A stretch of 64,000 bases of DNA from Pseudogemmatithrix spongiicola (GCF_030623445.1 NZ_CP130613.1:930001-994000); one strand, 5' to 3'. Numbered from the stretch's first letter, positions 1 through 64,000 are shown. Notes: generated by a model from the sequence alone, not told the origin. Program-made: numbers and translations.

Positions 1-1477
1 CGGGCATGCGCACCACCATCGGCGAGGCGAAGCGATTCGCCGTACGCCAGCGCAAGGTGCCGGCATTGTTCAGTTGCTCCGTGGCCGGATCGGCGTATTT
101 GCGGAACTGGATCTCGGCGACGGGCATGAGCCCGCTGATGGCGAGACCGGCGGCACGGCCGATGATCCCCTCCTCGCTGAGCGAGGTGTCGAAGACGCGG
201 TCCGAGCCGAACTGCTTCTGCAGGCCTTCGGTCACGAGATGCACGCCGCCCTTCTTGCCGACGTCCTCGCCGAAGACGACGACCTTCGGGTTCACGGCGA
301 GTTCATGGCGCAGCGTGCGGCGTACCGCCTCGGCGAAGCGCAGCAGCTCGCCTTCGTCCTGCGCGGCATCGCTGCCGCCGAGCTTGCGGCGCTCGGCGCG
401 ACGCAGGCCGCCGAAGGCCTCGGGCGCGTCGTCGGTGTCATTGGCGTAGCGATGCTCGGCGATCTTGCTGGCGTCAGGCTTCGGGCGATTCCGCGCCGCC
501 GCCAGCGCACGCTCGACGTCGCGCGCGACTTCCGTCTCGAGCTGGCTCCATTCGGCCGCGCTCATCACGCTGGGCACGAGGAAGCTGCGGAGCCGCGGCA
601 GGGGATCGCGCTTCTGGTCGGCGGCGATCTCGGCGTCGCTGCGGTATCCCTTCTGGTTGTCGGGCCCAGAGTGCGACGACAGGCGCGGGACCGTGAGGCG
701 GACGAGCGCGGGACCCTCGCCGCTGCGCACGTGCGCGACGACTTCCTCGAGCAACCGCGCGGACTCCGCGGGATCCGTCCCGTCGCCATCGCGGATCAGG
801 AGGTTCTTGAACGAGGCCAGGTTCTCGGCGATGTTCGCGCCAGGCGTCTGGAAATCGCCGCTGACGGAGATGCCGAGGTTGTTGTCCTCGATGTAGAACA
901 GCATCGGCAGCTTGAGCGTCGTCGCCATCGTGAGCGCCGCCCAGAAGCCGCTCGTGGCCACGGAGGCATCGCCGCCAAGCGCGACGCCGATGGAGCCGTT
1001 GAAGCGATAGTCCTTGAGGATATCCCGATAGTACGTGATGCCCTGCGCCCAGCCGGCGGTGGGTGTGTACTGCGAGCCGACGTCGCCGGCCATCGGCAGG
1101 ACGATGCAGCCTTCTTCGCGCGGGAAGTTGCAGACGACGCCGATGTCGCGGCCATCGGAGAACCCTCCGGCGCGGCCCAGCGGTGAGCCGAGCGCATCTT
1201 CGAGGGTGAGTCCCAGCGAGAGCAGCAGCGGTCGGCTGCGGTAGTACGCCCCGGCGGCGTCGCGCTTGCCGGTCAGCAGCTGGCCGAGGATGACCTGTGC
1301 CATGTCATGGCCGCGGGCCGAGAACTGGTAGAGGACCACGTGGTCCTTGGGGACCGTCGCGCGGTTGCGGTTCGTCTGCTCCTCGACATCGTCGAGGGCG
1401 CGCGAGCACAGGACGTGGTAGGCGACCTTGCGCCAATCGAGGGCGGGCCCGGCGGGCGGTTTCGTCTTCGGCGGCAT
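1..1477 (-). CDS. 2-oxo-acid dehydrogenase E1, fused alpha/beta subunits (3' end beyond window)
   Basis: This is the thiamine-diphosphate E1 component of a branched-chain or pyruvate-type 2-oxo-acid dehydrogenase complex, which decarboxylates the oxo acid and passes the acyl group to E2 lipoate. My own translation of the minus strand from 1477 gives 492 codons with no stop before the window edge. The alpha half carries the ThDP region (GGDASVATSGFWAAL followed by EDNNLGIS). After a linker, the beta half begins around residue 400 with VVFGEDVGKKGGV and continues through DTSLSEEGIIGRAAGLA, so the two subunits are fused. Fused E1 proteins usually run to about 650-700 residues, so roughly a quarter is missing. 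The ATG at 1477 is preceded by a -10-like TAGATT and no ribosome site. An in-frame ATG at 1495 is the alternative start. Substrate specificity cannot be read from the sequence. Confidence 0.9.
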   Translation of the reverse strand, partial: MPPKTKPPAGPALDWRKVAYHVLCSRALDDVEEQTNRNRATVPKDHVVLYQFSARGHDMAQVILGQLLTGKRDAAGAYYRSRPLLLSLGLTLEDALGSPLGRAGGFSDGRDIGVVCNFPREEGCIVLPMAGDVGSQYTPTAGWAQGITYYRDILKDYRFNGSIGVALGGDASVATSGFWAALTMATTLKLPMLFYIEDNNLGISVSGDFQTPGANIAENLASFKNLLIRDGDGTDPAESARLLEEVVAHVRSGEGPALVRLTVPRLSSHSGPDNQKGYRSDAEIAADQKRDPLPRLRSFLVPSVMSAAEWSQLETEVARDVERALAAARNRPKPDASKIAEHRYANDTDDAPEAFGGLRRAERRKLGGSDAAQDEGELLRFAEAVRRTLRHELAVNPKVVVFGEDVGKKGGVHLVTEGLQKQFGSDRVFDTSLSEEGIIGRAAGLAISGLMPVAEIQFRKYADPATEQLNNAGTLRWRTANRFASPMVVRMP

Positions 1478-1485
1478 TGGGGCCA

Positions 1486-1491
1486 AATCTA
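1486..1491 (-). promoter_or_regulatory. -10-like hexamer TAGATT close to E1 start
   Basis: Read on the minus strand, TAGATT lies 8 nt before the ATG at 1477, and no Shine-Dalgarno is visible. This spacing would put the transcription start at or next to the start codon, which implies a leaderless mRNA. No good -35 is visible. Confidence 0.4.
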
Positions 1492-1508
1492 GCATCTGGA
1501 ACTGCTTT

Positions 1509-1656
1509 CACCACGAAGGCACGACGACACGAAGGAATCGGCGCCGTGAGGCCCTGCGCGCTCAGCGATGCCGCCGCGCGCGGAGGATAGGAGTGCCGGG
1601 CACTGATTGGACACGACGCCGGACGGTTTCCTCCGTGTCTTCGTGTCTTCGTGGTG
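1509..1656. repeat. Inverted pair of CACCACGAAG-type intergenic repeats
   Basis: A 33-bp arm at 1509-1541, beginning CACCACGAAGGCACGACGAC, is matched by the reverse complement of 1624-1656, which begins CACCACGAAGACACGAAGAC. About 28 of 33 positions agree. The arms are separated by 82 bp and sit between the two divergent starts at 1477 and 1707. Inside each arm is a degenerate 7-8 bp tandem (CACGAAGA). The region could fold into a long hairpin or be a non-autonomous mobile or regulatory repeat. Small ORFs inside it are repeat-derived and unlikely to be genes. Confidence 0.75.
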
Positions 1657-1693
1657 CGTGTCGTAGTCTGTGCCCTTGGGCAGCACCACGCTG

Positions 1694-1699
1694 TAGATT
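1694..1699 (+). promoter_or_regulatory. -10-like hexamer TAGATT close to paaG start
   Basis: TAGATT lies 7 nt before the ATG at 1707, with only a C-tract between and no ribosome site. The same hexamer drives the divergent E1 gene, which suggests matched leaderless promoters on both sides of the repeat. Confidence 0.4.
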
Positions 1700-1706
1700 T
1701 CCCCCT

Positions 1707-2492
1707 ATGCCGAGCATCCTGAGCGAACTGAAGGACGGGGTCCTGGAGCTGACCCTGAACCGGCCGGACGTGCTGAACAGCTTTGACCGCGCGATGGCGC
1801 AGGCACTGCAGGGGGAGCTGGCGCGGGCCGCGGGCGAGCCGGAGATCCGGGCGGTGTTGCTGACCGGCGCCGGGCGCGGATTCTGCGCGGGGCAGGACCT
1901 CCAGGAGGCGCTGCCCCAGGGTGACGGGCCGATGCCCGACATCTCCGAGATTGTGCGTGCGAGCTACAACCCGATCATCAAGGCCATCCGCACGCTGGAA
2001 AAGCCGGTGGTCTGCGCGGTGAACGGCATCGCCGCGGGCGCCGGGGCCAATCTCGCATTCGCTTGCGACCTCACGATCGCCGCCGAAGAGGCAAGCTTCG
2101 TCGAGAGCTTCGCGAAGTTGGGGCTGATTCCCGATACCTCCGGCACGTTCTTCGTGCCGCGGCTCGTCGGGTCGCAGCGGGCCACCGGCATGTTCTTCCT
2201 TGCCGGCAAGGTGAGCGCCAAGCAGGCCAAGGAGTGGGGTCTGATCTGGGACACCGCGCCGGGCGCCGAGCTGCTGGCGACCACGCGAGCGCTGGCCGCG
2301 TCGTTGGCCACGCAGGCGACGCGCGGCTTCGGGCTCACGAAGCGCGCGATGAACGCATCGTGGGCAAATGGCCTCGACGAGCAGCTCGAGATGGAAGCCC
2401 GCTGCATGCAGGAAGCCGGGCGCACCAAGGACTATGAGGAAGGCGTGCGCGCCTTCCTTGAAAAGCGCGCGCCGACATACCGAGGGCAGTGA
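1707..2492 (+). CDS. paaG: 1,2-epoxyphenylacetyl-CoA isomerase (crotonase family)
   Basis: PaaG converts ring-1,2-epoxyphenylacetyl-CoA to oxepin-CoA in aerobic phenylacetate breakdown and also isomerises later double bonds. The 261-residue protein is the usual family length. It has the crotonase oxyanion segments (GAGRGFCAGQDL near residue 55 and NGIAAGAGANLA near 110). It also has the PaaG-type GLIPDTSGTFFVPRLVG segment, whose Asp is the expected catalytic residue, and ends in the PaaG-like EGVRAFLEKRAP. The start at 1707 is chosen because the homologous N terminus (SILSELKDGVLELTLNRP) begins there and a -10-like TAGATT is 7 nt upstream; the frame stays open further upstream into the repeat. 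It is the first gene of a paaGHIJYZ run. A generic enoyl-CoA hydratase is less likely given the neighbours. Confidence 0.9.
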   Translation: MPSILSELKDGVLELTLNRPDVLNSFDRAMAQALQGELARAAGEPEIRAVLLTGAGRGFCAGQDLQEALPQGDGPMPDISEIVRASYNPIIKAIRTLEKPVVCAVNGIAAGAGANLAFACDLTIAAEEASFVESFAKLGLIPDTSGTFFVPRLVGSQRATGMFFLAGKVSAKQAKEWGLIWDTAPGAELLATTRALAASLATQATRGFGLTKRAMNASWANGLDEQLEMEARCMQEAGRTKDYEEGVRAFLEKRAPTYRGQ

Positions 2493-2494
2493 CG

Positions 2495-3691
2495 ATGGCG
2501 CACGCACTCGGCAGCGAGATTGTCGTCGGGGTGATCGGCGCGGGCACGATGGGTGCCGGCATCGCGCAGGTGGCCGCCGCCAATGGGCACCGCGTCGTGC
2601 TCGCCGATGCGTCGGCGGCGGCGGTCGCCAAGGCCAAGGACGGGCATGCGAAGGCGATGGCGCGCGACCTTGAGAAGGGCAAGCGCACGCAGGCCGACGC
2701 GGATGCCGTGCTCGCGCGCATCCAGTACCTGCACGGTGTCGGCGCCACGGAGCTCGCGGCCTTCGCGCCCTGCGGTCTGGTCATCGAAGCGATCGTCGAG
2801 GACCTCGGCATCAAGCAGGCGCTCTTCCGCGCGCTCGAAGCGGTGGTTGCGCGCGAGGCGGTACTGGCGTCGAACACGTCGAGCCTGAGCATCGCGGCGA
2901 TTGCCGGTGGCTGCCAGCACGGCGAGCGCGTGGTGGGCATCCACTTCTTCAATCCGGCGCCGGTGATGGCGCTGGTGGAAGTGATCCCGGCGCTGGCGAC
3001 GGACCGCGCGGTGCTGGAGGCGAGCCGCGCGCTGGTGGAGCGCTGGGGCAAGCGTCCGGTGGTGGCGTCCGACACGCCGGGCTTCATCGTGAATCGGATC
3101 GCGCGCCCGTTCTATGGGGAGTCGCTTCGGGTGCTCGAGGAAGGGATTGCCGACGTCGCGACGATCGACTGGGCCATGCGCACGCTCGGCGGATTCAAGA
3201 TGGGACCCTTCGAGCTGATGGACCTGATCGGCAACGACGTCAACTACGCGGTGACGCGCAGCGTGTTCGAGGCGATGTACTACGATCCGCGCTATCGGCC
3301 GTCGCTGACGCAGCGCCGCTTGGTCGAAAGCGGCTGGCTGGGGCGCAAGGCGAAGCGCGGCTACTACGACTACCGCGACGGCATCGCCGCACCGACGCCG
3401 ACCGAGGACGAAGTGCTCGGCCGCACGATTCGCGACCGCGTCGTCGCCATGCTCATCAACGAGGCGGTGGATGCGGTGCAGCTCCGCGTGGCCTCGCCGG
3501 AGGACATCGAGCTCGCGATGACCAAGGGCGTGAACTATCCCCGCGGGTTGCTCAGCTGGGGTGACGCCCTGGGTCCGGCCGCGGTGCTCGCCACGCTCGA
3601 GTCGCTGCAGCAGGAGTACGGCGAGGACCGCTACCGGCCGAGTCCGTTGCTGCGTCGGGTCGCCAAGGGCGGCGGGAAGCTGCTGCCGTGA
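2495..3691 (+). CDS. paaH: 3-hydroxyacyl-CoA dehydrogenase
   Basis: The enzyme oxidises 3-hydroxyadipyl-CoA to 3-oxoadipyl-CoA with NAD+ in the beta-oxidation-like part of the phenylacetate pathway. It is 398 residues long. The N-terminal Rossmann motif is GVIGAGTMGAGIAQ (about residues 10-23). The Ser/His/Glu active-site region is visible as SNTSSLSI and GIHFFNPAPVM. Two C-terminal 3HCDH domains follow, the first containing TPGFIVNRI and the second KGVNYPRGLL. E. coli PaaH is longer (about 475), but two-domain versions of this size are common. ATG 2495 is chosen over GTG 2489 because GAGGG lies 8 nt upstream. The paaG stop is 2 nt upstream, so the genes are probably translationally coupled. 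Confidence 0.9.
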   Translation: MAHALGSEIVVGVIGAGTMGAGIAQVAAANGHRVVLADASAAAVAKAKDGHAKAMARDLEKGKRTQADADAVLARIQYLHGVGATELAAFAPCGLVIEAIVEDLGIKQALFRALEAVVAREAVLASNTSSLSIAAIAGGCQHGERVVGIHFFNPAPVMALVEVIPALATDRAVLEASRALVERWGKRPVVASDTPGFIVNRIARPFYGESLRVLEEGIADVATIDWAMRTLGGFKMGPFELMDLIGNDVNYAVTRSVFEAMYYDPRYRPSLTQRRLVESGWLGRKAKRGYYDYRDGIAAPTPTEDEVLGRTIRDRVVAMLINEAVDAVQLRVASPEDIELAMTKGVNYPRGLLSWGDALGPAAVLATLESLQQEYGEDRYRPSPLLRRVAKGGGKLLP

Positions 3692-4095
3692 GCGCGCAGG
3701 ATGTGATCGCGCGGATGTTCGCGCAGGATGCCTTCTCGCAGTGGCTCGGCATCCAGGTGCTGGAGGCCCGCGAGGGCTACTGCCGCCTGCAGATGACGGT
3801 GCGCGAGGAGATGACGAACGGATTCGGCACGGCGCACGGCGGCATCGTGTTCTCGTTCGCCGATACCGCGCTGGCCTTCTGCACCAACGCGAGCGGCGAG
3901 ATCAGCGTCGCGCTCGACTGTACGATCAGCTACCCGGCCGCCGTGAAGCCCGGCGACGTGCTCACCGCGGTGGGCGAACAGGAGACGACGTCGCGCAAGG
4001 TGGGATTCGCGCGCGTCACCGTGACCAACCAGGACGACGTGACCGTGGGGCATTTCCGCGGCACCGTGTACCGCACCCAGAAGCCCCATCGATGA
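3688..4095 (+). CDS. paaI: Phenylacetate-pathway acyl-CoA thioesterase (hotdog fold)
   Basis: PaaI-type thioesterases hydrolyse ring-hydroxylated phenylacetyl-CoA dead-end products and free trapped CoA. The 135-residue protein is a single hotdog domain with the family signature GTAHGGIVFSFADTALAF near residues 48-65, in which the Asp is the expected catalytic residue. The GTG start overlaps the paaH stop (GTGA), and its own stop overlaps the paaJ start (ATGA), so it sits inside a tightly coupled operon. Confidence 0.9.
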   Translation: MSAQDVIARMFAQDAFSQWLGIQVLEAREGYCRLQMTVREEMTNGFGTAHGGIVFSFADTALAFCTNASGEISVALDCTISYPAAVKPGDVLTAVGEQETTSRKVGFARVTVTNQDDVTVGHFRGTVYRTQKPHR

Positions 4096-5303
4096 TCGAC
4101 GCGTTCCTCGTAGACGGCATCCGTACGCCGATCGGCAACCTCGGCGGCGCACTCAGCGCCATTCGCCCCGATGACTTGGGCGCCCACGCGATCCGCGAGC
4201 TGCTCAAGCGGCATCCGGCGCTGGATCCGGCGCGCATCGCCGATGTGATCCTCGGCTGCGCGAACCAGGCGGGCGAGGACAACCGCAACGTGGCGCGCAT
4301 GGCGCTGCTGCTGGCCGGCGTGCCGCAGACGGTGCCGGGTGAGACGGTGAATCGCCTCTGCGCGTCCGGCTTGAGCGCCGTGGCGAACGCCGCGCGCGCC
4401 GTGAAGGCGGGGGAGGGCGATCTGTACGTGGCCGGCGGGGTGGAGTCGATGACGCGCGCGCCCTACGTGCTGAGCAAGAGCGCCCAGCCGTTCGGCCGTG
4501 ACATGCAGCTCTTCGATACGGCGCTGGGCTGGCGCTTCGTGAACCCGCTGATGAAGCAGGCGCACGGCACGGACTCGATGGGCGAGACGGCGGAGAACGT
4601 GGCGGCGCGGTACCACGTGAGCCGCGAGGACCAGGATGCCTTCGCGCTGCGCTCGCAGCAGAAGGCGCTGGCGGCACGCAACGACGGACGGCTGGCCGAG
4701 GAGATCGTGCCGGTGCTGATCCCGCAGAAGAAGGGCGATCCGCTGCCGGTGCAGCACGACGAGTTCATTCGGCCGGACACGACGCTGGAGAAGCTCGCGA
4801 AGCTCAAGCCGGCCTTCCGCCACGACGGGCAGGGAAGCGTCACGGCGGGCAACAGCTCGGGGCTGAACGACGGCGCCGCGGCGCTGTTGATCGCGAGCGA
4901 CGCCGCGCTCCAGCGCGAGAAGCTCAGCCCGCTGGCCCGCGTGGTCGCCAGCGCCGCGGCCGGCGTGGAGCCGCGCATCATGGGCATGGGCCCCGTGCCG
5001 GCGACGCGACTCGTGCTCGAGCGCGCGGGGCTGACGCTCGACCAGATGGACGTCATCGAGATCAACGAGGCGTTCGCAGCGCAGGGGTTGGCGTGCCTGC
5101 GCGAGCTCGGTGTGGCGGATGACGACGCGCGCGTGAATCCCAACGGCGGCGCGATCGCGCTCGGGCACCCGCTCGGCATGAGTGGCGCGCGCCTGGCATT
5201 GACCGCAGCGCGCGAGCTCAAGCGGCGGAAGGGACGCTATGCCTTGGCGACGATGTGCATCGGCGTCGGCCAGGGCTACGCGGTGATCCTCGAGCGCGCG
5301 TAA
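4092..5303 (+). CDS. paaJ: 3-oxoadipyl-CoA / 3-oxo-5,6-dehydrosuberyl-CoA thiolase
   Basis: This thiolase cleaves the 3-oxoacyl-CoA intermediates of phenylacetate catabolism to acetyl-CoA plus succinyl-CoA or 2,3-dehydroadipyl-CoA. The 403-residue length is typical. The nucleophilic Cys is in NRLCASGLSA (near residue 90). NEAFAAQ, the His motif GGAIALGHPLG and the C-terminal Cys motif CIGVGQG are all present, so the active site is complete. ATG 4092 overlaps the paaI stop. Context favours PaaJ over a general acetyl-CoA acetyltransferase, and sequence alone cannot separate PaaJ from PcaF. Confidence 0.88.
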   Translation: MIDAFLVDGIRTPIGNLGGALSAIRPDDLGAHAIRELLKRHPALDPARIADVILGCANQAGEDNRNVARMALLLAGVPQTVPGETVNRLCASGLSAVANAARAVKAGEGDLYVAGGVESMTRAPYVLSKSAQPFGRDMQLFDTALGWRFVNPLMKQAHGTDSMGETAENVAARYHVSREDQDAFALRSQQKALAARNDGRLAEEIVPVLIPQKKGDPLPVQHDEFIRPDTTLEKLAKLKPAFRHDGQGSVTAGNSSGLNDGAAALLIASDAALQREKLSPLARVVASAAAGVEPRIMGMGPVPATRLVLERAGLTLDQMDVIEINEAFAAQGLACLRELGVADDDARVNPNGGAIALGHPLGMSGARLALTAARELKRRKGRYALATMCIGVGQGYAVILERA

Positions 5304-5315
5304 GGGATCGCCGCC

Positions 5316-5918
5316 GTGAGCATCTACGCCTTCGACGGTTTCATTCCGGTGGTGCATGAGAGCGCCTTCGTGCATCCCAAGGCGTCGGTCACGGGCAACG
5401 TGATCATCGGCAAGGACGTGTACATCGGCCCGGGCGCGGCGATCCGCGGTGACTGGGGCGGCATCGTGATCGAAGACGGCTGCAACGTGCAGGAGAACTG
5501 CACGGTGCACATGTTCCCCGGCGTGACGGTGGTGCTGGAAGCCGGCGCGCACATCGGGCACGGGGCGGTGGTGCACGGGGCGCGCATCGGCGCGAACGCC
5601 CTGATCGGCATGAACGCCGTGATCATGGACAACGCGACGGTCGGCACGGGAAGCATCGTGGGGGCGCTGTGCTTCGTGCCGACCGAGATGCAGATCCCGC
5701 CGCGCAGCGTGGTGGTGGGGAATCCGGCGAAGATCGTGAAGGAGGTCAGCGACGACATGCTCGCGTGGAAGGGCGAGGGCACGGCGCTGTACCAGCAGCT
5801 CCCCGCGCAGATGCGCGCGAGCTGGCGGGAAGTCGAGCCGCTGCGCGAGGTCCCGCAGGACCGGCCCGCGCAGTCGAACGCACTCAAGACCTGGAAGCAG
5901 ACCAAGGAATCGCGATGA
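5316..5918 (+). CDS. paaY: PaaY-type hexapeptide-repeat thioesterase / gamma-carbonic-anhydrase-like
   Basis: This 200-residue left-handed beta-helix protein is of the PaaY type. PaaY proteins help PaaI remove inhibitory CoA thioesters and share the gamma carbonic anhydrase fold. Hexapeptide turns are visible throughout residues 20-140. Metal-binding His occur in the family positions (NCTVHMFPG, GAHIGHGAVVHG). The tail carries the conserved WKGEGTALYQ and Q-rich segments seen in PaaY. The start is GTG 5316, 12 nt after paaJ, and the stop overlaps the paaZ ATG. In E. coli the gene sits at the other end of the cluster beside paaX; no paaX-type regulator is visible here. Confidence 0.88.
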   Translation: MSIYAFDGFIPVVHESAFVHPKASVTGNVIIGKDVYIGPGAAIRGDWGGIVIEDGCNVQENCTVHMFPGVTVVLEAGAHIGHGAVVHGARIGANALIGMNAVIMDNATVGTGSIVGALCFVPTEMQIPPRSVVVGNPAKIVKEVSDDMLAWKGEGTALYQQLPAQMRASWREVEPLREVPQDRPAQSNALKTWKQTKESR

Positions 5919-7954
5919 AGCTCAAGAATTACGCGCTCGGCCAGTGGGTCGAGGGGACGGGCAAGTCCACCACGCTGTTCAATGCCGTCACCGGCGAGCC
6001 GGTGGCCGAGGCCTCCAGCGGTGGATTGGACTTCAAGGCGATGGCGGAGTACGGGCGGCGCGTCGGCGGGCCCAAGCTCCGCGCGATGACCTTCCATCAG
6101 CGGGCGGCGATGCTGAAGGCGGTCGCCAAGTACCTGACGGAGCGCAAGGACGCGTTCTATGCGGTCAGCGCATACACGGGTGCGACGAAGATCGATAGTT
6201 GGATCGACATCGACGGCGGCTTCGGCACGTTCTTCGCGTATGCGAGCCGCGGGCGCCGCGAGTTCCCGAACGAGACCTTCCATGTGGAGGGTCCGACGGA
6301 GCCGCTGTCGAAGGGCGGCACCTTCATCGGGCGCCACATCTGCGTGCCGCTCGAGGGCGTGGCGGTGCACATCAATGCGTTCAACTTCCCCGTGTGGGGG
6401 ATGATGGAGAAGTTGGCGCCGACGCTGTTGGCCGGCGTGCCGGCGATCGTGAAGCCGGCGACGGCGACGAGCTATCTCACCGAAGCCGTGTTCAAGGAGA
6501 TGATCGCGTCGGGCATCCTGCCCGAGGGCGCCGTGCAGCTCATCTGCGGCAGCGCCGGCGACTTGCTCGACCACGTGACGGAGCAGGACGCCGTGGCGTT
6601 CACGGGCTCCGCGGCGACGGGGCGCATGCTGAAGGAGAGCAAGGCGATCGTCGAGCACGCGGTACGCTTCAACATGGAAGCGGACTCGCTGAACTGCGCG
6701 ATCCTCGCGCCGGACGCGGCGCCGGGTACGGAGGAGTTCGACCTCTTCATCAAGGAAGTGGTGAAGGAGATGACGGTGAAGGCCGGGCAGAAGTGCACGG
6801 CCGTGCGCCGCACCATCGTGCCCGCCGGCATGGAAGAGGACGTGATCAAGGCGATCCGCGCGCGGCTGGAGAAGACCACGGTCGGCGATCCGTCCGTCGA
6901 AGGCGTGCGCATGGGGCCGTTGGCCAGCAAGGCGCAGGTGCGCGACGTCGGGCTCGCCGCCGAGCGCATCCGCACGGCGGCGGAGCGCGTGGTGGGTGGC
7001 GGGGATTTCGCGGTGGTCGGTGCGGATCGGGAGAAGGGCGCCTTCTACCAGCCGGAACTGATGTACTGCGCGGATCCGTTCGCGAAGACCGAGCCGCACG
7101 ACGTCGAGGCCTTCGGCCCCGTGAACACCGTGATGCCGTACCAGACGCTCGACGAGGCGATCGAGCTGGCGCGTCGCGGACGCGGTTCGCTCTGCGGCTC
7201 GCTGGTGACGGCCGATCCGGCGACGGCGCAGAAGGTCGTGCTCGGCGTCGCGCCGTACCATGGTCGCCTCCTCGTGCTCGACCGCTCGAGCGCGAAGGAG
7301 AGCACCGGGCATGGCTCGCCGCTGCCGAATCTCGTGCACGGCGGACCGGGCCGCGCCGGGGGTGGCGAGGAGATGGGGGGCGCGCGCGGCGTGCTGCATT
7401 ACATGCAACGCACGGCGGTGCAGGGGTCCCCGAGTGTCCTCACGGCCATCACCCGCGAGTGGACGAAGGGCGCGACCGAGACGACGGACGCGGTGCATCC
7501 GTTCCGGAAGACCTTCGACGAACTCCACATCGGCGATACGCTGGTCACCGGCACGCGCACGATCACGCTGGATGACATCGTGAAGTTCGCCGAGCTCTCG
7601 GGCGACAAGTTCTATGCGCACATGAACGACGAGGAGGCGCGGTCGAACGGCATATTCGAGGGCCGTGTCGCGCACGGGTATTTCATTGTGTCGGCGGCGG
7701 CGGGATTGTTCGTCGAGCCCTCGCTCGGACCGGTGCTGGCGAACTACGGACTCGAGAACCTGCGCTTCACGAAGCCGGTGTACCCAGGCGACACGATCCA
7801 GGTGCGGCTGACCGTGAAGCAGAAGACGGCGAAGGACACGCCGGAGGGTGGCATCCCGCAGGGCGTCGTCGAGTGGGATGTCGAAGTGACAAACCAATCA
7901 GGCGAAGCGGTCGCGTTGTACAGCATCCTCACCCTCGTGCGGCGCGCGGCATAG
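5915..7954 (+). CDS. paaZ: Bifunctional oxepin-CoA hydrolase / 3-oxo-5,6-dehydrosuberyl-CoA semialdehyde dehydrogenase
   Basis: PaaZ opens the oxepin ring with its C-terminal MaoC-like hydratase and oxidises the resulting aldehyde with its N-terminal NADP-linked aldehyde dehydrogenase. The protein has 679 residues, the usual length. The ALDH half (to about residue 520) has the Cys in KAGQKCTAVRR and the segment INAFNFPVWG. The MaoC half (from about 530) has FAELSGDKFYAHMND with the expected catalytic Asp/His, followed by VAHGYFIVSAAAG. Both active sites look intact, so the pathway intermediate should not leak. It is the last gene of the operon, followed by a strong terminator. Confidence 0.93.
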   Translation: MKLKNYALGQWVEGTGKSTTLFNAVTGEPVAEASSGGLDFKAMAEYGRRVGGPKLRAMTFHQRAAMLKAVAKYLTERKDAFYAVSAYTGATKIDSWIDIDGGFGTFFAYASRGRREFPNETFHVEGPTEPLSKGGTFIGRHICVPLEGVAVHINAFNFPVWGMMEKLAPTLLAGVPAIVKPATATSYLTEAVFKEMIASGILPEGAVQLICGSAGDLLDHVTEQDAVAFTGSAATGRMLKESKAIVEHAVRFNMEADSLNCAILAPDAAPGTEEFDLFIKEVVKEMTVKAGQKCTAVRRTIVPAGMEEDVIKAIRARLEKTTVGDPSVEGVRMGPLASKAQVRDVGLAAERIRTAAERVVGGGDFAVVGADREKGAFYQPELMYCADPFAKTEPHDVEAFGPVNTVMPYQTLDEAIELARRGRGSLCGSLVTADPATAQKVVLGVAPYHGRLLVLDRSSAKESTGHGSPLPNLVHGGPGRAGGGEEMGGARGVLHYMQRTAVQGSPSVLTAITREWTKGATETTDAVHPFRKTFDELHIGDTLVTGTRTITLDDIVKFAELSGDKFYAHMNDEEARSNGIFEGRVAHGYFIVSAAAGLFVEPSLGPVLANYGLENLRFTKPVYPGDTIQVRLTVKQKTAKDTPEGGIPQGVVEWDVEVTNQSGEAVALYSILTLVRRAA

Positions 7955-7976
7955 ATCCGACTTGTGCCGATAACTG

Positions 7977-8003
7977 ACGGGGTGCCCTGCGGCACCCCGT
8001 TTT
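7977..8003 (+). terminator. Rho-independent terminator of the paa operon
   Basis: A perfect 10-bp stem ACGGGGTGCC / GGCACCCCGT with a CTGC loop is followed directly by a short T run. It starts 22 nt after the paaZ stop. Confidence 0.9.
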
Positions 8004-8121
8004 GCGTTCCGTATAGAACTGGACCGTGTCAAGGTATTTGACATTGCGAATCAGTGTTTCCCTGACAATCGTTGCGTGACTTGGCGTCCCCGCGCCATCC
8101 CCCCTGTACGAGACCGGTGGC

Positions 8122-10389
8122 GTGACCCGAATACTTCGCTCGATCGCAATTCGGTTTCCATTGCTGCTTGCCGCGATCGTCATGGCGGTGGCGGTGGTGA
8201 CGGGGCGACTCGCGAACCGCGAGATCGGCGAGGTGCTCGTGAGCGCGGCCCGCGCGGACCTTGAACACGGCGCGACACAGCTCGCGCAGCTGCTGGGCAA
8301 CGGCATCCCGGCGGCGCGGCGCACGCTCACGGAGGCGGCGCGCGGCCCGCAGCTGCGGCGTGCGCTCGGTCCGCGAAGCTCGGAGGCGGAGGCGGCGGCG
8401 CTGCTCGAGGCCTATGCGTCGGCACCGGAGACGGGCACGCGTGCCGCCGCGAGACTCCTCACGCCTGACGGCGATGTGCGCGCCTCGTGGACGCGCGTCG
8501 CCGGTGCGACGTCGATGGGGTGGACCATCGGTGGCCTACGTGAAGGCACGTTGCCACGCGATTCGGCGACGATCGGGCCCGTGGTCGCCATTCGCGACAC
8601 GACGCCGGGCTTCGTGGCCGTGGCGCCGGTGGTCAGCGAGGACGGGGCCCTGCTCGGATGGCTCGAGGAGGTTCATGTGGCGCGCGGGACGGGCGCCGCG
8701 GAGATCCGCGCGCTGATCGGCATCGAACGCCTCTTGCTGGGCTCGACCGAGTGGACGGTCTGGAGCGACTTCGATCGCATCGTGCCAGGTCCGGAGTTCA
8801 CCGCTGCGCCGGATTCGGTGCAGCGCGTCGCGTCGCCGGGTGGCGTGACCGCGCTGGGCCTCGGGCGGGCGGTCCCCGGCACGCCGTGGCTGGTGTGGGT
8901 CGAGCGGCCCGAGGCCGATATCATGGCGCCCATCCGGTCGTTCCTCGATCGCATGTGGCTGGCGACGCTCGTGATAGCGGGTGTCGGCGCGGCGTTGGCG
9001 TGGTTACTGGCGCGCTACCTCGCCGCGCGCATCCGCGTGGTCGCGGTGGAACTCGATCGCACGTTGGCCGCTCACGGCGCGCCGCCCGCCGCCGAGCCGG
9101 GGCTCGCCGCGGCAGACCCGGCCGACGAACTGCGACAGCTGGAAGAGTCGTACGCGGCGTTGGAAGAACGCCTGGAGCAACGGCGTCGGCTCGACGAGCA
9201 GGTGCTGCAAGCGCAGAAGCTCGAGGCCGTCGGGCGCTTGGCCGGTGGCATCGCCCATGACTTCAACAATCTGCTGACGGTGATGGCCTCGTATGCCGGC
9301 ATGGCCCGCGAGGGCCTCGCCCCCGATTCGCCCGAGGCGCATGATCTTGACGAAGTGCTGAAGGCGATCGATCGGGCGACGGCGCTCACGCGGCAGCTGC
9401 TGACCTTCAGCCGGCAGCGACTCAGCGACGTGCAGCCGCTGGACCTGAACGGCGTGGTGCGCAACACGGACTCGATGCTCGCCCGCCTCATTCCCAGCAA
9501 CGTCGAACGGCGCATCGAGCTCGCCACGGACCTCCCGCCGATCGAGGCGGACGCCACGCAGATGGAGCAGGTCTTGGTGAATCTCGTCGTCAACGCGGTC
9601 GACGCGATGCCCGACGGAGGGCGACTCACGATCCGCACGAGCCGGTCGCGCCTGTCGGGGCTTCATGGGGCGGATTCCACGGCGCCGGCAGAGGACTGCG
9701 TATGCCTCGAGGTCAGCGATACCGGCGTCGGCATGGACGCGGCGACCCTGGCGCGCGTCTTCGATCCCTTCTTCACGACCAAGCCGCTGGGCAAGGGCAC
9801 CGGGCTGGGGCTGGCGACGGTGCACGGCATCGCACAGGCGGCAGGGGGGCGCATCGTGCCGCAGTCCGAGCCCGGGAAGGGCACCGCGATGCGCGTGTAC
9901 TTCCCGCTGGTGCGGCCCGCGCAGGAGGCTGAACCTGACTCGGCGAATCCCGGTTCTTCGTCGCGCGCCTTGGCGATCACCGGCGAGGCGTTGGTGCCAG
10001 GCCTCGTCATGCTCGCGGAGGACGATCCCTCGACGCGCATGGTGATGAAGCGCATCCTCGAGGCCGGGGGGCATCGGGTCCACGCGCACGAGACCGCCGA
10101 CGCCGCCCTCGCGTGGCTGGAGACCTGCCCCGCCGGGTCGTTCCCGATCGCGGTCATCTCCGATGTGATGATGCCCGGCATGAACGGCATCGCGTTCGCG
10201 GCCGTGCTGCGGGAACGATTCCCGCACCTGCCGGTGATCCTCGTGAGCGGATACGCCGACGTTCGGGACCGGATCCCCGCGGACCTCGCCAGCCGCCCCG
10301 TGATCCTCGAGAAGCCGTTCACGGCTTCGGCGTTGCACGCGGCGCTTCGGCGCGCCGTGCGCCACGCGCGGTCAAGCCGTCAGGCGTAG
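8122..10389 (+). CDS. Membrane hybrid sensor histidine kinase with C-terminal receiver
   Basis: This 755-residue protein should autophosphorylate on His and pass the phosphate to its own receiver. It has a first membrane segment at residues 7-27, an extracytoplasmic sensor region of about 250 residues, and a second membrane segment near 278-299. A coiled coil follows, then a HisKA domain with GGIAHDFNN (His near 378), an HATPase with NLVVNAVDAMPDGG, DTGVGM and GKGTGLGLATVHG, and a receiver from about residue 627 with acid pair AEDD, phospho-acceptor in ISDVMMPGMNG (near 681) and Lys in LEKPF. The ligand cannot be inferred from the sensor region. No response regulator gene is adjacent. The start is GTG 8122. 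Its end overlaps the convergent DUF2177 gene by 18 nt. Confidence 0.88.
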   Translation: MTRILRSIAIRFPLLLAAIVMAVAVVTGRLANREIGEVLVSAARADLEHGATQLAQLLGNGIPAARRTLTEAARGPQLRRALGPRSSEAEAAALLEAYASAPETGTRAAARLLTPDGDVRASWTRVAGATSMGWTIGGLREGTLPRDSATIGPVVAIRDTTPGFVAVAPVVSEDGALLGWLEEVHVARGTGAAEIRALIGIERLLLGSTEWTVWSDFDRIVPGPEFTAAPDSVQRVASPGGVTALGLGRAVPGTPWLVWVERPEADIMAPIRSFLDRMWLATLVIAGVGAALAWLLARYLAARIRVVAVELDRTLAAHGAPPAAEPGLAAADPADELRQLEESYAALEERLEQRRRLDEQVLQAQKLEAVGRLAGGIAHDFNNLLTVMASYAGMAREGLAPDSPEAHDLDEVLKAIDRATALTRQLLTFSRQRLSDVQPLDLNGVVRNTDSMLARLIPSNVERRIELATDLPPIEADATQMEQVLVNLVVNAVDAMPDGGRLTIRTSRSRLSGLHGADSTAPAEDCVCLEVSDTGVGMDAATLARVFDPFFTTKPLGKGTGLGLATVHGIAQAAGGRIVPQSEPGKGTAMRVYFPLVRPAQEAEPDSANPGSSSRALAITGEALVPGLVMLAEDDPSTRMVMKRILEAGGHRVHAHETADAALAWLETCPAGSFPIAVISDVMMPGMNGIAFAAVLRERFPHLPVILVSGYADVRDRIPADLASRPVILEKPFTASALHAALRRAVRHARSSRQA

Positions 10390-10776
10390 CCCCACCCAGG
10401 TGCCGGCCGCGGCAACGCTCGCCGTGAGGACGACGCCCCACGCGAGGTCCACCGGCACCACGCCGGAGGGGAATCCCTTGAGCAACGCCAGCGACGTCAG
10501 GTCGAACGCGGCGTAGGCCGCGAGGCCGAAGACCCCGCCGAGGGCGGCGGCGCGCAGCACGCTCTGCTTCTCGATGCCCGGCAGCACGCAGAGCACGACA
10601 ATCGCCGCGACGTAGATCAGATAGAAGGCGATAGCCGCGCCCCACTTGGTCTGCTCCGCGAGCAGATGGCCCATCTGGCGCTGGTAGAAGCCTTTCGCGA
10701 CGAAGCCAAGCCACGCGATGTCGAGGGCGAAGAACGTCGCGGTGCAGGCGGCGTATAGCTTCAGGTAGAAGGCCAT
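10372..10776 (-). CDS. DUF2177 family small membrane protein
   Basis: A 134-residue integral membrane protein with four predicted hydrophobic segments. It has the DUF2177-like N terminus (LYAACTATFFALDIAWLGFVAKGFY) and the later AAYAAFDLTSLALL segment. Function is unknown. It lies 19 nt downstream of the DUF4399 gene on the same strand and carries GGAG about 10 nt before the ATG, so the two are probably cotranscribed. Confidence 0.75.
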   Translation of the reverse strand: MAFYLKLYAACTATFFALDIAWLGFVAKGFYQRQMGHLLAEQTKWGAAIAFYLIYVAAIVVLCVLPGIEKQSVLRAAALGGVFGLAAYAAFDLTSLALLKGFPSGVVPVDLAWGVVLTASVAAAGTWVGLRLTA

Positions 10777-10795
10777 GGGGCGCGGCTCCGTCGGG

Positions 10796-11221
10796 TCAGC
10801 GGACGGTGATGCGGATCGGCGCGCTCACGAGCTCGCGCGAGATCACCTTGTGCTCGTGGTCGCCGAGCACGGCGCGGAGCGTGTAGGTACCGGGGGCCAG
10901 CGTGAGCGTGGTCTCGATGGCGCCGGTGCCGAAGTGGCGATGCAGCGAGTCGGCCGGGATGAGTGTGCCCGGCGCGCCGGCATCGGTGTTGATCAGGATG
11001 TGGAAGTGCCCGGTACGCGGAAAGTTCACGCTGGCCGGTGCGACGCCCCAGTTCTTCAGGCCGAACACGACGGTGAAGGTGCGCGGGACGGTCGCGCCGT
11101 CGCGGGGCTCGCGGATGGAGATCTCCGGGGCGGGCGTCTGGGCGGGCGTCGCCTGCGCGCGGAGGGTGGGCGCGGCGGAGACCACGGCGAGCAGGGCGGC
11201 GGCGAGGAAGCGGATCGGCAT
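10796..11221 (-). CDS. Exported DUF4399 protein
   Basis: ATG 11221 is chosen because it begins a clean signal peptide (about 22 residues ending AAPTLRAQ). The longer open frame up to 11353 has no such feature. The mature part, about 118 residues, matches the DUF4399 pattern: REPRDGATVPRTFTVVFGLKNWGVAPA, then GHFHILIN and GTYTLRAVLGDHEHKV. It is probably a small periplasmic beta-sandwich with conserved His. Role is unknown; the family often sits near metal or heme proteins. Confidence 0.75.
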   Translation of the reverse strand: MPIRFLAAALLAVVSAAPTLRAQATPAQTPAPEISIREPRDGATVPRTFTVVFGLKNWGVAPASVNFPRTGHFHILINTDAGAPGTLIPADSLHRHFGTGAIETTLTLAPGTYTLRAVLGDHEHKVISRELVSAPIRITVR

Positions 11222-11375
11222 CGGGCGGGCGAGTGAGGGACGAACGGGCGGATACCGGTGAGACCGGCACAGGGAAGTAAACCCCTGGCACCCCGTACAA
11301 GTTCGCTCCGTCGCGGCTTGCGGCACAGAGGTTCGTGGCGCATCGTCATGCAACCTTCATCGCTTGGAGTCCTCC

Positions 11376-11810
11376 TTGATTCGCCGGCTGGCTGTCCTCT
11401 CCTCGTTGGCCCTCGCTGCGATGGCCTTCGCCCTGCCACCGGCCGACCGGGCTGACGAAGGCGCCGTCCGTCGAGCGTCCCACACGATTACCATCACGCT
11501 CAAGTGCGAGACGCGCGACGGATTCGCCTCGCCCGACACGTTGCGCATCAAGCAAGGCGATACGGTCTACATCGAGCTCTCGCCGGACTCCGACGTCAGC
11601 AACTTCGTCGTGACGCCGAAGCCGCGGATAGGGATTCTTCCCGGCGCGTGGCCGTACCGTACGCGGCAGCTGACTGGCGGCCCCGGCAATCGCGCCGCCG
11701 CAGCGGACATGAAGCCGAACGCGGAAGGCCACTATCGCTATAACGCGCAGGGCGCATGCCCGGGCGGGCCGCCCGCGAAGTTTGACCCCGACATCATCGT
11801 CGAGCTCTAG
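11376..11810 (+). CDS. Exported hypothetical protein, small beta-rich domain
   Basis: A protein of about 144 residues with an N-terminal signal peptide (MIRRLAVLSSLALAAMAFA) followed by one domain starting HTITITLKCETRDGF. I do not recognise the family. The strand-rich start and the phrase IKQGDTVYIELSPDSDVSNFVVTP suggest an Ig or cupredoxin-like sandwich, but no Cys-His copper set is complete. TTG 11376 is chosen because GGAG lies 6 nt upstream; TTG 11364 is also in frame. It ends 6 nt before the kinase gene and may form an operon with it. Confidence 0.6.
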   Translation: MIRRLAVLSSLALAAMAFALPPADRADEGAVRRASHTITITLKCETRDGFASPDTLRIKQGDTVYIELSPDSDVSNFVVTPKPRIGILPGAWPYRTRQLTGGPGNRAAAADMKPNAEGHYRYNAQGACPGGPPAKFDPDIIVEL

Positions 11811-11816
11811 CCCGTC

Positions 11817-14075
<2,259 letters not shown>

Positions 14076-14096
14076 ATCCCGGGGCGGTCCTGGCCC

Positions 14097-14115
14097 GTAG
14101 GTGCCCTGCACCTAC
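14097..14115. terminator. Perfect hairpin after the kinase gene
   Basis: An 8-bp perfect inverted repeat GTAGGTGC-CCT-GCACCTAC begins 22 nt after the kinase stop and ends 27 nt before the next start. No T run follows, so it may be a weak terminator, an mRNA-stabilising hairpin or an operator for the next gene. Confidence 0.45.
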
Positions 14116-14141
14116 GACGCGCCCTTCCACCCGTACCGCCG

Positions 14142-14807
14142 ATGCAAGCGACCCCCTCCGCGCAGCCCGCGCCCGCCCCTGCAGCAAGCGCCCCGCAGAC
14201 CACCGCGCCGCAGAGTCCGGTGCTGCCCGGCGGTCCCTACACGGCACGCGAGATGTACGAAGCCGCCTCCACGCAGCGGCGCCTCATCCGCGACCAGCTG
14301 GCCAACGCCGAGGGCGAGCGCGAGGAAGTGGCGCGGCAGCTGCGCCAGCCGGGTGTCGAGGGCGTGGACAAGGAGGGGCTTGAGCAGCATCTGCGCGCGC
14401 TCGACATCCGCGTGCTTGACCTGCGCCAGCAATTGGCCGATGCGCAGTTGCGCGAGTCCCAAGCGGCGGCGGTGCCCGGGAGTACCACGCCGTCACCGGA
14501 GGAGAGCAGCGCCGATCGCTTCGAGGTCGTCATGACGGTGGGCGTGCTCCTGACACTCGCGATGGGATTCCCGCTGGTGATTGCCTACGCGCGGCGTCTC
14601 TGGAAGAAGGCGGCGGTGACGGTCTCGATGACCCCGGAGCTTGACCGCCGCCTCGATTCGATCGATCGCGCGATCGAGACCACGGCCCTGGAAGTCGAGC
14701 GCATCGGCGAAGGCCAGCGCTTCGTGACCCAGCTGCTGGCGAATCGCGCGATGCAGGATGCCGCGCAAGCGCTCCCGCCCAGCGCGGATTCGCGACCGAC
14801 GACGTAA
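14142..14807 (+). CDS. Hypothetical coiled-coil protein with one membrane segment
   Basis: A 221-residue protein of unknown function. The order of parts is a Pro/Ala-rich N terminus (1-35), a charged coiled coil (about 40-110), one membrane helix (about 130-150, VVMTVGVLLTLAMGFPLVIAY) and a second short coiled coil with conserved-looking EVERIGEGQRF near 190. The arrangement suggests a membrane scaffold. It follows the Ser/Thr kinase by 66 nt and could be its partner, but that is only positional. Confidence 0.6.
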   Translation: MQATPSAQPAPAPAASAPQTTAPQSPVLPGGPYTAREMYEAASTQRRLIRDQLANAEGEREEVARQLRQPGVEGVDKEGLEQHLRALDIRVLDLRQQLADAQLRESQAAAVPGSTTPSPEESSADRFEVVMTVGVLLTLAMGFPLVIAYARRLWKKAAVTVSMTPELDRRLDSIDRAIETTALEVERIGEGQRFVTQLLANRAMQDAAQALPPSADSRPTT

Positions 14808-14828
14808 GCGTTCGGGTGGGCCCCTGCG

Positions 14829-14834
14829 TAGGTT
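14829..14834 (+). promoter_or_regulatory. -10-like hexamer TAGGTT, 5 nt before SulP start
   Basis: TAGGTT lies 5 nt before ATG 14840, with no ribosome site. It fits the leaderless pattern seen at other genes in the window and helps choose ATG 14840 as the start. Confidence 0.4.
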
Positions 14835-14839
14835 GCGGG

Positions 14840-16321
14840 ATGCCCACTGCGAACATGTTTGCCTACCCGCGACAGGACGCCGTCGCCGGATTCGTCGTAT
14901 TCCTCGTCGCGCTCCCGCTGTGCCTGGGCATCGCCATCGCATCGGGAGCACCGCCCGTCTCGGGGCTGGTGGCGGGCGCCGTCGGTGGACTGGTGGTGCC
15001 TTGGATCAGCCGATCCCCGCTGTCGGTGACGGGTCCGGCGGCCGGCCTGACGGCCATCGTGCTCGCCGAGACGCAGGCGCTTGGGTCGTTCGAGCTGTTC
15101 CTGACGGCGACGCTGGTCGCGGGCGTGCTGCAGGCCGGACTCGGCTTCCTGCGAAGCGGACGCTTCGCGGCTCTCGTCCCGTCGGCGGTCATCAAGGGCA
15201 TGCTCGCCGCGATCGGCATCACCATCGTGTGGAAGCAGCTCCCCGTCGCGGTGGGCGCGGCAGGCCTCGCGGACCTCGCGACGTCGTTCAACGTAGGCGC
15301 CGCGCTGCTCACGCTGCTGTCGCTGGTGATTCTCTATGGTTGGCGGCATACGCCGCTCGCGAAGATCGCCGTGCTCTCCCCGGCGATGGTCGTCGTGCTG
15401 CTGACGAGCGTGCTGGCGGCGGTGTTCAGCGGCGTGTCGGGCCTCGCACTCGCGCCGGCGCAGTTCGTCGACGTCCCCATCGGCGGCGCCACGGCGCTGC
15501 TCGACGCCATGCCGCGCCCGGATTGGTCGGGCTTCGGCATCGCGGAGATGTGGGTCGCCGCGGTGACGGTCGCCGTGGTCGCGAGCATCGAGACGCTCCT
15601 TTCGTTGCAGGCCATCGACCGGTTGGACCCGCTGCGCCGCAGCAGCCCCCCGGACCGCGAGCTCATCGCGCAGGGCACGGCGAACGCCGTGTCCGGGTTC
15701 CTCGGCGGCCTGCCCGTGACGGCGGTCATCGTGCGCAGCGGGGCGAACCTCGCCGCCGGCGGGCGCGAGCGCATGTCGGCGCTGGTGCATGGCGTGTTGC
15801 TCGTGGTAGCCGTGGTCTATGCGGCGCCGTTGCTCACGAAGATTCCGCTCGCGGCCTTGGCGGCGGTGCTGATCCAGGTCGGGCTCAACCTCTGCAAGCC
15901 GGCCCTGTTCTCCACGCAGGTGAAGCTTGGCTGGACGCAGTTCGCCCCCTTTGCGCTGACGATCGCCGCGGTGCTCGCGCTGGACCTGCTCAAGGGCGTG
16001 ATCGTCGGCATCATCGTCGGCATCGCGTTCGTGCTGTATCAGAACTCACGCGGGGCGATCGTCCAGGAACGCTCGCCGAGCGGCCAGCTCCTGCTGCGGT
16101 TCCGGCGCGACGGCACCTTTCTCTCGAAGCCGGCGATCGTCGAGATGCTCGAGGCGATCCCCGACGGCGAGCGCGTGCTGGTGGACGGCACCGGCGAGTA
16201 CATCGACCATGACGTGAAGGAAGTGTTGGCGTCGTTCCTCGCGGACGCGCCACGGCGCAGCATCCTCGTCACGGTGACGGGCATCGATCTATCGATGGCC
16301 GCGCCGGGCGGCGGGCACTAG
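14840..16321 (+). CDS. SulP-family anion transporter
   Basis: A secondary anion carrier of the SulP family (sulfate or bicarbonate) in the inner membrane, 493 residues. Hydrophobic helices fill residues 12-405. Family marks include LPLCLGIAIASGAPPVSGLVAG near the N terminus, LSVTGPAAGL, and the signature block ETLLSLQAIDRL through FLGGLPVTAVIVRSGAN. The C-terminal 80 residues resemble a short STAS-like domain (GERVLVDGTGEYIDHDVKEVL). Carbonic-anhydrase-associated SulP proteins look similar, but no carbonic anhydrase gene is adjacent, so the substrate is open. Confidence 0.85.
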   Translation: MPTANMFAYPRQDAVAGFVVFLVALPLCLGIAIASGAPPVSGLVAGAVGGLVVPWISRSPLSVTGPAAGLTAIVLAETQALGSFELFLTATLVAGVLQAGLGFLRSGRFAALVPSAVIKGMLAAIGITIVWKQLPVAVGAAGLADLATSFNVGAALLTLLSLVILYGWRHTPLAKIAVLSPAMVVVLLTSVLAAVFSGVSGLALAPAQFVDVPIGGATALLDAMPRPDWSGFGIAEMWVAAVTVAVVASIETLLSLQAIDRLDPLRRSSPPDRELIAQGTANAVSGFLGGLPVTAVIVRSGANLAAGGRERMSALVHGVLLVVAVVYAAPLLTKIPLAALAAVLIQVGLNLCKPALFSTQVKLGWTQFAPFALTIAAVLALDLLKGVIVGIIVGIAFVLYQNSRGAIVQERSPSGQLLLRFRRDGTFLSKPAIVEMLEAIPDGERVLVDGTGEYIDHDVKEVLASFLADAPRRSILVTVTGIDLSMAAPGGGH

Positions 16322-16354
16322 ACTCTCTGTTTCGACCCTCAACCTCGACCGAGC

Positions 16355-18754
16355 ATGCGAACGATCCTCCGCTTCCTCCGGGCCGCCGTGCTGATGCCGC
16401 TCGCGGGCGTCACGCTGGCCGCGCAATCTCCCGCGCCGTTAGTCGGCGTCCGCGTCGATGCCGACCGCAACAAGCTGCTGCTGGAGATCCCGCAGGCGCA
16501 GCTGAACAAGGACCTGCTGCACCAATCGGTGCTGGCGACCGGCGCGGGTGTGAACGCGCTGGGCCTGGATCGCGGACAGGTCGGCGGCGAGGTGGTGTTC
16601 CGCTTCGAGCGTCGTGGCCGCCGCGTCCTGATGGTCGCGGACAACTGGACCTCGCGCGCGCCGGCGGCCGACGCGGCGGGGCAGCGGGCCGCGGCTGAGG
16701 CGTTCCCGCGTGCGGTGCTCGCGTCGTTCCCCATCGAGAGCGAGGCCGACGGCCTCCTGACGGTGGATGCCACGGGATTCTTCCTCACCGACACCTATGG
16801 CGTGGGTGAGTCGCTGCGCCGCGCGCAGCAGGGCAGTGCGCGCGTGGACGCGGCGCGCAGCTGGTTCGAGTCCGATCGCACGAAGGCCTTCCCGCGCAAC
16901 GTCGAAATCCACGCCGTGCTCACGTTCAGCGTGGACAATGCCGGACCGGCGCTGCGGCGGTGGGCGGCCGATCCCAGCGCACCGGTGTTCGAGATCCACC
17001 ACTCGATCGTCGCGCTCCCGGAGGCGGATGGCTTCCGTCCGCGGCAGGCCGATCCACGCTCTGGGTACTTCGGCACGGGCTTCCTGGACTTCTCGCAGGG
17101 CTTGGACGGCACCTATCGCGCGGGCTTCATCAACCGCTGGCGGTTGATTCCCAAGGACCCCGCGGCGTACGCACGCGGCGTGCCGACGGAGCCGACGAAT
17201 CCCATCATCTACTATCTCGATCCGGGCATCCCGGAGCCGTACAAGTCGGCGTTCCGCGAGGGCGGCAATTGGTGGAACACGGTGTTCGAGGCCGCGGGCT
17301 TCAAGAACGCGTTCCAGGTGCGCGACCTGCCGGCCGGCGCCGACCCGATGGACGCGCGCTACAACCTCATCTACTGGGTGCATCGCAACGGCCCCGGCCC
17401 GTCGGTGGGCCCGTCGTTCAGCGATCCGCGCACGGGCGAGATCGTGCGCACCGTGGTCCGCATGGATTCCTACCGCTCGCTGGTGGACTACAACATCTGG
17501 GCGGGCCTGGTTCCCGCGGCGGGTGCACGCGGACTGGGCGTGAGCGCTGAAGCCTTCGCAATGGCCCGCCGTCGGCAGCACACGGCGCATGAGATCGGCC
17601 ACACCCTCGGGCTCTCGCACAACTTCATCGCCGCCTCGCAGGGCCGCTCGTCGGTGATGGACTATCCGTTCCCGCTGGTGAGCGTGGGCGCGAACAACAC
17701 GATCGATCTCTCGCAGGCGTATGCGCCGATGGCGGGTGCGTGGGACTCGTTGGCGATCCGCTACGGCTACACCTGGTATCCGAACGCGCAGGCGGAGCGC
17801 GCCGGCCTCGACCGCATCACGCAGGAGATGCTCCGCCGCGACGTGCGCTTCATCGCCGACCAGCATGCCGGCGCCGACGGGTCGATCCCCAACGCCACGC
17901 GCTGGGTGGAAGGCGCCTCGATGACCGACGCCGTGAACCGCACGATGGCCGTGCGCCGCGTCGCGATGCAGGCCTTCGACGAGCGCGCCATCCAGCCGGG
18001 CGAGCCGATGTACCTGCTCTCGATGCGCTTCCTGCACGTGTATCTGCATCACCGCTATTCGCTGGAAGGGCTGATCAAGACGGTCGGCGGCATGGACTTC
18101 CGGTACGCGCTGCGCGGCGACGGCCAGGTGCCGACGACGGTGATCCCGGCGGCCGAACAGCGCGCGGCCTTGACGATGGTGCTTGACGCCGTGCAACCGG
18201 CGCAGCTCGAGGTGCCGGAGCGCGTCCTCGCGTTGATTCCGCCGGTCCCGCCGGGTGGCGACGCGACCTACGATTGGCTGCCGCGCGCCGGCTCGACGGT
18301 GGATCAGGTCGAACTCGGCGGCGGCCTCGCCACCGAGGTCATCGAAGGCCTCATGGACCGCGAGCGCATGAACCGCGTGGCGCTGTTCTTCGCGCGCGAC
18401 CGTCAGCAGATGAACATCCACGAGCTGATGGAGACGATCCTCAACCGCAGCTGGTACGCGCCGGATGCGACGACGCCGAGCCAGCAGGCGCTACAGCGCG
18501 CGCTGCGTCGCGTGGTGCTGAACACGATGCTCGACCGCGCGGGTGATGCACGCGCCGACGCCGATGTGCGGCAGGTGGTGGCCTACCATCTGGACGCGCT
18601 GCGGCAGCGGTTGCAGGGGCAGTCGCCGACGCCGGCGATCGCCAACCAGGCGTTGCGCGAGGCGGCCCTGCGGGAGATCGCCGTGTTCTTCGACGGACGC
18701 GATGATCCGTCGAAGCGGACGCGGTACCCGGTGATCGCGCTCCCTTGGCCCTGA
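16355..18754 (+). CDS. Exported zinc metalloprotease, DUF5117/DUF4953 type
   Basis: A secreted or periplasmic metalloprotease of 799 residues with a signal peptide (about 22 residues, ending TLAAQ). The zincin motif HEIGHTLGLSHN lies near residue 410. Family text around it includes YRAGFINRWRLIPKD, PIIYYLDPGIPEPYK, SVMDYPFPLV and a downstream YAPMAGAWDSLAIRYGY. The N-terminal part is the DUF5117-like beta domain. The three zinc ligands (two His plus the last His of the motif) and the catalytic Glu are present, so it should be active. Substrates of this family are unknown. A TAGACT hexamer 28 nt upstream may be its -10. Confidence 0.85.
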   Translation: MRTILRFLRAAVLMPLAGVTLAAQSPAPLVGVRVDADRNKLLLEIPQAQLNKDLLHQSVLATGAGVNALGLDRGQVGGEVVFRFERRGRRVLMVADNWTSRAPAADAAGQRAAAEAFPRAVLASFPIESEADGLLTVDATGFFLTDTYGVGESLRRAQQGSARVDAARSWFESDRTKAFPRNVEIHAVLTFSVDNAGPALRRWAADPSAPVFEIHHSIVALPEADGFRPRQADPRSGYFGTGFLDFSQGLDGTYRAGFINRWRLIPKDPAAYARGVPTEPTNPIIYYLDPGIPEPYKSAFREGGNWWNTVFEAAGFKNAFQVRDLPAGADPMDARYNLIYWVHRNGPGPSVGPSFSDPRTGEIVRTVVRMDSYRSLVDYNIWAGLVPAAGARGLGVSAEAFAMARRRQHTAHEIGHTLGLSHNFIAASQGRSSVMDYPFPLVSVGANNTIDLSQAYAPMAGAWDSLAIRYGYTWYPNAQAERAGLDRITQEMLRRDVRFIADQHAGADGSIPNATRWVEGASMTDAVNRTMAVRRVAMQAFDERAIQPGEPMYLLSMRFLHVYLHHRYSLEGLIKTVGGMDFRYALRGDGQVPTTVIPAAEQRAALTMVLDAVQPAQLEVPERVLALIPPVPPGGDATYDWLPRAGSTVDQVELGGGLATEVIEGLMDRERMNRVALFFARDRQQMNIHELMETILNRSWYAPDATTPSQQALQRALRRVVLNTMLDRAGDARADADVRQVVAYHLDALRQRLQGQSPTPAIANQALREAALREIAVFFDGRDDPSKRTRYPVIALPWP

Positions 18755-18773
18755 GTGTGCGCGGCGGACGCGC

Positions 18774-19361
18774 TTAGCGTCCGCTGCCCATCAGGAAGCG
18801 GCAGGCGGAATCGCCGCGGGCTTCGCAGCTCACCTCCTCGGCCCAACCCTTGGGGCCGAGGAGGGCCTGCGCGAGCCTGCCGAAGGTGCCGGCGTAGAAA
18901 TCGCAGATGGGCTCGCTGGCATGCTGACCGGCGCAGAGCGGGCAGTTCTGCAGGGTGATCTCAGCCGGATCGCCCGGCGTGAGGTGCACGTTCGCGCTGC
19001 CGGCGAACGTCCACGTGTGCTTGCCGATGGCTGTGAGCAGGACGCGCAGGGCCATCCCGCTCGGCAGCAGCGGCAGCAGCCACTGCGCCGGCTTGGGGAT
19101 GCGGTGCGCGAGCAGGTAGTCGCCGGTGCGGCGACCGGACTCCTGCATGACGCTGCGGGCGAACACGACGCCGTATGCGTCATGGACGGCGCGGACCAAC
19201 GCGGTGGCCTTCGACTCCTCGACCATATCCTGCGGCAGGTGCTCGAGGTCGTGCGCGGTGCTTTGCCACAACAGCCGTGCCGTGGCATCCCGACCGAGCC
19301 GATCACTCAGCGCGTGCGCCGTCTGGATGAGGACGTTGGGGCCGATGCGGCCGCTCGTCAC
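18774..19361 (-). CDS. V4R-domain protein, BchJ-like
   Basis: A 195-residue protein whose C-terminal half is a V4R (vinyl-4-reductase) domain, as in BchJ of bacteriochlorophyll synthesis. Typical marks are the Cys-rich NCPLCAGQ...PICDFYAGTFGRLAQALLG segment and the final EARGDSACRF, giving five Cys. V4R domains bind small hydrophobic or tetrapyrrole-like ligands, and BchJ itself may act as a pigment-precursor carrier rather than the reductase. The GTG start overlaps the hemN stop (GTGA), so it is coupled to coproporphyrinogen oxidase, which supports a tetrapyrrole role. No other bch gene is in the window. Confidence 0.75.
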   Translation of the reverse strand: MTSGRIGPNVLIQTAHALSDRLGRDATARLLWQSTAHDLEHLPQDMVEESKATALVRAVHDAYGVVFARSVMQESGRRTGDYLLAHRIPKPAQWLLPLLPSGMALRVLLTAIGKHTWTFAGSANVHLTPGDPAEITLQNCPLCAGQHASEPICDFYAGTFGRLAQALLGPKGWAEEVSCEARGDSACRFLMGSGR

Positions 19362-20702
19362 AGCGTCCGGCTGAACACCCGATCGGTGGTCCGGGGCGGC
19401 AGGTAGGCGTCGAAGGGCAAGCACAGGTTGCGCAGGAAGTAGCGACCGAGCTCGGTGACCGCGACGCGCTCGGATTGCACGGTGACGAGACCGTCGCGGG
19501 CGGTGGCCTCGAGCGCGTCGAGCGCCGGGGCGAGCGACTCCGGCACGCTCGCGCGCGGCAGCTCGAGGTTGCAGAGCAGCTGCTTGATGAGGCCGCCGCG
19601 AAGGCGATCGTCGTCCGTGAGCACGTGGCCGCGGACGAGGGGGAGCGCGCCGGCCTGCACGCGCTCGCGCCACTCGCCGAGCGTCGCGGCGTTCTGCGCG
19701 AAGACGCCGTTCACCTCGGAGATGGAACTCATGCCGATGCCGAGCAGGTGCGGGCCGGTCTCGGTGGTGTAGCCCATGAAGTTCCGGTGCAGGCGACCTT
19801 CGCGCTGGGCGACGGCGAGCGGATCGTCCTGGCGCGCGAAGTGATCGAAGCCGATCCACGCGTAGCCGGCATCGGTGAAACGGTCCACGATGTGGCGAAA
19901 GAGTTCGACGCGGTCGACGGTGCCCGGCAGCGCCTCGAGCGGGATCGCGCGCTGGTGGGCGCGCTGATTCGGCAAATGCGCGTAGCCGAACGACGCGATG
20001 CGGTCCGGATGGAGGGCGAGGACCTCGTCGATGGTCGCGTCGACGCTGGCGCGGGTCTGGTGCGGCAGCCCGTAGATGAGGTCGAGGTTGATCTGCGCGA
20101 AGCCGGCGCGGCGGGCCTGCTGCACGACGTCGCGGACCAGTGCGACGGGCTGGATGCGCCCGATCGCCCGCTGCACGTGATCGTCGAGGTCCTGCACGCC
20201 GAAGCTGACGCGCGAGAACCCGAGGCTGCGCAGGTGCTGCAACTGCCCATCCGTGACGACGCGCGGATCGCACTCGACCGAGAGCTCGGCGCCGGGCTCG
20301 AAGCGGAAGGCGTCGGTGAGCAGGCGGAGCGCGCGCTCGGTCTGCGCGCCCGTCAGCAGGTTTGGCGTGCCGCCGCCCCAGTGCATCTGGTGGACAGGTC
20401 GGCCCCACCCGAGTGCGTCCGTCAGCAGGGCGAGTTCATGCGCGACGTCGTCGAGGTAGGCGTCGACCTTGTCGCGCCGCTGCGTGGGGATGGCGTTGCA
20501 GCCGCAGTAGAGGCAGCGCGTGGCGCAGAAGGGGAAGTGCGCGTAAAGCGCAAAGGGATCCTGTGAGGGAACGGCCCGCAGGGCGTCCGTCCAGCGCTCG
20601 GCGGGAAAGTCGGACGACCACGACGGGACCGGCGGGTAACTGGTGTAGCGCGGGCCGGGCACGTCGTACTGATGGATGAGCGGTTCGGCGATCGTGACCA
20701 TG
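19358..20702 (-). CDS. hemN: Oxygen-independent coproporphyrinogen III oxidase
   Basis: A radical-SAM enzyme that oxidatively decarboxylates coproporphyrinogen III to protoporphyrinogen IX without oxygen. The 447-residue protein has the HemN N terminus (DVPGPRYTSYPPVP), the radical-SAM cluster motif CATRCLYCGCN (Cys-x3-Cys-x2-Cys-x-Cys as in true HemN rather than HemW), WGGGTPNLL, the nucleotide-binding GFSRVSFGVQD and the C-terminal HemN domain with MGYTT. The extra Cys of the four-Cys motif favours genuine HemN activity. The open frame continues far upstream into antisense of kefC; ATG 20702 is the natural family start. Confidence 0.93.
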
Positions 20703-20748
20703 GGGCTCGGCTGAGGTACTCCCGAACTTCGCCGGGCGCGCCGGGGGC

Positions 20749-20770
20749 TACAATGCGGAGAACCCCGCAT
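20749..20770 (+). promoter_or_regulatory. TACAAT -10 and start-site hairpin ahead of kefF-kefC
   Basis: TACAAT (20749-20754) is a good -10 on the plus strand. It overlaps a perfect 6-bp inverted repeat ATGCGG-AGAACC-CCGCAT (20753-20770). The leader to the first gene would be about 110 nt. The hairpin may be an operator or an early mRNA structure. Confidence 0.4.
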
Positions 20771-20878
20771 GTGGCGTAGGGATTTTGCCGGGGGTCGGGC
20801 GCACACTTCCCTCCCGGTGCGTACTGGAGCGCCGCGGGTCCCGGCCCCCGCTTTCCGGCACTCGTGCCCACGCCGTCG

Positions 20879-21415
20879 ATGTCCCGTCCCGTGTTGATCC
20901 TGTTCGCGCACCCCGCGTACGAGAAGTCGCGGGTGCATGTCGCGGTCGCGGCCGCCGTGCGTGACTTGCCGGGCGTGACGTTCCACGACCTCTATGAGGA
21001 GTACCCCGACCTCGATATCGACGTCCGGCGGGAGCAGGCGCTGCTCACCGCGCACGAAGTCGTGGTGTTCCAGCATCCCTTCTATTGGTATTCGGTCCCG
21101 CCGATCCTCAAGCAGTGGATGGACCTGGTGCTGGAGCACGGCTGGGCCTACGGTGCGTCGGGCCGCGCGCTCGAGGGCAAGACGTTGCAGGTGGCGATGA
21201 CCGCGGGCGGGCGTGAGCAGGCGTATGGGCCCGAGGGATTCAACCGCTTCAGTTTTCGCGAGTTCCTCGTACCCGTCGAGGCGACGGCGCGGCTGTGCCG
21301 CATGCACTTTGCGGAACCCTGGGTGGTGCCGGGCACGCATGTCATGGATGCCGCCGGCATCGCGGCGGCGGCGGAGTCGTACGCGGCGTTGATCCGCCGG
21401 CTCGGGGAGGGCTAG
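20879..21415 (+). CDS. KefF-like NAD(P)H oxidoreductase, K+ efflux ancillary subunit
   Basis: A flavodoxin-like quinone reductase of 178 residues. KefF/KefG proteins bind and activate the KefC/KefB potassium-proton antiporters. Marks are VLILFAHPAYEKSRVH, the conserved HPFYWYSVPPILKQWMD and the glycine loop TAGGREQAYGPEGFNRF. ATG 20879 starts right before the fold; GTG 20864 is an in-frame alternative. The next gene begins 4 nt after the stop and is the antiporter, which supports the assignment. Confidence 0.85.
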   Translation: MSRPVLILFAHPAYEKSRVHVAVAAAVRDLPGVTFHDLYEEYPDLDIDVRREQALLTAHEVVVFQHPFYWYSVPPILKQWMDLVLEHGWAYGASGRALEGKTLQVAMTAGGREQAYGPEGFNRFSFREFLVPVEATARLCRMHFAEPWVVPGTHVMDAAGIAAAAESYAALIRRLGEG

Positions 21416-21418
21416 GCG

Positions 21419-23320
21419 ATGCAGGACTTCTTGCTGTCGGCGACGGTGTATCTCGCCGCGGCGGTCATCGCCGTCCCGATCGCCAAGCGCCTCGGCCTCG
21501 GCTCCGTGCTTGGCTATCTCATCGCCGGCGTGGTCATCGGGCCCTCGGTGCTCGGTGTTGTCGGTGCAGAGGGCCAGGACGTGATGCACGCCGCGGAGTT
21601 CGGCGTGGTGATGATGCTGTTCGTGATCGGGCTGGAACTCGAGCCCGCGTTGCTGTGGCGCCTGCGCGGCGCGCTGCTGGGGCTCGGCGGCGCGCAGGTC
21701 GTGATCACGATGCTTGCCGTGGCCGGCATTCTTGCCGCGTTCGGATTCGCGTGGCAGGAGGGCCTGGCGACGGGTGCGATCCTCGCGCTGTCGTCCACGG
21801 CCATCGTGCTGCAGTCGCTGCAGGAGAAGGGCTGGATGCGCAGTGATGCCGGCGAGAAGTCGTTCGCCGTGCTGCTCTTCCAGGACTTGGCGGTGATTCC
21901 CATCCTCGCGCTGTTGCCGCTGCTGGCGACGCAGGCGGTGGTCGCGGGTGGGGACGGTCATGGTGCGGGCGCGTGGGCGGAGCACTTGCCGGGGTGGCAG
22001 CGCGCGTTGGTGACGTTCGGTGCCGTGGCGGCGATTGTCGGCGTTGGCCGGCTCGTGGTACCTCCCGCGTTCCGCAGCATCGCGAAGGCGCGGCTGCGGG
22101 AGACGTTTACCGCAGCCGCGCTGCTCCTCGTGATCGGCATCGCGGTGCTGATGCAGCTGGTGGGCCTCTCGCCGGCACTCGGCACCTTCCTTGGCGGCGT
22201 CGTGCTGGCGACCAGCGAGTTCCGCCACGAGCTCGAGAGCGACGTGGAGCCGTTCAAGGGACTGCTCCTCGGCGTGTTCTTCATTGCGGTGGGCGCGAGC
22301 ATCGACTTCGGGTTGATTGGCGAGCGGTTGCTGCTCGTGAGCGGCGCGGTGGTCGGGTTGGTGGCGCTCAAGTTCGCCGTGCTCTGGGGCATCGGGCGCG
22401 TGGCCGGCATGGCGCGCGACCAGCACCTGCTCTTTGCGCTGGCGTTGGCGCAGGGCGGCGAGTTCGGCTTCGTGCTGGTGTCGTTCGCGACGCAGAATGG
22501 CGTGCTGGGCGAGGCCGTGTCTGGCGTGCTCGTGGCGGCCATTGCGCTGTCGATGGCGGCGACACCGCTGCTCCTGCTGTTCTGGGAACGCGTGATTGCC
22601 CCTCGGGCGCAGGCGGCGTCCCGGCCGGTGCGTGCGATGGACCGCCCGGAGTCCGAGCATCCCGTGCTGATCGTCGGGTTCGGCGACTTCGGGAGCTCCG
22701 TGGGGCGCCTGCTGACGGCGGCGGGCGTGGAGTGCACGGTACTCGACCTGGATGCCGATCGCGTGGACGTGCTGCGCCGACTCGGCCTGCGGGTGTACTT
22801 CGGTGATGCGTCCCGCGAGGACCTGCTGCGCAGTGCCGGCATCGAGCGGGCGCGGCTTGTGATCCTCTGCGTCGGTGATGCCGCCGCGAACCTCGAACTC
22901 GCACGCCGCATTTCCCACGCGTTCCCCCATGTGCGCGTGCTCGCGCGCGCGGCCGGGCGGCTCTCGGCCTACGAGCTCTATGAGGCCGGTGTGGCGCACG
23001 TATACCGCGAGTCGGTGGATGCGGCCGTGCGACTGGGGGCCGATGCGCTGCAGGCGCTTGGGTGGCGGGCCCATGCGAGCTGGCGACTGGCGCAGGCCTT
23101 TCGCAAGCGGGACGAGGCGAACACGCAGCGGCTGGCGAGCATCTTCCGGGACCAAGAGGCCCACCTCTCGGAGGCCCGCGCCGCGATCCGGGACCTCGAG
23201 CGTACCCTGCGCGACGATCGGCTCTCGCCGGCCGTCCAAGACGAAGCGGCGTGGGACGCCGAGAGCCTGCGGCGGGAGTTCAAGGGCATGACCGACGGGA
23301 AGCCACCTGTCCCGCAGTAG
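21419..23320 (+). CDS. Kef-type K+/H+ antiporter with RCK domain
   Basis: A monovalent cation:proton antiporter-2 family protein of 633 residues. Twelve to thirteen membrane helices fill residues 1-385 with Kef marks GYLIAGVVIGPSVLG, FVIGLELEP, and the conserved FQDLAVIP. A TrkA-N/RCK domain begins near 415 (VLIVGFGDFGSSVGRLL, acid DLDADRVD), followed by a charged C-terminal coiled coil. It is coupled to the KefF-like gene, so it is probably a ligand-gated potassium efflux system protecting against electrophiles. Glutathione control is inferred from E. coli KefC and cannot be read here. Confidence 0.88.
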   Translation: MQDFLLSATVYLAAAVIAVPIAKRLGLGSVLGYLIAGVVIGPSVLGVVGAEGQDVMHAAEFGVVMMLFVIGLELEPALLWRLRGALLGLGGAQVVITMLAVAGILAAFGFAWQEGLATGAILALSSTAIVLQSLQEKGWMRSDAGEKSFAVLLFQDLAVIPILALLPLLATQAVVAGGDGHGAGAWAEHLPGWQRALVTFGAVAAIVGVGRLVVPPAFRSIAKARLRETFTAAALLLVIGIAVLMQLVGLSPALGTFLGGVVLATSEFRHELESDVEPFKGLLLGVFFIAVGASIDFGLIGERLLLVSGAVVGLVALKFAVLWGIGRVAGMARDQHLLFALALAQGGEFGFVLVSFATQNGVLGEAVSGVLVAAIALSMAATPLLLLFWERVIAPRAQAASRPVRAMDRPESEHPVLIVGFGDFGSSVGRLLTAAGVECTVLDLDADRVDVLRRLGLRVYFGDASREDLLRSAGIERARLVILCVGDAAANLELARRISHAFPHVRVLARAAGRLSAYELYEAGVAHVYRESVDAAVRLGADALQALGWRAHASWRLAQAFRKRDEANTQRLASIFRDQEAHLSEARAAIRDLERTLRDDRLSPAVQDEAAWDAESLRREFKGMTDGKPPVPQ

Positions 23321-23351
23321 CCTAGGCCGAAAGATTTCGTCAGTTTGAAGG

Positions 23352-24923
23352 ATGCCCAATGCCGATGCAGCCGTCATTGCCGCACCGGAGCGCGTGAAAG
23401 CGGTGGAAGCCACCGGTTTGCTGGACTCGCCGGCCAGTCCCGCGTTGGACCGCCTCACCCGGCTGACGACGCAGCTGCTCGGCGTGCCGGCATCGGTGGT
23501 GACGCTGATCGACCGCGATCGCCAGTTCTTCGCGGGCGCGAGCGGCCTCGGGGAGACGCTGGCGGCGTCGCGGCAGACGAGTCTCGATTACTCCTACTGC
23601 CAGCATGTGGTCGCGAGCGCCAAGCCGATGGTGGTGACGGACGCCGTGAGTCATCCGCTGGTGTACGACAACCTCGCGACGCTCAAGGACGGCATCCGCG
23701 CCTATGCCGGCATGCCGTTGATCGACTCGAACGGACAGGCGTTGGGCTCGTTCTGCGCCTTCGACACGAAACCACACGAGTGGTCGGAGCGCGACCTGCA
23801 GATCCTGCATGACCTCGCGCAGGCGGCGATGACGGAGATCGAGCTGCGCTTCGCCGGGCGGTTGCTCGAGGAACAGGGCGAGCAGCTGCGCGCCCTGCTC
23901 GACAACACCGACGAGCTCGTGGCGCGCTTCGGTCTCGACGGCGCGCTCACCTATGCGAACGCCGCGTGGCGTCGACTGCTGGGGCATCCGCCGGAGCCCC
24001 CCGTGGCGGGCTACCTGCAGTCGAAGCTCTCGGGTGTGGGACGCGAGCGCTTCGACGCTGCCTGGGCCGACGCACAGGCAGGCGAGCCAAGCGATGATCT
24101 CGAGCTCGGTCTCCTGTTGCCGAATGGCGATACTGCCCTCGTGCAGCTGCGCTTGGTTCCCGTGCGCACCAAGGGTATCGCGCGCGGCGTGCGCGTGTAT
24201 GGTCACGACGTCACCGACCTGCGGCGCGCCGAGCGCGCGAAGGACCAAGTGATCAGCCTCGTGAGCCATGAGCTCCGGACGCCCATCGGGGCGGTGCAGG
24301 GCGCGATGCAGTTGCTCGAACGCCTGTTGCCATCCCCCGTGCCGCCGAAGGTCGCGGAACTGGTCGCCCTCGCCAAGCGCAACGCCGATCGCCTGCTGAC
24401 GCTGGTGAACGACCTCCTCGACCTAGATCGCCTCGAGGCTGGCTCGGCGCCGTTCGAACCCGCGCTGCATCGCATGGCGGAGATCTTCACGACCGCCCGG
24501 GACGCGACGCAGCCGTTGGCCGAGCAGAAGGGCGTGCATCTCGAGTTCGGCCCTGGCGCGTCCGTCATCTTCGGCGATGCGACGTGGCTGGCCCACGTCG
24601 TCATCAACCTCGTCGCGAACGCCATCAAGTTCACGCCGGCGGGCGGCCACGTCCGCGTCCATTGCGTGGAGGACGAGGGCCAGGTGCAGGTGCGCGTCAC
24701 GGACACCGGGCGCGGCATTCCCGCGGCGGACGTTGGACGGATCTTCGAGCGCTTCGCGCAGGTGCAGCGCAGCGATGCCACGGAGAAGGGCGGCAGCGGG
24801 CTCGGCCTTGCGATCGCCCGCACGATCGTGCTCCAGCATGGCGGACGCATCTGGGTCGAGAGCGAGGTCGGGAAGGGTACGACCTTCGCGTTCACGTTGC
24901 CGACGCGTCTCGCTGCGCCGTAG
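23352..24923 (+). CDS. Cytoplasmic sensor histidine kinase, GAF-PAS-HisKA-HATPase
   Basis: A soluble 523-residue kinase with no membrane segment. A GAF domain spans about 25-165, with the CxxV-type segment SYCQHVVASAKPMVV and YAGMPLIDSNGQALGSFCAFD, a form seen in many redox or ligand GAFs. A PAS domain spans about 180-290, the HisKA has SHELRTPIGA (His near 306), and the HATPase has NLVANAIKF, DTGRGIP and GSGLGLAIA. All kinase motifs are intact. There is no linked regulator gene. The start is ATG 23352, with GAAGG directly upstream. Confidence 0.87.
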   Translation: MPNADAAVIAAPERVKAVEATGLLDSPASPALDRLTRLTTQLLGVPASVVTLIDRDRQFFAGASGLGETLAASRQTSLDYSYCQHVVASAKPMVVTDAVSHPLVYDNLATLKDGIRAYAGMPLIDSNGQALGSFCAFDTKPHEWSERDLQILHDLAQAAMTEIELRFAGRLLEEQGEQLRALLDNTDELVARFGLDGALTYANAAWRRLLGHPPEPPVAGYLQSKLSGVGRERFDAAWADAQAGEPSDDLELGLLLPNGDTALVQLRLVPVRTKGIARGVRVYGHDVTDLRRAERAKDQVISLVSHELRTPIGAVQGAMQLLERLLPSPVPPKVAELVALAKRNADRLLTLVNDLLDLDRLEAGSAPFEPALHRMAEIFTTARDATQPLAEQKGVHLEFGPGASVIFGDATWLAHVVINLVANAIKFTPAGGHVRVHCVEDEGQVQVRVTDTGRGIPAADVGRIFERFAQVQRSDATEKGGSGLGLAIARTIVLQHGGRIWVESEVGKGTTFAFTLPTRLAAP

Positions 24924-24954
24924 GTTCAGGGGCACACCCAAGCCAGAGGTTCCG

Positions 24955-25497
24955 ATGCGTCCGTTGTTGCGCGCCGCCTGTGCGATTCCCCTGCTATCCT
25001 GCGCGCTCGCGGCGCAGCCAGCCGCGCCGCAGGGCTGGCGCAATGAGTACTTGGCCGTCATGCAGGGCACGGCGGACAAGTACATCCAGCTGGCCGAGGC
25101 GATTCCAGCCGACAAGTATGAATGGCGTCCGGCGCCCGGTGTCCGCAGCATCGCGGAGGTGCTGCTGCATGTGGCGACGGCGAACTACGGGCTCGCGCCA
25201 CGACTTGGCGGACAACTGCCGGCCGGCGTGAACGTGCAGGGTCTGGAGCGCAGCACGACGGCGAAGGCGGAGGTGCTGCGACACCTCCGCGCGGCCTTCG
25301 CACATTTTCGCGGCACGGTCGAGGCTTTCCCCGAGGCGGACGCCGGACGCATGGTGCCATTCTTCGGGCCGCCCCAGATCACGGCGCGGCATTTCCTCTA
25401 CTTCAATGCAGACCACAACGGTGAGCACCTCGGCCAGCTCATCGCCTACGCGCGCATGAACGGTGTCACGCCTCCGTGGTCGGGCGGCGGAAACTGA
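24955..25497 (+). CDS. Exported DinB-family protein
   Basis: A 180-residue DinB-like four-helix protein with a signal peptide (about 20 residues ending CALAAQ), so it acts outside the cytoplasm. The family motif EVLLHVATANYG near residue 68 and the C-terminal DHNGEHLGQLIAYARMNGV provide the three His of the DinB metal site. DinB proteins are metal-dependent transferase-like proteins of mostly unknown function. Exported versions are frequent in Gemmatimonadota-like genomes. Confidence 0.83.
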   Translation: MRPLLRAACAIPLLSCALAAQPAAPQGWRNEYLAVMQGTADKYIQLAEAIPADKYEWRPAPGVRSIAEVLLHVATANYGLAPRLGGQLPAGVNVQGLERSTTAKAEVLRHLRAAFAHFRGTVEAFPEADAGRMVPFFGPPQITARHFLYFNADHNGEHLGQLIAYARMNGVTPPWSGGGN

Positions 25498-25504
25498 CGG
25501 AGAC

Positions 25505-25539
25505 ACGAAGGGCCGACCCGAGATGGGTCGGCCCTTCGT
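25505..25539. terminator. Bidirectional terminator hairpin
   Basis: A perfect 15-bp stem (5' arm ACGAAGGGCCGACCC, loop GAGAT) lies 8 nt after the DinB stop and before the convergent DUF481 gene. The symmetry allows it to work for both genes, although T runs are short. Confidence 0.8.
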
Positions 25540-25581
25540 CCACGTGGTGCGTGCCTGGCAGTAATGCGCCGTCCACGATCC

Positions 25582-26307
25582 TTAGAACGTGATCTGCACG
25601 CCCGTCGTGAAGATCCGATCCGTCGTCTGGAATCCGGGTTCCGGCAGGTTGTCGAAGCGGACCACGTACGAGACCTTCACGCCGATGCGCGCCGAGATCG
25701 GCGCCACGAGCGACGACTCGGTGTTGACGCGCCAGTCCTCGGTATCCTTGAAGTTCGGGATGCCCTCGACGGCCTGGAGGAAGTACGAGGCGGCGGAGAA
25801 CATGTGGCGGTACGCCAATGCCGCGCGGCCGGCGGGGAAATCATTGATCACGCCCGTCGTCGACTTCTGCTGCGTGACGCTTCCGCCGGCTTCGATGCGC
25901 AGCGTGTCCTTCGGCGCCCCGATGGCGCGCCACGCGATACCGAGGTTCTCCTCGAAGCGGCGCTCGATGCCGGCGAAGGTGTTGCGGTCGTAGGCCACGG
26001 TTGCGAAGGCGCTGAACACGCCGCCGAGCTTGTAGTCGCCGCGGAGGCCGGCCCTGAGGAAGTTCGTGTTGACCGTGCCCTGCTGCTCGCCGTAGACGAA
26101 GTTGAACGTCTGCTCGAGGCCGAGGCGGCCGCGCGACTGCGTCAGCTTCTGGCCCACGCTGGTCGTCGTGACCTGCGAGTTGCCGGCGGCCTGCACGTAG
26201 CCGAAGTCGGCGGTGATCTTGGTGACGACCGGGGTGGCCTCCTGCGCACGGGCAGAGGCCGCGAGGAGCGCGAGCGCCAACGGCGCCAGGCGATGCAGTC
26301 GGGACAT
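25582..26307 (-). CDS. DUF481 outer-membrane protein
   Basis: A 241-residue DUF481 (YdiY-like) protein with a signal peptide ending ARAQ. The mature chain is made of alternating amphipathic strands and ends in an aromatic residue (GVQITF), as expected for an outer-membrane barrel. Family text includes GNSQVTTTSVGQKL and YKLGGVFSAFATVAYDRNTFAGI. Function is unknown; E. coli YdiY is acid-induced. A TAGATT hexamer at 26334-26339 (minus strand) is a plausible -10 with a leader of about 20 nt. Confidence 0.85.
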   Translation of the reverse strand: MSRLHRLAPLALALLAASARAQEATPVVTKITADFGYVQAAGNSQVTTTSVGQKLTQSRGRLGLEQTFNFVYGEQQGTVNTNFLRAGLRGDYKLGGVFSAFATVAYDRNTFAGIERRFEENLGIAWRAIGAPKDTLRIEAGGSVTQQKSTTGVINDFPAGRAALAYRHMFSAASYFLQAVEGIPNFKDTEDWRVNTESSLVAPISARIGVKVSYVVRFDNLPEPGFQTTDRIFTTGVQITF

Positions 26308-26377
26308 GGGACCGAGTGTGAAGGGAAGGAGACAATCTAACGCGGGCGCGTCGCTGGCGGCACGATCGGCGGCCGGT

Positions 26378-26383
26378 TACACT
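26378..26383 (+). promoter_or_regulatory. -10-like hexamer TACACT, 8 nt before DUF1569 start
   Basis: TACACT is followed after 8 nt by ATG 26392, with no ribosome site. This is the same close spacing as at the other probable leaderless genes. Confidence 0.4.
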
Positions 26384-26391
26384 CCGCGCCA

Positions 26392-26835
26392 ATGGCGACG
26401 ACCATCTACGACGACGCGGCACGACGGGAGTTGCTCCGACGCCTGGACACCCTGCGTCCCGACCTCCCCCCGCGCTGGGGGCGAATGACCGCTCCGCAGA
26501 TGGTGACGCACATGCTGGAGGCGTTTCGCATGCCGTCCGGCGACCTGCGCATCCGCCGTAGCTTCGTGCCCCTGCGCCCGCTCGTGCGCTGGGTGATGCT
26601 GTACGTGTTGCCGTTCCCCAGGGGTGCGCCGACGGCTCCGCAACTGCTCCGGCGCGTCCCGTCCTCGTGGGAGTCCGATGTCGCCGCGTTGCGCAGCGCC
26701 ATTGCGCGCGCGACGCGCCCCGATCCCGGCGCGCCGATCGGCGATCACCCCATCTTCGGCGACATGAGCATCGACGACTGGGGCGTGCTGATGCACAAGC
26801 ACACCGACCACCACCTCCGGCAGTTCGGGGTCTAA
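26392..26835 (+). CDS. DUF1569 (DinB-like) protein
   Basis: A 147-residue cytoplasmic protein with the DUF1569 pattern: WGRMTAPQMVTHMLEAFRM near the start and HKHTDHHLRQFGV at the end. These supply the His of a DinB-type metal site. No signal peptide is present, unlike the DinB gene about 1 kb away. Function is unknown. Its end is 18 nt from the convergent tamB stop. Confidence 0.8.
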   Translation: MATTIYDDAARRELLRRLDTLRPDLPPRWGRMTAPQMVTHMLEAFRMPSGDLRIRRSFVPLRPLVRWVMLYVLPFPRGAPTAPQLLRRVPSSWESDVAALRSAIARATRPDPGAPIGDHPIFGDMSIDDWGVLMHKHTDHHLRQFGV

Positions 26836-26853
26836 CCGCGCCACGCGGGCAGC

Positions 26854-29800
26854 TTACCAGCGCCAGTCGCGATAGAGGTCGAGACCGAGCTGGTAGATCT
26901 GCGTGAAGGTGCCGATGCGGTTGCAGGGGGCGGACCCCGGCGTGAGCGAGAGCTCCGCACTCAAACGCTCGCGCGGACTGTACTCGGCCGTCACGCCGAA
27001 CCAGGCCGGCAGCGATTGGGCCGCGCGGTTCTCGCCCCGGCACACGCCGCCCGAGAGCCGCAGGTAGGAGTCCGTCCCGACCTGCGTACCGGCCGTGAGC
27101 GCGAACGAGTTGAGCAGGCCTTCGAACGAATTGAGCGTGAAATCGCGCGGCGAGTCGCCGGCCACGGTGACCACCTGCAGTTCGCTCAAGAAGGGCAAGC
27201 GCGCGCCGAGGGCACGTTCCGCGGCGCCGCCCAGCGACGGTACCAGGGCCGCCGTGGCGAGCCGCACCGCCGACGCGCTCTGCCCATCGAGCACGAAGCT
27301 TGGGGCGCCGAAGAGCAGGTAGGAGATGATCTCGGTGTCGCTGGCCGTGGTGCCGAGGTCTCCAGACGACAGGATGAGGCGTGGCGACTCCACGGAGCCG
27401 CTGAGGCGCGCGCCGATCTTCACATCCTCGCGCTGCGCCTGGCGGACGGTGTACGAGGTATGGATGTCGAGCGTCGGGGGGATGCTCAGGGGACCGTTGA
27501 GGCGCACGAGTCCGCTGTCCACCTGGAAGGTGCGCTGGAGCAGGCCGAGGTCGAGCCGGAACGTGCCGCGCGTGGCGAAGATCTCGCCGCGGATGTCTGG
27601 TTCATCCAAGGTGCCCGCGGCGGCCACTTCGCCGGTGAGCTGCACGTTGGCCTCCGGCGAGCGCAGCCGCACTTCGTTGCCGAGGCGCAAGCGCACGCCC
27701 TCGAGCCGCGGGGCGAACTGCGAGGCGGCCTCCTCCGCGGCACGGTCCTCCTCGAGGGCCAACGCACGCCGCCGCTGGCGCCCGATGAAGAGGTTGGCCT
27801 GGGGCACCGTGACATCGCCGCCCAACGCGAGCGAATCGAGCGGTCCGCGCATCCGGAGCTGCCAACTGACGTCCGCCTCGGCGGTGCGCGGATCGTCGAT
27901 GACGCGGAGGTTGCGCGCCACGGTGCGCAGGTCCGCGCGCCAGCCGTCGGCGCTGCGGTAAACGGCACCTTCGATGGCGGCCGTGTCCTGCTCGGCGCGT
28001 TCGTCATTGAGCCGCGCGCGCTGGATGATGATGGAGTCCGGTGCCAACGAGACGTCCATGAGCAGGTCGCGGAACCCGGTGCCGAGGGCCGGCACCACGA
28101 AGGCGCCATCGCGCACGAGGAGGAGGCCGCGCGGCTCGATGTTGCGCCACGTCCCGGTGACCTGCACATCCGCATCGAGACCGCCCTGCAGTTCGCGCAC
28201 GCCGGTGGTGAGCGCCTCGAAGCCGGCCAGAGGCGTGCCGTTCGCGGTGAGGCGCACGTACAGCGGGCGCTCGAGCAGACGCTCGTCGAGCGGCATCGCC
28301 TCCAGCGAGAGATCCACCGGCAACTCCGCGGTCAGCGCGATGGCGTCGCGCTGGAGCATGCGGGTGTCGAGCTGGAGGTCGGCGCGGCGGTCCGCGTAGC
28401 GGGCCGTCATGCGCAGTTCCGGCGCCTCGCGGTCCTCGACGCGCGTGGAATCGAGTCGCAGCGTCATCGCCAGCGTCGGCTCGGCCATCGTGCCGCCGAG
28501 GTCTGCGTCCGCGGTGAGCAGGCCGTCGATCCGCGGGGGGATGGCACCGGTGAAGCGCGCGTGCTTGAGTGGCACGCGCAGGGCCTGCGCGCGCAGCGCG
28601 ATTGGACCTGCCGAGTCGAGGCGCGCCGAGAGGGCGAAGCGCGCGCCGTCACGGCTGAGCAGCAGCAGCGAGTCGATCTCCAGTCGATCCGGTCCGCGGT
28701 AGAGGCGGCTCGGCCGTGCCAGCCGCCAGTCGGCGTCGCGGGTCCTCGCGCTCAGCGAGTCGACCTTGAGCTCCAGGCTGTCGCCCATGAGGTGCAGATC
28801 GGCGCGGCCCTGTGCGACGAGCGTATCCAGTGCGATCATGCGGAACGACGCATCGACCCAGCGCGGGTCGCGCACGGTGGCTTCCGCGCTCAGGCGATGG
28901 ATCGCCGCCGTGCCGGCGACGGCGTCGACGAGGTCGAACGTCGCGAGGCCCTGCGTCGCACTCGGCACGCCGTCGAGCAGGAGTTCGCCGTCGATGTGGC
29001 GCACCGCGTAACTCCCCGCGTGCAGCGAGTCGCCGCTCAGCGTGGCGCGCACGGCCATGGTATCCAGCGAGCCGAGCGCCAGGCCTTCGATGCGCAGGCG
29101 CCCGCCGAGCGAATCGGCCCACGCGGTGGCGAGGGAGTCGCCCAGTAGCGCCGCCAACGCGGGCACGGAATCCAACGTGGCGGTGAAGCGCAGCGTGTCG
29201 CGGAGCTGCGGATCGCGCGCGAGGCGTCCGCGAGCCGTGACGTGGCCGGCGTCGAGCGCGAGCCGCAGCGTATCCACGCGGAGGCCGCCGGGTTCCAGCA
29301 GCAGCTGCCCGATGCCCTCGCATATGGGGAAGCCATTGAGGCGCGAGGCGGTGTCCAGGCGGAAAGCGATGGGGCCGCTGGGTTCGTCCCAACCGCCGTC
29401 GATCCCGAGCTCGACGTCTCCGTGCAGCAGGTGAGCAGGGAGCGACTGTTCGACGAGCAGGCGAGAGGCGTCGAGCCCATCGATGCGCAGGCGCCCCTTG
29501 GCGACGAGCCGCGCCGTGTCCATCGAGGTGGCCCCCGTGAAGCGCATCTGCGCGCCCTCGCCGTCGAGCGCGAGATCGAGCGACACCGAGTCACCGCGCA
29601 CGGCGGTGTTGAGGGTTCCGCGCAGCACGCCGCGCAGCGGCATTCCGGCGACCGCCGGCCCGTACGCGGCGAGCGACACGGCCTCCAGCGTGAGGTCCGC
29701 TTCCAACCACGTGCGCGTCGTGTCCTCGGCGATGCGGCCGGCGCCGAGCACGCGTGTGGGCGGCAGGCCGCCGTCCACGTGGACGAGATCGAGCTCGCGG

Positions 29801-31191
29801 AAGCGCAGGTCGTCGATCGGCCCGTCGAGCGTGACGCGGCCGCGGAGGAAGCCGTGCAGGGAGTCCGCGATGTCCGTGACGGCGCCGACCGTGCGCACAT
29901 CGAGCGAGTCGATGCGCACCTGCAGCGGCTGCAGGACCGTCTGCGCGGCCTCGAGGTCCAAGCGGCCGTCGATGGTGAATCGCGAACGCGCGCCGCCGAT
30001 GCGGCGGTCCTCGAACTCCACGGTGGACGGCGCGACGACGAAGTCGTTCAACGGACCACCCGGTCCGCGAAGGCGCCCGCGCAGCGTCCCGTCCCACGGC
30101 GGTGGCGGCGACGAGTCGCCGAACAGCTCGCGCAGCAACGAGAAATCCAGCGGTGACGCGGTGACATCGACGTCGCGCAGCGCCGTGCGGCCCCCGATGT
30201 CCGTGACGAGCCGCCCGGCCACGCGCGAGCTGCCGGACTCCACGGAGAAGCGTTCGACGATCGCGCGGTACTCGCCATCGCGCGGGCCATTCACGACGCG
30301 CAGGTTGGCGCTGGCGCGTCCGCGGCGAGGCACCAGCGCATCCACCCAGGCGACATCCGCGAGATCGAGTTCACTGACGTCCACGCGCATGGCGACGCGT
30401 GGGTCGCGGGTCGTGTCGGCCCAACGTGCGGTGCCGCGGATTGCGGCGCGGGAGTTGCCGAAGCGCAGCTCGGGGAGCTGCAGCGCAGCGGAGTCCGACG
30501 CGAAGTCCACACCGCCGCCGCGCAGCGCGATGTCGAGAGCCGGCTCCGTGCTGGTGGCGCTTGCCGCGGCGAGACTGAGGCTGCCGCGCGGTCCGTCGGT
30601 GAAGACCGTCGACGCGCCGAGGGCCAGCGCCACCTCGCGGACTTCGCGGCGAATCGGCGGCCGTTGCGGGAGCGAGTCCGGTTGCGTGATGGCCACGCGG
30701 CCGTTGCGCAGGGTGAGTGTGTCGAGCCGCACGCGCCAGGGCGCCGCAGACGCCCTGCCGCCGCCAGCGCTCGCGCTGTCCATGGCGGCCGTGAGCGCCT
30801 GCACGTTCCAGGTCCCGTCACGGTCCTGCACGAGGTCGAGTGCGAGGCCGTCGAGCGTGACCTCCGTGAGATGCAGCTCACGGTCGAGCAGCGGGCGCAG
30901 GTTCAGCGCGAGCGTCACGGCCCCGAGCGCTGCGACGCGAGTCCCGCTGCTGTCGCGCAGGACCAGCGAATCCAGCGAAACCCGACCCAACGGCAGCAAC
31001 GAGAGGCCGTGGAGCTGCAGGCTGACGCCCGGCGCGAGACTCGTCGCCACGGCGGCCTCGATGCGCGCCGTCGTCCACGCGCGGCCGCGCGCCGTCTTGA
31101 GGGCAAGCGTCACCGCCAGCGCCGCGCCCGCAACGGCGAGCACCACGAGCGCGAACGTCACGCGCAGCAGGAGGCGGAGGCGCCGACGCAC
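26854..31191 (-). CDS. tamB: TamB-like inner-membrane/periplasmic assembly protein
   Basis: TamB bridges the inner membrane and the outer-membrane TamA and supports outer-membrane protein or lipid transport. The 1445-residue protein (E. coli TamB is about 1260) has one N-terminal membrane anchor (residues 7-30), a very long repetitive beta-strand groove with AsmA-like segments, and a C-terminal TamB/DUF490 domain (TRGTFRLDLGLLQRTFQV, then ISYLLFGAPSF, ending RDWRW). The GTG start abuts the tamA stop with no gap, which implies strict translational coupling and supports a TamA-TamB complex. Confidence 0.88.
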   Translation of the reverse strand: MRRRLRLLLRVTFALVVLAVAGAALAVTLALKTARGRAWTTARIEAAVATSLAPGVSLQLHGLSLLPLGRVSLDSLVLRDSSGTRVAALGAVTLALNLRPLLDRELHLTEVTLDGLALDLVQDRDGTWNVQALTAAMDSASAGGGRASAAPWRVRLDTLTLRNGRVAITQPDSLPQRPPIRREVREVALALGASTVFTDGPRGSLSLAAASATSTEPALDIALRGGGVDFASDSAALQLPELRFGNSRAAIRGTARWADTTRDPRVAMRVDVSELDLADVAWVDALVPRRGRASANLRVVNGPRDGEYRAIVERFSVESGSSRVAGRLVTDIGGRTALRDVDVTASPLDFSLLRELFGDSSPPPPWDGTLRGRLRGPGGPLNDFVVAPSTVEFEDRRIGGARSRFTIDGRLDLEAAQTVLQPLQVRIDSLDVRTVGAVTDIADSLHGFLRGRVTLDGPIDDLRFRELDLVHVDGGLPPTRVLGAGRIAEDTTRTWLEADLTLEAVSLAAYGPAVAGMPLRGVLRGTLNTAVRGDSVSLDLALDGEGAQMRFTGATSMDTARLVAKGRLRIDGLDASRLLVEQSLPAHLLHGDVELGIDGGWDEPSGPIAFRLDTASRLNGFPICEGIGQLLLEPGGLRVDTLRLALDAGHVTARGRLARDPQLRDTLRFTATLDSVPALAALLGDSLATAWADSLGGRLRIEGLALGSLDTMAVRATLSGDSLHAGSYAVRHIDGELLLDGVPSATQGLATFDLVDAVAGTAAIHRLSAEATVRDPRWVDASFRMIALDTLVAQGRADLHLMGDSLELKVDSLSARTRDADWRLARPSRLYRGPDRLEIDSLLLLSRDGARFALSARLDSAGPIALRAQALRVPLKHARFTGAIPPRIDGLLTADADLGGTMAEPTLAMTLRLDSTRVEDREAPELRMTARYADRRADLQLDTRMLQRDAIALTAELPVDLSLEAMPLDERLLERPLYVRLTANGTPLAGFEALTTGVRELQGGLDADVQVTGTWRNIEPRGLLLVRDGAFVVPALGTGFRDLLMDVSLAPDSIIIQRARLNDERAEQDTAAIEGAVYRSADGWRADLRTVARNLRVIDDPRTAEADVSWQLRMRGPLDSLALGGDVTVPQANLFIGRQRRRALALEEDRAAEEAASQFAPRLEGVRLRLGNEVRLRSPEANVQLTGEVAAAGTLDEPDIRGEIFATRGTFRLDLGLLQRTFQVDSGLVRLNGPLSIPPTLDIHTSYTVRQAQREDVKIGARLSGSVESPRLILSSGDLGTTASDTEIISYLLFGAPSFVLDGQSASAVRLATAALVPSLGGAAERALGARLPFLSELQVVTVAGDSPRDFTLNSFEGLLNSFALTAGTQVGTDSYLRLSGGVCRGENRAAQSLPAWFGVTAEYSPRERLSAELSLTPGSAPCNRIGTFTQIYQLGLDLYRDWRW

Positions 31192-33399
31192 CTAGAAGGC
31201 CTCGCCGATGCTGAAGTGGAACGTGAGCCGCGGAAGCAGACCGCGCGGCGGCAGCGGACGGAACGAGGCGGGGCAGGGCACGGGGCCGAGCGCGCCCGCT
31301 GCCGCGTCGTCCAGGGGCTCCGTGGAACCGGGGGACACGCAGATGGCGCGGCCGAGCGTCGTCGCGCTGGCTCGCTGCAGGTAGAAGGCGGGGCCGGCCT
31401 CGCGCGGATGCGGGTTGTAGCCGACGTCCACACGGAACGGCCCGAGCGGCGTGACGAGACGCACGCCCAGGCCAGGCGTGGCCCGCAACCCCGTCACGGC
31501 GTAGTTGCCCGAGTTGTTCCACACGCGGCCGGCATCGAGGAACAGCACCCAGCGCAGCAGGTCGCTGGGCCAGCCCACCCGCGAGCGCAACTCGAGGTTG
31601 AGCAGTGCCGTCGCCGTGCCGCCCGCGGGTGCCGTGCGATCGAAGCCCGCGCTCGGGTCGGCGTTGCCGACGAGTGCGCCGCCGACGGTCACCGTATCGC
31701 TCGGGGCGCGCACGATGTAGACCGTGGGCCCGAGCTGGCCTTGGTTGTAGCCGCGCACGGAGTTCTGGCCGCCGGAGTAGAAGCGCTCCTGCGGCGGGAC
31801 GAAGGCCTCGAGATCGCGGCGCGTGGCGACGAAGCCCGCGGAGAGGCGCGCCGCACCGACCAGCGTGCGCGTCAGCGGGCGATACAGCGCGTATTCGAGC
31901 TGCGTGCGGTTGAAGTTCACGCGCGTGCCGGGGCGCCCGACGTTCACCGTGCCGAGTCGCGACTCGATGGCCCAACGCTCATCGTTGGACGCGAAGGCGG
32001 TGATGGCGGGTGCCGAGCGCGAGAACGTCACGCCCGCGGCATGCATCACGCTCGGGCTGTTGAGCAGGAAACGGTCGTTGAAGCGGCAGAGGCCGAAGGT
32101 GGCGCAGGAGACCGCGGCATCCGAGGTGGTGCGACCGGCGTCGAAGCGATACGCGAAGGTGGTGTTCACGCGCGGCACCAGCGGGCGATCGAAGCTGCCG
32201 ATGCCGCCGATGCTCGTCTCGCGCACGTAGCTCTGGAACTCGGTGCGGCGTTCGCTGTACAGCGTGCCCACCGGATGCCAGCGATCGCCGAGCACGCCGC
32301 GGAGATTCACCGTCGCGCCGACGTAGTAGTTGAGGCGCAGGCTGAAGGTGTCGGCGCGTACGGCCGGCGCGCAGAGCCCCGGTGCGCCGTCGAAGGGCGT
32401 GCCGACGCCGAGCTTGGAGAGCCGGAGGTCGAGCTGCAGGCGATGGCCGCGCCCGAGGAAGTTCTGCTCCACGAAGCGGCTCTGCGTACGGAAGCAGTCG
32501 ATGGTGCCCCATCCGCCGCCGACGCGCAGCGCGTTGTGCCGGCCTTCGACGAGCCGCACGCGCACCGGCAGCGTGTCGCCGGTGCTGCGGGAGGGCAGCG
32601 TATCGATGGCGACCGTGCGGTACAGGTCGTAGGAGTACAGCAGCTGCTGACTCGCTCCCACCGAGCGGGCGCTGTACACGTCGCCGCTCTCGAACCGCAG
32701 CAGGGCGCGCACCTCGTCTTCGCGCAGCGCCGGACGCCCGGAATCGTTGGGCGTCATCGCGACCTCGATGGCGCCCACGCGCATCAACGGACCCGGCGTG
32801 AACGTGAGCGTGACGCGCGCCCGCCGCGCGGCGGTGTCTACCGTGACGCTGCGGGTCGGCGGCCGCGCGCGCGCGTAGCCCTCGGCGCGCAGGATCTGCT
32901 GCACCGAGTCCATCGTCGCGACGAGGACCGAATCATCGAGCGGCGCCCCGCGGAGCGCGCGCACCAAGCGCGCCTGATCCACCAGCCCGCGCGGCACGTT
33001 GGCCAAACGCACGGTGTCGATCACCACCGGCGGGGCTTCGCGCACGCGGAAGGTCACGTTGGCCGTGCGCGAGCTGGTGCGCGCGACCTCGGCGCGTGCC
33101 GTCGTGCCGGGATAGCCGCGCATGTTGTACCACGCCGCGATGCGTCGTTCGTCGCGGCCGAGCTCCAGCGTGTCCAGGCAGGCGGTGGGGCCCACGTTCC
33201 AGCCGAACCAGCGCCGCAGGCGACCCGCGCGCTCCGTGTAGAGGATCTGCGCGAGGTCGAAGTTGGTGATGGACGTGTTGCCCTCGAACGCGAGGCGTTC
33301 GACGCGCGGCCGGAATCGCGTGCACCCATCGCGCTGCGCGGCGGCCGGGACGGCGGCGAGCGCGAGGCAGCAGAGTGCACGGAGGAGGGCGCGGGACAT
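31192..33399 (-). CDS. tamA: TamA/BamA-like Omp85 outer-membrane protein
   Basis: An Omp85-superfamily protein of 735 residues with a signal peptide (about 21 residues), POTRA-like domains (from RFRPRVERLAFEGNTSITN to about 330), then a 16-strand barrel. The lid motif SVRGYNQGQLGP is present near residue 570, and the chain ends in FHFSIGEAF with a C-terminal Phe, as needed for barrel insertion. Linkage to tamB makes TamA more likely than the essential BamA, which would be expected beside skp/lpx genes. Confidence 0.85.
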   Translation of the reverse strand: MSRALLRALCCLALAAVPAAAQRDGCTRFRPRVERLAFEGNTSITNFDLAQILYTERAGRLRRWFGWNVGPTACLDTLELGRDERRIAAWYNMRGYPGTTARAEVARTSSRTANVTFRVREAPPVVIDTVRLANVPRGLVDQARLVRALRGAPLDDSVLVATMDSVQQILRAEGYARARPPTRSVTVDTAARRARVTLTFTPGPLMRVGAIEVAMTPNDSGRPALREDEVRALLRFESGDVYSARSVGASQQLLYSYDLYRTVAIDTLPSRSTGDTLPVRVRLVEGRHNALRVGGGWGTIDCFRTQSRFVEQNFLGRGHRLQLDLRLSKLGVGTPFDGAPGLCAPAVRADTFSLRLNYYVGATVNLRGVLGDRWHPVGTLYSERRTEFQSYVRETSIGGIGSFDRPLVPRVNTTFAYRFDAGRTTSDAAVSCATFGLCRFNDRFLLNSPSVMHAAGVTFSRSAPAITAFASNDERWAIESRLGTVNVGRPGTRVNFNRTQLEYALYRPLTRTLVGAARLSAGFVATRRDLEAFVPPQERFYSGGQNSVRGYNQGQLGPTVYIVRAPSDTVTVGGALVGNADPSAGFDRTAPAGGTATALLNLELRSRVGWPSDLLRWVLFLDAGRVWNNSGNYAVTGLRATPGLGVRLVTPLGPFRVDVGYNPHPREAGPAFYLQRASATTLGRAICVSPGSTEPLDDAAAGALGPVPCPASFRPLPPRGLLPRLTFHFSIGEAF

Positions 33400-33450
33400 C
33401 AGCTCGGGTCGAAGGGCTCGGCGGCGTGCGCGGAGTGTCTCGCGCGATTC

Positions 33451-33460
33451 TATATTCTAG
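33451..33460. promoter_or_regulatory. Symmetric divergent -10 region TATATTCTAG
   Basis: The plus strand offers TATATT (33451-33456) for the lipoprotein gene, with a leader of about 30 nt. The minus strand offers TAGAAT (33459 to 33454) for tamA, with a leader of about 45 nt. The two hexamers overlap, which suggests one promoter firing both ways. Confidence 0.45.
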
Positions 33461-33494
33461 TACCCGTATCCAGCGATCTTGTACCGGAGCCCCC

Positions 33495-34058
33495 ATGCGT
33501 CGCCTGTTGCCTGCCGCCCTCGTCCTCTTCTCCGCCTGTGCCTCGGACGCGCCGCCCGCCGAAGCCGACGCTGGACGCGATGCCCGATGCTTCGGGACCC
33601 GCATCCTCTCGTATCGCGACCTGGTCGCGGAGGTCGTGATTCCCGCCGGCGAAACCTGTGCCTCGGGCAGCTTCCAGGTGGTGTTCACGCGCGGCGCCGA
33701 TACGCTCGAGACCCTGACGGAGACGCGCACGGGCATCGTCGGCTTCATCGGCACGGCCGACGTGGATGGCGACGGGCGCGGCGAGTTCATCGTCTCGACG
33801 CACACCGACGATTCGACACGCACGGGCACGCTCTATGCGTACTCCGACCGCGGGGATGGCATCGGGCGCTTTGCGATCGCCGACCTCGCGGCGGATCAGC
33901 GCGAGGGCTACGCGGGCGGCGATCGCTTCGGCTTCGGCGGCGCCGATCAGCTCGTGCGCGCGTACCCGCGCGGCACGGCGGGCGACACGGCGTGGTTCGC
34001 GTACTCGCATGGCGAGTCGCGCTGGACGTCGATCGCGCGTCCGGCCTGGGTCCGCTGA
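33495..34058 (+). CDS. Probable lipoprotein of unknown function
   Basis: A 187-residue exported protein with a short signal ending VLFSACASD, which looks like a lipobox with Cys as the first mature residue. The middle holds an integrin/FG-GAP-like piece (GTADVDGDGRGEFIVST), the sort that forms calcium-binding loops. The start ATG 33495 has GGAG 6 nt upstream. I do not recognise the family. Confidence 0.65.
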   Translation: MRRLLPAALVLFSACASDAPPAEADAGRDARCFGTRILSYRDLVAEVVIPAGETCASGSFQVVFTRGADTLETLTETRTGIVGFIGTADVDGDGRGEFIVSTHTDDSTRTGTLYAYSDRGDGIGRFAIADLAADQREGYAGGDRFGFGGADQLVRAYPRGTAGDTAWFAYSHGESRWTSIARPAWVR

Positions 34059-34059
34059 C

Positions 34060-36531
34060 TCAGGTCCCCCGCGGCTTGGCGCGCCGCGTCGCGGGGGCGG
34101 CGAGCGGATCGTCCGGCCACGGATGCCGCGGATAGCGGCCCTTGAGGTCCTTGCGGACCTCGAAGTAGCCCTGCCGCCAGAAGCTGGCGAGATCCTGCGT
34201 CACCTGTACCGGCCGTCCGGCCGGTGACAGCAGGTGCATCGTCACCGGCACGCGGCCCTCGGCGAGCCGCGGCGTCTCGGTGAGGCCGAAGCACTCCTGC
34301 AGCTTCACCGCCAGCACGGGGTGCGCGACGTCCGAATAGTCGACGCGGATGCGGGAGCCGCTGGGGACCTCAAGGTGCGTGGGCGCGAGTCGGTCGAGGC
34401 GCTCGCGGGCCGCCCACGGCAACGGCGCGAGCAAGGCATCGCCGAACGCGATGCCCGCGAGATCAGTCCATCGCCGTGCCTCACCAAGCGCAGGCCCGAG
34501 CCAGTCATCGAGGTTGGCCAACAGGGCGGCATCGCTCACGTCGGGATAGGGCGCGCCAACGTGCCGATGCGCGAACGCCACGCGCGCGCGGAGCTGCAGA
34601 TCGCTCTCCCTCCACGGCAGCGCGGCGATGCCGCGCCGGCGCACGGCGTCGATCAGCGCGGCTTGGTAATCGCCGGGCTCGACATCGCGCAGCGGTCGCT
34701 CACGCAGCACGATCGCGCCGAGCCGCTCCACCTCGCGCGCCCGCACCCGCTCGGTGGCGTCGTCCCACTCGACGTCGCGCACCGTGGCGATCTGCTCGCC
34801 CATGGCGCTGCGCAACGCGGCTTCGTCGAGCGCCGCGGCGAGGCAGATGCGGCTTTCACTCGGGTCACCGTCGAGGTCGGCAATGGCGAGATACGCGCTG
34901 CGACTGAGCGGCTGCTGGCTCGTGAATCGCGCGCCGCGGCCGTTGCGCAGCAGGTACCGCGGGGCGTCCCCGCTGCGCCGTTGGGCGATGCGATCGGGAT
35001 ATGCCAGCGCGACCAACATGCCGATGGCCTCGAGATCCTCGGCGCCATCGTGCGCCTCGCGCGGCAAGGCGCGGCGCAACGCACGCGCTTCCTCGCGCAC
35101 GCGGTGCAGGCGCGCGACATCCACGCCGCCGCGGTCCCCGCGGCGCAGGGCCTCGACTCGCGTGGCGAGGTCGGCATCGTGCTCGGCCGCCTCGCGCCGG
35201 AAGATGTCGCGCTCGGCGAGCAGCGCCGCGATCTCGCAGGCGAGGGACGCCATGCCGCGCGTGGCACCGCGCAGCACGAGGTGCGCGAGTCGCGGTGCGA
35301 TGCCGAGGGCGGCCATCGCGCGGCCGTGGGCAGTGACGCGTCCGTCGTCGGCGAGCGCGCCGAGGTCCCGCAGCAGCGCCCGCGCTTGCGCGAGCGCGCC
35401 CGCGCTTGGGACGTCGAGCCAGCGCAGCGCCGTCGCATCGGCGAGGCCGGCGCAGGCCAGCTCGAGGGCCAGCGGTGCGAGATCCGTCTCGAGAATCTCC
35501 GGCACGGGCCGCTCCGGCAGCGAGGCGTGCTGGCCTTCGTCCCACAGGCGGATGCAGTGCCCGGGTGCGGTGCGGCCGGCGCGTCCGCGGCGCTGGTCCG
35601 CGGCGGCGCGTGAGACGCGCACGGTCTCGAGCCGCGTCATGCCGCTGCGTGCGTCGAAGCGCGGCACGCGGGCCAGTCCCGCGTCCACCACCACACGCAC
35701 GCCATCCAGCGTGACGGAGGATTCCGCGATGGCAGTACTCAGGATCACGCGCGCACCTGGCGTACGCGGGCGCAGCACGCGGTCCTGCTCTTCGAGGGCG
35801 AGCGAGCCGTGCAGCAGCTCGACCCGCGCATCGAGCGGCTCGTCTTCGAGGGCTGCACGCACCCGCTGTAGCTCGGCGATGCCTGGCAGAAACACGAGTA
35901 CGTCGCCGCCGTGCTCGCGCCGTGCACTGCGCACCGCATTGGCGACGGCGAGGGCCATCGGCACGCCGTCGCGCGGTGGTCGGTGCGCCGTGGTGACGGG
36001 ATGTTCGCGGCCTTCGCTGACGATCACCGGAGCCGGCGCGCTGTCGCCGAGCAGCCGCGCCACCGGCGCGGCCTCCAGGGTGGCGGACATCACCACGAGG
36101 CGCAGGTCCGGCCGCAGCACGGCGCGAGACTCCAGCGCCAACGCGAGGCCGAGGTCGCTGCCGATGTGGCGCTCGTGGAACTCATCGAACAGTACCGCCG
36201 CGATGCCCTCGAGCGACGGATCGTCCTGCACCATGCGCGTGAAGATGCCTTCGGTGAGGACTTCGACGCGGGTCGCCGCGCTCACGCGCGCGTCGAGCCG
36301 CACCCGGTAGCCGACGCGGCGCCCCACCGGCTCACCGAGCAGGCGCGCCATCTGTTCCGCCGCAGCGCGCGCGGCGAGCCGACGCGGTTCGAGCACGAGG
36401 ATGCGTCCGTCGCCGCGCCACGGAGCGTCGAGCAGGGCAAGTGGGAGCCGCGTGGTCTTGCCGGCACCGGGCGCGGCGACCACGACGGCGACGCCCCTGT
36501 CCGCCAGCGCCGACGCGACGGCGGGCAGCAC
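34060..36531 (-). CDS. hrpB: ATP-dependent helicase HrpB
   Basis: A DEAH-family RNA helicase of about 823 residues. Walker A is APGAGKTT. Motif II reads DEFHERH (DEFH rather than DEAH), as is normal for HrpB. Motif III is SATL, and motif VI is QRRGRAGRTAPG. The HrpB C-terminal domain follows (LAPLPWAARERLDRLAPTHL, then PVTMHLLSPAGRPVQVTQDL). HrpB substrates are poorly known. The start is uncertain: GTG 36531 is given, but the conserved LPID segment lies just upstream, so an unusual start near 36546 or GTG 36666 (overlapping lspA) is possible. Confidence 0.88.
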   Translation of the reverse strand: MLPAVASALADRGVAVVVAAPGAGKTTRLPLALLDAPWRGDGRILVLEPRRLAARAAAEQMARLLGEPVGRRVGYRVRLDARVSAATRVEVLTEGIFTRMVQDDPSLEGIAAVLFDEFHERHIGSDLGLALALESRAVLRPDLRLVVMSATLEAAPVARLLGDSAPAPVIVSEGREHPVTTAHRPPRDGVPMALAVANAVRSARREHGGDVLVFLPGIAELQRVRAALEDEPLDARVELLHGSLALEEQDRVLRPRTPGARVILSTAIAESSVTLDGVRVVVDAGLARVPRFDARSGMTRLETVRVSRAAADQRRGRAGRTAPGHCIRLWDEGQHASLPERPVPEILETDLAPLALELACAGLADATALRWLDVPSAGALAQARALLRDLGALADDGRVTAHGRAMAALGIAPRLAHLVLRGATRGMASLACEIAALLAERDIFRREAAEHDADLATRVEALRRGDRGGVDVARLHRVREEARALRRALPREAHDGAEDLEAIGMLVALAYPDRIAQRRSGDAPRYLLRNGRGARFTSQQPLSRSAYLAIADLDGDPSESRICLAAALDEAALRSAMGEQIATVRDVEWDDATERVRAREVERLGAIVLRERPLRDVEPGDYQAALIDAVRRRGIAALPWRESDLQLRARVAFAHRHVGAPYPDVSDAALLANLDDWLGPALGEARRWTDLAGIAFGDALLAPLPWAARERLDRLAPTHLEVPSGSRIRVDYSDVAHPVLAVKLQECFGLTETPRLAEGRVPVTMHLLSPAGRPVQVTQDLASFWRQGYFEVRKDLKGRYPRHPWPDDPLAAPATRRAKPRGT

Positions 36532-36622
36532 GGTATCGATCGGCAGCGGCGGAGCGTCGCGGAGCGTCGGCAGGGGAAACCCGGACGAGTGGACGGTGGT
36601 AGGAACAACGGTGGACGCCGGG

Positions 36623-36629
36623 TAAGTTA
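36623..36629. promoter_or_regulatory. Bidirectional -10 TAAGTTA between hrpB and lspA
   Basis: The 7-mer gives TAAGTT on the plus strand (27 nt before the lspA ATG) and TAACTT on the minus strand. One near-symmetric element could therefore serve both genes. If it drives hrpB, the start codon must lie downstream of about 36616, which rules out GTG 36666. Confidence 0.45.
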
Positions 36630-36655
36630 GGTCTTCACTCCCTTCAGCGCGCCGA

Positions 36656-37207
36656 ATGTCCGTCACGCCCCACTCGTTCTTCCCGCTGGCTTCACCGCGC
36701 AACCACGCGTTCGCCACGCCATTCGCCGTCGTGCTCGTGCTCGACGTCGTCACGAAGCGCTGGGCGGAGGCGACGTTGGCGCTGCACACACCGGTGGAGG
36801 TCGTCGGGGCTGCGCTGCGCTGGACGCTGACGTACAACACCGGTGCGGCGATGAGCCTCTCGGTCGGCGAGTCGTCGCGGGCGTTCTTCAGCATCGTTGC
36901 CATCGGGATGGTCGCCTATCTGCTGATGTTGCTGCGGCAGGCGCCGGCGCAGGCGCGGGCTGTCCCGGCGGCGCTTGGCATGCTCGCGGCCGGCGCGATC
37001 GGCAATCTCATCGATCGCTTGCGCCACGACCGCGGCGTGGTTGACTTCATCGACGTCGGCACCGCCTCCTGGCGGTTCTGGACCTTCAACGTCGCGGACA
37101 TCGGGGTCAGCTGCGGGGCGATCTTGCTGGCGCTGTTGCTGTGGCGCGAAGACCGCGTCGCCCACAAGTTGCAGATGTCCCAATCACCCGAGAGCCCCGA
37201 CCGATGA
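36656..37207 (+). CDS. lspA: Lipoprotein signal peptidase (signal peptidase II)
   Basis: LspA removes signal peptides from lipidated prolipoproteins in the inner membrane. The 183-residue protein has four membrane helices. The conserved blocks are all present: VLVLDVVTKRW, YNTGAAMS, GNLIDRLRHDRGVVDFID and FNVADIGVSCG. The two catalytic Asp fall in NLIDR and FNVAD. The stop overlaps the next gene's ATG. Confidence 0.92.
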   Translation: MSVTPHSFFPLASPRNHAFATPFAVVLVLDVVTKRWAEATLALHTPVEVVGAALRWTLTYNTGAAMSLSVGESSRAFFSIVAIGMVAYLLMLLRQAPAQARAVPAALGMLAAGAIGNLIDRLRHDRGVVDFIDVGTASWRFWTFNVADIGVSCGAILLALLLWREDRVAHKLQMSQSPESPDR

Positions 37208-37887
37208 CGCAGCGCCGAGAGTTCATCCGCCACGCCTCCCTCCTGGCCGCCGGCAGCCTCGCCGCGCCGCTCGCTGCCGCCGAGGCGGCGCCGCGTCCCG
37301 ACGACGCGGACCTGCACGCGCTCGCGCAGGGCAGCTGGGATATGTCGTGGGCCACGCGGGTCACGGGCCGCCACAAGATGTGCTTCGACGCCCACGAGAT
37401 CTCGGAGGGCGTGTGCCTGCACCAGGCACGCTCCTTCCTCCAGGGCTACAAGGACGTCTACGGGCTGGCCGACACGGACGTCAGCGCCGTGCTCGTCATC
37501 CGCCACGCCGCCGTGCCGATGGTCATGAACGACGCGCTCTGGGCCGACGGCTTCTTCGGCGAGGAGAACAAGCTGAAGGATCCGGAGAGCGGCGAGGTCG
37601 CGAAGCGGAACCCGTTCATCAACGTGCCAGCCGGCGCGCGGCATGCGCTCACGTGGCCGGATGGCGCGCTCGACACCTTGATCGCGCGCGGCGTGATCGT
37701 CCTCGCGTGCAATCTCGCGTTGACCAACTACGCGGGCATGATCGCGCGGCGTCGCAACATCCCGCGGCAGGATGGCCTCGCGCTCGTGAACGACAACCTG
37801 ATCCCGGGCATCTACAAGATGCCGACGGGTGTGTTCGCGACCTGCCACGCGCAGCAGCTCGGCTGCGGCGTCCTCAACGCCGTCTGA
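37204..37887 (+). CDS. Tat-exported protein, possible DsrE-like fold
   Basis: A 227-residue protein coupled to lspA by an ATGA overlap. It begins with a twin-arginine signal (QRREFIRHASLLAAGSL), so it is exported folded. The mature domain (VSAVLVIRHAAVPMVMNDALW, LARGVIVLACN-like and LTNYAGMIA segments) resembles DsrE/F-type proteins, but I cannot confirm catalytic Cys placement. It has two Cys near the C terminus. Its stop is immediately followed by the stop of the convergent oxidoreductase gene. Function is unknown. Confidence 0.7.
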   Translation: MTQRREFIRHASLLAAGSLAAPLAAAEAAPRPDDADLHALAQGSWDMSWATRVTGRHKMCFDAHEISEGVCLHQARSFLQGYKDVYGLADTDVSAVLVIRHAAVPMVMNDALWADGFFGEENKLKDPESGEVAKRNPFINVPAGARHALTWPDGALDTLIARGVIVLACNLALTNYAGMIARRRNIPRQDGLALVNDNLIPGIYKMPTGVFATCHAQQLGCGVLNAV

Positions 37888-39144
37888 TCAGCCGGCGCCG
37901 CGGTCGGCGAGCAGCGCCTCAGCGGCGCGCCGGCCGCTGCGCAGGGCGCCGTTGATGGACGGCGTCTCGAGGTAATCGCCGCAGCCGTAGAGCGTCGGCC
38001 CAAGCCGCACGGCGCCCGCCACATGGTCCGGCGCCGGCACACTGCGCGGTAGCGCAAAGGGTACACGCACCACACGGAGGAGGCGCCACGCGTTCACGCG
38101 CGGCGCACCGAACCAGCCGGACAGCTGCGCCCTCGCGTCGCGATCGAGCACGCCGTCGTCGGCGTGGCCGCTGCCGACGACGGTTGCGGAGACCAGGGCC
38201 TGTCCGGGCGGGGCATAGCTCGCACTCACGTCGCTGGGCACACACACGTGATTCACAGGCTCGCGGCGGCCCATGCCGTTGAGCACCAGCAGCGGGGCTC
38301 GCGTCGGCGACTCGGGTGCGGCGTAGTACAGCGTCACGCAGGACGCCCACTGTGGCGTGCGAGAGCCGGGCAGCAGCACCGGCGCGTTCCGCGCGTCCGT
38401 CGCGAGGATCACGGCCTCGGCGTCGTGCGTCTCGCCGCTCGTGAGTTCGACGCGCGTGCCCTTGAGCGAGCGCACCCGCGCCTGCGTGCGCAGGGCCTCG
38501 GGCGGGAGGCCGGCGGCGAGTTGCCGCGGAATCGCGCGCATGCCGCCGGTCGGCAGCGTGGCGTGGCCGGTGGCGAACATGCCGAAGAGGAAGTCGAACC
38601 AGTGCACCGGCGCCCCGAGCTGACTGTCGAGGAACACGCCGCCGAAGAAGGGTCGGAAGAAGCGTTCGATGGCGCGGTCCGAGAAACCGCGGTGGTGCAG
38701 TCCACGCGCCGCCGTCTCGTCGCCCCGCAGCGCCGGCTCGCCTTCGAGCGCAAGGATCGCGTCCGAGCGCAGGCGGAGCATTCGCAACGCGTCGAATGGC
38801 GTGAAGGCACCGGAGACCAGCGACCGGAGGCCGGCGACGGGATCGCGCCACGGATCGGCGACGCGCCCGAATCCCCCCTCCCGGCGAATCATCGCGCCGG
38901 GTGCGAAGCGGCCGAGCTGCAACGCCGCGAGATCCAACTGACGGCGCGCCTCGGGATACGAATCGAGCAGCACCTGGAAGCCGCGGTCGAGGAGGAACCC
39001 GTCGACTTCATCCGTCGCGACGCGGCCGCCGACCTCGTCGGCGGCCTCGAGCACGAGCGGCGTCACCCCCGCGGCGAGGAGGGTGCGTGCCGCCGCGAGT
39101 CCCGCGAGGCCGCCGCCGATCACGATCACGTCATGCTGTGCCAT
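37888..39144 (-). CDS. FAD-dependent oxidoreductase (amine oxidase / desaturase-like)
   Basis: A 418-residue flavoprotein with the dinucleotide motif VIVIGGGLAGLAAARTL and the E-x-GGR motif (EAADEVGGRVATDEVDGFLLD) of the amine-oxidase/phytoene-desaturase superfamily. The C terminus has the FAD-binding YGCGDYLETPSINGALRSGRRAAE. The middle FFRPFFGGVFLD matches a bacterial and plastid subgroup often annotated only as NAD(P)/FAD-dependent oxidoreductase. The substrate is unknown; a carotenoid or prenyl substrate is possible from the superfamily but not shown. Confidence 0.83.
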   Translation of the reverse strand: MAQHDVIVIGGGLAGLAAARTLLAAGVTPLVLEAADEVGGRVATDEVDGFLLDRGFQVLLDSYPEARRQLDLAALQLGRFAPGAMIRREGGFGRVADPWRDPVAGLRSLVSGAFTPFDALRMLRLRSDAILALEGEPALRGDETAARGLHHRGFSDRAIERFFRPFFGGVFLDSQLGAPVHWFDFLFGMFATGHATLPTGGMRAIPRQLAAGLPPEALRTQARVRSLKGTRVELTSGETHDAEAVILATDARNAPVLLPGSRTPQWASCVTLYYAAPESPTRAPLLVLNGMGRREPVNHVCVPSDVSASYAPPGQALVSATVVGSGHADDGVLDRDARAQLSGWFGAPRVNAWRLLRVVRVPFALPRSVPAPDHVAGAVRLGPTLYGCGDYLETPSINGALRSGRRAAEALLADRGAG

Positions 39145-39171
39145 GTCCGTACAATGCCCTAGACAGGGTGC

Positions 39172-39177
39172 TAGTTT
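39172..39177 (+). promoter_or_regulatory. -10-like hexamer TAGTTT, 7 nt before methyltransferase start
   Basis: TAGTTT lies 7 nt before ATG 39185, with no ribosome site. This fits the leaderless pattern and fixes the start against the longer open frame from 39083. Confidence 0.4.
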
Positions 39178-39184
39178 CCTGCCG

Positions 39185-39784
39185 ATGCCGAAGACCTACG
39201 ACCGCGAATACTACGAACAGTGGTACCACGATCCCAGCCGTCGGGTCATCACGCCGGCGGCGGTGGCGCGGAAGGTGCGGCTCGTGCTTGGCATCGCCGA
39301 AGCGCTGCTTGAGCGACCGGTGCGCAGCGTGCTCGATGTCGGTTGCGGCGAAGGCGCGTGGCGCGAGCATCTGCGCCGCGAACGGCCGAGCATCCGCTAC
39401 ACGGGCGTCGAGTCCAGCGAATACGTCATCGAGCGTTTCGGCCGCACGCGTGACATCCGGCGCGGCAGCTTCGGCACGCTCGCGTCGCTGCCGCTCGACG
39501 GCCCCTACGACATGATTGTGGTCTGCGATGTCTTGCAGTACGTCCCCGATGCGGAGCTTGGACCCGGCCTCGCGGCGGTCGCCGCGTTGCTCGGCGGCGT
39601 GGCGTATCTCGAAGCGTATGCCAAGGAAGACGCCATCGAGGGCGACCGGGCCGCCTGGCACGAGCGGAGCGCGGGGGAGTACCTCGCGCGCTTCGGTGCG
39701 GCGGGCTTGGTCGGGGTCGGCATGCACTGCTATGTGGGTGAGGCGCTGCGCGAGAACACCGCGGCGCTTGAGCGGCGCGGTTGA
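39185..39784 (+). CDS. SAM-dependent class I methyltransferase
   Basis: A 199-residue Rossmann methyltransferase. Motif I is VLDVGCGEGAW near residue 50, followed by an acidic YTGVESS. Motif post-I is DMIVVCDVLQYVPD. The N-terminal YDREYYEQWYHDPSRR is a common start for the Methyltransf_23-like group. The substrate is unknown. It diverges from the FAD oxidoreductase and is followed by a TrpF-like gene after 30 nt. Confidence 0.8.
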   Translation: MPKTYDREYYEQWYHDPSRRVITPAAVARKVRLVLGIAEALLERPVRSVLDVGCGEGAWREHLRRERPSIRYTGVESSEYVIERFGRTRDIRRGSFGTLASLPLDGPYDMIVVCDVLQYVPDAELGPGLAAVAALLGGVAYLEAYAKEDAIEGDRAAWHERSAGEYLARFGAAGLVGVGMHCYVGEALRENTAALERRG

Positions 39785-39814
39785 GGACGGGGCGCCGCGC
39801 GACCGGAGCCAACG

Positions 39815-40462
39815 ATGACACATCTCAAAGTCTGCTGCATCGCGTCGATTGCGGAAGCCGAGCTCGCGGTCGCCCACGGCGCGCACGCGCTGGGCCTCGT
39901 GTCGGCCATGCCCAGTGGCCCTGGCGTCGTGGATGACGCGACGATCCGCGAGGTCGCGGCGTGGGCGCATGGCAAGGCACGCACGTTCTTGCTCACGTCG
40001 CGCCGCGATCCGCCGGCGATCGCCGAGCAGCTAGCGGCGCTGCGCCCCGAGACCGTGCAGTTGGTCGATGCGCTCGCGGACGGCGCGCACCGCGAGCTGC
40101 GGCGCCTCGCGCCCGACGTGCGCATCGTGCAGGTGATCCACGTGCGCAGCGCGGCCGACGTCGACGACGCATTGCGCCTCGCGCCCGAGGTGGACGAGCT
40201 CCTGCTCGACTCCGGCAATCCGTCGCTCGCGGTGAAGGAACTCGGCGGCACCGGCCGCACGCACGACTGGGCGCTCAGTGCGCGAATCGTCCGCGAGAGC
40301 CCGGTGCCCGTGTGGCTCGCGGGAGGACTCCGCGCCGAGAACGTCGCGCAGGCGATTGCGACCGTACAGCCGCATGGCCTCGACGTCTGCTCCGGGGTGC
40401 GCCGCGATGGCAAGCTCGACCGAGTCCGGTTGCAGGCCCTCGCGGGGGCCATGCGGGCCTAG
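39815..40462 (+). CDS. Phosphoribosylanthranilate isomerase-like protein
   Basis: A 215-residue TIM barrel of the TrpF type, which isomerises N-(5-phosphoribosyl)anthranilate in tryptophan synthesis. The start motif LKVCCIAS carries the catalytic Cys (family K-x-C-G). LLLDSG carries the catalytic Asp. GGTGRTHDW and WLAGGLRAENV are phosphate-binding loops. Glycine of the family KxCG motif is replaced by Cys. No other trp gene is nearby, so it may be a diverged paralogue with another sugar-phosphate substrate. GGAG lies 7-8 nt before the ATG. Confidence 0.75.
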   Translation: MTHLKVCCIASIAEAELAVAHGAHALGLVSAMPSGPGVVDDATIREVAAWAHGKARTFLLTSRRDPPAIAEQLAALRPETVQLVDALADGAHRELRRLAPDVRIVQVIHVRSAADVDDALRLAPEVDELLLDSGNPSLAVKELGGTGRTHDWALSARIVRESPVPVWLAGGLRAENVAQAIATVQPHGLDVCSGVRRDGKLDRVRLQALAGAMRA

Positions 40463-40490
40463 CGCCCGCGGCGGAATTGCCTTAACCTTT

Positions 40491-40508
40491 CATCCGGATA
40501 TACGGATG
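40491..40508. promoter_or_regulatory. 18-bp palindrome over the arsR-type start codon
   Basis: CATCCG-GATATA-CGGATG is a near-perfect dyad with 8 of 9 half-site positions paired, and its last three bases are the ATG of the regulator. TAACCT at 40483-40488 is a likely -10, placing the dyad over the transcription start. This is a strong candidate autoregulatory operator of the ArsR-family protein. Confidence 0.6.
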
Positions 40509-41444
40509 AAGCGACCCGCCCTCTTTGACCGCCTCTCGGCACTGGCCGACCCGATTCGCTCGCGGCTCCTGCTGCTCCTCGAGCGGCACGAGCTGACGGT
40601 GTCGGAGCTCTGCAGCGTGCTGCAGCTGCCGCAGTCGACGGTCAGCCGGCACCTGAAGGTGCTGTCCGGGGCAGGGTGGTTGGTCGCGCGTGAAGACGGG
40701 ACGAGCAATCGGTATCGGCTCGACCCGAAGGCGCTGGATGCCGGTACGCGCAAGTTGTGGACGGCGGTGCGCGATGAAGCCGATGGGATTCCGGCTGCGG
40801 CGCGCGACGCCCAGCGCGTGAAGGGCGTGCTCGCCGATCGGCACACGCGCTCGCAGCAGTTCTTCGCGAGCTCCGCGGCGCAGTGGGACAAGGTGCGCGC
40901 GGAGCTGTTTGGCACGCGCACGGAATTGTTCGCGTTGGTCGGGCTGCTTGAGCCCACGCAGGTCGTCGGCGATCTCGGCTGCGGCACGGGCCAGCTCGCC
41001 GAGGTGATGGCGCCGTTCGTGCGGCAGGTGATCGCGGTGGACGAGTCCAGCGCGATGCTCAAGGCGGCGAAGGCGCGGCTGGCGGCGCTCGACAACGTCG
41101 AGTTGCGCGCCGGCAGCATCGAGGAGCTCCCGATCGACGCCGCGACGCTGGATGTCGCCGTGCTCAGTCTGGTATTGCACTACGTGGCGGATCCGGTGGC
41201 GGTGCTCACCGGCCTCCGTCGCGCGCTGAAGCCGAAAGGCGGCAAGTTGTTGTTGGTGGACATGCTGCCGCACGACCGCGCCGAGTATCGGCAGACGATG
41301 GGCCATGTCTGGCTGGGCTTCGATGCGGAGCAAGTGAAGGAGTGGGGTAGCGCGGCGGGATTCTCCGCGGTCCGCATCAACGCATTGCCCCCGAGTCCGG
41401 CCGCAAAGGGCCCGAGCCTGTTCGTCGCCGTGCTCACCGCGTAG
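40506..41444 (+). CDS. ArsR-family regulator fused to a methyltransferase domain
   Basis: A 312-residue fusion. Residues 1-90 are a winged-helix ArsR domain (LSALADPIRSRLLLLLERHELTVSEL, recognition helix LPQSTVSRHLKVL) with no paired Cys for metal sensing. Residues 140-312 are a class I SAM methyltransferase (GDLGCGTGQLAEVM, then AVLSLVLHYVADP). Such fusions often sit beside methionine-cycle genes, and here ahcY follows after 123 nt. I infer a repressor that senses SAM or SAH. Whether the methyltransferase half is catalytic or only a ligand pocket is unknown. Confidence 0.85.
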   Translation: MKRPALFDRLSALADPIRSRLLLLLERHELTVSELCSVLQLPQSTVSRHLKVLSGAGWLVAREDGTSNRYRLDPKALDAGTRKLWTAVRDEADGIPAAARDAQRVKGVLADRHTRSQQFFASSAAQWDKVRAELFGTRTELFALVGLLEPTQVVGDLGCGTGQLAEVMAPFVRQVIAVDESSAMLKAAKARLAALDNVELRAGSIEELPIDAATLDVAVLSLVLHYVADPVAVLTGLRRALKPKGGKLLLVDMLPHDRAEYRQTMGHVWLGFDAEQVKEWGSAAGFSAVRINALPPSPAAKGPSLFVAVLTA

Positions 41445-41567
41445 TCGCAAGCAAGTGCAGTGAAGTCAGTTGTGCCGTCACCGTCTCACCGTGCAGTTGC
41501 AGTTCCTTACCGCTCATAGCTCACAGCTTTCAGCTTCACCGTCTCCCATCTTCCGCTCGAGGTAGGC
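41445..41567 (+). other. Pyrimidine-rich leader of ahcY
   Basis: This 123-bp stretch has lower GC than its surroundings and CT-rich repeats, including CACCGTCTC twice and related GCTCATAGCTCACAGCTTTC text. A loose inverted pair GCAAGTGCA / TGCAGTTGC is present. I looked for the SAH riboswitch that often precedes ahcY and did not find its conserved core. Confidence 0.4.
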
Positions 41568-43085
<1,518 letters not shown>

Positions 43086-43110
43086 GAACGAGAAGCGAAG
43101 AGCGAAAGAG

Positions 43111-43196
43111 AAGAGCAAGGAGTGAAATACGAGGGGTGAAGGTTGGAGGGAAGGAAGCTTTCGCTTCACGCCCTCCGGCCTTCACCCCTTGCTCTT
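43111..43196. terminator. Long composite hairpin between convergent ahcY and propeller gene
   Basis: An 18-bp stem (43133-43150 with 43171-43188, two G-U wobbles) closes over an inner hairpin GAAGC-TTTC-GCTTC. The outer arms AAGAGCAA and TTGCTCTT extend pairing after a 14-nt bulge. A pyrimidine-rich tail follows. It lies between two convergent genes and probably ends both transcripts. Confidence 0.65.
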
Positions 43197-43229
43197 CTTG
43201 TCTTGATGCTCAGCCTGGCTTTTCGCGGC

Positions 43230-44504
43230 TCAGGGCAAGACGTCCACGCCGCCGGCCTGCTGCCCGACCTCGACGCTCGCCACGCGCCGCAGCGCCCGCA
43301 GGTCGATGATATCCACCGTGCTCTTCTCCGAGCCCACGCCTTCGTTGGAGATGAACGCGTAGCGGTCATCGGCGCTGATGGCCGCGCCGTGCACCACGCG
43401 CCGCGTGGTCGGGATGCGCGCGAGCTCAACTCCGCTCACGGCGTCGAACACGCTCACCGACTGTCCGCGCTTGTTCGTCGCGACGAGGCGCCGGCCGTCG
43501 TGGGTGACGGCGAGGTTATAGACACCGTCGCCGGCGCGGAGGCGGCGCACCAACGACCACGAGGCGACATCGATCTCCACGATCTCGCTGCTCTTGTTGC
43601 AGGCCACCCACACGCGCCGTCCGTCGGGGGAGGGCTGCGCCCAGGTCGGGGAGCAGCTCACGTCGCCGGGTGCGGGCGGCTCCATGCCGTGGCCGCCCAT
43701 GTCGTGGCCGGCGTGCGCATCGGCACCGCGCCGCGGCGGGGCGCCCGGCATGCCCCTCTCCTTGCCGGCCGTCAGCAAGAAGTGCCGCGCCACTTCAAAG
43801 CGTGCCGCGTCGATCTCGACGAGCATCTCGTCCATCATGCACGCCGAGTAGTGCCGCGTGCCGCTGGCGTTCAGCCGCGAGCCATGCGGCATCGTGCACG
43901 TCGGGATGCGGGCGATCTCGAGCATCTCGCGCGCCTCGACCACCGACACCGACGACGTGACCATGTCGCCGTGCAGGTTGAAGTTCACCACCCAGACGAA
44001 GAAGCCGTCGGGGCTCACCTGCGCCGTGGCGGGGAAGGGGCCGAGCACCACGCGCCCGACTGGCTCGTCCGTCGCCGTGCGGAACTTCCAGAGGGAGCCG
44101 CCCGGCAGCCCATGCGCGGTCGACACGTAGTAGTGCTGGCCGTCCGGCGCGAGGGCCACGCCGTGCGGGCCGTCGGGGTCGATCAACGACATGCCGACCG
44201 GCGCCACCTTCTCGACACGCGCACCACCGGGGCCGAAGGTGATGCGCGCAATCTCATCCACCGATTCCGAGACGACGATCGCGCGATACTCGCGCGTCGG
44301 TGGCTCGGCCGGCAGCGACTCCGTCAGGATGCGCGGACGCAGCTCGGCGGTATCCGGCGGCAGCGACTCCGTGAGGATGCGCGGCCGGAGCTCGGCTTCC
44401 TCCGGCCGCGGGCCGCAGGCTGCCACCGCGATCACGACGAGCGCGAGCGCGGCGGCGACGGGGTGTAGACGAGGGCGCGGCGGCGCCGCGCGGCTCGACG
44501 TCAC
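43230..44504 (-). CDS. YVTN-type beta-propeller lipoprotein with His-rich insert
   Basis: A 424-residue exported protein. GTG 44504 overlaps the stop of the upstream gene and starts a signal peptide with lipobox AVAAC, so it is probably a lipoprotein. After a linker containing a duplicated 16-residue unit (AELRPRILTESLP twice), repeats such as ARITFGPGGARVE, HGVALAPDGQHYYVST and GVYNLAVTHDGRRLVATNK form a seven-bladed YVTN propeller. A His/Met-rich loop (HAGHDMGGHGM) interrupts one blade and could bind copper or another metal. It is coupled to the LVIVD protein gene. Function is unknown. Confidence 0.75.
   Translation of the reverse strand: MTSSRAAPPRPRLHPVAAALALVVIAVAACGPRPEEAELRPRILTESLPPDTAELRPRILTESLPAEPPTREYRAIVVSESVDEIARITFGPGGARVEKVAPVGMSLIDPDGPHGVALAPDGQHYYVSTAHGLPGGSLWKFRTATDEPVGRVVLGPFPATAQVSPDGFFVWVVNFNLHGDMVTSSVSVVEAREMLEIARIPTCTMPHGSRLNASGTRHYSACMMDEMLVEIDAARFEVARHFLLTAGKERGMPGAPPRRGADAHAGHDMGGHGMEPPAPGDVSCSPTWAQPSPDGRRVWVACNKSSEIVEIDVASWSLVRRLRAGDGVYNLAVTHDGRRLVATNKRGQSVSVFDAVSGVELARIPTTRRVVHGAAISADDRYAFISNEGVGSEKSTVDIIDLRALRRVASVEVGQQAGGVDVLP
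44311..44396 (-). repeat. 48-bp-period tandem duplication in the lipoprotein linker
   Basis: Positions 44311-44348 and 44359-44396 match at 35 of 38 bases with a period of 48. All three differences are synonymous, so both copies encode the same peptide AELRPRILTESLP. Confidence 0.85.
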
Positions 44505-46543
44505 GGCACCACGCCCGTCTTCGGTTCGATCCGCACGATCCACAAGCCGTTGTTCATGTCGTTCACGTAGGCGAGGCCGTCGCGCACGACCACGCCCCAC
44601 GTCATCGCCGTATTGCGGGCGCGCCCGTCCATGTCCGCGGTGTTGAGATGCCCGATCTCGCGGCCCTGGGCGCGAAGGTCACCCTTCAGTTCGCCCGACA
44701 CATCGAACACGCGAAAGCCCGCGTTGTATGCGCCCATGTAGAGCGAGTCGCCGGCCACCCAGACGTTGTGCACGCCGCCGAACTCCGGCTCGTACCAGGC
44801 CACGGAACGCGGCTTCTCGAGATCGCTCACGTCGATCACCTGCAGGCGGCCATAGGCACGCCCCGCCGCGGCATCCTTCGCCCCGCGCACGCCGCTCGAC
44901 GGGAACACCTCGTCGGCGATGAATACATAGTTGCGATGCCGCCACGCCGTGTGCGTGCCGCGGATGAATCCCGGGCCGCCGCTGGCCTCCACGTCGCGAT
45001 ACAACGCGTTCAAGTCGTACTTGTACTGCGACACCATCACGGGGTTGCTTGGGGATCCGCCCTTGATGCCGTTGCCGACGTCGAGGATCACGAGGCCGTC
45101 ATTCCACCACGACCCGTAGAGCAGGCCGTCCTGCACGTCGATGTCGTGCAGCGTACGGCCGGCGTCGGGCCGATTCTCCGTCTTCCACTGCGCGACTTCG
45201 CGCGGGTTGGCCGGATCGTCGATGTTCAGGATGTGCAGCGCGCCGGTGCCGTCGTTCGTGAGGAACACGTGCTGGCCGTGGCGCGGATCTTTATAGATGA
45301 AGCTCGAATGCACGCCGGCGGTCACGCCCTGCGTGAACTCGCTGATGACCTTCGGATGCCGCGGGTCTTCCAGCGACGCAAACACCACGCCGTTGCGGCG
45401 GTCGGCCGCGCCCTCGCGCGTGAACACGAGGTACTTGCCGTCCGGCGTCGTCATCACGTCATTCACGCGGCGCGTGTTGGCGACGATCGAGTCCGTGACT
45501 ACCGGCGCCGCGGGGTTCGAGATGTCGATGGCGTAGAGCACGTCGCCGCCACCACCGGAGCCGAGGTACGCCACCTGGCCGTTCGGGTGCAGCCAGACTT
45601 CTTCCGTGTTGAAACGCGTGCGCGGCAACCGGCCCACCACCGTCAGCGGCCGGCGCACACCGCGCGCCGTGAGCGTGACCACGGCATCCGCCGTGCGGTT
45701 GCCCAGCGACGCCGTCACCGTGTAGCTGCCGGGCTCGTAGCCGACGAAGCTGCCGTCCGCGTCGAGCATGCCCTGGCCGGGCGAGAAGCTCCACACCGGC
45801 GTGACGCCGGCGATCTCGCGGCCCTGTGCGTCACGCGCGACCGCGCGGAAGCGTAGCACGTCGCCGGTGCGCCCATCCGTGACGCCCGGTTCCACGCTCA
45901 GCGACGCGACCTGGGCGGCCAGCACTTGGATCTCGTGCGCGCGCTCGACGTCACCGACCTTCGCCGTGATGCGCGCGCGCCCTGCCGCGACGGCCGTCAC
46001 GAGGCCGACTTCGTTCACCGTCAGCACGCGCGGGTTCGACGAGGACCACTGCACGCGATCCTCGCGTCGGTCGCCGATGGCGGAGAGCACCTCGGCGTTG
46101 AGACGAATGCGCTGGCCCGGCACGAGGCGCTCGGGCATCGGCGACAGCGCGATGCGCGCGGCGGGACCTGGCACCATGCGCACCTCGAAGCGCTCGACGA
46201 CGGGTTGCTCGCCTTGGCGGATCGCCACGACGGCGGCCGGCATCACGCCCGTCGCCCCTGCTGTGACCAAGCCAGCCGGCGACAGTGATCCTTCGAAGTA
46301 CGCGCCCGTCTGCGAGAAGCGGAACGTCACGCCGTCCACGACGTTACCCGCCTCGTCCCGCGCCTCGGCGCTCAGTTGCAGCGTCTCACCGGCGTTCACG
46401 ACCCGGCGCACGGGCGTCACGATCACGCGTGCGACGCGCGGCTTGGCAGCGGGTGCCGCAGCTGGCGTGGGTGCCGGCGATTGTTGCGCGGCGAGCGAGA
46501 CGGGGAGGAGCAGCGTGGCGAGCAACAGTGCGCGCATCGGCAT
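44501..46543 (-). CDS. Exported Ig-like (Big2) plus LVIVD-propeller protein
   Basis: A 680-residue protein with a signal peptide (ending SLAAQ). Residues about 35-300 hold three bacterial Ig-like domains (VVNAGETLQLSAEARDEAG, then VPGQRIRLNAEVLSAIGD and RTGDVLRFRAVARDAQG). The rest is an LVIVD-repeat propeller (VLYAIDISNPAAPVV, LHILNIDDPANPREVA, LQVIDVSDLEKPRSV). Such proteins are surface or periplasmic and may mediate binding. It is the first gene of a two-gene operon with the YVTN lipoprotein. The upstream TATATT at about 46596-46601 on the minus strand is a possible -10. Confidence 0.8.
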   Translation of the reverse strand: MPMRALLLATLLLPVSLAAQQSPAPTPAAAPAAKPRVARVIVTPVRRVVNAGETLQLSAEARDEAGNVVDGVTFRFSQTGAYFEGSLSPAGLVTAGATGVMPAAVVAIRQGEQPVVERFEVRMVPGPAARIALSPMPERLVPGQRIRLNAEVLSAIGDRREDRVQWSSSNPRVLTVNEVGLVTAVAAGRARITAKVGDVERAHEIQVLAAQVASLSVEPGVTDGRTGDVLRFRAVARDAQGREIAGVTPVWSFSPGQGMLDADGSFVGYEPGSYTVTASLGNRTADAVVTLTARGVRRPLTVVGRLPRTRFNTEEVWLHPNGQVAYLGSGGGGDVLYAIDISNPAAPVVTDSIVANTRRVNDVMTTPDGKYLVFTREGAADRRNGVVFASLEDPRHPKVISEFTQGVTAGVHSSFIYKDPRHGQHVFLTNDGTGALHILNIDDPANPREVAQWKTENRPDAGRTLHDIDVQDGLLYGSWWNDGLVILDVGNGIKGGSPSNPVMVSQYKYDLNALYRDVEASGGPGFIRGTHTAWRHRNYVFIADEVFPSSGVRGAKDAAAGRAYGRLQVIDVSDLEKPRSVAWYEPEFGGVHNVWVAGDSLYMGAYNAGFRVFDVSGELKGDLRAQGREIGHLNTADMDGRARNTAMTWGVVVRDGLAYVNDMNNGLWIVRIEPKTGVVP

Positions 46544-46724
46544 TCCAGGTTGTGGGAACGGGCCGTCGGAGCAGGGAACGGGATATGGCTGTGGGAATAT
46601 ACCGAGCGTCGGCGTAGAGGTTTCCCTCGCAGGCGATGCGGTAGCTGCCGGACGCCGGAACTGCTTGCAACACAGCAGGATACGTCAGGTGCAGTACAGG
46701 AAATCTCCCCGCATGGAGCACACC

Positions 46725-46928
46725 ATGTTCAAGGTCAACGAAGGCACTCTCGACCGCATCTTCCGCGCCGTCGTCGGCGTCGGGCTCATCTCCTTGGTGT
46801 TCGTGGGTCCGCAAACGCCCTGGGGCTGGCTCGGTCTCGTGCCGCTGAGCACGTCATTGATGGGCTGGTGCCCGCTGTACTCGCTGCTCGGCATCAATAC
46901 CTGCGGCGTGAAGACGGCAAAGCAGTAA
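46725..46928 (+). CDS. DUF2892 small membrane protein
   Basis: A 67-residue protein with two membrane helices and the DUF2892 pattern: NEGTLDRIFRAVVGVGLI, then WGWLGLVPLSTSLMGWCPLYSLLGINTC with its conserved Cys pair. DUF2892 also forms the membrane part of YgaP rhodanese proteins. ATG 46725 is chosen over 46713 because GGAG lies 6 nt upstream. Role is unknown, possibly in sulfur or thiol handling. Confidence 0.82.
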   Translation: MFKVNEGTLDRIFRAVVGVGLISLVFVGPQTPWGWLGLVPLSTSLMGWCPLYSLLGINTCGVKTAKQ

Positions 46929-46933
46929 GCGGC

Positions 46934-46939
46934 TAAGTT
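46934..46939 (+). promoter_or_regulatory. -10-like hexamer TAAGTT, 6 nt before dipeptidase start
   Basis: TAAGTT begins 5 nt after the DUF2892 stop and lies 6 nt before ATG 46946. It suggests that the dipeptidase has its own leaderless promoter and that ATG 46946, not GTG 46940, is the start. Confidence 0.45.
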
Positions 46940-46945
46940 GTGGGC

Positions 46946-48175
46946 ATGCGCCCACACGTCCTGCTGCTCTCCGCCCTCGTCGCGCTGCCGACGCTCGCCT
47001 GCGCCCAAGCCGGCGCCCGCGTCGCGCAGCCCTCGTCGTCCACCGATCCGCACGCGGCCGTCGCCGAGCGCGTGCTGCGCGGGACGCCACTCATCGACGG
47101 GCACAACGACCTGCCGTGGGCCATCCGCGAGTCCAAGGATGCGCCGCGCGACGTGGAGCGCTATGACCTCCGCACGCGCACGGCCGGGCACACCGACATC
47201 GCGCGCCTACGCGCCGGCCGCGTCGGCGGACAGTTCTGGTCCGTGTACATCCCCGGCGAGGACGCCACGAAGGCGATGGGGTACGCGCGCGTGCAGCTGG
47301 AGCAGATCGACATCGCGCTGCGCGTGTTCGCGAAGTACCCCGACGTGCTCGAGCCGATCACCACCGCACAAGGGTTCCGCGACGCCTTCGCCCGCGGGCG
47401 CATCGGTTCGGTGATGGGGATGGAGGGCGGCCACGCCATCGAGAACTCGCTCGGGGCATTGCGCGCGTACCACGCGATGGGCGCCCGCTACATGACGCTC
47501 ACGCACAACGTGCATCTCGATTGGGCCGACGCGCACGTGCCGAATCCCCGCCACGGCGGCCTCACCGCCTTCGGCAAGGAAGTCGTGCGCGAGATGAACC
47601 GGCTGGGCATGCTCGTCGACCTCTCGCACACCTCGCCGGCGACGATGAGCGATGCCTTGGACGTGAGCGAGGCGCCGGTGATGTGGTCCCACTCGAACGC
47701 GTTCGCCGTGGCGAACCACACGCGCAACGTGCCGGATTCCATCCTGCGGCGGCTGCCGCGGAATGGCGGCGTGGTGATGGTGACCTTCGTGCCGGGCTTC
47801 GTGAGTCAGGCGCAGGTGGACTGGAATCGCACGCCGGCAGCGGAGCGTCGCGGTCCGGCGCCCGGCGCGACCCTGGCGCAGGTGGCGGACCACCTCGACC
47901 ACATCAAGCGCGTGGCCGGCGCCGACCACGTGGGCATCGGCGGCGACTTCGATGGCATCGACGACGTGGTGCGCGGGCTCGAGGACGTCTCGACGTACCC
48001 GGCGCTGTTCGCCGAGCTCTCACGCCGTGGCTGGACCGAGGCGGAGCTCCGCAAGCTGGCGGGCGAGAACGTCCTGCGCGCGATGGCGCAGGCCGAGCGC
48101 GTCGCGGCGCGGCTCCAGCGGGAGCGCGCGCCGTCGACGGCGACTATCGAGCAGCTCGACCGGCGAACGCCGTAG
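46946..48175 (+). CDS. Exported membrane-dipeptidase family (M19) peptidase
   Basis: A zinc dipeptidase of 409 residues with a Sec signal (ending LACAQ). All metal ligands of the M19 family are visible: LIDGHNDLPW (His, Asp), MEGGHAIEN (bridging Glu), LVDLSHTSP and MWSHSNAFA (His). A conserved GIGGDFDGID follows. It should hydrolyse dipeptides, perhaps with D-residues, in the periplasm. The 3' end overlaps the convergent carH-type gene by 32 nt. Confidence 0.9.
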   Translation: MRPHVLLLSALVALPTLACAQAGARVAQPSSSTDPHAAVAERVLRGTPLIDGHNDLPWAIRESKDAPRDVERYDLRTRTAGHTDIARLRAGRVGGQFWSVYIPGEDATKAMGYARVQLEQIDIALRVFAKYPDVLEPITTAQGFRDAFARGRIGSVMGMEGGHAIENSLGALRAYHAMGARYMTLTHNVHLDWADAHVPNPRHGGLTAFGKEVVREMNRLGMLVDLSHTSPATMSDALDVSEAPVMWSHSNAFAVANHTRNVPDSILRRLPRNGGVVMVTFVPGFVSQAQVDWNRTPAAERRGPAPGATLAQVADHLDHIKRVAGADHVGIGGDFDGIDDVVRGLEDVSTYPALFAELSRRGWTEAELRKLAGENVLRAMAQAERVAARLQRERAPSTATIEQLDRRTP

Positions 48176-49100
48176 CCGCGCGGACGCGCAGCCACTGCCG
48201 CATGCCGACCAGCGACGAGAACTGCTGCGCGCCGATCTCGCGGATGACGTCGCTGTAGTGCTGGGCGCCGCTGCCGCCGATCACGAGGCCGATGTCCGCC
48301 GGGAGCGCCGCGCGTAGCGCGCGGAGTTCGTCCGGGAGTTCGTCGTCGTCGGTGGGATACACCACCGAGAGCGCCAGCGCGCTGGCCTTCGCGAACTTGA
48401 CCGCCCGCGCGAGTTCGTCCGCGGGGAGGTTCGGGCCGAGGTAGGCCACGCGCCATCCGCTGGACGCGGCCGTGGTCGCGGCGAGCATCGCGCCGAGTTC
48501 GTGCATCTGGCGCGCCGGCGTGCCGACGACCAGCAGCGGCGCATGCGCGTCCGCGACGGCGAGGTCCGACATCCAGACGAGCACGCGGCGGATTGTCGTC
48601 GTCGCGAGGTGCTCGTTGGCCGGACGCAGCAGCCCCTGGTGCCAGAGCGAGCCGATGGTGAAGAGCAGCGGCCCGATGACTTGGTCGAGCACCTCGTCAC
48701 TGGGCATGCGCAGCACGGCGGAGCGCAGCGTCTGCTCGAGGCGCTGTGCATCGAACTCCTCGACGGCAATCAGCGCGCTGGAGAGATACGACTCGATTGC
48801 CGGCTGATCTGGCCCCACCCCGACCCGCTGGCGGGACTGCCGCTCGTCGTCCTCGATGAGCTTCTGCAAGTCGGGGTTGGCTAGCGGCACCAGCTGTCCG
48901 ATCTGCCGTCCGGCGCGCGAGGCGCGCGAGAGCAGGGAGAGGCGCTCGATGTCGGCGTCCGTGTAATGCCGCTGGCCACCGGGCGAGCGCACGGGTGAGA
49001 CCGCCTTGTAGCGGCGCTCCCATGCGCGTAGCACGTCGGGCGTCAGGCCAGTGCGCTGCGAAACTATTCGAACAGGATGCAAGCCGGGCGAAGCGGGCAT
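48144..49100 (-). CDS. CarH/LitR-type MerR repressor with adenosylcobalamin light-sensor domain
   Basis: A 318-residue protein. Residues 8-75 are a MerR winged helix (IVSQRTGLTPDVLRAWERRY, then GGQRHYTDADIERL). A four-helix bundle carries the light-sensor signature W153-x9-E163-H164. A B12-binding Rossmann domain follows with H200 in QMHELG, 36 residues after H164, matching the geometry of Thermus CarH. CarH tetramers hold AdoCbl in the dark, bind DNA, and fall apart in light. The acidic residue usual two places before the lower axial His is Gln here. Its own promoter contains a 19-bp palindrome, so autorepression is likely. No carotenoid gene is adjacent. Confidence 0.88.
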   Translation of the reverse strand: MPASPGLHPVRIVSQRTGLTPDVLRAWERRYKAVSPVRSPGGQRHYTDADIERLSLLSRASRAGRQIGQLVPLANPDLQKLIEDDERQSRQRVGVGPDQPAIESYLSSALIAVEEFDAQRLEQTLRSAVLRMPSDEVLDQVIGPLLFTIGSLWHQGLLRPANEHLATTTIRRVLVWMSDLAVADAHAPLLVVGTPARQMHELGAMLAATTAASSGWRVAYLGPNLPADELARAVKFAKASALALSVVYPTDDDELPDELRALRAALPADIGLVIGGSGAQHYSDVIREIGAQQFSSLVGMRQWLRVRAATAFAGRAAR

Positions 49101-49106
49101 GGCTGT

Positions 49107-49135
49107 ATTCTATGGACAGATTTCAAGTCTGTCAA
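49107..49135 (-). promoter_or_regulatory. Consensus promoter with embedded 19-bp operator for the CarH-type gene
   Basis: On the minus strand TTGACA (49135 to 49130), a 17-bp spacer and TAGAAT (49112 to 49107) form a near-consensus sigma70 promoter. ATG 49100 is only 6 nt further on, so the mRNA is probably leaderless. The palindrome GACAGATTTCAAGTCTGTC (49115-49133, one mismatched pair) fills the spacer and overlaps the -35, an ideal place for a repressor. Confidence 0.75.
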
Positions 49136-49277
49136 GGAAATAGGAGTCGAACACTCGCTGCTGTCTAGCGAATGATGTATCCAGACCCGAACAGAAAGTT
49201 CCATCGGCTGGACATCCAGACCTCAGTTCCCTTGCTGCGACTAGTCCGAGGCCGCGCCCGCGCGGCCCGCCGCTGCC

Positions 49278-49293
49278 CTGACCCCGGGGTCAG
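49278..49293. terminator. Perfect 16-bp palindrome at a gene end
   Basis: CTGACCCCGGGGTCAG includes the stop codon of the 49290-49721 gene. Without a loop or T run it is a doubtful terminator and may be a protein-binding site. Confidence 0.35.
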
Positions 49294-49721
49294 CCGCCGC
49301 GCTGTTTCTCGATGCGCGCTTGGAAGATGCCGAACACGTACCGACCGGCCTCCGTCTGCGTGGCGACCCACTCGGCATTCCGGTACGCCCGCGGGTTGAG
49401 CTCGGCGCGGATCTGTTCGCGCCACGGCCAGACCTTCGCGAGGAGCAGCATGCCCTCGCCGTTGCTCTCCATGGCGAGGTCGGCGTTGAGCGTACCATGC
49501 TTGATCAGGCCGTACGCCATCTCCCAATAGGTGTTGACCTGGCGATACGCCCGGTTGAGCGGGTGGTCCATCTTGGAAATGGCGGCCACGTCGGCGAAAC
49601 TGCGCGGCAGGAACTGCCCATTGATGGCGTCGCGGGACTCACGCATGACCGGCTCGCGGCGCAGTTCATAGAGGCGGAGCACGAGTTCGGCGTCGTGGTG
49701 GTCCGGCGACTGAGCATGCAT
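49290..49721 (-). CDS. Hypothetical 143-residue protein
   Basis: A soluble, mostly helical protein with no signal peptide or membrane segment. Recognisable stretches are ELVLRLYELRREPVMRESR at the start, NRAYRQVNTYWEMAYGLIKHG in the middle and PRAYRNAEWVA near the end. I do not recognise the family, although the look is of a conserved single-domain protein. It lies upstream of the carH-type gene on the same strand, but a strong promoter separates them. Confidence 0.6.
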   Translation of the reverse strand: MHAQSPDHHDAELVLRLYELRREPVMRESRDAINGQFLPRSFADVAAISKMDHPLNRAYRQVNTYWEMAYGLIKHGTLNADLAMESNGEGMLLLAKVWPWREQIRAELNPRAYRNAEWVATQTEAGRYVFGIFQARIEKQRGG

Positions 49722-49826
49722 GGCGGGATCTCGGCTGGTGGAGGATTCAGGGGGTGGCGGGGTATCTTAACCCGCATCGGGCCCGCACGGGCCTGGCGTC
49801 ACGTTTCCCCTTTTCCGTTGAGAGCC

Positions 49827-50408
49827 ATGCGTCCTGTTGCCTTGATTGCCCTCGCCCTCCTTGCCGCCGCGCCGCTGTCCGCCCAGGGCGGCGCCGCCCA
49901 GCCGGGCGCCCTCCGTGCGCCGCTCAGCACGCGGGTCGTCTTCTCGATGCCGCTCGCGCCGCCGCGCGTGCAGGGTCAGCCGGCGCCCACGCCCAAGAAC
50001 GTGAGCATCGAGTACGGCCAGCCGCACGCGCGCGGCCGCGCCGTCCCCACCGAGCTCAACGCCGACGGCACCGTGTGGCGGACCGGCGCCAACAGCTCCA
50101 CCACGCTGCGCACCGAGACGGCGCTGGTCATCGGCGGCGCCGACGTGCCGGCCGGTAACTACTCGCTCTACACGATCCGCCAGAACGGCCAGTACTTCCT
50201 CATCATCAACAACAACACCGGCCAGTGGGGCACCGAGTACGACGCCACCAAGGACCTCGTGCGCGTCCCGCTCCGCATGCGGCAGCGCAGTGAGGTGCAG
50301 GAGTCGCTGCAGATCGTGATGGTGCCGGCCGACAACCAGTCGGCGCGCGGCGTGCTCTCGATCTCGTGGGGTCGCCTCGAGCTGACGGCGGATTGGTCCG
50401 CCAAGTGA
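49827..50408 (+). CDS. Exported DUF2911 protein
   Basis: A 193-residue protein with a signal peptide (ending PLSAQ) and the DUF2911 pattern: VSIEYGQPHARGR, WRTGANSSTTLRTE, VPAGNYSLYTI and WGTEYDATKDLVRVPL. It is a small beta-rich periplasmic domain of unknown function. ATG 49827 starts the signal peptide. The stop overlaps the GTG of the YaiO-like gene, so the two are one operon. Confidence 0.8.
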   Translation: MRPVALIALALLAAAPLSAQGGAAQPGALRAPLSTRVVFSMPLAPPRVQGQPAPTPKNVSIEYGQPHARGRAVPTELNADGTVWRTGANSSTTLRTETALVIGGADVPAGNYSLYTIRQNGQYFLIINNNTGQWGTEYDATKDLVRVPLRMRQRSEVQESLQIVMVPADNQSARGVLSISWGRLELTADWSAK

Positions 50409-51955
50409 CACGAGTCGCCGCGGCGCTCCTCGCCATCGCTCTGGTGACGGGGCGCGCCGCGGCGCAGCAGGACCCCTCGCGCGCGGCCCGCGACTCGCTG
50501 GCGGCGCGCGTCGCGCGCGGGGACTCTGCGTGGGCGCGCGAGGACCATCCGGCCGCCCGAGCCGCCTACGATGCCGTGGTGCGTGCCGACTCGAGCTTCT
50601 CGAGCCGCGCCGTCTTCCGACTCGGGCTGCTGCAGGCCTGGGACAATCGGTTCGAGCCGGCGCTCGCCGCACTCCGGCTCTACGTCCGCCTCGAGCCCGC
50701 CGACCTCGAGGGGCGTGTCGCGCTCGCGCGCACCTACGCCTGGGCGTCCCGCTACGCGACCTCGCTCGCGCAGTACGACAGCGTGCTCGCGCGCGATGCG
50801 TCCTATCGCGATGCCGTCGTCGGCAAGGCGCAGACGCTCGCGTGGAGCGATCGCCTGCCGGAGGCCGAAGCGCGGCTGGAGCGTTGGCTGGAGCGTCGCG
50901 CCGATGATGTGGAGGCATGGACGCTGCTCGGGCAGTTCCGCCGCTGGCGGGGCGATGCCCGCGCCGCGGAGTCGGCGCTCGATCGGGCGCTCGCGCTCCG
51001 GCCCGACGATGCCGCCGCGCGCGAGCAAATGTCGTGGGTGCGCGTGGAGCGTCGGCCGACGGTCACCTGGTCGCTCGTCGGCGCCAAGGACTCCGAGGAC
51101 AACACGTTGTGGCACCGCGAGCTGGGCGTCGAGGCCGCGGGGTTCGGCAACAGCCGCATCGGCGTGACGGCGCGGCTGCGCGAGGCGAGCGTGACCAACG
51201 TCGATGCCGCGGTCATGCCGGGTGCGCTGGCGTACATCGTCGGGCGGCCAGCCGGCCGGGCGGTGACGACGCGCGCGGAACTCGGCGTCGTGCAGTACCC
51301 CGACGGGCTGAGCCCCGCGGCGACGCGGCTGCGCGGGGCCTTGCGGGTGAGCGGGTCTCCGCGGCGCGGTCTCCGGCTCTCGGGCGGTTTCTCCCATGAG
51401 CCGTTCGATGAAGTGCTCTCGACGGCCCGGCGCGGCTTGATGTTCTCCGTGTTCGATCTCGACGCGGCGTACGCGGTCACGCCTCGCCTGCAACTCGGCC
51501 TGGCCGGCAGCAGCGGTCTCGCGCTGGGGTACGGCGTCGATCTCGATGCGTCCCGCACGACGGTCCTTGGGGCGCTGCGCTTCACGCCGCGCCGCGGCAC
51601 CCAGCTGGCGCTGACGCATCGCGAGGCCTCGTGGGACGAGCCGCAGTTCGGCGTGTTCTTCTCGCCCCAGCGGTGGGCCACGACGGAGCTGGCGCTCTCC
51701 TCGGAGCGCACGGCGGAGCTCGGCCTCGTGCTCGCCGGCGACCTCGGGCTCGCGAGCCAGCTCGTCGGCTTCGAGTCGTCGCCGCTCGATCACGCCATCG
51801 TGCCGCGCGCGACGATGCGCGTCGGATATCGGGCGGCGCCCGGACGCGAGGTGATCTTCGGCCTCGTGTACGCGAACGTCGCCGGCGCCGGTGCGATCAC
51901 GGCCAGCGATTACCGCTATGGCGCCGCCACGCTCGGCGGGCGCTGGACTTTCTAG
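50405..51955 (+). CDS. TPR plus YaiO-like outer-membrane beta-barrel
   Basis: A 516-residue exported protein with a signal peptide ending GRAAAQ. TPR-like repeats fill about residues 30-210 (LRLYVRLEPADLEGRVALARTYAW, then AESALDRALALRPDDAAAREQM). The second half is an outer-membrane barrel of the YaiO kind with many alternating strands, ending GAATLGGRWTF with a C-terminal Phe. In E. coli yaiO lies near the glycosyltransferase gene yaiP, and TPR-barrel proteins serve as polysaccharide export ports. Here a family 2 glycosyltransferase is encoded 6 kb away in the same locus. Confidence 0.78.
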   Translation: MTRVAAALLAIALVTGRAAAQQDPSRAARDSLAARVARGDSAWAREDHPAARAAYDAVVRADSSFSSRAVFRLGLLQAWDNRFEPALAALRLYVRLEPADLEGRVALARTYAWASRYATSLAQYDSVLARDASYRDAVVGKAQTLAWSDRLPEAEARLERWLERRADDVEAWTLLGQFRRWRGDARAAESALDRALALRPDDAAAREQMSWVRVERRPTVTWSLVGAKDSEDNTLWHRELGVEAAGFGNSRIGVTARLREASVTNVDAAVMPGALAYIVGRPAGRAVTTRAELGVVQYPDGLSPAATRLRGALRVSGSPRRGLRLSGGFSHEPFDEVLSTARRGLMFSVFDLDAAYAVTPRLQLGLAGSSGLALGYGVDLDASRTTVLGALRFTPRRGTQLALTHREASWDEPQFGVFFSPQRWATTELALSSERTAELGLVLAGDLGLASQLVGFESSPLDHAIVPRATMRVGYRAAPGREVIFGLVYANVAGAGAITASDYRYGAATLGGRWTF

Positions 51956-54618
51956 CGCTTCGGGCCCGCGTCGGGAATCGCGCGGAACACCTCGCGCATC
52001 GCGGCGAACGCCGGCTTGCGCTCGGCGTACCAGCGCGGCGCTTCCCACGTGGGCCAGGTCCACGTCGGAGCGAGGGACGCGGGGTTCGCAGGGAGCGCGT
52101 CGCGCAGCACCGGCGTGGCACCGCTCACGTCGAGTGTCCGGACGACGAAGCGGAACCCGTCAGTCGTCACGTGCGCCGGATCCGTGCCGCGTACGCCGCT
52201 CAGCACCTGCCGCGACGACGGATCGGTCACGTGCAGCAACCCCCACGGCAAACGGACCTCGATCGTGCCGCTGGCGCTGTCAGCGTACCAATCGGCGAGC
52301 GTCGTCTCGGATTGCCGCGCGTGCCGCAGGAGGTTGCGTTCGTAGCGCTGGGCCTCGTACACGCGCCCGTCGCGCCCGAAGGTCCGCCGGTTGGGCGTGG
52401 CCCAGACGGTGTCGTAGCGGCCGTCCTCGTTGCGCAGGGAGCGGAACGGCCGGTTGTACACGGACTGCTGCACGGGCGGGCGGCTGCCGACGATCGGCGC
52501 GAAGCGGTACAGGTTGTACGGCGTGTCCACGAGGAGACGCGCGTGCTCTGGGCCGGCCAGGTCGAGCACGAACTCGAGGCCGACCGGGCTGCCACCCGCA
52601 CCGAACGGCAGGCGGTGATCACCCGCCGACGCGTCGTGCGTGTCGATGCCCACGAGGATGCGCGTGCGGGTCCAGTCCACGGCGCCCACGTCGAGTCGCA
52701 AGTACACGTAGGCCTCGTCGTGCGCGACCCAGAGGGCGTCAACGCGCTGCGCCGCCGGCACCGCCTCGGCGTCGGCGCCGCGCTGGAGCAGCGGCCGTCG
52801 GCCCGCCCAGTCGGCGCGCCCGCCGTCGATCACGAACGCGGAGTCCTTCGCGCCGGCCCGCATCGCGATCAGCCCATAGTGCTGCTCCGCATCGAGCACG
52901 TTCAGCCACAGGCGGTTACGCTCGGCCGGCTGCTCGAAGTCGATCACCAGCCAGTTCTTCTTGAACCACTCGTCGATGAGCGCGAAGACGCCGACGCCAG
53001 CCGCCCCGCTCGCGGCGATGTCTCGCGTGAGGCGCGCATTGATCGCCGCCTGCGCGACTTCGTCGTGGCCGCCATGGTGCCAGCCCTGCGGCTGCAGGTG
53101 CGCGTTCCCCCGCGAACTCGGCACGCCGTACTCCGAGATTACCACCGGGATGCGTCCATGGTAGTCGACGAGCGCCCGGAGGTAGCCGAAGTAATGGCTC
53201 GGGCCGTCGGGACTGCGCGCCTGCGCGTAGGCGCTGTCGAGCACCATGAAGTCGGGGTAGTACGGATACGCGTGGAAGCTCGCGAACAACCCGGCGCCGT
53301 ACTCGCGCGTGGCCGACATCTTCGTCGCATCGAGCGCGATGACGTCGTTGTCGTACTCCTTCGAGGCCTCGGGCGGCCGCTCGCGCCGCCGGCGGAGCCA
53401 CGCCGCTTCCTCGGCGCGTGACGTCTCGGTGGGGTGCACCAGGGGATCGAGCGTCGGCCAGTTGGTGTAGGCGAGCGGCCGCTGTGTGTTCCATTCGCGC
53501 ATCTCGTAGGCGATCATCGCGTCGGCGACGCTCGCCAGCCACACGTCCACCGCGTTGCCGCCGGCAACCTGCACGTAGCGCCCGCTGAAGGCCGTGCGCC
53601 GCGGAAACCGCCGCGCGTAAGCCTGCACCGAATACGGCTCCCATTCGCGGCCGATGATGTAGCCCAGCGTCCACGGAGAGACATCCGCGAGGTACATGCC
53701 GCTCGCGTGCCCGGGACGGTGCGGGATCGCGGCGCGCCCGTGCAGCAGATCGACCACCCGGTGCATCTCGGCGCGGAACGCGGCGTTCCACGCCGCGTCG
53801 TCGTAGCGCTCTTCCTGTGACCCCGGTGGCAGTTCGGTCCACACGCCGTGGATCAGCCAGATGGCCTGCGCCGGATGCGCGAGATTCCACGCGCGCAGCG
53901 CGCGGTAGAAATGCGGCGGATGGATCGTGTACACGCGCACGGCATTGGCGCCCAGCTCGGCGAGATCGCGGATCCACGCCTCGTAGGTGCCGTCGTCGGG
54001 CGGAAACTGCGCCGGATGCTTGCCCGGGAGCGCCGCGCCGAGGTTCACGGCCTTGATCCAAAAGGGCCGCCAGCCGCCGCGGCCGTCGGGCACCTCGAAG
54101 ATGCGGTCGCCGACGCGCGCCGCAACGATCGGAGCGGCGGGCCGCTGCTTCGGTGGCAGCGCCGTGCTGTCGACGGGCGCTGGGATGCGGGCGAGGTACT
54201 CGCGCGCCGTCGCGTTGCCCGGTTCGAGCGAGTCGGCGAGGGCGAAGGCGCGATGCGCGCGCGTCAGCACACCGGCGCGGAACGATGCGATGCCGAGCCC
54301 GAGTGCCGCATCGATGCTCGGCCGCGGCAGCACGGTGAGCGCGGAGTCGAAACGCGCGATGGCCAGCGGCACGCGGTCCTGTCGCAACGCGACGTAGCCG
54401 AGTCCGGTCCAGCCATCGCCGGCGCGCGGACACGCGCGCACCCCGCGGCGGAACAGCGAATCGGCGCCGGCGATGTCATTCGCGCGCCACCGCTGCCAGC
54501 CGGCGTCGATGTCCGCGGCGGCGGTCGGTGCGCAACTGGGGTTCGCCTGGGCGCCGAGGGTCGGCGTCGCGACACTCGTCAGCAGCGCGAGCAGCGCACG
54601 CCGAGCACCGGCGCTCAC
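51952..54618 (-). CDS. Exported glycoside-hydrolase-like protein with TPR and CBM9-like parts
   Basis: A protein of 888 residues. GTG 54618 overlaps the stop of the receiver gene and begins a signal peptide (ending TLGAQ). Residues 30-150 are TPR-like. Residues about 190-590 form a TIM barrel of clan GH-A look: VNLGAALPGKHPAQFPPDDG, GREWEPYSVQ with the likely acid/base Glu, and VVISEYGVPSS with the likely nucleophile Glu. The C-terminal 250 residues resemble a CBM9-type sugar-binding domain (LWVAHDEAYVYLRLDV). Both catalytic Glu are present, so hydrolase or transglycosylase activity on a polysaccharide is plausible. It is convergent with the YaiO-like gene (4-nt overlap). Confidence 0.75.
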   Translation of the reverse strand: MSAGARRALLALLTSVATPTLGAQANPSCAPTAAADIDAGWQRWRANDIAGADSLFRRGVRACPRAGDGWTGLGYVALRQDRVPLAIARFDSALTVLPRPSIDAALGLGIASFRAGVLTRAHRAFALADSLEPGNATAREYLARIPAPVDSTALPPKQRPAAPIVAARVGDRIFEVPDGRGGWRPFWIKAVNLGAALPGKHPAQFPPDDGTYEAWIRDLAELGANAVRVYTIHPPHFYRALRAWNLAHPAQAIWLIHGVWTELPPGSQEERYDDAAWNAAFRAEMHRVVDLLHGRAAIPHRPGHASGMYLADVSPWTLGYIIGREWEPYSVQAYARRFPRRTAFSGRYVQVAGGNAVDVWLASVADAMIAYEMREWNTQRPLAYTNWPTLDPLVHPTETSRAEEAAWLRRRRERPPEASKEYDNDVIALDATKMSATREYGAGLFASFHAYPYYPDFMVLDSAYAQARSPDGPSHYFGYLRALVDYHGRIPVVISEYGVPSSRGNAHLQPQGWHHGGHDEVAQAAINARLTRDIAASGAAGVGVFALIDEWFKKNWLVIDFEQPAERNRLWLNVLDAEQHYGLIAMRAGAKDSAFVIDGGRADWAGRRPLLQRGADAEAVPAAQRVDALWVAHDEAYVYLRLDVGAVDWTRTRILVGIDTHDASAGDHRLPFGAGGSPVGLEFVLDLAGPEHARLLVDTPYNLYRFAPIVGSRPPVQQSVYNRPFRSLRNEDGRYDTVWATPNRRTFGRDGRVYEAQRYERNLLRHARQSETTLADWYADSASGTIEVRLPWGLLHVTDPSSRQVLSGVRGTDPAHVTTDGFRFVVRTLDVSGATPVLRDALPANPASLAPTWTWPTWEAPRWYAERKPAFAAMREVFRAIPDAGPKR

Positions 54619-54980
54619 CGCCCGAGCGCGACGAGCAGTTCGCCGGCCAATGTGAGCGGATCGAACGGCTTGGTCAAGCAGGCGACGGCCCCCACCTCGA
54701 GCGCCGTGTCGCGCTCGCCGCGCTGCGCCCGCGCCGTGAGGAACACCACGGGGATCGCCGCAGTTTCGGGATCGGCCTTCAAGCGGCGGCAGGTCTCGTA
54801 GCCATCGAGTTCGGGCATCATGGCATCGAGCAGGATGGCGTCGGGCTTCGCGTCCTTCACGCGCGCCAGCAAGGCAACCCCCGAGGGGAGGACCTCGGCC
54901 TCGATCGTCGGTTCGAGCCCAAGGGCAAGCTCGAGGATCGTACGGATATCGGGTTCGTCGTCGGCACAGAGCAGTCGCAT
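54615..54980 (-). CDS. Stand-alone response-regulator receiver
   Basis: A single CheY-like domain of 121 residues: acid pair CADDEPD, phospho-acceptor in AILLDAMMPELDG, Thr in FLTARAQ and Lys in LTKPFDP. It has no output domain. It is cotranscribed with the hydrolase gene (GTGA overlap) and diverges from the Hpt-REC gene, so it is probably one end of the local phosphorelay. Confidence 0.88.
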   Translation of the reverse strand: MRLLCADDEPDIRTILELALGLEPTIEAEVLPSGVALLARVKDAKPDAILLDAMMPELDGYETCRRLKADPETAAIPVVFLTARAQRGERDTALEVGAVACLTKPFDPLTLAGELLVALGR

Positions 54981-55107
54981 GGGCGAAAGCTGCCGTCGCG
55001 GGCCGTGCGCTCGCAACTGGCCGCGCGCCGACCTGTCCGCCGCGCAGGCGGAAGGCGATAATTCCCGCAGCGCAACACACCGCTTCCTTCCTTCTCCGCG
55101 CGACGCG

Positions 55108-57027
55108 ATGGCCGGTTCGGCAGACCTCAACGCAGTCCTGGCGCAGCTGCGCGAGAAGTATCTCGCGTCCAGCGGCAACACGCTGGCGGCGTTCACGCAG
55201 CTCGCCGAGCAACTGCAGCGCGACCCGACGACGCCGGAAGTGGTGGAGGCACTGCGTCGCGAGCTGCATCGCGTGCACGGCACGGCCGGCAGTTACGGCT
55301 TCCACGAAGCCAGCCGGTTGGCCGGGGCGCTCGAGCCCGTCGCGGTGAAGTGGGCGTCCGATCCACAGCTGGATCGCGAGCGCCGCGCGGGCATCGTGCG
55401 GCAGTTCATCCGCGCGCTCGCCGGGTCGCTGCAGCAGGATCAGGCCGACGCGGCGTCGACGGCCGATGCCTTGACGCACCGCGTGCTGCTCGTCGAAGTC
55501 CCGCCGGAAGCCGCACCGGGCATCGTCGCCGAGGCGATGCACCGTGGGTACGCCGTCGAGCAGGTGCAGGCGACGGGCGTCTCGGCCGTGTTCGAGGCGA
55601 CGCAGCCGACGATCGTCATCGCCGGCGCGTCGGTTGCGCTGACGGTGCCGGAAGGCGTGCCGCTGCTCCTGCTGCGCACGCCCGGGGGCGCCGTCGCGCC
55701 GCGCGCCGCGGCGGCGCGCGTGCTCGAGGCCGCCACCGACCCGCGCGAGATCCTCATGATCGCCGAGTCCATGGCCACGCGCACGGGCTTGGTGGGCGTG
55801 ACCATCCTCGTCGTGGACGACGACGAGGCGATGGTGGCGCTGCTGCGATCGCTCTGCGAACGGCAGGGCATGTTCGTCGAATCGCGCCCCGATGCGCGCG
55901 AGCTCGCCCGCACGATCGACGAGGTGCGCCCCTCGCTGCTGCTGCTCGACATCAACCTGCCGGGCATCAACGGTCTCGTGGTCACGCGGCAGTTGAAGGA
56001 CAGCCCGCAGCATCGGGAGCTGCCCATCGTGCTGGTGTCGGGCAGCACGGACGTGGACACCCGCACGGCGGCGTTCGTCGCCGGCGCGGACGACTTCCAG
56101 TCGAAGCCGGTGGTCGCCGAGGAACTCCTGCGGCGCATCGAGCGCATCCTCGAGAACGCGCGGCAGCGGCAGCTCCAGCAGGGCATCCATCCGGCGACGG
56201 GCCTGCCGCTGGCACAGCGGACATTGCGGGCGTTCGACGAAGCCCTCATGGCCGCCGCGGCGCGCGCCGAGGCGATGTCCGTGGCGGTGGTGCGGCCGCT
56301 TGACCCGCCGGATGGCGTGCAGCGTTCGGCGCTGTGGCACCGCGAGCTGCGCCTGCTGTCCGCGGCGCTCGGGACGGACGGCGTGCTGATGGGGTTCCGC
56401 GACGAGACCGCGGCGCTGTTGGTATTCCCGATGCGTGCGGCGGTGGCCCTGGCGCGCCTCGAGCCGTACGCCGAGGCCTCGCGGGCGGACCTCGTGCCGT
56501 GGAGCGCCGGCGTAGTGGACTTGCTGCCCGGTGCCGACCCGTCGGCGTCCGCGTTGGCCGGTCTCGCCGAGGAAGCCTGGCTCGCGGCGCGCGACAATGG
56601 CGAGTACGTGCGGCGCTGGGATCCGACCGACACGGGCATCGCGCCCGATGTCATCGTCGTCGAGGACGATGCCGCGCTGGCGGACCTCGTGACCTTCGCG
56701 CTCGCCGCCCGCGGCCTGACCTGGGTGCGCTACAACACTGGACCGGCGGCGCTCGACGGCATGCGCGGCATGCGCGTGCGTGGCCGCTCGCCCATCGTCC
56801 TGCTGGACGTCGACCTGCCCGGCCTCGACGGCTTCTCGCTGCACGAGCGCCTGCGCGTGGAGCGACCCGGCGTGTTCCGCACCGTGTTCGTGTCGGTGCA
56901 TGCGACGGAGGCCGACCAGCTGCGGGCGATTCGCGCCGGCGCGCTGGACTACCTCGCGAAGCCCGTCAGCCTGCGGGTCTTGATGGCCAAGATCGCGAGT
57001 TGGCGGATGCGGGGCGCGGCCGCGTGA
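55108..57027 (+). CDS. Hpt-pseudoREC-REC-degenerate GGDEF-REC phosphorelay protein
   Basis: A multidomain signalling protein of 639 residues. Residues 5-120 are an Hpt domain (HRVHGTAGSYGF, phospho-His near 57). Residues 128-225 look like a receiver that has lost its Asp. Residues 232-352 are a full receiver (VVDDDEA, LLLLDINLPGING with Asp near 281, SKPV). Residues 355-495 begin like a diguanylate cyclase (GIHPATGLPLAQRTLRAFDEAL), but no GGDEF motif follows, so it is probably catalytically dead. Residues 515-636 are a second full receiver (VVEDDAA, LLDVDLPGLDG, AKPV). ATG 55108 starts the Hpt domain. A GATAAT at 55057-55062 may be its -10. Confidence 0.82.
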   Translation: MAGSADLNAVLAQLREKYLASSGNTLAAFTQLAEQLQRDPTTPEVVEALRRELHRVHGTAGSYGFHEASRLAGALEPVAVKWASDPQLDRERRAGIVRQFIRALAGSLQQDQADAASTADALTHRVLLVEVPPEAAPGIVAEAMHRGYAVEQVQATGVSAVFEATQPTIVIAGASVALTVPEGVPLLLLRTPGGAVAPRAAAARVLEAATDPREILMIAESMATRTGLVGVTILVVDDDEAMVALLRSLCERQGMFVESRPDARELARTIDEVRPSLLLLDINLPGINGLVVTRQLKDSPQHRELPIVLVSGSTDVDTRTAAFVAGADDFQSKPVVAEELLRRIERILENARQRQLQQGIHPATGLPLAQRTLRAFDEALMAAAARAEAMSVAVVRPLDPPDGVQRSALWHRELRLLSAALGTDGVLMGFRDETAALLVFPMRAAVALARLEPYAEASRADLVPWSAGVVDLLPGADPSASALAGLAEEAWLAARDNGEYVRRWDPTDTGIAPDVIVVEDDAALADLVTFALAARGLTWVRYNTGPAALDGMRGMRVRGRSPIVLLDVDLPGLDGFSLHERLRVERPGVFRTVFVSVHATEADQLRAIRAGALDYLAKPVSLRVLMAKIASWRMRGAAA

Positions 57028-58094
57028 ACGCGGCGTTCGTCCTCGGCGTCGTCGGCATCGTGCAGGTGGCCTTCCTGGCGCTGCTGCTCACCTTCGTCCT
57101 CGTGCGGCGGCGCTACGACCGGGAGCGGCGGGCCGCGTTCGTGGCGGGCCGGGAGGCGCTTGCGGCGCCGCTGCGCGACTGGATCGTGGCGGGCGCGCAT
57201 CCGGAACCGGTGGTGCGCGCGCTGCGGGCCTTGCCCCGCGGCACGGCGGTCGGGTACGTCTCGCTGCTCGCCCGGCAGACCATTCCCGAGGCGCAGCGCA
57301 ACGAACTGGCCATGGCGCTGCGCAACGAGCCGTGGGTGATGGCGGCCGTGCAGCGTCGCCGCTCGCGCTATTGGTGGCGGCGGCTCGAGTCGGCGCGCGC
57401 GCTCGGCATCGTCGGCACCGTGAAGGATCGCGACGCCGTGCTCGAGCTCCTCCGCGATGAGCATCCCGCGGTGCAGATCGCCGCGGCGACGGCGCTGCCG
57501 CGCGTCGCCGACGAGGCGCTGTTCGGGCAGGTCATGGATGAGCTGTTCGCGCTGCCCAAGGTGACCCGCACGTATCTCACGGGCATCCTGCGCCAGAGGG
57601 CCGCGGCGGCCGCGGTGCCGCTGGCGCATCGCATCCGCACGGGCGAGGGGGCCTCGGAACTCGCCGCGTGGATTGCCCTCGCGGCGTCGCTCGACGACCC
57701 GCGCGCCATCGAGGCGGCGTTGAAGCATGCCGCGCATCCCTCCGCGTTCGTGCGCCGGACGGTGGCGCGCGCGCTGGGCCGCTTCGCCGGCCCCGATGCC
57801 GCGCGCGTGCTCGCCGACCTAGTCGGCGACAGCGACGCGACGGTGCGGGCCGCCGCGGCCCGCTCGCTCGGGGAACTCGGCGCTACCGGTGCGGTGCCGC
57901 TGCTGGCCCCGCTGGTCAGCGATCCCGTGTGGCAAGTGCGCCTGCACGCGGCGCTCTCGCTCGCCCAACTGGGTGAGCGCGGGCGCGCCGCGCTGCGCGC
58001 CGCGCGCGAGGGCGGGGACCGTTTCGCGCGCGACATGGCGACGATGGTCAGCGGCCTCAGCGACGGCGCCATCCTCGAGATGGGGCAGGGTTGA
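57024..58094 (+). CDS. Membrane-anchored HEAT-repeat protein
   Basis: A 356-residue protein with one N-terminal membrane helix (residues 5-27) and a cytoplasmic array of HEAT repeats (ESARALGIVGTVKDRDAVLELL, HPAVQIAAATALPRVAD, VRRTVARALGRFAGPDAARVLADLVGD, VRAAAARSLGELGATGAVPLL). HEAT arrays are protein-binding scaffolds. It is coupled at both ends: its GTG overlaps the Hpt-REC stop, and its stop overlaps the glycosyltransferase start. I infer an adaptor linking the phosphorelay to the synthase. Confidence 0.8.
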   Translation: MNAAFVLGVVGIVQVAFLALLLTFVLVRRRYDRERRAAFVAGREALAAPLRDWIVAGAHPEPVVRALRALPRGTAVGYVSLLARQTIPEAQRNELAMALRNEPWVMAAVQRRRSRYWWRRLESARALGIVGTVKDRDAVLELLRDEHPAVQIAAATALPRVADEALFGQVMDELFALPKVTRTYLTGILRQRAAAAAVPLAHRIRTGEGASELAAWIALAASLDDPRAIEAALKHAAHPSAFVRRTVARALGRFAGPDAARVLADLVGDSDATVRAAAARSLGELGATGAVPLLAPLVSDPVWQVRLHAALSLAQLGERGRAALRAAREGGDRFARDMATMVSGLSDGAILEMGQG

Positions 58095-59533
58095 TGGACC
58101 CGGCCTGGGTCGGCATCGCGCGGGCCATCCTGTTCTGGACCGACTGGGCGGCCCTCGTCTACCTGTTGCTGCTCTCGACCGGCTACGCGGTGCTGCTGCT
58201 GCTGTCCATCCCGGAGCTGTGGCGGCACTGGCGTCTCGCCGCCGACGAGCACCTACAGCGCCTGCTGGCCTCCGACGCGCTGCCGCCGCTCACGCTGCTC
58301 GTGCCGGCCTACAACGAAGAAGTCACCATCGGTGCGAGCTTGCTCTCGTTCCTCACGCTGGAGTATCCGCAGCTCGAGGTCGTGGTCGTCAATGACGGCT
58401 CCAAGGACGCCACGATGCAGGCCCTCGTGCGCGAGTTCGACCTCTACGAGGTGCCGCCGGCCTTTCCCGTGACCATCCGCACGAAGCCCGTGCGCGGCTA
58501 TTATCGCTCACGCCGCTTTGCCCGCCTGCTGGTCATCGACAAGGAGAACGGCGGCAAGGCCGACTCGCTCAACGCCGCGATGAACGCGGCGCGGCATCCC
58601 TTCGTCGTGGCGGTGGACGCCGATACGCTCATCGAACCCGACGCGCTCATGCGGCTCGCGCGGCCCTTCCTCCTCGGCGCGAACGTGGCGGCCGTGGGCG
58701 GGACCATCCGCGTCGCCAATGACTGCACCGTCGAGCTCGGCCGCGTGACGGACGCGCGCGTGAGCAACCAGTGGATCGTCGGCTGCCAGGTCGTCGAGTA
58801 CCTGCGCGCGTTCCTCTTCGGGCGCCTCGGCTGGAACTCCCTCGGCGGCAACCTCATCATCTCCGGCGCCTTCGGGCTGTTCCGCAAGGAGTACCTGCTC
58901 GCCATCGGCGGGTACAAGACGGGCAACGTGACCGAGGACATGGACCTCGTCGTGCGCCTGCACCGTTATCTCCGCGAGAACGGCATCGCGGCGACGCTGC
59001 CCTTCATTCCCGACCCCGTGGCGTGGACCGAGGTCCCGACCTCGACGCAGGTGCTCTCGCGCCAGCGGGAGCGTTGGCATCGCGGACTCATCGGCACGTT
59101 GTGGACGCACCGGGCCATGCTGTTCAATCCGCGCTATGGCAGCATCGGGATGCTGGCGGTGCCGTTCTACCTCTTCGGCGAGATGCTGGCGCCGGTGGTC
59201 GAACTTGTCGGCTGGCTCGCGCTCTTCCTCGGGCTCGCCCTCGGGGCGGTGGACGCCGGCTTCGCCGCGCTGTTCTTCGCGGTGGCCATCGGGTACGGCA
59301 CCTTCCTGTCGCTGTGGGCCGTCGTGCTGGAGGAGACCAGCTTCAAGCGCTACCGGCGCCGCGTCGATTTCTGGAAGCTCATCGGCTTCGCGCTCATCGA
59401 GGGCCTGGGGTACCGGCAGATGACCGTGTTCTATCGCCTGCAGTCGTTCTGGAAGCACCTGCGCGGCGTGGAGAGCTGGGGCACGATGACGCGGCAGGGG
59501 TTCGGGACCAAGCCGCCGGCCCTCAAGCCCTGA
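58094..59533 (+). CDS. Processive family 2 glycosyltransferase
   Basis: A 479-residue inner-membrane glycosyltransferase of the cellulose/hyaluronan/PNAG synthase type. There are N-terminal membrane helices, then the GT2 domain: LVPAYNEEVTIG, VVNDGSKDAT, DADTLIEP (DxD), TEDMDLVVRL and the processivity motif RQRERWHRG (QxxRW). C-terminal membrane helices follow. It should build and push a polysaccharide chain across the inner membrane. No PilZ domain is visible, so c-di-GMP control, if any, is not through PilZ. ATG 58094 is chosen over TTG 58091 and overlaps the HEAT gene stop by one base (TGATG). Confidence 0.87.
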   Translation: MDPAWVGIARAILFWTDWAALVYLLLLSTGYAVLLLLSIPELWRHWRLAADEHLQRLLASDALPPLTLLVPAYNEEVTIGASLLSFLTLEYPQLEVVVVNDGSKDATMQALVREFDLYEVPPAFPVTIRTKPVRGYYRSRRFARLLVIDKENGGKADSLNAAMNAARHPFVVAVDADTLIEPDALMRLARPFLLGANVAAVGGTIRVANDCTVELGRVTDARVSNQWIVGCQVVEYLRAFLFGRLGWNSLGGNLIISGAFGLFRKEYLLAIGGYKTGNVTEDMDLVVRLHRYLRENGIAATLPFIPDPVAWTEVPTSTQVLSRQRERWHRGLIGTLWTHRAMLFNPRYGSIGMLAVPFYLFGEMLAPVVELVGWLALFLGLALGAVDAGFAALFFAVAIGYGTFLSLWAVVLEETSFKRYRRRVDFWKLIGFALIEGLGYRQMTVFYRLQSFWKHLRGVESWGTMTRQGFGTKPPALKP

Positions 59534-59542
59534 GGCGCGCGC

Positions 59543-61540
59543 TCAGCCGCCCTGCAGCTCGCGCCGGATGCGCTCGAGCAGCGACTGTTCGGAGTCGCGC
59601 GTCTTCACGAAGGCATCGCCGATGCGGATGCCGGCATCCTTCAGCGTCGCCTGCGTGAACTCCGTCGCGGAGTAGAGCAGGATCGGGATGGCCTTGAAGC
59701 GCGGATCGACGCGGAGGCGGCGGGCGAACGCGATGCCGTCCATGCCGGGCAGTCCGTGGTCGACGATGATGAGGCGGTACGGATGGCGGCCGAGCATGCG
59801 CGTCGCCGTCAGCGCGTCGGGCACGGCGACGGCGTGCGCGTACGGCTCGACCAGCGCACACATGACGGTGCGCATCGATTCGTCGTCCTCGACGATCAGC
59901 ACGCGCGGCCGCTCGTCCTCGCTGGTCGCCGCGGCCGGCGCCAGCGGAAGCACGACGTAGAACACGCTGCCGCTGCCCTCCGCCGGCGCCTCGAAGCCAA
60001 TGCGCCCGCCATGCAGTTCCGTGATGCCCTTGGCGATGCTCAGGCCGAGGCCCGTGCCGCCTGACCGCCGCGACTCGGCGCCGCCGGCCTGTTGGAAGCG
60101 ACCGAAGATGCGGGACGCGAACTCCTTGGGGATGCCGGGGCCGTGGTCACGGACGCAGACGCGCACACTCTCGCCCTCGACCTGTGCGCTCACCTCCACG
60201 GCCTCGTCCCTCGGCGTGAACTTCACGGCGTTCGAGACGAGGTTCGTGAAGACCTGGATGAGGCGGTCGCTGTCGCCGATCAGCTCGAGGTCCGGGATCT
60301 GCTCGAGGCGGAGGTGCACGCCGGCATCGCGGCTGAAGCCGTCAAGGCCGTTCAGCGTCGTTTCAAGGAGGGGGCGCAGCGCGACGCGGTCGTGACGGAT
60401 CTGCACATGCCCCGCATCCATCTTCTCGATGTCGAGGATGTCGTTGATCAGCCGGATGAGGCGGTCGGTGTTGGTGAGCGCGATGCGCAGCAGCTCGCGG
60501 CCCTTGGGGCTGAGCTCGCCGCCGGCGCCGCCGAGGAGCAGGCCGAGCGCGCCGCGCATCGACGTCAGCGGCGTGCGCAGCTCGTGGCTCACCGTCGAGA
60601 CGAAGTCCGCCTTGAGCCGCTCCAACTCCTTGAGCTTCTCGATGTCGTCCTGGAGCTGACGCTCGCGCGTCGCGATGCTCTGGGCGAGGCGATCGAACGT
60701 AAGGCCGAGGCGCGCCATCTCGAGGTTCGGCGCCTTGTGGTAGTTCGGCAGCCGTGCCGCATCGTACCGGCCGGCGTCGAGGGCTTCCGCCGCGCGCACC
60801 ACCTGCGTGAGCGAGCGCGAGAGCAGGCGCATGATCAGCGTCAGCGCCAGCATGAAGATGGCCACCGCGGCCGCGCGAATGAGGAAACCCTCCCACTCGT
60901 AGCGGGCCGCCTCCGTCTCGATTTCGGCCTCCAGCTGCGTCAATCGCTCGCGGACCTCACGCAGCACCCGGGCGTGGTCGGTGCGCATCGAGTCGATGAA
61001 ATCGATGCCCCGGTCCACGCGGCGACTCCCCGCAGTGCCCGGCGCGAAGGCTGCGTAGCCGTCGCGCCGGCGCACCGCGAAGTTCACGCGGGCCACCTCG
61101 TCGTCGTAGAGTGCCACCGAGACGCGCAGGCGCTGCAGGCGGCGGGTGATGGTGAGGTCCGCGTCGAGCTGCTCGGCGATGATGGTGGCGTCGCTGTCGA
61201 AGGCCCGACGCGCCGCCTCGTACCGCATCGCCTCGGACTCGTCCGCGTTGATGATGAATCCGCGGTGCGAGGCCGCCATCGTGCTCAGCGACGCCAGCAT
61301 GCGGACGGCCGCGACCTCGGCGAGGTGGAGGCGATCCATGCGTTCGGCCCGCGCCCGCGCCTCGGCCTGCGACACATCCGCCGCGAGCCGCGCCGTGAGG
61401 AACCACGCAAACGCCACCAGCACGCCGATCGCGGCCAGCTGGGAGGTGAGGGGGAGGCGGCGCCACCACCAAGCAGCCTGCAGCTTCGCGGCGCCCGTGG
61501 GGGGCTCCGGCGTCTCGTCGGGAATGGGCGCCTCGGTCAT
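59543..61540 (-). CDS. Hybrid sensor histidine kinase with CHASE3-like sensor and receiver
   Basis: A membrane kinase of 665 residues. A first membrane helix near 30-50, a helical CHASE3-like periplasmic region (MLASLSTMAASHRGFIINADESEAM) and a second helix near 220-240 lead into a HAMP-like linker. The kinase core is complete: SHELRTPLTSMRGA (His near 320), NLVSNAVKFTP, DHGPGIP and GTGLGLSIAKG. A C-terminal receiver has VEDDESM, IIVDHGLPGMDG (Asp near 593) and VKTRD. As a hybrid kinase it needs an Hpt partner, and one is encoded 2.5 kb away. Its stop is 9 nt from the convergent glycosyltransferase stop. Confidence 0.88.
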   Translation of the reverse strand: MTEAPIPDETPEPPTGAAKLQAAWWWRRLPLTSQLAAIGVLVAFAWFLTARLAADVSQAEARARAERMDRLHLAEVAAVRMLASLSTMAASHRGFIINADESEAMRYEAARRAFDSDATIIAEQLDADLTITRRLQRLRVSVALYDDEVARVNFAVRRRDGYAAFAPGTAGSRRVDRGIDFIDSMRTDHARVLREVRERLTQLEAEIETEAARYEWEGFLIRAAAVAIFMLALTLIMRLLSRSLTQVVRAAEALDAGRYDAARLPNYHKAPNLEMARLGLTFDRLAQSIATRERQLQDDIEKLKELERLKADFVSTVSHELRTPLTSMRGALGLLLGGAGGELSPKGRELLRIALTNTDRLIRLINDILDIEKMDAGHVQIRHDRVALRPLLETTLNGLDGFSRDAGVHLRLEQIPDLELIGDSDRLIQVFTNLVSNAVKFTPRDEAVEVSAQVEGESVRVCVRDHGPGIPKEFASRIFGRFQQAGGAESRRSGGTGLGLSIAKGITELHGGRIGFEAPAEGSGSVFYVVLPLAPAAATSEDERPRVLIVEDDESMRTVMCALVEPYAHAVAVPDALTATRMLGRHPYRLIIVDHGLPGMDGIAFARRLRVDPRFKAIPILLYSATEFTQATLKDAGIRIGDAFVKTRDSEQSLLERIRRELQGG

Positions 61541-61585
61541 AGCTCGCGCGAAAGCTGCGCACGCGGCCCCGCGCGCGCCACCGCA

Positions 61586-61595
61586 ATGGTAAATT
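61586..61595. promoter_or_regulatory. Overlapping divergent -10s between the hybrid kinase and transaldolase
   Basis: The plus strand has TAAATT (61590-61595), giving a leader of about 25-30 nt for the transaldolase gene. The minus strand has TACCAT (61591 to 61586), giving about 40 nt for the kinase gene. The hexamers overlap by two bases. Confidence 0.4.
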
Positions 61596-61626
61596 GCCGT
61601 TCTCCCGTCACCCTGGCTCCCGACCG

Positions 61627-62757
61627 ATGTCTGCCTCCACGCCGCTCCACGCCCTGCACGCCGCCGGCCAGTCCATCTGGCTCGACTTCATCGACCGCAC
61701 GCTGCTGCAGGGCGATGCGCTCGCCCGTCGCATCCGCGACGACGCGCTCACCGGCATGACGTCGAATCCGACGATCTTCGAGAAGGCGCTGGCCGCAGGC
61801 ACCGCGTACGACGCGCAGCTGAAGGCCGCCGCCCCGGGCAAGTCGGCCTGGGAGCTGTTCGAGCTCGTGGAGACGGACGACGTCCGGACGGCCTGCGACA
61901 TCTTCCGCCCCGTGTACGACGCGTCGGGCAAACGCGACGGCTACGTCTCCATCGAGGTGTCGCCGGGCGCCGCGCACGATGCCAAGGCCACCGTCGCCGA
62001 AGCGCATCGCCTCTGGGCGACGGTCGATCGCCCGAACGTCATGATCAAGGTGCCCGGCACGCCCGAGGGCTGCATCGCGCTGGAGCAGCTGATTGCCGAC
62101 GGGCTGAACGTGAACGTGACGCTGCTGTTCGCCGTCGAGGCACATGCCCGAGTCATCGAAGCCTACCTCAAGGGCCTCGAGCGCCGCGCCGCCGCCCGCC
62201 GCCCGCTGGACCACGTCGCCAGCGTCGCCTCGTTCTTCGTGAGCCGCGTGGACTCGGCCATCGACGCCGCCCTCGCGGCGCAGGTGAAGGCCGGGACGCT
62301 CGGCGCGGACCGCGCCGGCGCGCTGCAGGGCAAGGCCGCCATCGCCAACGCCAAGCGTGCCTACCGCTTGTTCCGCGAGAAGTTCAGCGGACCGCGCTGG
62401 GCCGCCCTTGCCGCCAAGGGCGCGCAGCTGCAGCGCCCGCTCTGGGCCAGCACGAGCACGAAGAATCCGGCGTACCGCGACACGATCTACGTCGAGGAGC
62501 TCATCGGCCCGGATACGGTCAACACCATGCCGCCGAACACCCTCGAGGCTTTCCGCGACCACGGCGTCACGCGCCGCACGGTCGATGTCGACCTCGCCGC
62601 CGCGGATGCGCTGCTCGCGGAGCTCGAGACCGTCGGGATCCGGCTGGACGCCGTCACCGACACGCTGCTCGCCGAAGGGCTGGCGTCGTTCCAGAAGTCG
62701 TTCGACACGTTGATCGCCGGCATCGAGCAGAAGACCGCCGCCCTCGCCGCGCGCTGA
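61627..62757 (+). CDS. tal: Transaldolase
   Basis: Transaldolase moves a dihydroxyacetone unit between sugar phosphates in the pentose phosphate pathway. The 376-residue length fits the longer Tal class found in actinobacteria and cyanobacteria. The N-terminal IWLDFIDRTLL, MTSNPTIFEKAL, the Schiff-base Lys in NVMIKVPGTPEG, NVNVTLLFAVEAH and the C-terminal ASTSTKNPAY are present. ATG 61627 begins the protein; the open frame extends only 11 codons further. Pyruvate kinase follows after 4 nt, so these form a central-carbon operon. Confidence 0.93.
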   Translation: MSASTPLHALHAAGQSIWLDFIDRTLLQGDALARRIRDDALTGMTSNPTIFEKALAAGTAYDAQLKAAAPGKSAWELFELVETDDVRTACDIFRPVYDASGKRDGYVSIEVSPGAAHDAKATVAEAHRLWATVDRPNVMIKVPGTPEGCIALEQLIADGLNVNVTLLFAVEAHARVIEAYLKGLERRAAARRPLDHVASVASFFVSRVDSAIDAALAAQVKAGTLGADRAGALQGKAAIANAKRAYRLFREKFSGPRWAALAAKGAQLQRPLWASTSTKNPAYRDTIYVEELIGPDTVNTMPPNTLEAFRDHGVTRRTVDVDLAAADALLAELETVGIRLDAVTDTLLAEGLASFQKSFDTLIAGIEQKTAALAAR

Positions 62758-62761
62758 CGCC

Positions 62762-64000
62762 GTGACGACGCCCCCCACCCAATCGCACGACGGCGACGTC
62801 ACGAAGATCGTCGCCACCATCGGGCCGGCCTCGACCTCGCCCGACGTCATCCGGGCGCTCATTCGCGCCGGCATGAACGTCGCACGGCTCAACTTCTCGC
62901 ACGGGACGCACGAGCAGCACGCGCGGACCGTCGCCAACATCCGCGGCATCGCCGAGGACATGCGGCGGCCCATCGCCATCCTCGGGGACCTGCAGGGGCC
63001 GCGCATCCGCATCGGCACCCTCCCGCAGGCCATCCAGCTCACCGAAGGCGAGCTGGTCACCCTCGTGCCCGAGGACCATCACGCCCACGGCGAGATTCCC
63101 GTCACCTACGACGAACTCGCCTCCGACGTGCGCGTCGGCGGGACGATTCTCGTCGACGACGGCCTGCTCGCCCTCGAGGTGACGAAGGTCGCGGCGCCGA
63201 AGGTCGAGGCCCGCGTGAGGTTCGGCGGCCTGCTCAAGAGCAACAAGGGCATGAACCTGCCCGGCATCGATGTGTCCGCGCCCTCCATCACCGAGAAGGA
63301 CCGCGAGGACATCCAGTTCGCCATCGACCAGGACCTCGACTACCTCGCCCTCAGCTTCGTGCGCCGCGCCGAGGACATCACGCTGCTCAAGGGCATGCTG
63401 CCCAAAGGCATGCTGGTCGTGGCGAAGATCGAGAAGGACTCCGCGCTCGAGCGCATCGAGGCCATCCTCAAGGAAACCGACGCGGTGATGGTCGCCCGCG
63501 GCGACCTCGGCGTGGAGTTGCCGTTCGAGGAAGTCCCGCTGCAGCAGAAGCGCATCATCGGCCTCGCCAATCGCTACGGGCGGCCCGTCATCACGGCCAC
63601 GCAGATGCTGGAGTCGATGATCCAGAACCCGCGCCCCACGCGCGCCGAGGCCAGCGACGTCGCAAACGCGATCCTCGACGGTACGGACGCCGTGATGCTC
63701 AGCGCCGAGACGGCCGCCGGCCTCCATCCGGTGCGCGCCGTCGAGGCGATGCGCCGCATCGCCACCGCCGCCGAGCAGGCGCCCGTGGCCCGCGGGCAGG
63801 GCATCGACCGCCTGCAGCCGGGCCAGGCGACGGTCGAGGAGACCATCGCGTCGGCCAGCGTCACGGCGGTGCGCCTGCTCGGGGCGCACACCATCGTGGT
63901 GTTCACCAAGAGCGGCTTCAGCGCCCGCATCGTCGCGGCACGGCGGCCGAAGGTGCGCATCGTCGTGCTGACCGACAACGTGCGGACGTACCGGCAGCTC
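62762..64000 (+). CDS. pyk: Pyruvate kinase (3' end beyond window)
   Basis: Pyruvate kinase makes pyruvate and ATP from phosphoenolpyruvate. My own translation from GTG 62762 gives 413 codons to the window edge with no stop. The protein begins DVTKIVATIGPAS, then MNVARLNFSHG, DLQGPRIRIG (the usual Lys-Ile-Arg region), the B-domain, KIEKDSALE and VMVARGDLGVELP with the active-site and metal residues, and ITATQMLESMI. The C-terminal allosteric domain is just entered (HTIVVFTKSGFSARIVA). About 60 residues are missing. It is coupled to tal. Confidence 0.95.
   Translation, partial: MTTPPTQSHDGDVTKIVATIGPASTSPDVIRALIRAGMNVARLNFSHGTHEQHARTVANIRGIAEDMRRPIAILGDLQGPRIRIGTLPQAIQLTEGELVTLVPEDHHAHGEIPVTYDELASDVRVGGTILVDDGLLALEVTKVAAPKVEARVRFGGLLKSNKGMNLPGIDVSAPSITEKDREDIQFAIDQDLDYLALSFVRRAEDITLLKGMLPKGMLVVAKIEKDSALERIEAILKETDAVMVARGDLGVELPFEEVPLQQKRIIGLANRYGRPVITATQMLESMIQNPRPTRAEASDVANAILDGTDAVMLSAETAAGLHPVRAVEAMRRIATAAEQAPVARGQGIDRLQPGQATVEETIASASVTAVRLLGAHTIVVFTKSGFSARIVAARRPKVRIVVLTDNVRTYRQL

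Follow-up and report, generated by a model that had tools for sequence, protein, structure and literature searches.

The seven genes at 50405-61540 of the analysed window, a stretch of 64,000 nucleotides (C1:930001-994000) from a genome of 3.26 Mb that belongs to the Gemmatimonas group, probably encode a synthase-dependent polysaccharide system whose own phosphorelay ends in REC2, a receiver domain encoded next to a HEAT-repeat protein, and controls the synthase at the post-translational level by way of that HEAT protein. It is well supported that the cluster is one undescribed and conserved system. The types of its parts are all known, and the combination and the route of control are apparently new.

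An earlier note on this DNA had listed seven genes with their domains and had described overlapping, interlocked transcription units; the open reading frames and Pfam matches place all seven as listed, and the measured gene ends agree with the overlaps (Table 1). On the same strand, the lone receiver and hydrolase genes overlap by 4 nt, the Hpt protein and HEAT genes by 4 nt, and the HEAT and GT2 genes by 1 nt (TGATG). At the convergent tails, the barrel and hydrolase genes overlap by 4 nt and the GT2 and kinase genes lie 9 nt apart. The sole real gap in the cluster is the 127 bp (54981-55107) between the divergent genes of the lone receiver and the Hpt protein. The seven genes include none for sugar-nucleotide synthesis.

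Table 1. Features of the seven-gene cluster in the window, and the corresponding genes of locus L185.
Feature	Position	Strand	Evidence
TPR + putative outer-membrane beta-barrel protein, exported	50405..51955	+	signal-like N-terminus, TPR_19 E 1e-9
TPR + (beta/alpha)8 glycoside hydrolase-like protein, exported, C-terminal beta domain, GTG start	51952..54618	-	TPR match, fold match
Lone receiver, single-domain response regulator	54615..54980	-	PF00072 E 5e-24, phospho-Asp present
Relay protein Hpt-linker-REC1-degenerate GGDEF-REC2	55108..57027	+	Pfam Hpt 13-83, REC 233-344, REC ~514-630; alignment
Hpt domain, phospho-acceptor H54 (codon 55267-55269)	55144..55356	+	Pfam, alignment
Degenerate GGDEF domain	56155..56637	+	in register with intact GGDEF of L166, L169, L185
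REC2, HEAT-adjacent receiver, D567 (codon 56806-56808)	56647..56997	+	active site conserved in alignment
HEAT-repeat protein, one N-terminal transmembrane helix, GTG start	57024..58094	+	HEAT_2 E 3e-22
Membrane processive GT2 synthase	58094..59533	+	PF13641 E 1.5e-26
Hybrid kinase CHASE3-HAMP-HisKA-HATPase-REC	59543..61540	-	Pfam
L185 CHASE3-PAS-HK-REC-REC	3336-5957		
L185 REC	5935-6303		
L185 Hpt-REC-GGDEF-REC	6320-8707		
L185 HEAT	8714-9769		
L185 GT2	9763-11208		
L185 TPR-GH	11470-14187		
L185 TPR-barrel	14187-15995		

Gene order around the synthase in other genomes

Relatives of the cluster were collected by the GT2 sequence alone, and the best 80 loci, out of 362 GT2 relatives in 84,980 species genomes, were compared. 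These 80 loci belong mostly to Gemmatimonadota, and also to Acidobacteria, Arthrobacter/Zafaria, Nitriliruptorales, Cloacimonadota, Binatia and Nitrospira. When at least 1.2 kb of upstream DNA was available, a HEAT gene was found directly upstream of the GT2 gene in every case (69/69), and when at least 1.9 kb was available, a receiver gene was found directly upstream of the HEAT gene in 65 of the 67 loci. Within 1.5 kb of paralogous GT2s in related genomes, neither HEAT nor REC was present (0/8). On the constant order and this paralogue control, the possibility that the genes are chance neighbours was rejected. Conservation of the neighbourhood, on which the earlier note had staked its proposal beforehand, is therefore found, and the gene order in relatives backs its view of a single conserved system that is built around a polysaccharide synthase and has a dedicated phosphorelay. 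The remaining relay genes were less constant within the available DNA of the 80 loci, many of which lie on short contigs (Hpt in 48/80, kinase in 23/80). In another sample, 150 good Gemmatimonadota genomes drawn separately, the GT2 was present in 37 (24 of 74 genera), a patchy distribution as of an accessory gene. Among 20 regions taken from this draw, the HEAT gene precedes the GT2 gene in 19, the remaining region (L182) beginning with the GT2 gene itself; in two loci, L183 and L184, the receiver lies behind the HEAT-GT2 pair and not in front of it.

In locus L185, from a different family within the class, the seven components all lie on the same strand and the GGDEF domain is intact; no other single observation argues as strongly that the window's interlocked units belong to one system. 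Parts of the same set recur elsewhere in different combinations. Locus L136 contains a five-gene run REC-HEAT-GT2-GH-barrel; Arthrobacter and Zafaria carry the genes in the order HK-REC, REC, Hpt-REC-REC, HEAT and GT2; and a block of Mesorhizobium ciceri pMESCI01 (MESCI_RS31990-RS32020) encodes HK-REC-REC, REC, REC, TPR-YaiO, HEAT, GT2 and Hpt. REC-HEAT-GT2 is found in the haloarchaea Haloarcula, Salinirubellus and Halosolutus, REC-TPR-HEAT-GT2 in Erythrobacter, and REC-HEAT-GT2-YaiO in Emticicia. An adjacent receiver gene is absent from hydrolase-HEAT-GT2 in Deinococcus, YaiO-HEAT-GT2 in Legionella, hydrolase-like-HEAT-GT2 in Planococcus and HEAT-GT2 in Bacteroides, indicating that the receiver is not required everywhere. 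Based on this distribution, HEAT-GT2 is the core, often joined by the receiver as a third member, and the relay, the hydrolase and the exporter appear to be variable additions that differ by lineage and envelope. Such a core, HEAT-GT2(-REC) with variable kinase, Hpt, hydrolase and barrel, had been overlooked by the earlier note.

Natural fusions of REC with HEAT or of HEAT with GT2, which would have been evidence that the proteins touch, were absent among the loci collected. A frame of 1757 aa in L181 that resembled a gene fusion was rejected as a spurious upstream reading.

Synthase, hydrolase-like protein and putative outer-membrane barrel

The GT2 protein of the window is 95% identical to that of 'Gemmatimonas sp. 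PR.013'. Its motif positions DGS, DAD, TED and QRERW are conserved in 15 relatives down to 48% identity, and D175, D177, E281-D282, Q324-R325 and R327-W328 are invariant in 15 GT2 sequences, as expected of a processive membrane GT2 with DxD and Q(Q/R)xRW motifs. When we compared the protein with NCBIfam, the best model was PgaC_IcaA (TIGR03937) with 123.9 bits against a cut-off of 422.3, and the cellulose model TIGR03030 gave 38.2 against a cut-off of 699. Since both scores are far below the cut-offs, membership in the PNAG and cellulose families was rejected; membership in the NfrBA family was likewise rejected, as Pfam finds no MshEN domain on the GT2. PilZ, PgaD, PelD and MshEN have no Pfam match in any of the seven proteins.

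The exported hydrolase consists of a TPR region (31-144) and a (beta/alpha)8 barrel. Its AF2 model, which is of middling confidence with a mean pLDDT of 63, has GH157 as top PDB match, followed by GH5, and E325 and E496 are invariant in seven relatives. A GH-A-like hydrolase, as the earlier note had called it, is thus supported by the fold match and the invariant Glu residues, but Pfam gives no family match. We regard the protein (P0002) as a putative periplasmic polymer-acting enzyme. As for the barrel protein, all 14 relatives have TPR and three of the 14 match BCSC_C (PF05420, the BcsC barrel). The description of this protein as a TPR-YaiO-like barrel stands for its TPR part, but not for the family, because no Pfam model, YaiO (PF19413) included, recognises the barrel part of P0001; the Mesorhizobium counterpart does match this model. 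The layout of P0001 resembles that of BcsC, PgaA and YaiO, and it is a putative polymer exit porin.

It could be argued that the GT2 glycosylates a lipid or a protein and makes no exopolysaccharide, with the hydrolase and the barrel as unrelated neighbours. The distance of the closest NCBIfam model from its cut-off would fit this, as would the many loci among the best 80 in which hydrolase and barrel are missing or off-contig. However, the GT2 carries the motifs of a processive enzyme including QRERW, same-strand runs of GT2, GH and barrel occur in L136, L114, L131 and L185, and the Deinococcus homologue of the hydrolase (hhalign E 3e-142) adjoins HEAT-GT2. We therefore consider glycosylation of a lipid or protein very improbable. 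In the exopolysaccharide system that we favour, the GT2 would polymerise a glycan and extrude it across the inner membrane, the TPR-hydrolase would trim or process it in the periplasm, and the TPR-barrel would let it out.

Phosphorelay and proposed control of the synthase

All domains of a multistep phosphorelay (HK-REC, Hpt and REC) are present with intact phospho-acceptor residues, namely Hpt H54, REC1 D281 and REC2 D567 of the Hpt protein, and those of the lone receiver and of the kinase receiver. As judged from these domains and residues, the complete relay from HK-REC to Hpt to REC that the earlier note proposed is likely to exist. It had further claimed that this relay lacks a DNA-binding output, and Pfam indeed finds no DNA-binding domain in the seven proteins. 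The divergent position of the lone receiver is conserved in relatives.

Between the two receivers of the Hpt protein, Pfam detects nothing in the window even at E 0.5. The degenerate GGDEF domain reported there is nevertheless real, since the region aligns in register with the intact GGDEF domains of L166 (5e-41), L185 (6e-39) and L169. In the window, ARWGGEEF is changed to MGFRDETA and the RxxD I-site is gone; with both the GGDEF motif and the I-site lost, an active diguanylate cyclase in the window was rejected. The intact GGDEF domains with RxxD in these three relatives, which the earlier note had overlooked, indicate that c-di-GMP output is ancestral or parallel in part of the family, and in such relatives c-di-GMP may be the true output. 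Other relatives have a short Hpt-REC protein without REC1 and GGDEF and keep Hpt, REC2, HEAT and GT2, indicating that GGDEF output is dispensable and that c-di-GMP synthesis is not the essential output.

These observations bear on whether c-di-GMP, and not REC2, controls the synthase, the GGDEF domain of the Hpt protein making the nucleotide in relatives and binding it in the window as in PelD or YdaK. The degenerate GGDEF domains of YdaJKLMN- and PelD-type synthases bind c-di-GMP. Degenerate GGDEF proteins encoded with a synthase serve there as c-di-GMP receptors (PMC5422440, PMC7112168), seven other GGDEF domains are present in the genome itself, and the three intact domains point in the same direction. 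Unlike the YdaJKLMN/PelD domains, that of the window lacks the I-site and is positioned between two receivers and behind an Hpt, and its GGDEF motif is lost as well. Moreover, many close relatives lack the GGDEF domain altogether while keeping Hpt-REC2-HEAT-GT2, and neither the GT2 nor the HEAT protein contains PilZ or MshEN in Pfam. Control by c-di-GMP is therefore improbable in our view.

The relation between the Hpt and the HEAT-adjacent receiver was examined across the loci. Where an Hpt is fused to this receiver, neither the phospho-Asp nor the Hpt His has been lost in any of the 44 loci, whereas 9 of the 23 receivers without a fused Hpt have lost the phospho-Asp, with Ser, Glu, Ala or Gly in its place (alignment checked); L127, L129 and L135 are among these phospho-dead members. 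The association between fused Hpt and phospho-Asp has a Fisher p of 2e-5, uncorrected for the tree. On the GT2 tree there are about 6 Asp changes, all in lineages without fused Hpt, and a tree-corrected pair test had 0-3 informative pairs, which never ran in the opposite direction but were too few to reach significance. Some of the non-fused loci (e.g. L123 and L132) have an Hpt in a neighbouring frame. This pattern in the sequences suggests that the Hpt feeds the HEAT-adjacent receiver. Since the nine receivers without phospho-Asp persist, the receiver seems to be useful as a protein in unphosphorylated form as well, and this suggests that it has a structural role alongside HEAT and GT2.

The persistence of these nine phospho-dead receivers also favours a different arrangement, in which HEAT constitutively assists the assembly or stability of the GT2, comparable to PgaD or BcsB, and the relay acts elsewhere or the receiver is a structural subunit or a phosphate sink. 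HEAT-GT2 without an adjacent receiver in Bacteroides, Deinococcus, Planococcus and Legionella agrees with it. Against this, the order REC-HEAT-GT2 holds in 65/67 loci and extends to archaea, and the Asp is never lost in Hpt-fused receivers. We consider a purely constitutive HEAT partner unlikely, though somewhat less so than control by c-di-GMP, and prefer the reading in which REC2 acts on the synthase through HEAT.

The HEAT protein has one N-terminal membrane helix followed by a HEAT solenoid, and the motif SRxWWRRLxAAR is found in the family in Gemmatimonadota, with relaxed versions elsewhere. For modelling only, REC and HEAT of L129 were joined by in-frame read-through of the stop codon between the two genes (unpaired rows), a construct that says nothing about real read-through. 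In the AlphaFold model the domains are well folded (pLDDT 96) and the HEAT part resembles HEAT/alphaRep solenoids, while the pTM of 0.73 does not exceed what HEAT by itself would be expected to reach and leaves the domain placement undecided. The alpha4-beta5-alpha5 face is the usual output face of receivers. The HEAT-adjacent receivers stand apart as a group from the remaining receivers in these loci, and their alpha4-beta5-alpha5 stretch is conserved, a conservation that partly reflects common descent only.

Based on the near-invariant order REC-HEAT-GT2 and the conservation of the receiver, direct protein-level control of the synthase with HEAT as adaptor, as the earlier note had supposed, is plausible. 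The CHASE3 hybrid kinase would sense a signal from the envelope or from outside, and phosphate may pass from the kinase to its own receiver, to the Hpt and then to REC2, with the lone receiver as a possible branch, intermediate or competitor. Phosphorylated REC2 would then act, presumably by contact, on the membrane-anchored HEAT solenoid, which would hold or gate the synthase through a contact of its own, and either activation or inhibition might result. Synthesis would in this way be switched post-translationally and not by transcription.

A broader proposal is possible, and we put it forward more tentatively than the account of the window itself. REC-HEAT-GT2 may represent a class of polysaccharide synthases, spanning bacteria and haloarchaea, in which protein phosphorylation acts as the switch by way of a HEAT solenoid, a phosphorelay counterpart of c-di-GMP control. 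The receiver would be a standing subunit able to lose its phospho-site, and the GGDEF arm a decaying add-on, as in the window.

Relation to known synthase systems

The cluster shares with the Pga (PNAG), Bcs (cellulose), Pel and alginate systems a membrane GT2, a TPR protein with a putative outer-membrane barrel and a putative periplasmic polymer-acting enzyme. However, it lacks PilZ, PgaD, PelD and BcsB and has a HEAT protein and a phosphorelay instead. The TPR domain of PgaA is reported to bind the polymer and to modulate its processing (PMC9384988). NfrB/NfrA, the N4 receptor glycan system of E. coli, combines a GT2 with a TPR-barrel partner and one dedicated local regulator, but there DgcJ controls NfrB by way of c-di-GMP and an MshEN domain (PMC8669469, PMC8669472), whereas the present cluster has no MshEN and contains HEAT and REC/Hpt. 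The earlier note was thus correct in describing this parallel as one that lacks the relay.

Recent precedent for the principle comes from Myxococcus xanthus, where the phosphorylated single-domain receiver EpsW activates EPS synthesis post-translationally by contacting the sugar transferase EpsZ (PMC12802240). The two cases differ in that EpsZ, a phosphoglycosyl transferase, works in a Wzx/Wzy pathway and the transferase of the cluster is a synthase-dependent GT2, and in that EpsW-EpsZ has no HEAT partner and belongs to the Dif chemosensory system and not to an Hpt relay. Control of exactly the EpsW-EpsZ type was rejected for the cluster, as it requires a large monotopic phosphoglycosyl transferase as target and the transferase here is a GT2 by Pfam.

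The Mesorhizobium ciceri block resembles the cluster in having HK-REC-REC, REC, a TPR-barrel protein, HEAT, GT2 and Hpt together, and it differs in that its Hpt is a separate gene, in that it has no GGDEF remnant, and in that no hydrolase was found beside it. We know of no study of this block (MESCI_RS31990-RS32020). In the open-access literature we found no description of a HEAT-GT2 or REC-HEAT-GT2 module, an absence that is not proof.

In most of the synthase-dependent polysaccharide machines known from bacteria such as E. coli and Pseudomonas, c-di-GMP is the switch. If our reading is true, the widely conserved receiver-HEAT-synthase module would provide a second, phosphorylation-based gate for a processive synthase, and one that extends to haloarchaea. 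Many genes that now carry no annotation beyond 'HEAT repeat protein', 'response regulator' or 'glycosyltransferase' would thereby gain a function open to testing. The module is accessible to such tests, since it is carried by cultured strains of Arthrobacter, Zafaria, Mesorhizobium ciceri and Haloarcula.

Receivers without the phospho-accepting Asp

In the receiver adjacent to HEAT, the phospho-Asp was replaced by Gly at four loci of relatives (L156, L151, L158, and L163). L156 was read over its whole length: the His of its Hpt-like segment is missing too, and its GGDEF motif has degenerated. A different substitution was observed in one genome (G122), which contains three copies of the GT2 synthase (L189, L190, and L191). 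One copy is accompanied by a full Hpt relay, and the other two are accompanied by a receiver with Ser in place of the phospho-Asp. The contigs carrying these Ser-containing receivers appear identical to the loci L127 and L135.

Hydrolase homologue on a Planococcus plasmid

In the Planococcus maritimus homologue of the exported hydrolase, which adjoins HEAT-GT2, both conserved catalytic-looking Glu positions are gone, with GREWEP changed to GDTWNQ and SEYG to SSFS. The homologue may be a form that binds rather than cleaves. Its neighbours encode a VTC-like polyphosphate polymerase domain, DUF4956, and CotH.

Other genes near the core

Coordinates of the features
Feature	Locus	Coordinates	Strand	Basis
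MerR-type HTH, then B12-binding-like domain (CarH-like)	window	48144-49100	-	translation, by eye
KaiC-like ATPase	L145 (Gemmatimonadaceae MAG)	5858-7249		
Much larger HEAT protein ahead of GT2 (frame ~1280 aa)	L181	3353-7198		
Hydrolase homologue	L175 (P. maritimus plasmid)	4823-6889		
Genes following GT2	L152 (Cloacimonadota MAG)	11419-14757		

The CarH-like gene of the window is not one of the seven, and nothing in the data ties it to the cluster. The KaiC-like ATPase gene lies between the receivers and the kinase, ahead of REC-HEAT-GT2, and the GT2 of L181 also contains extra sequence. In the Cloacimonadota MAG, the genes after GT2 encode a carbon-nitrogen hydrolase, a NagA-like amidohydrolase, and a phosphomannomutase; they may offer a clue to which sugar is used.
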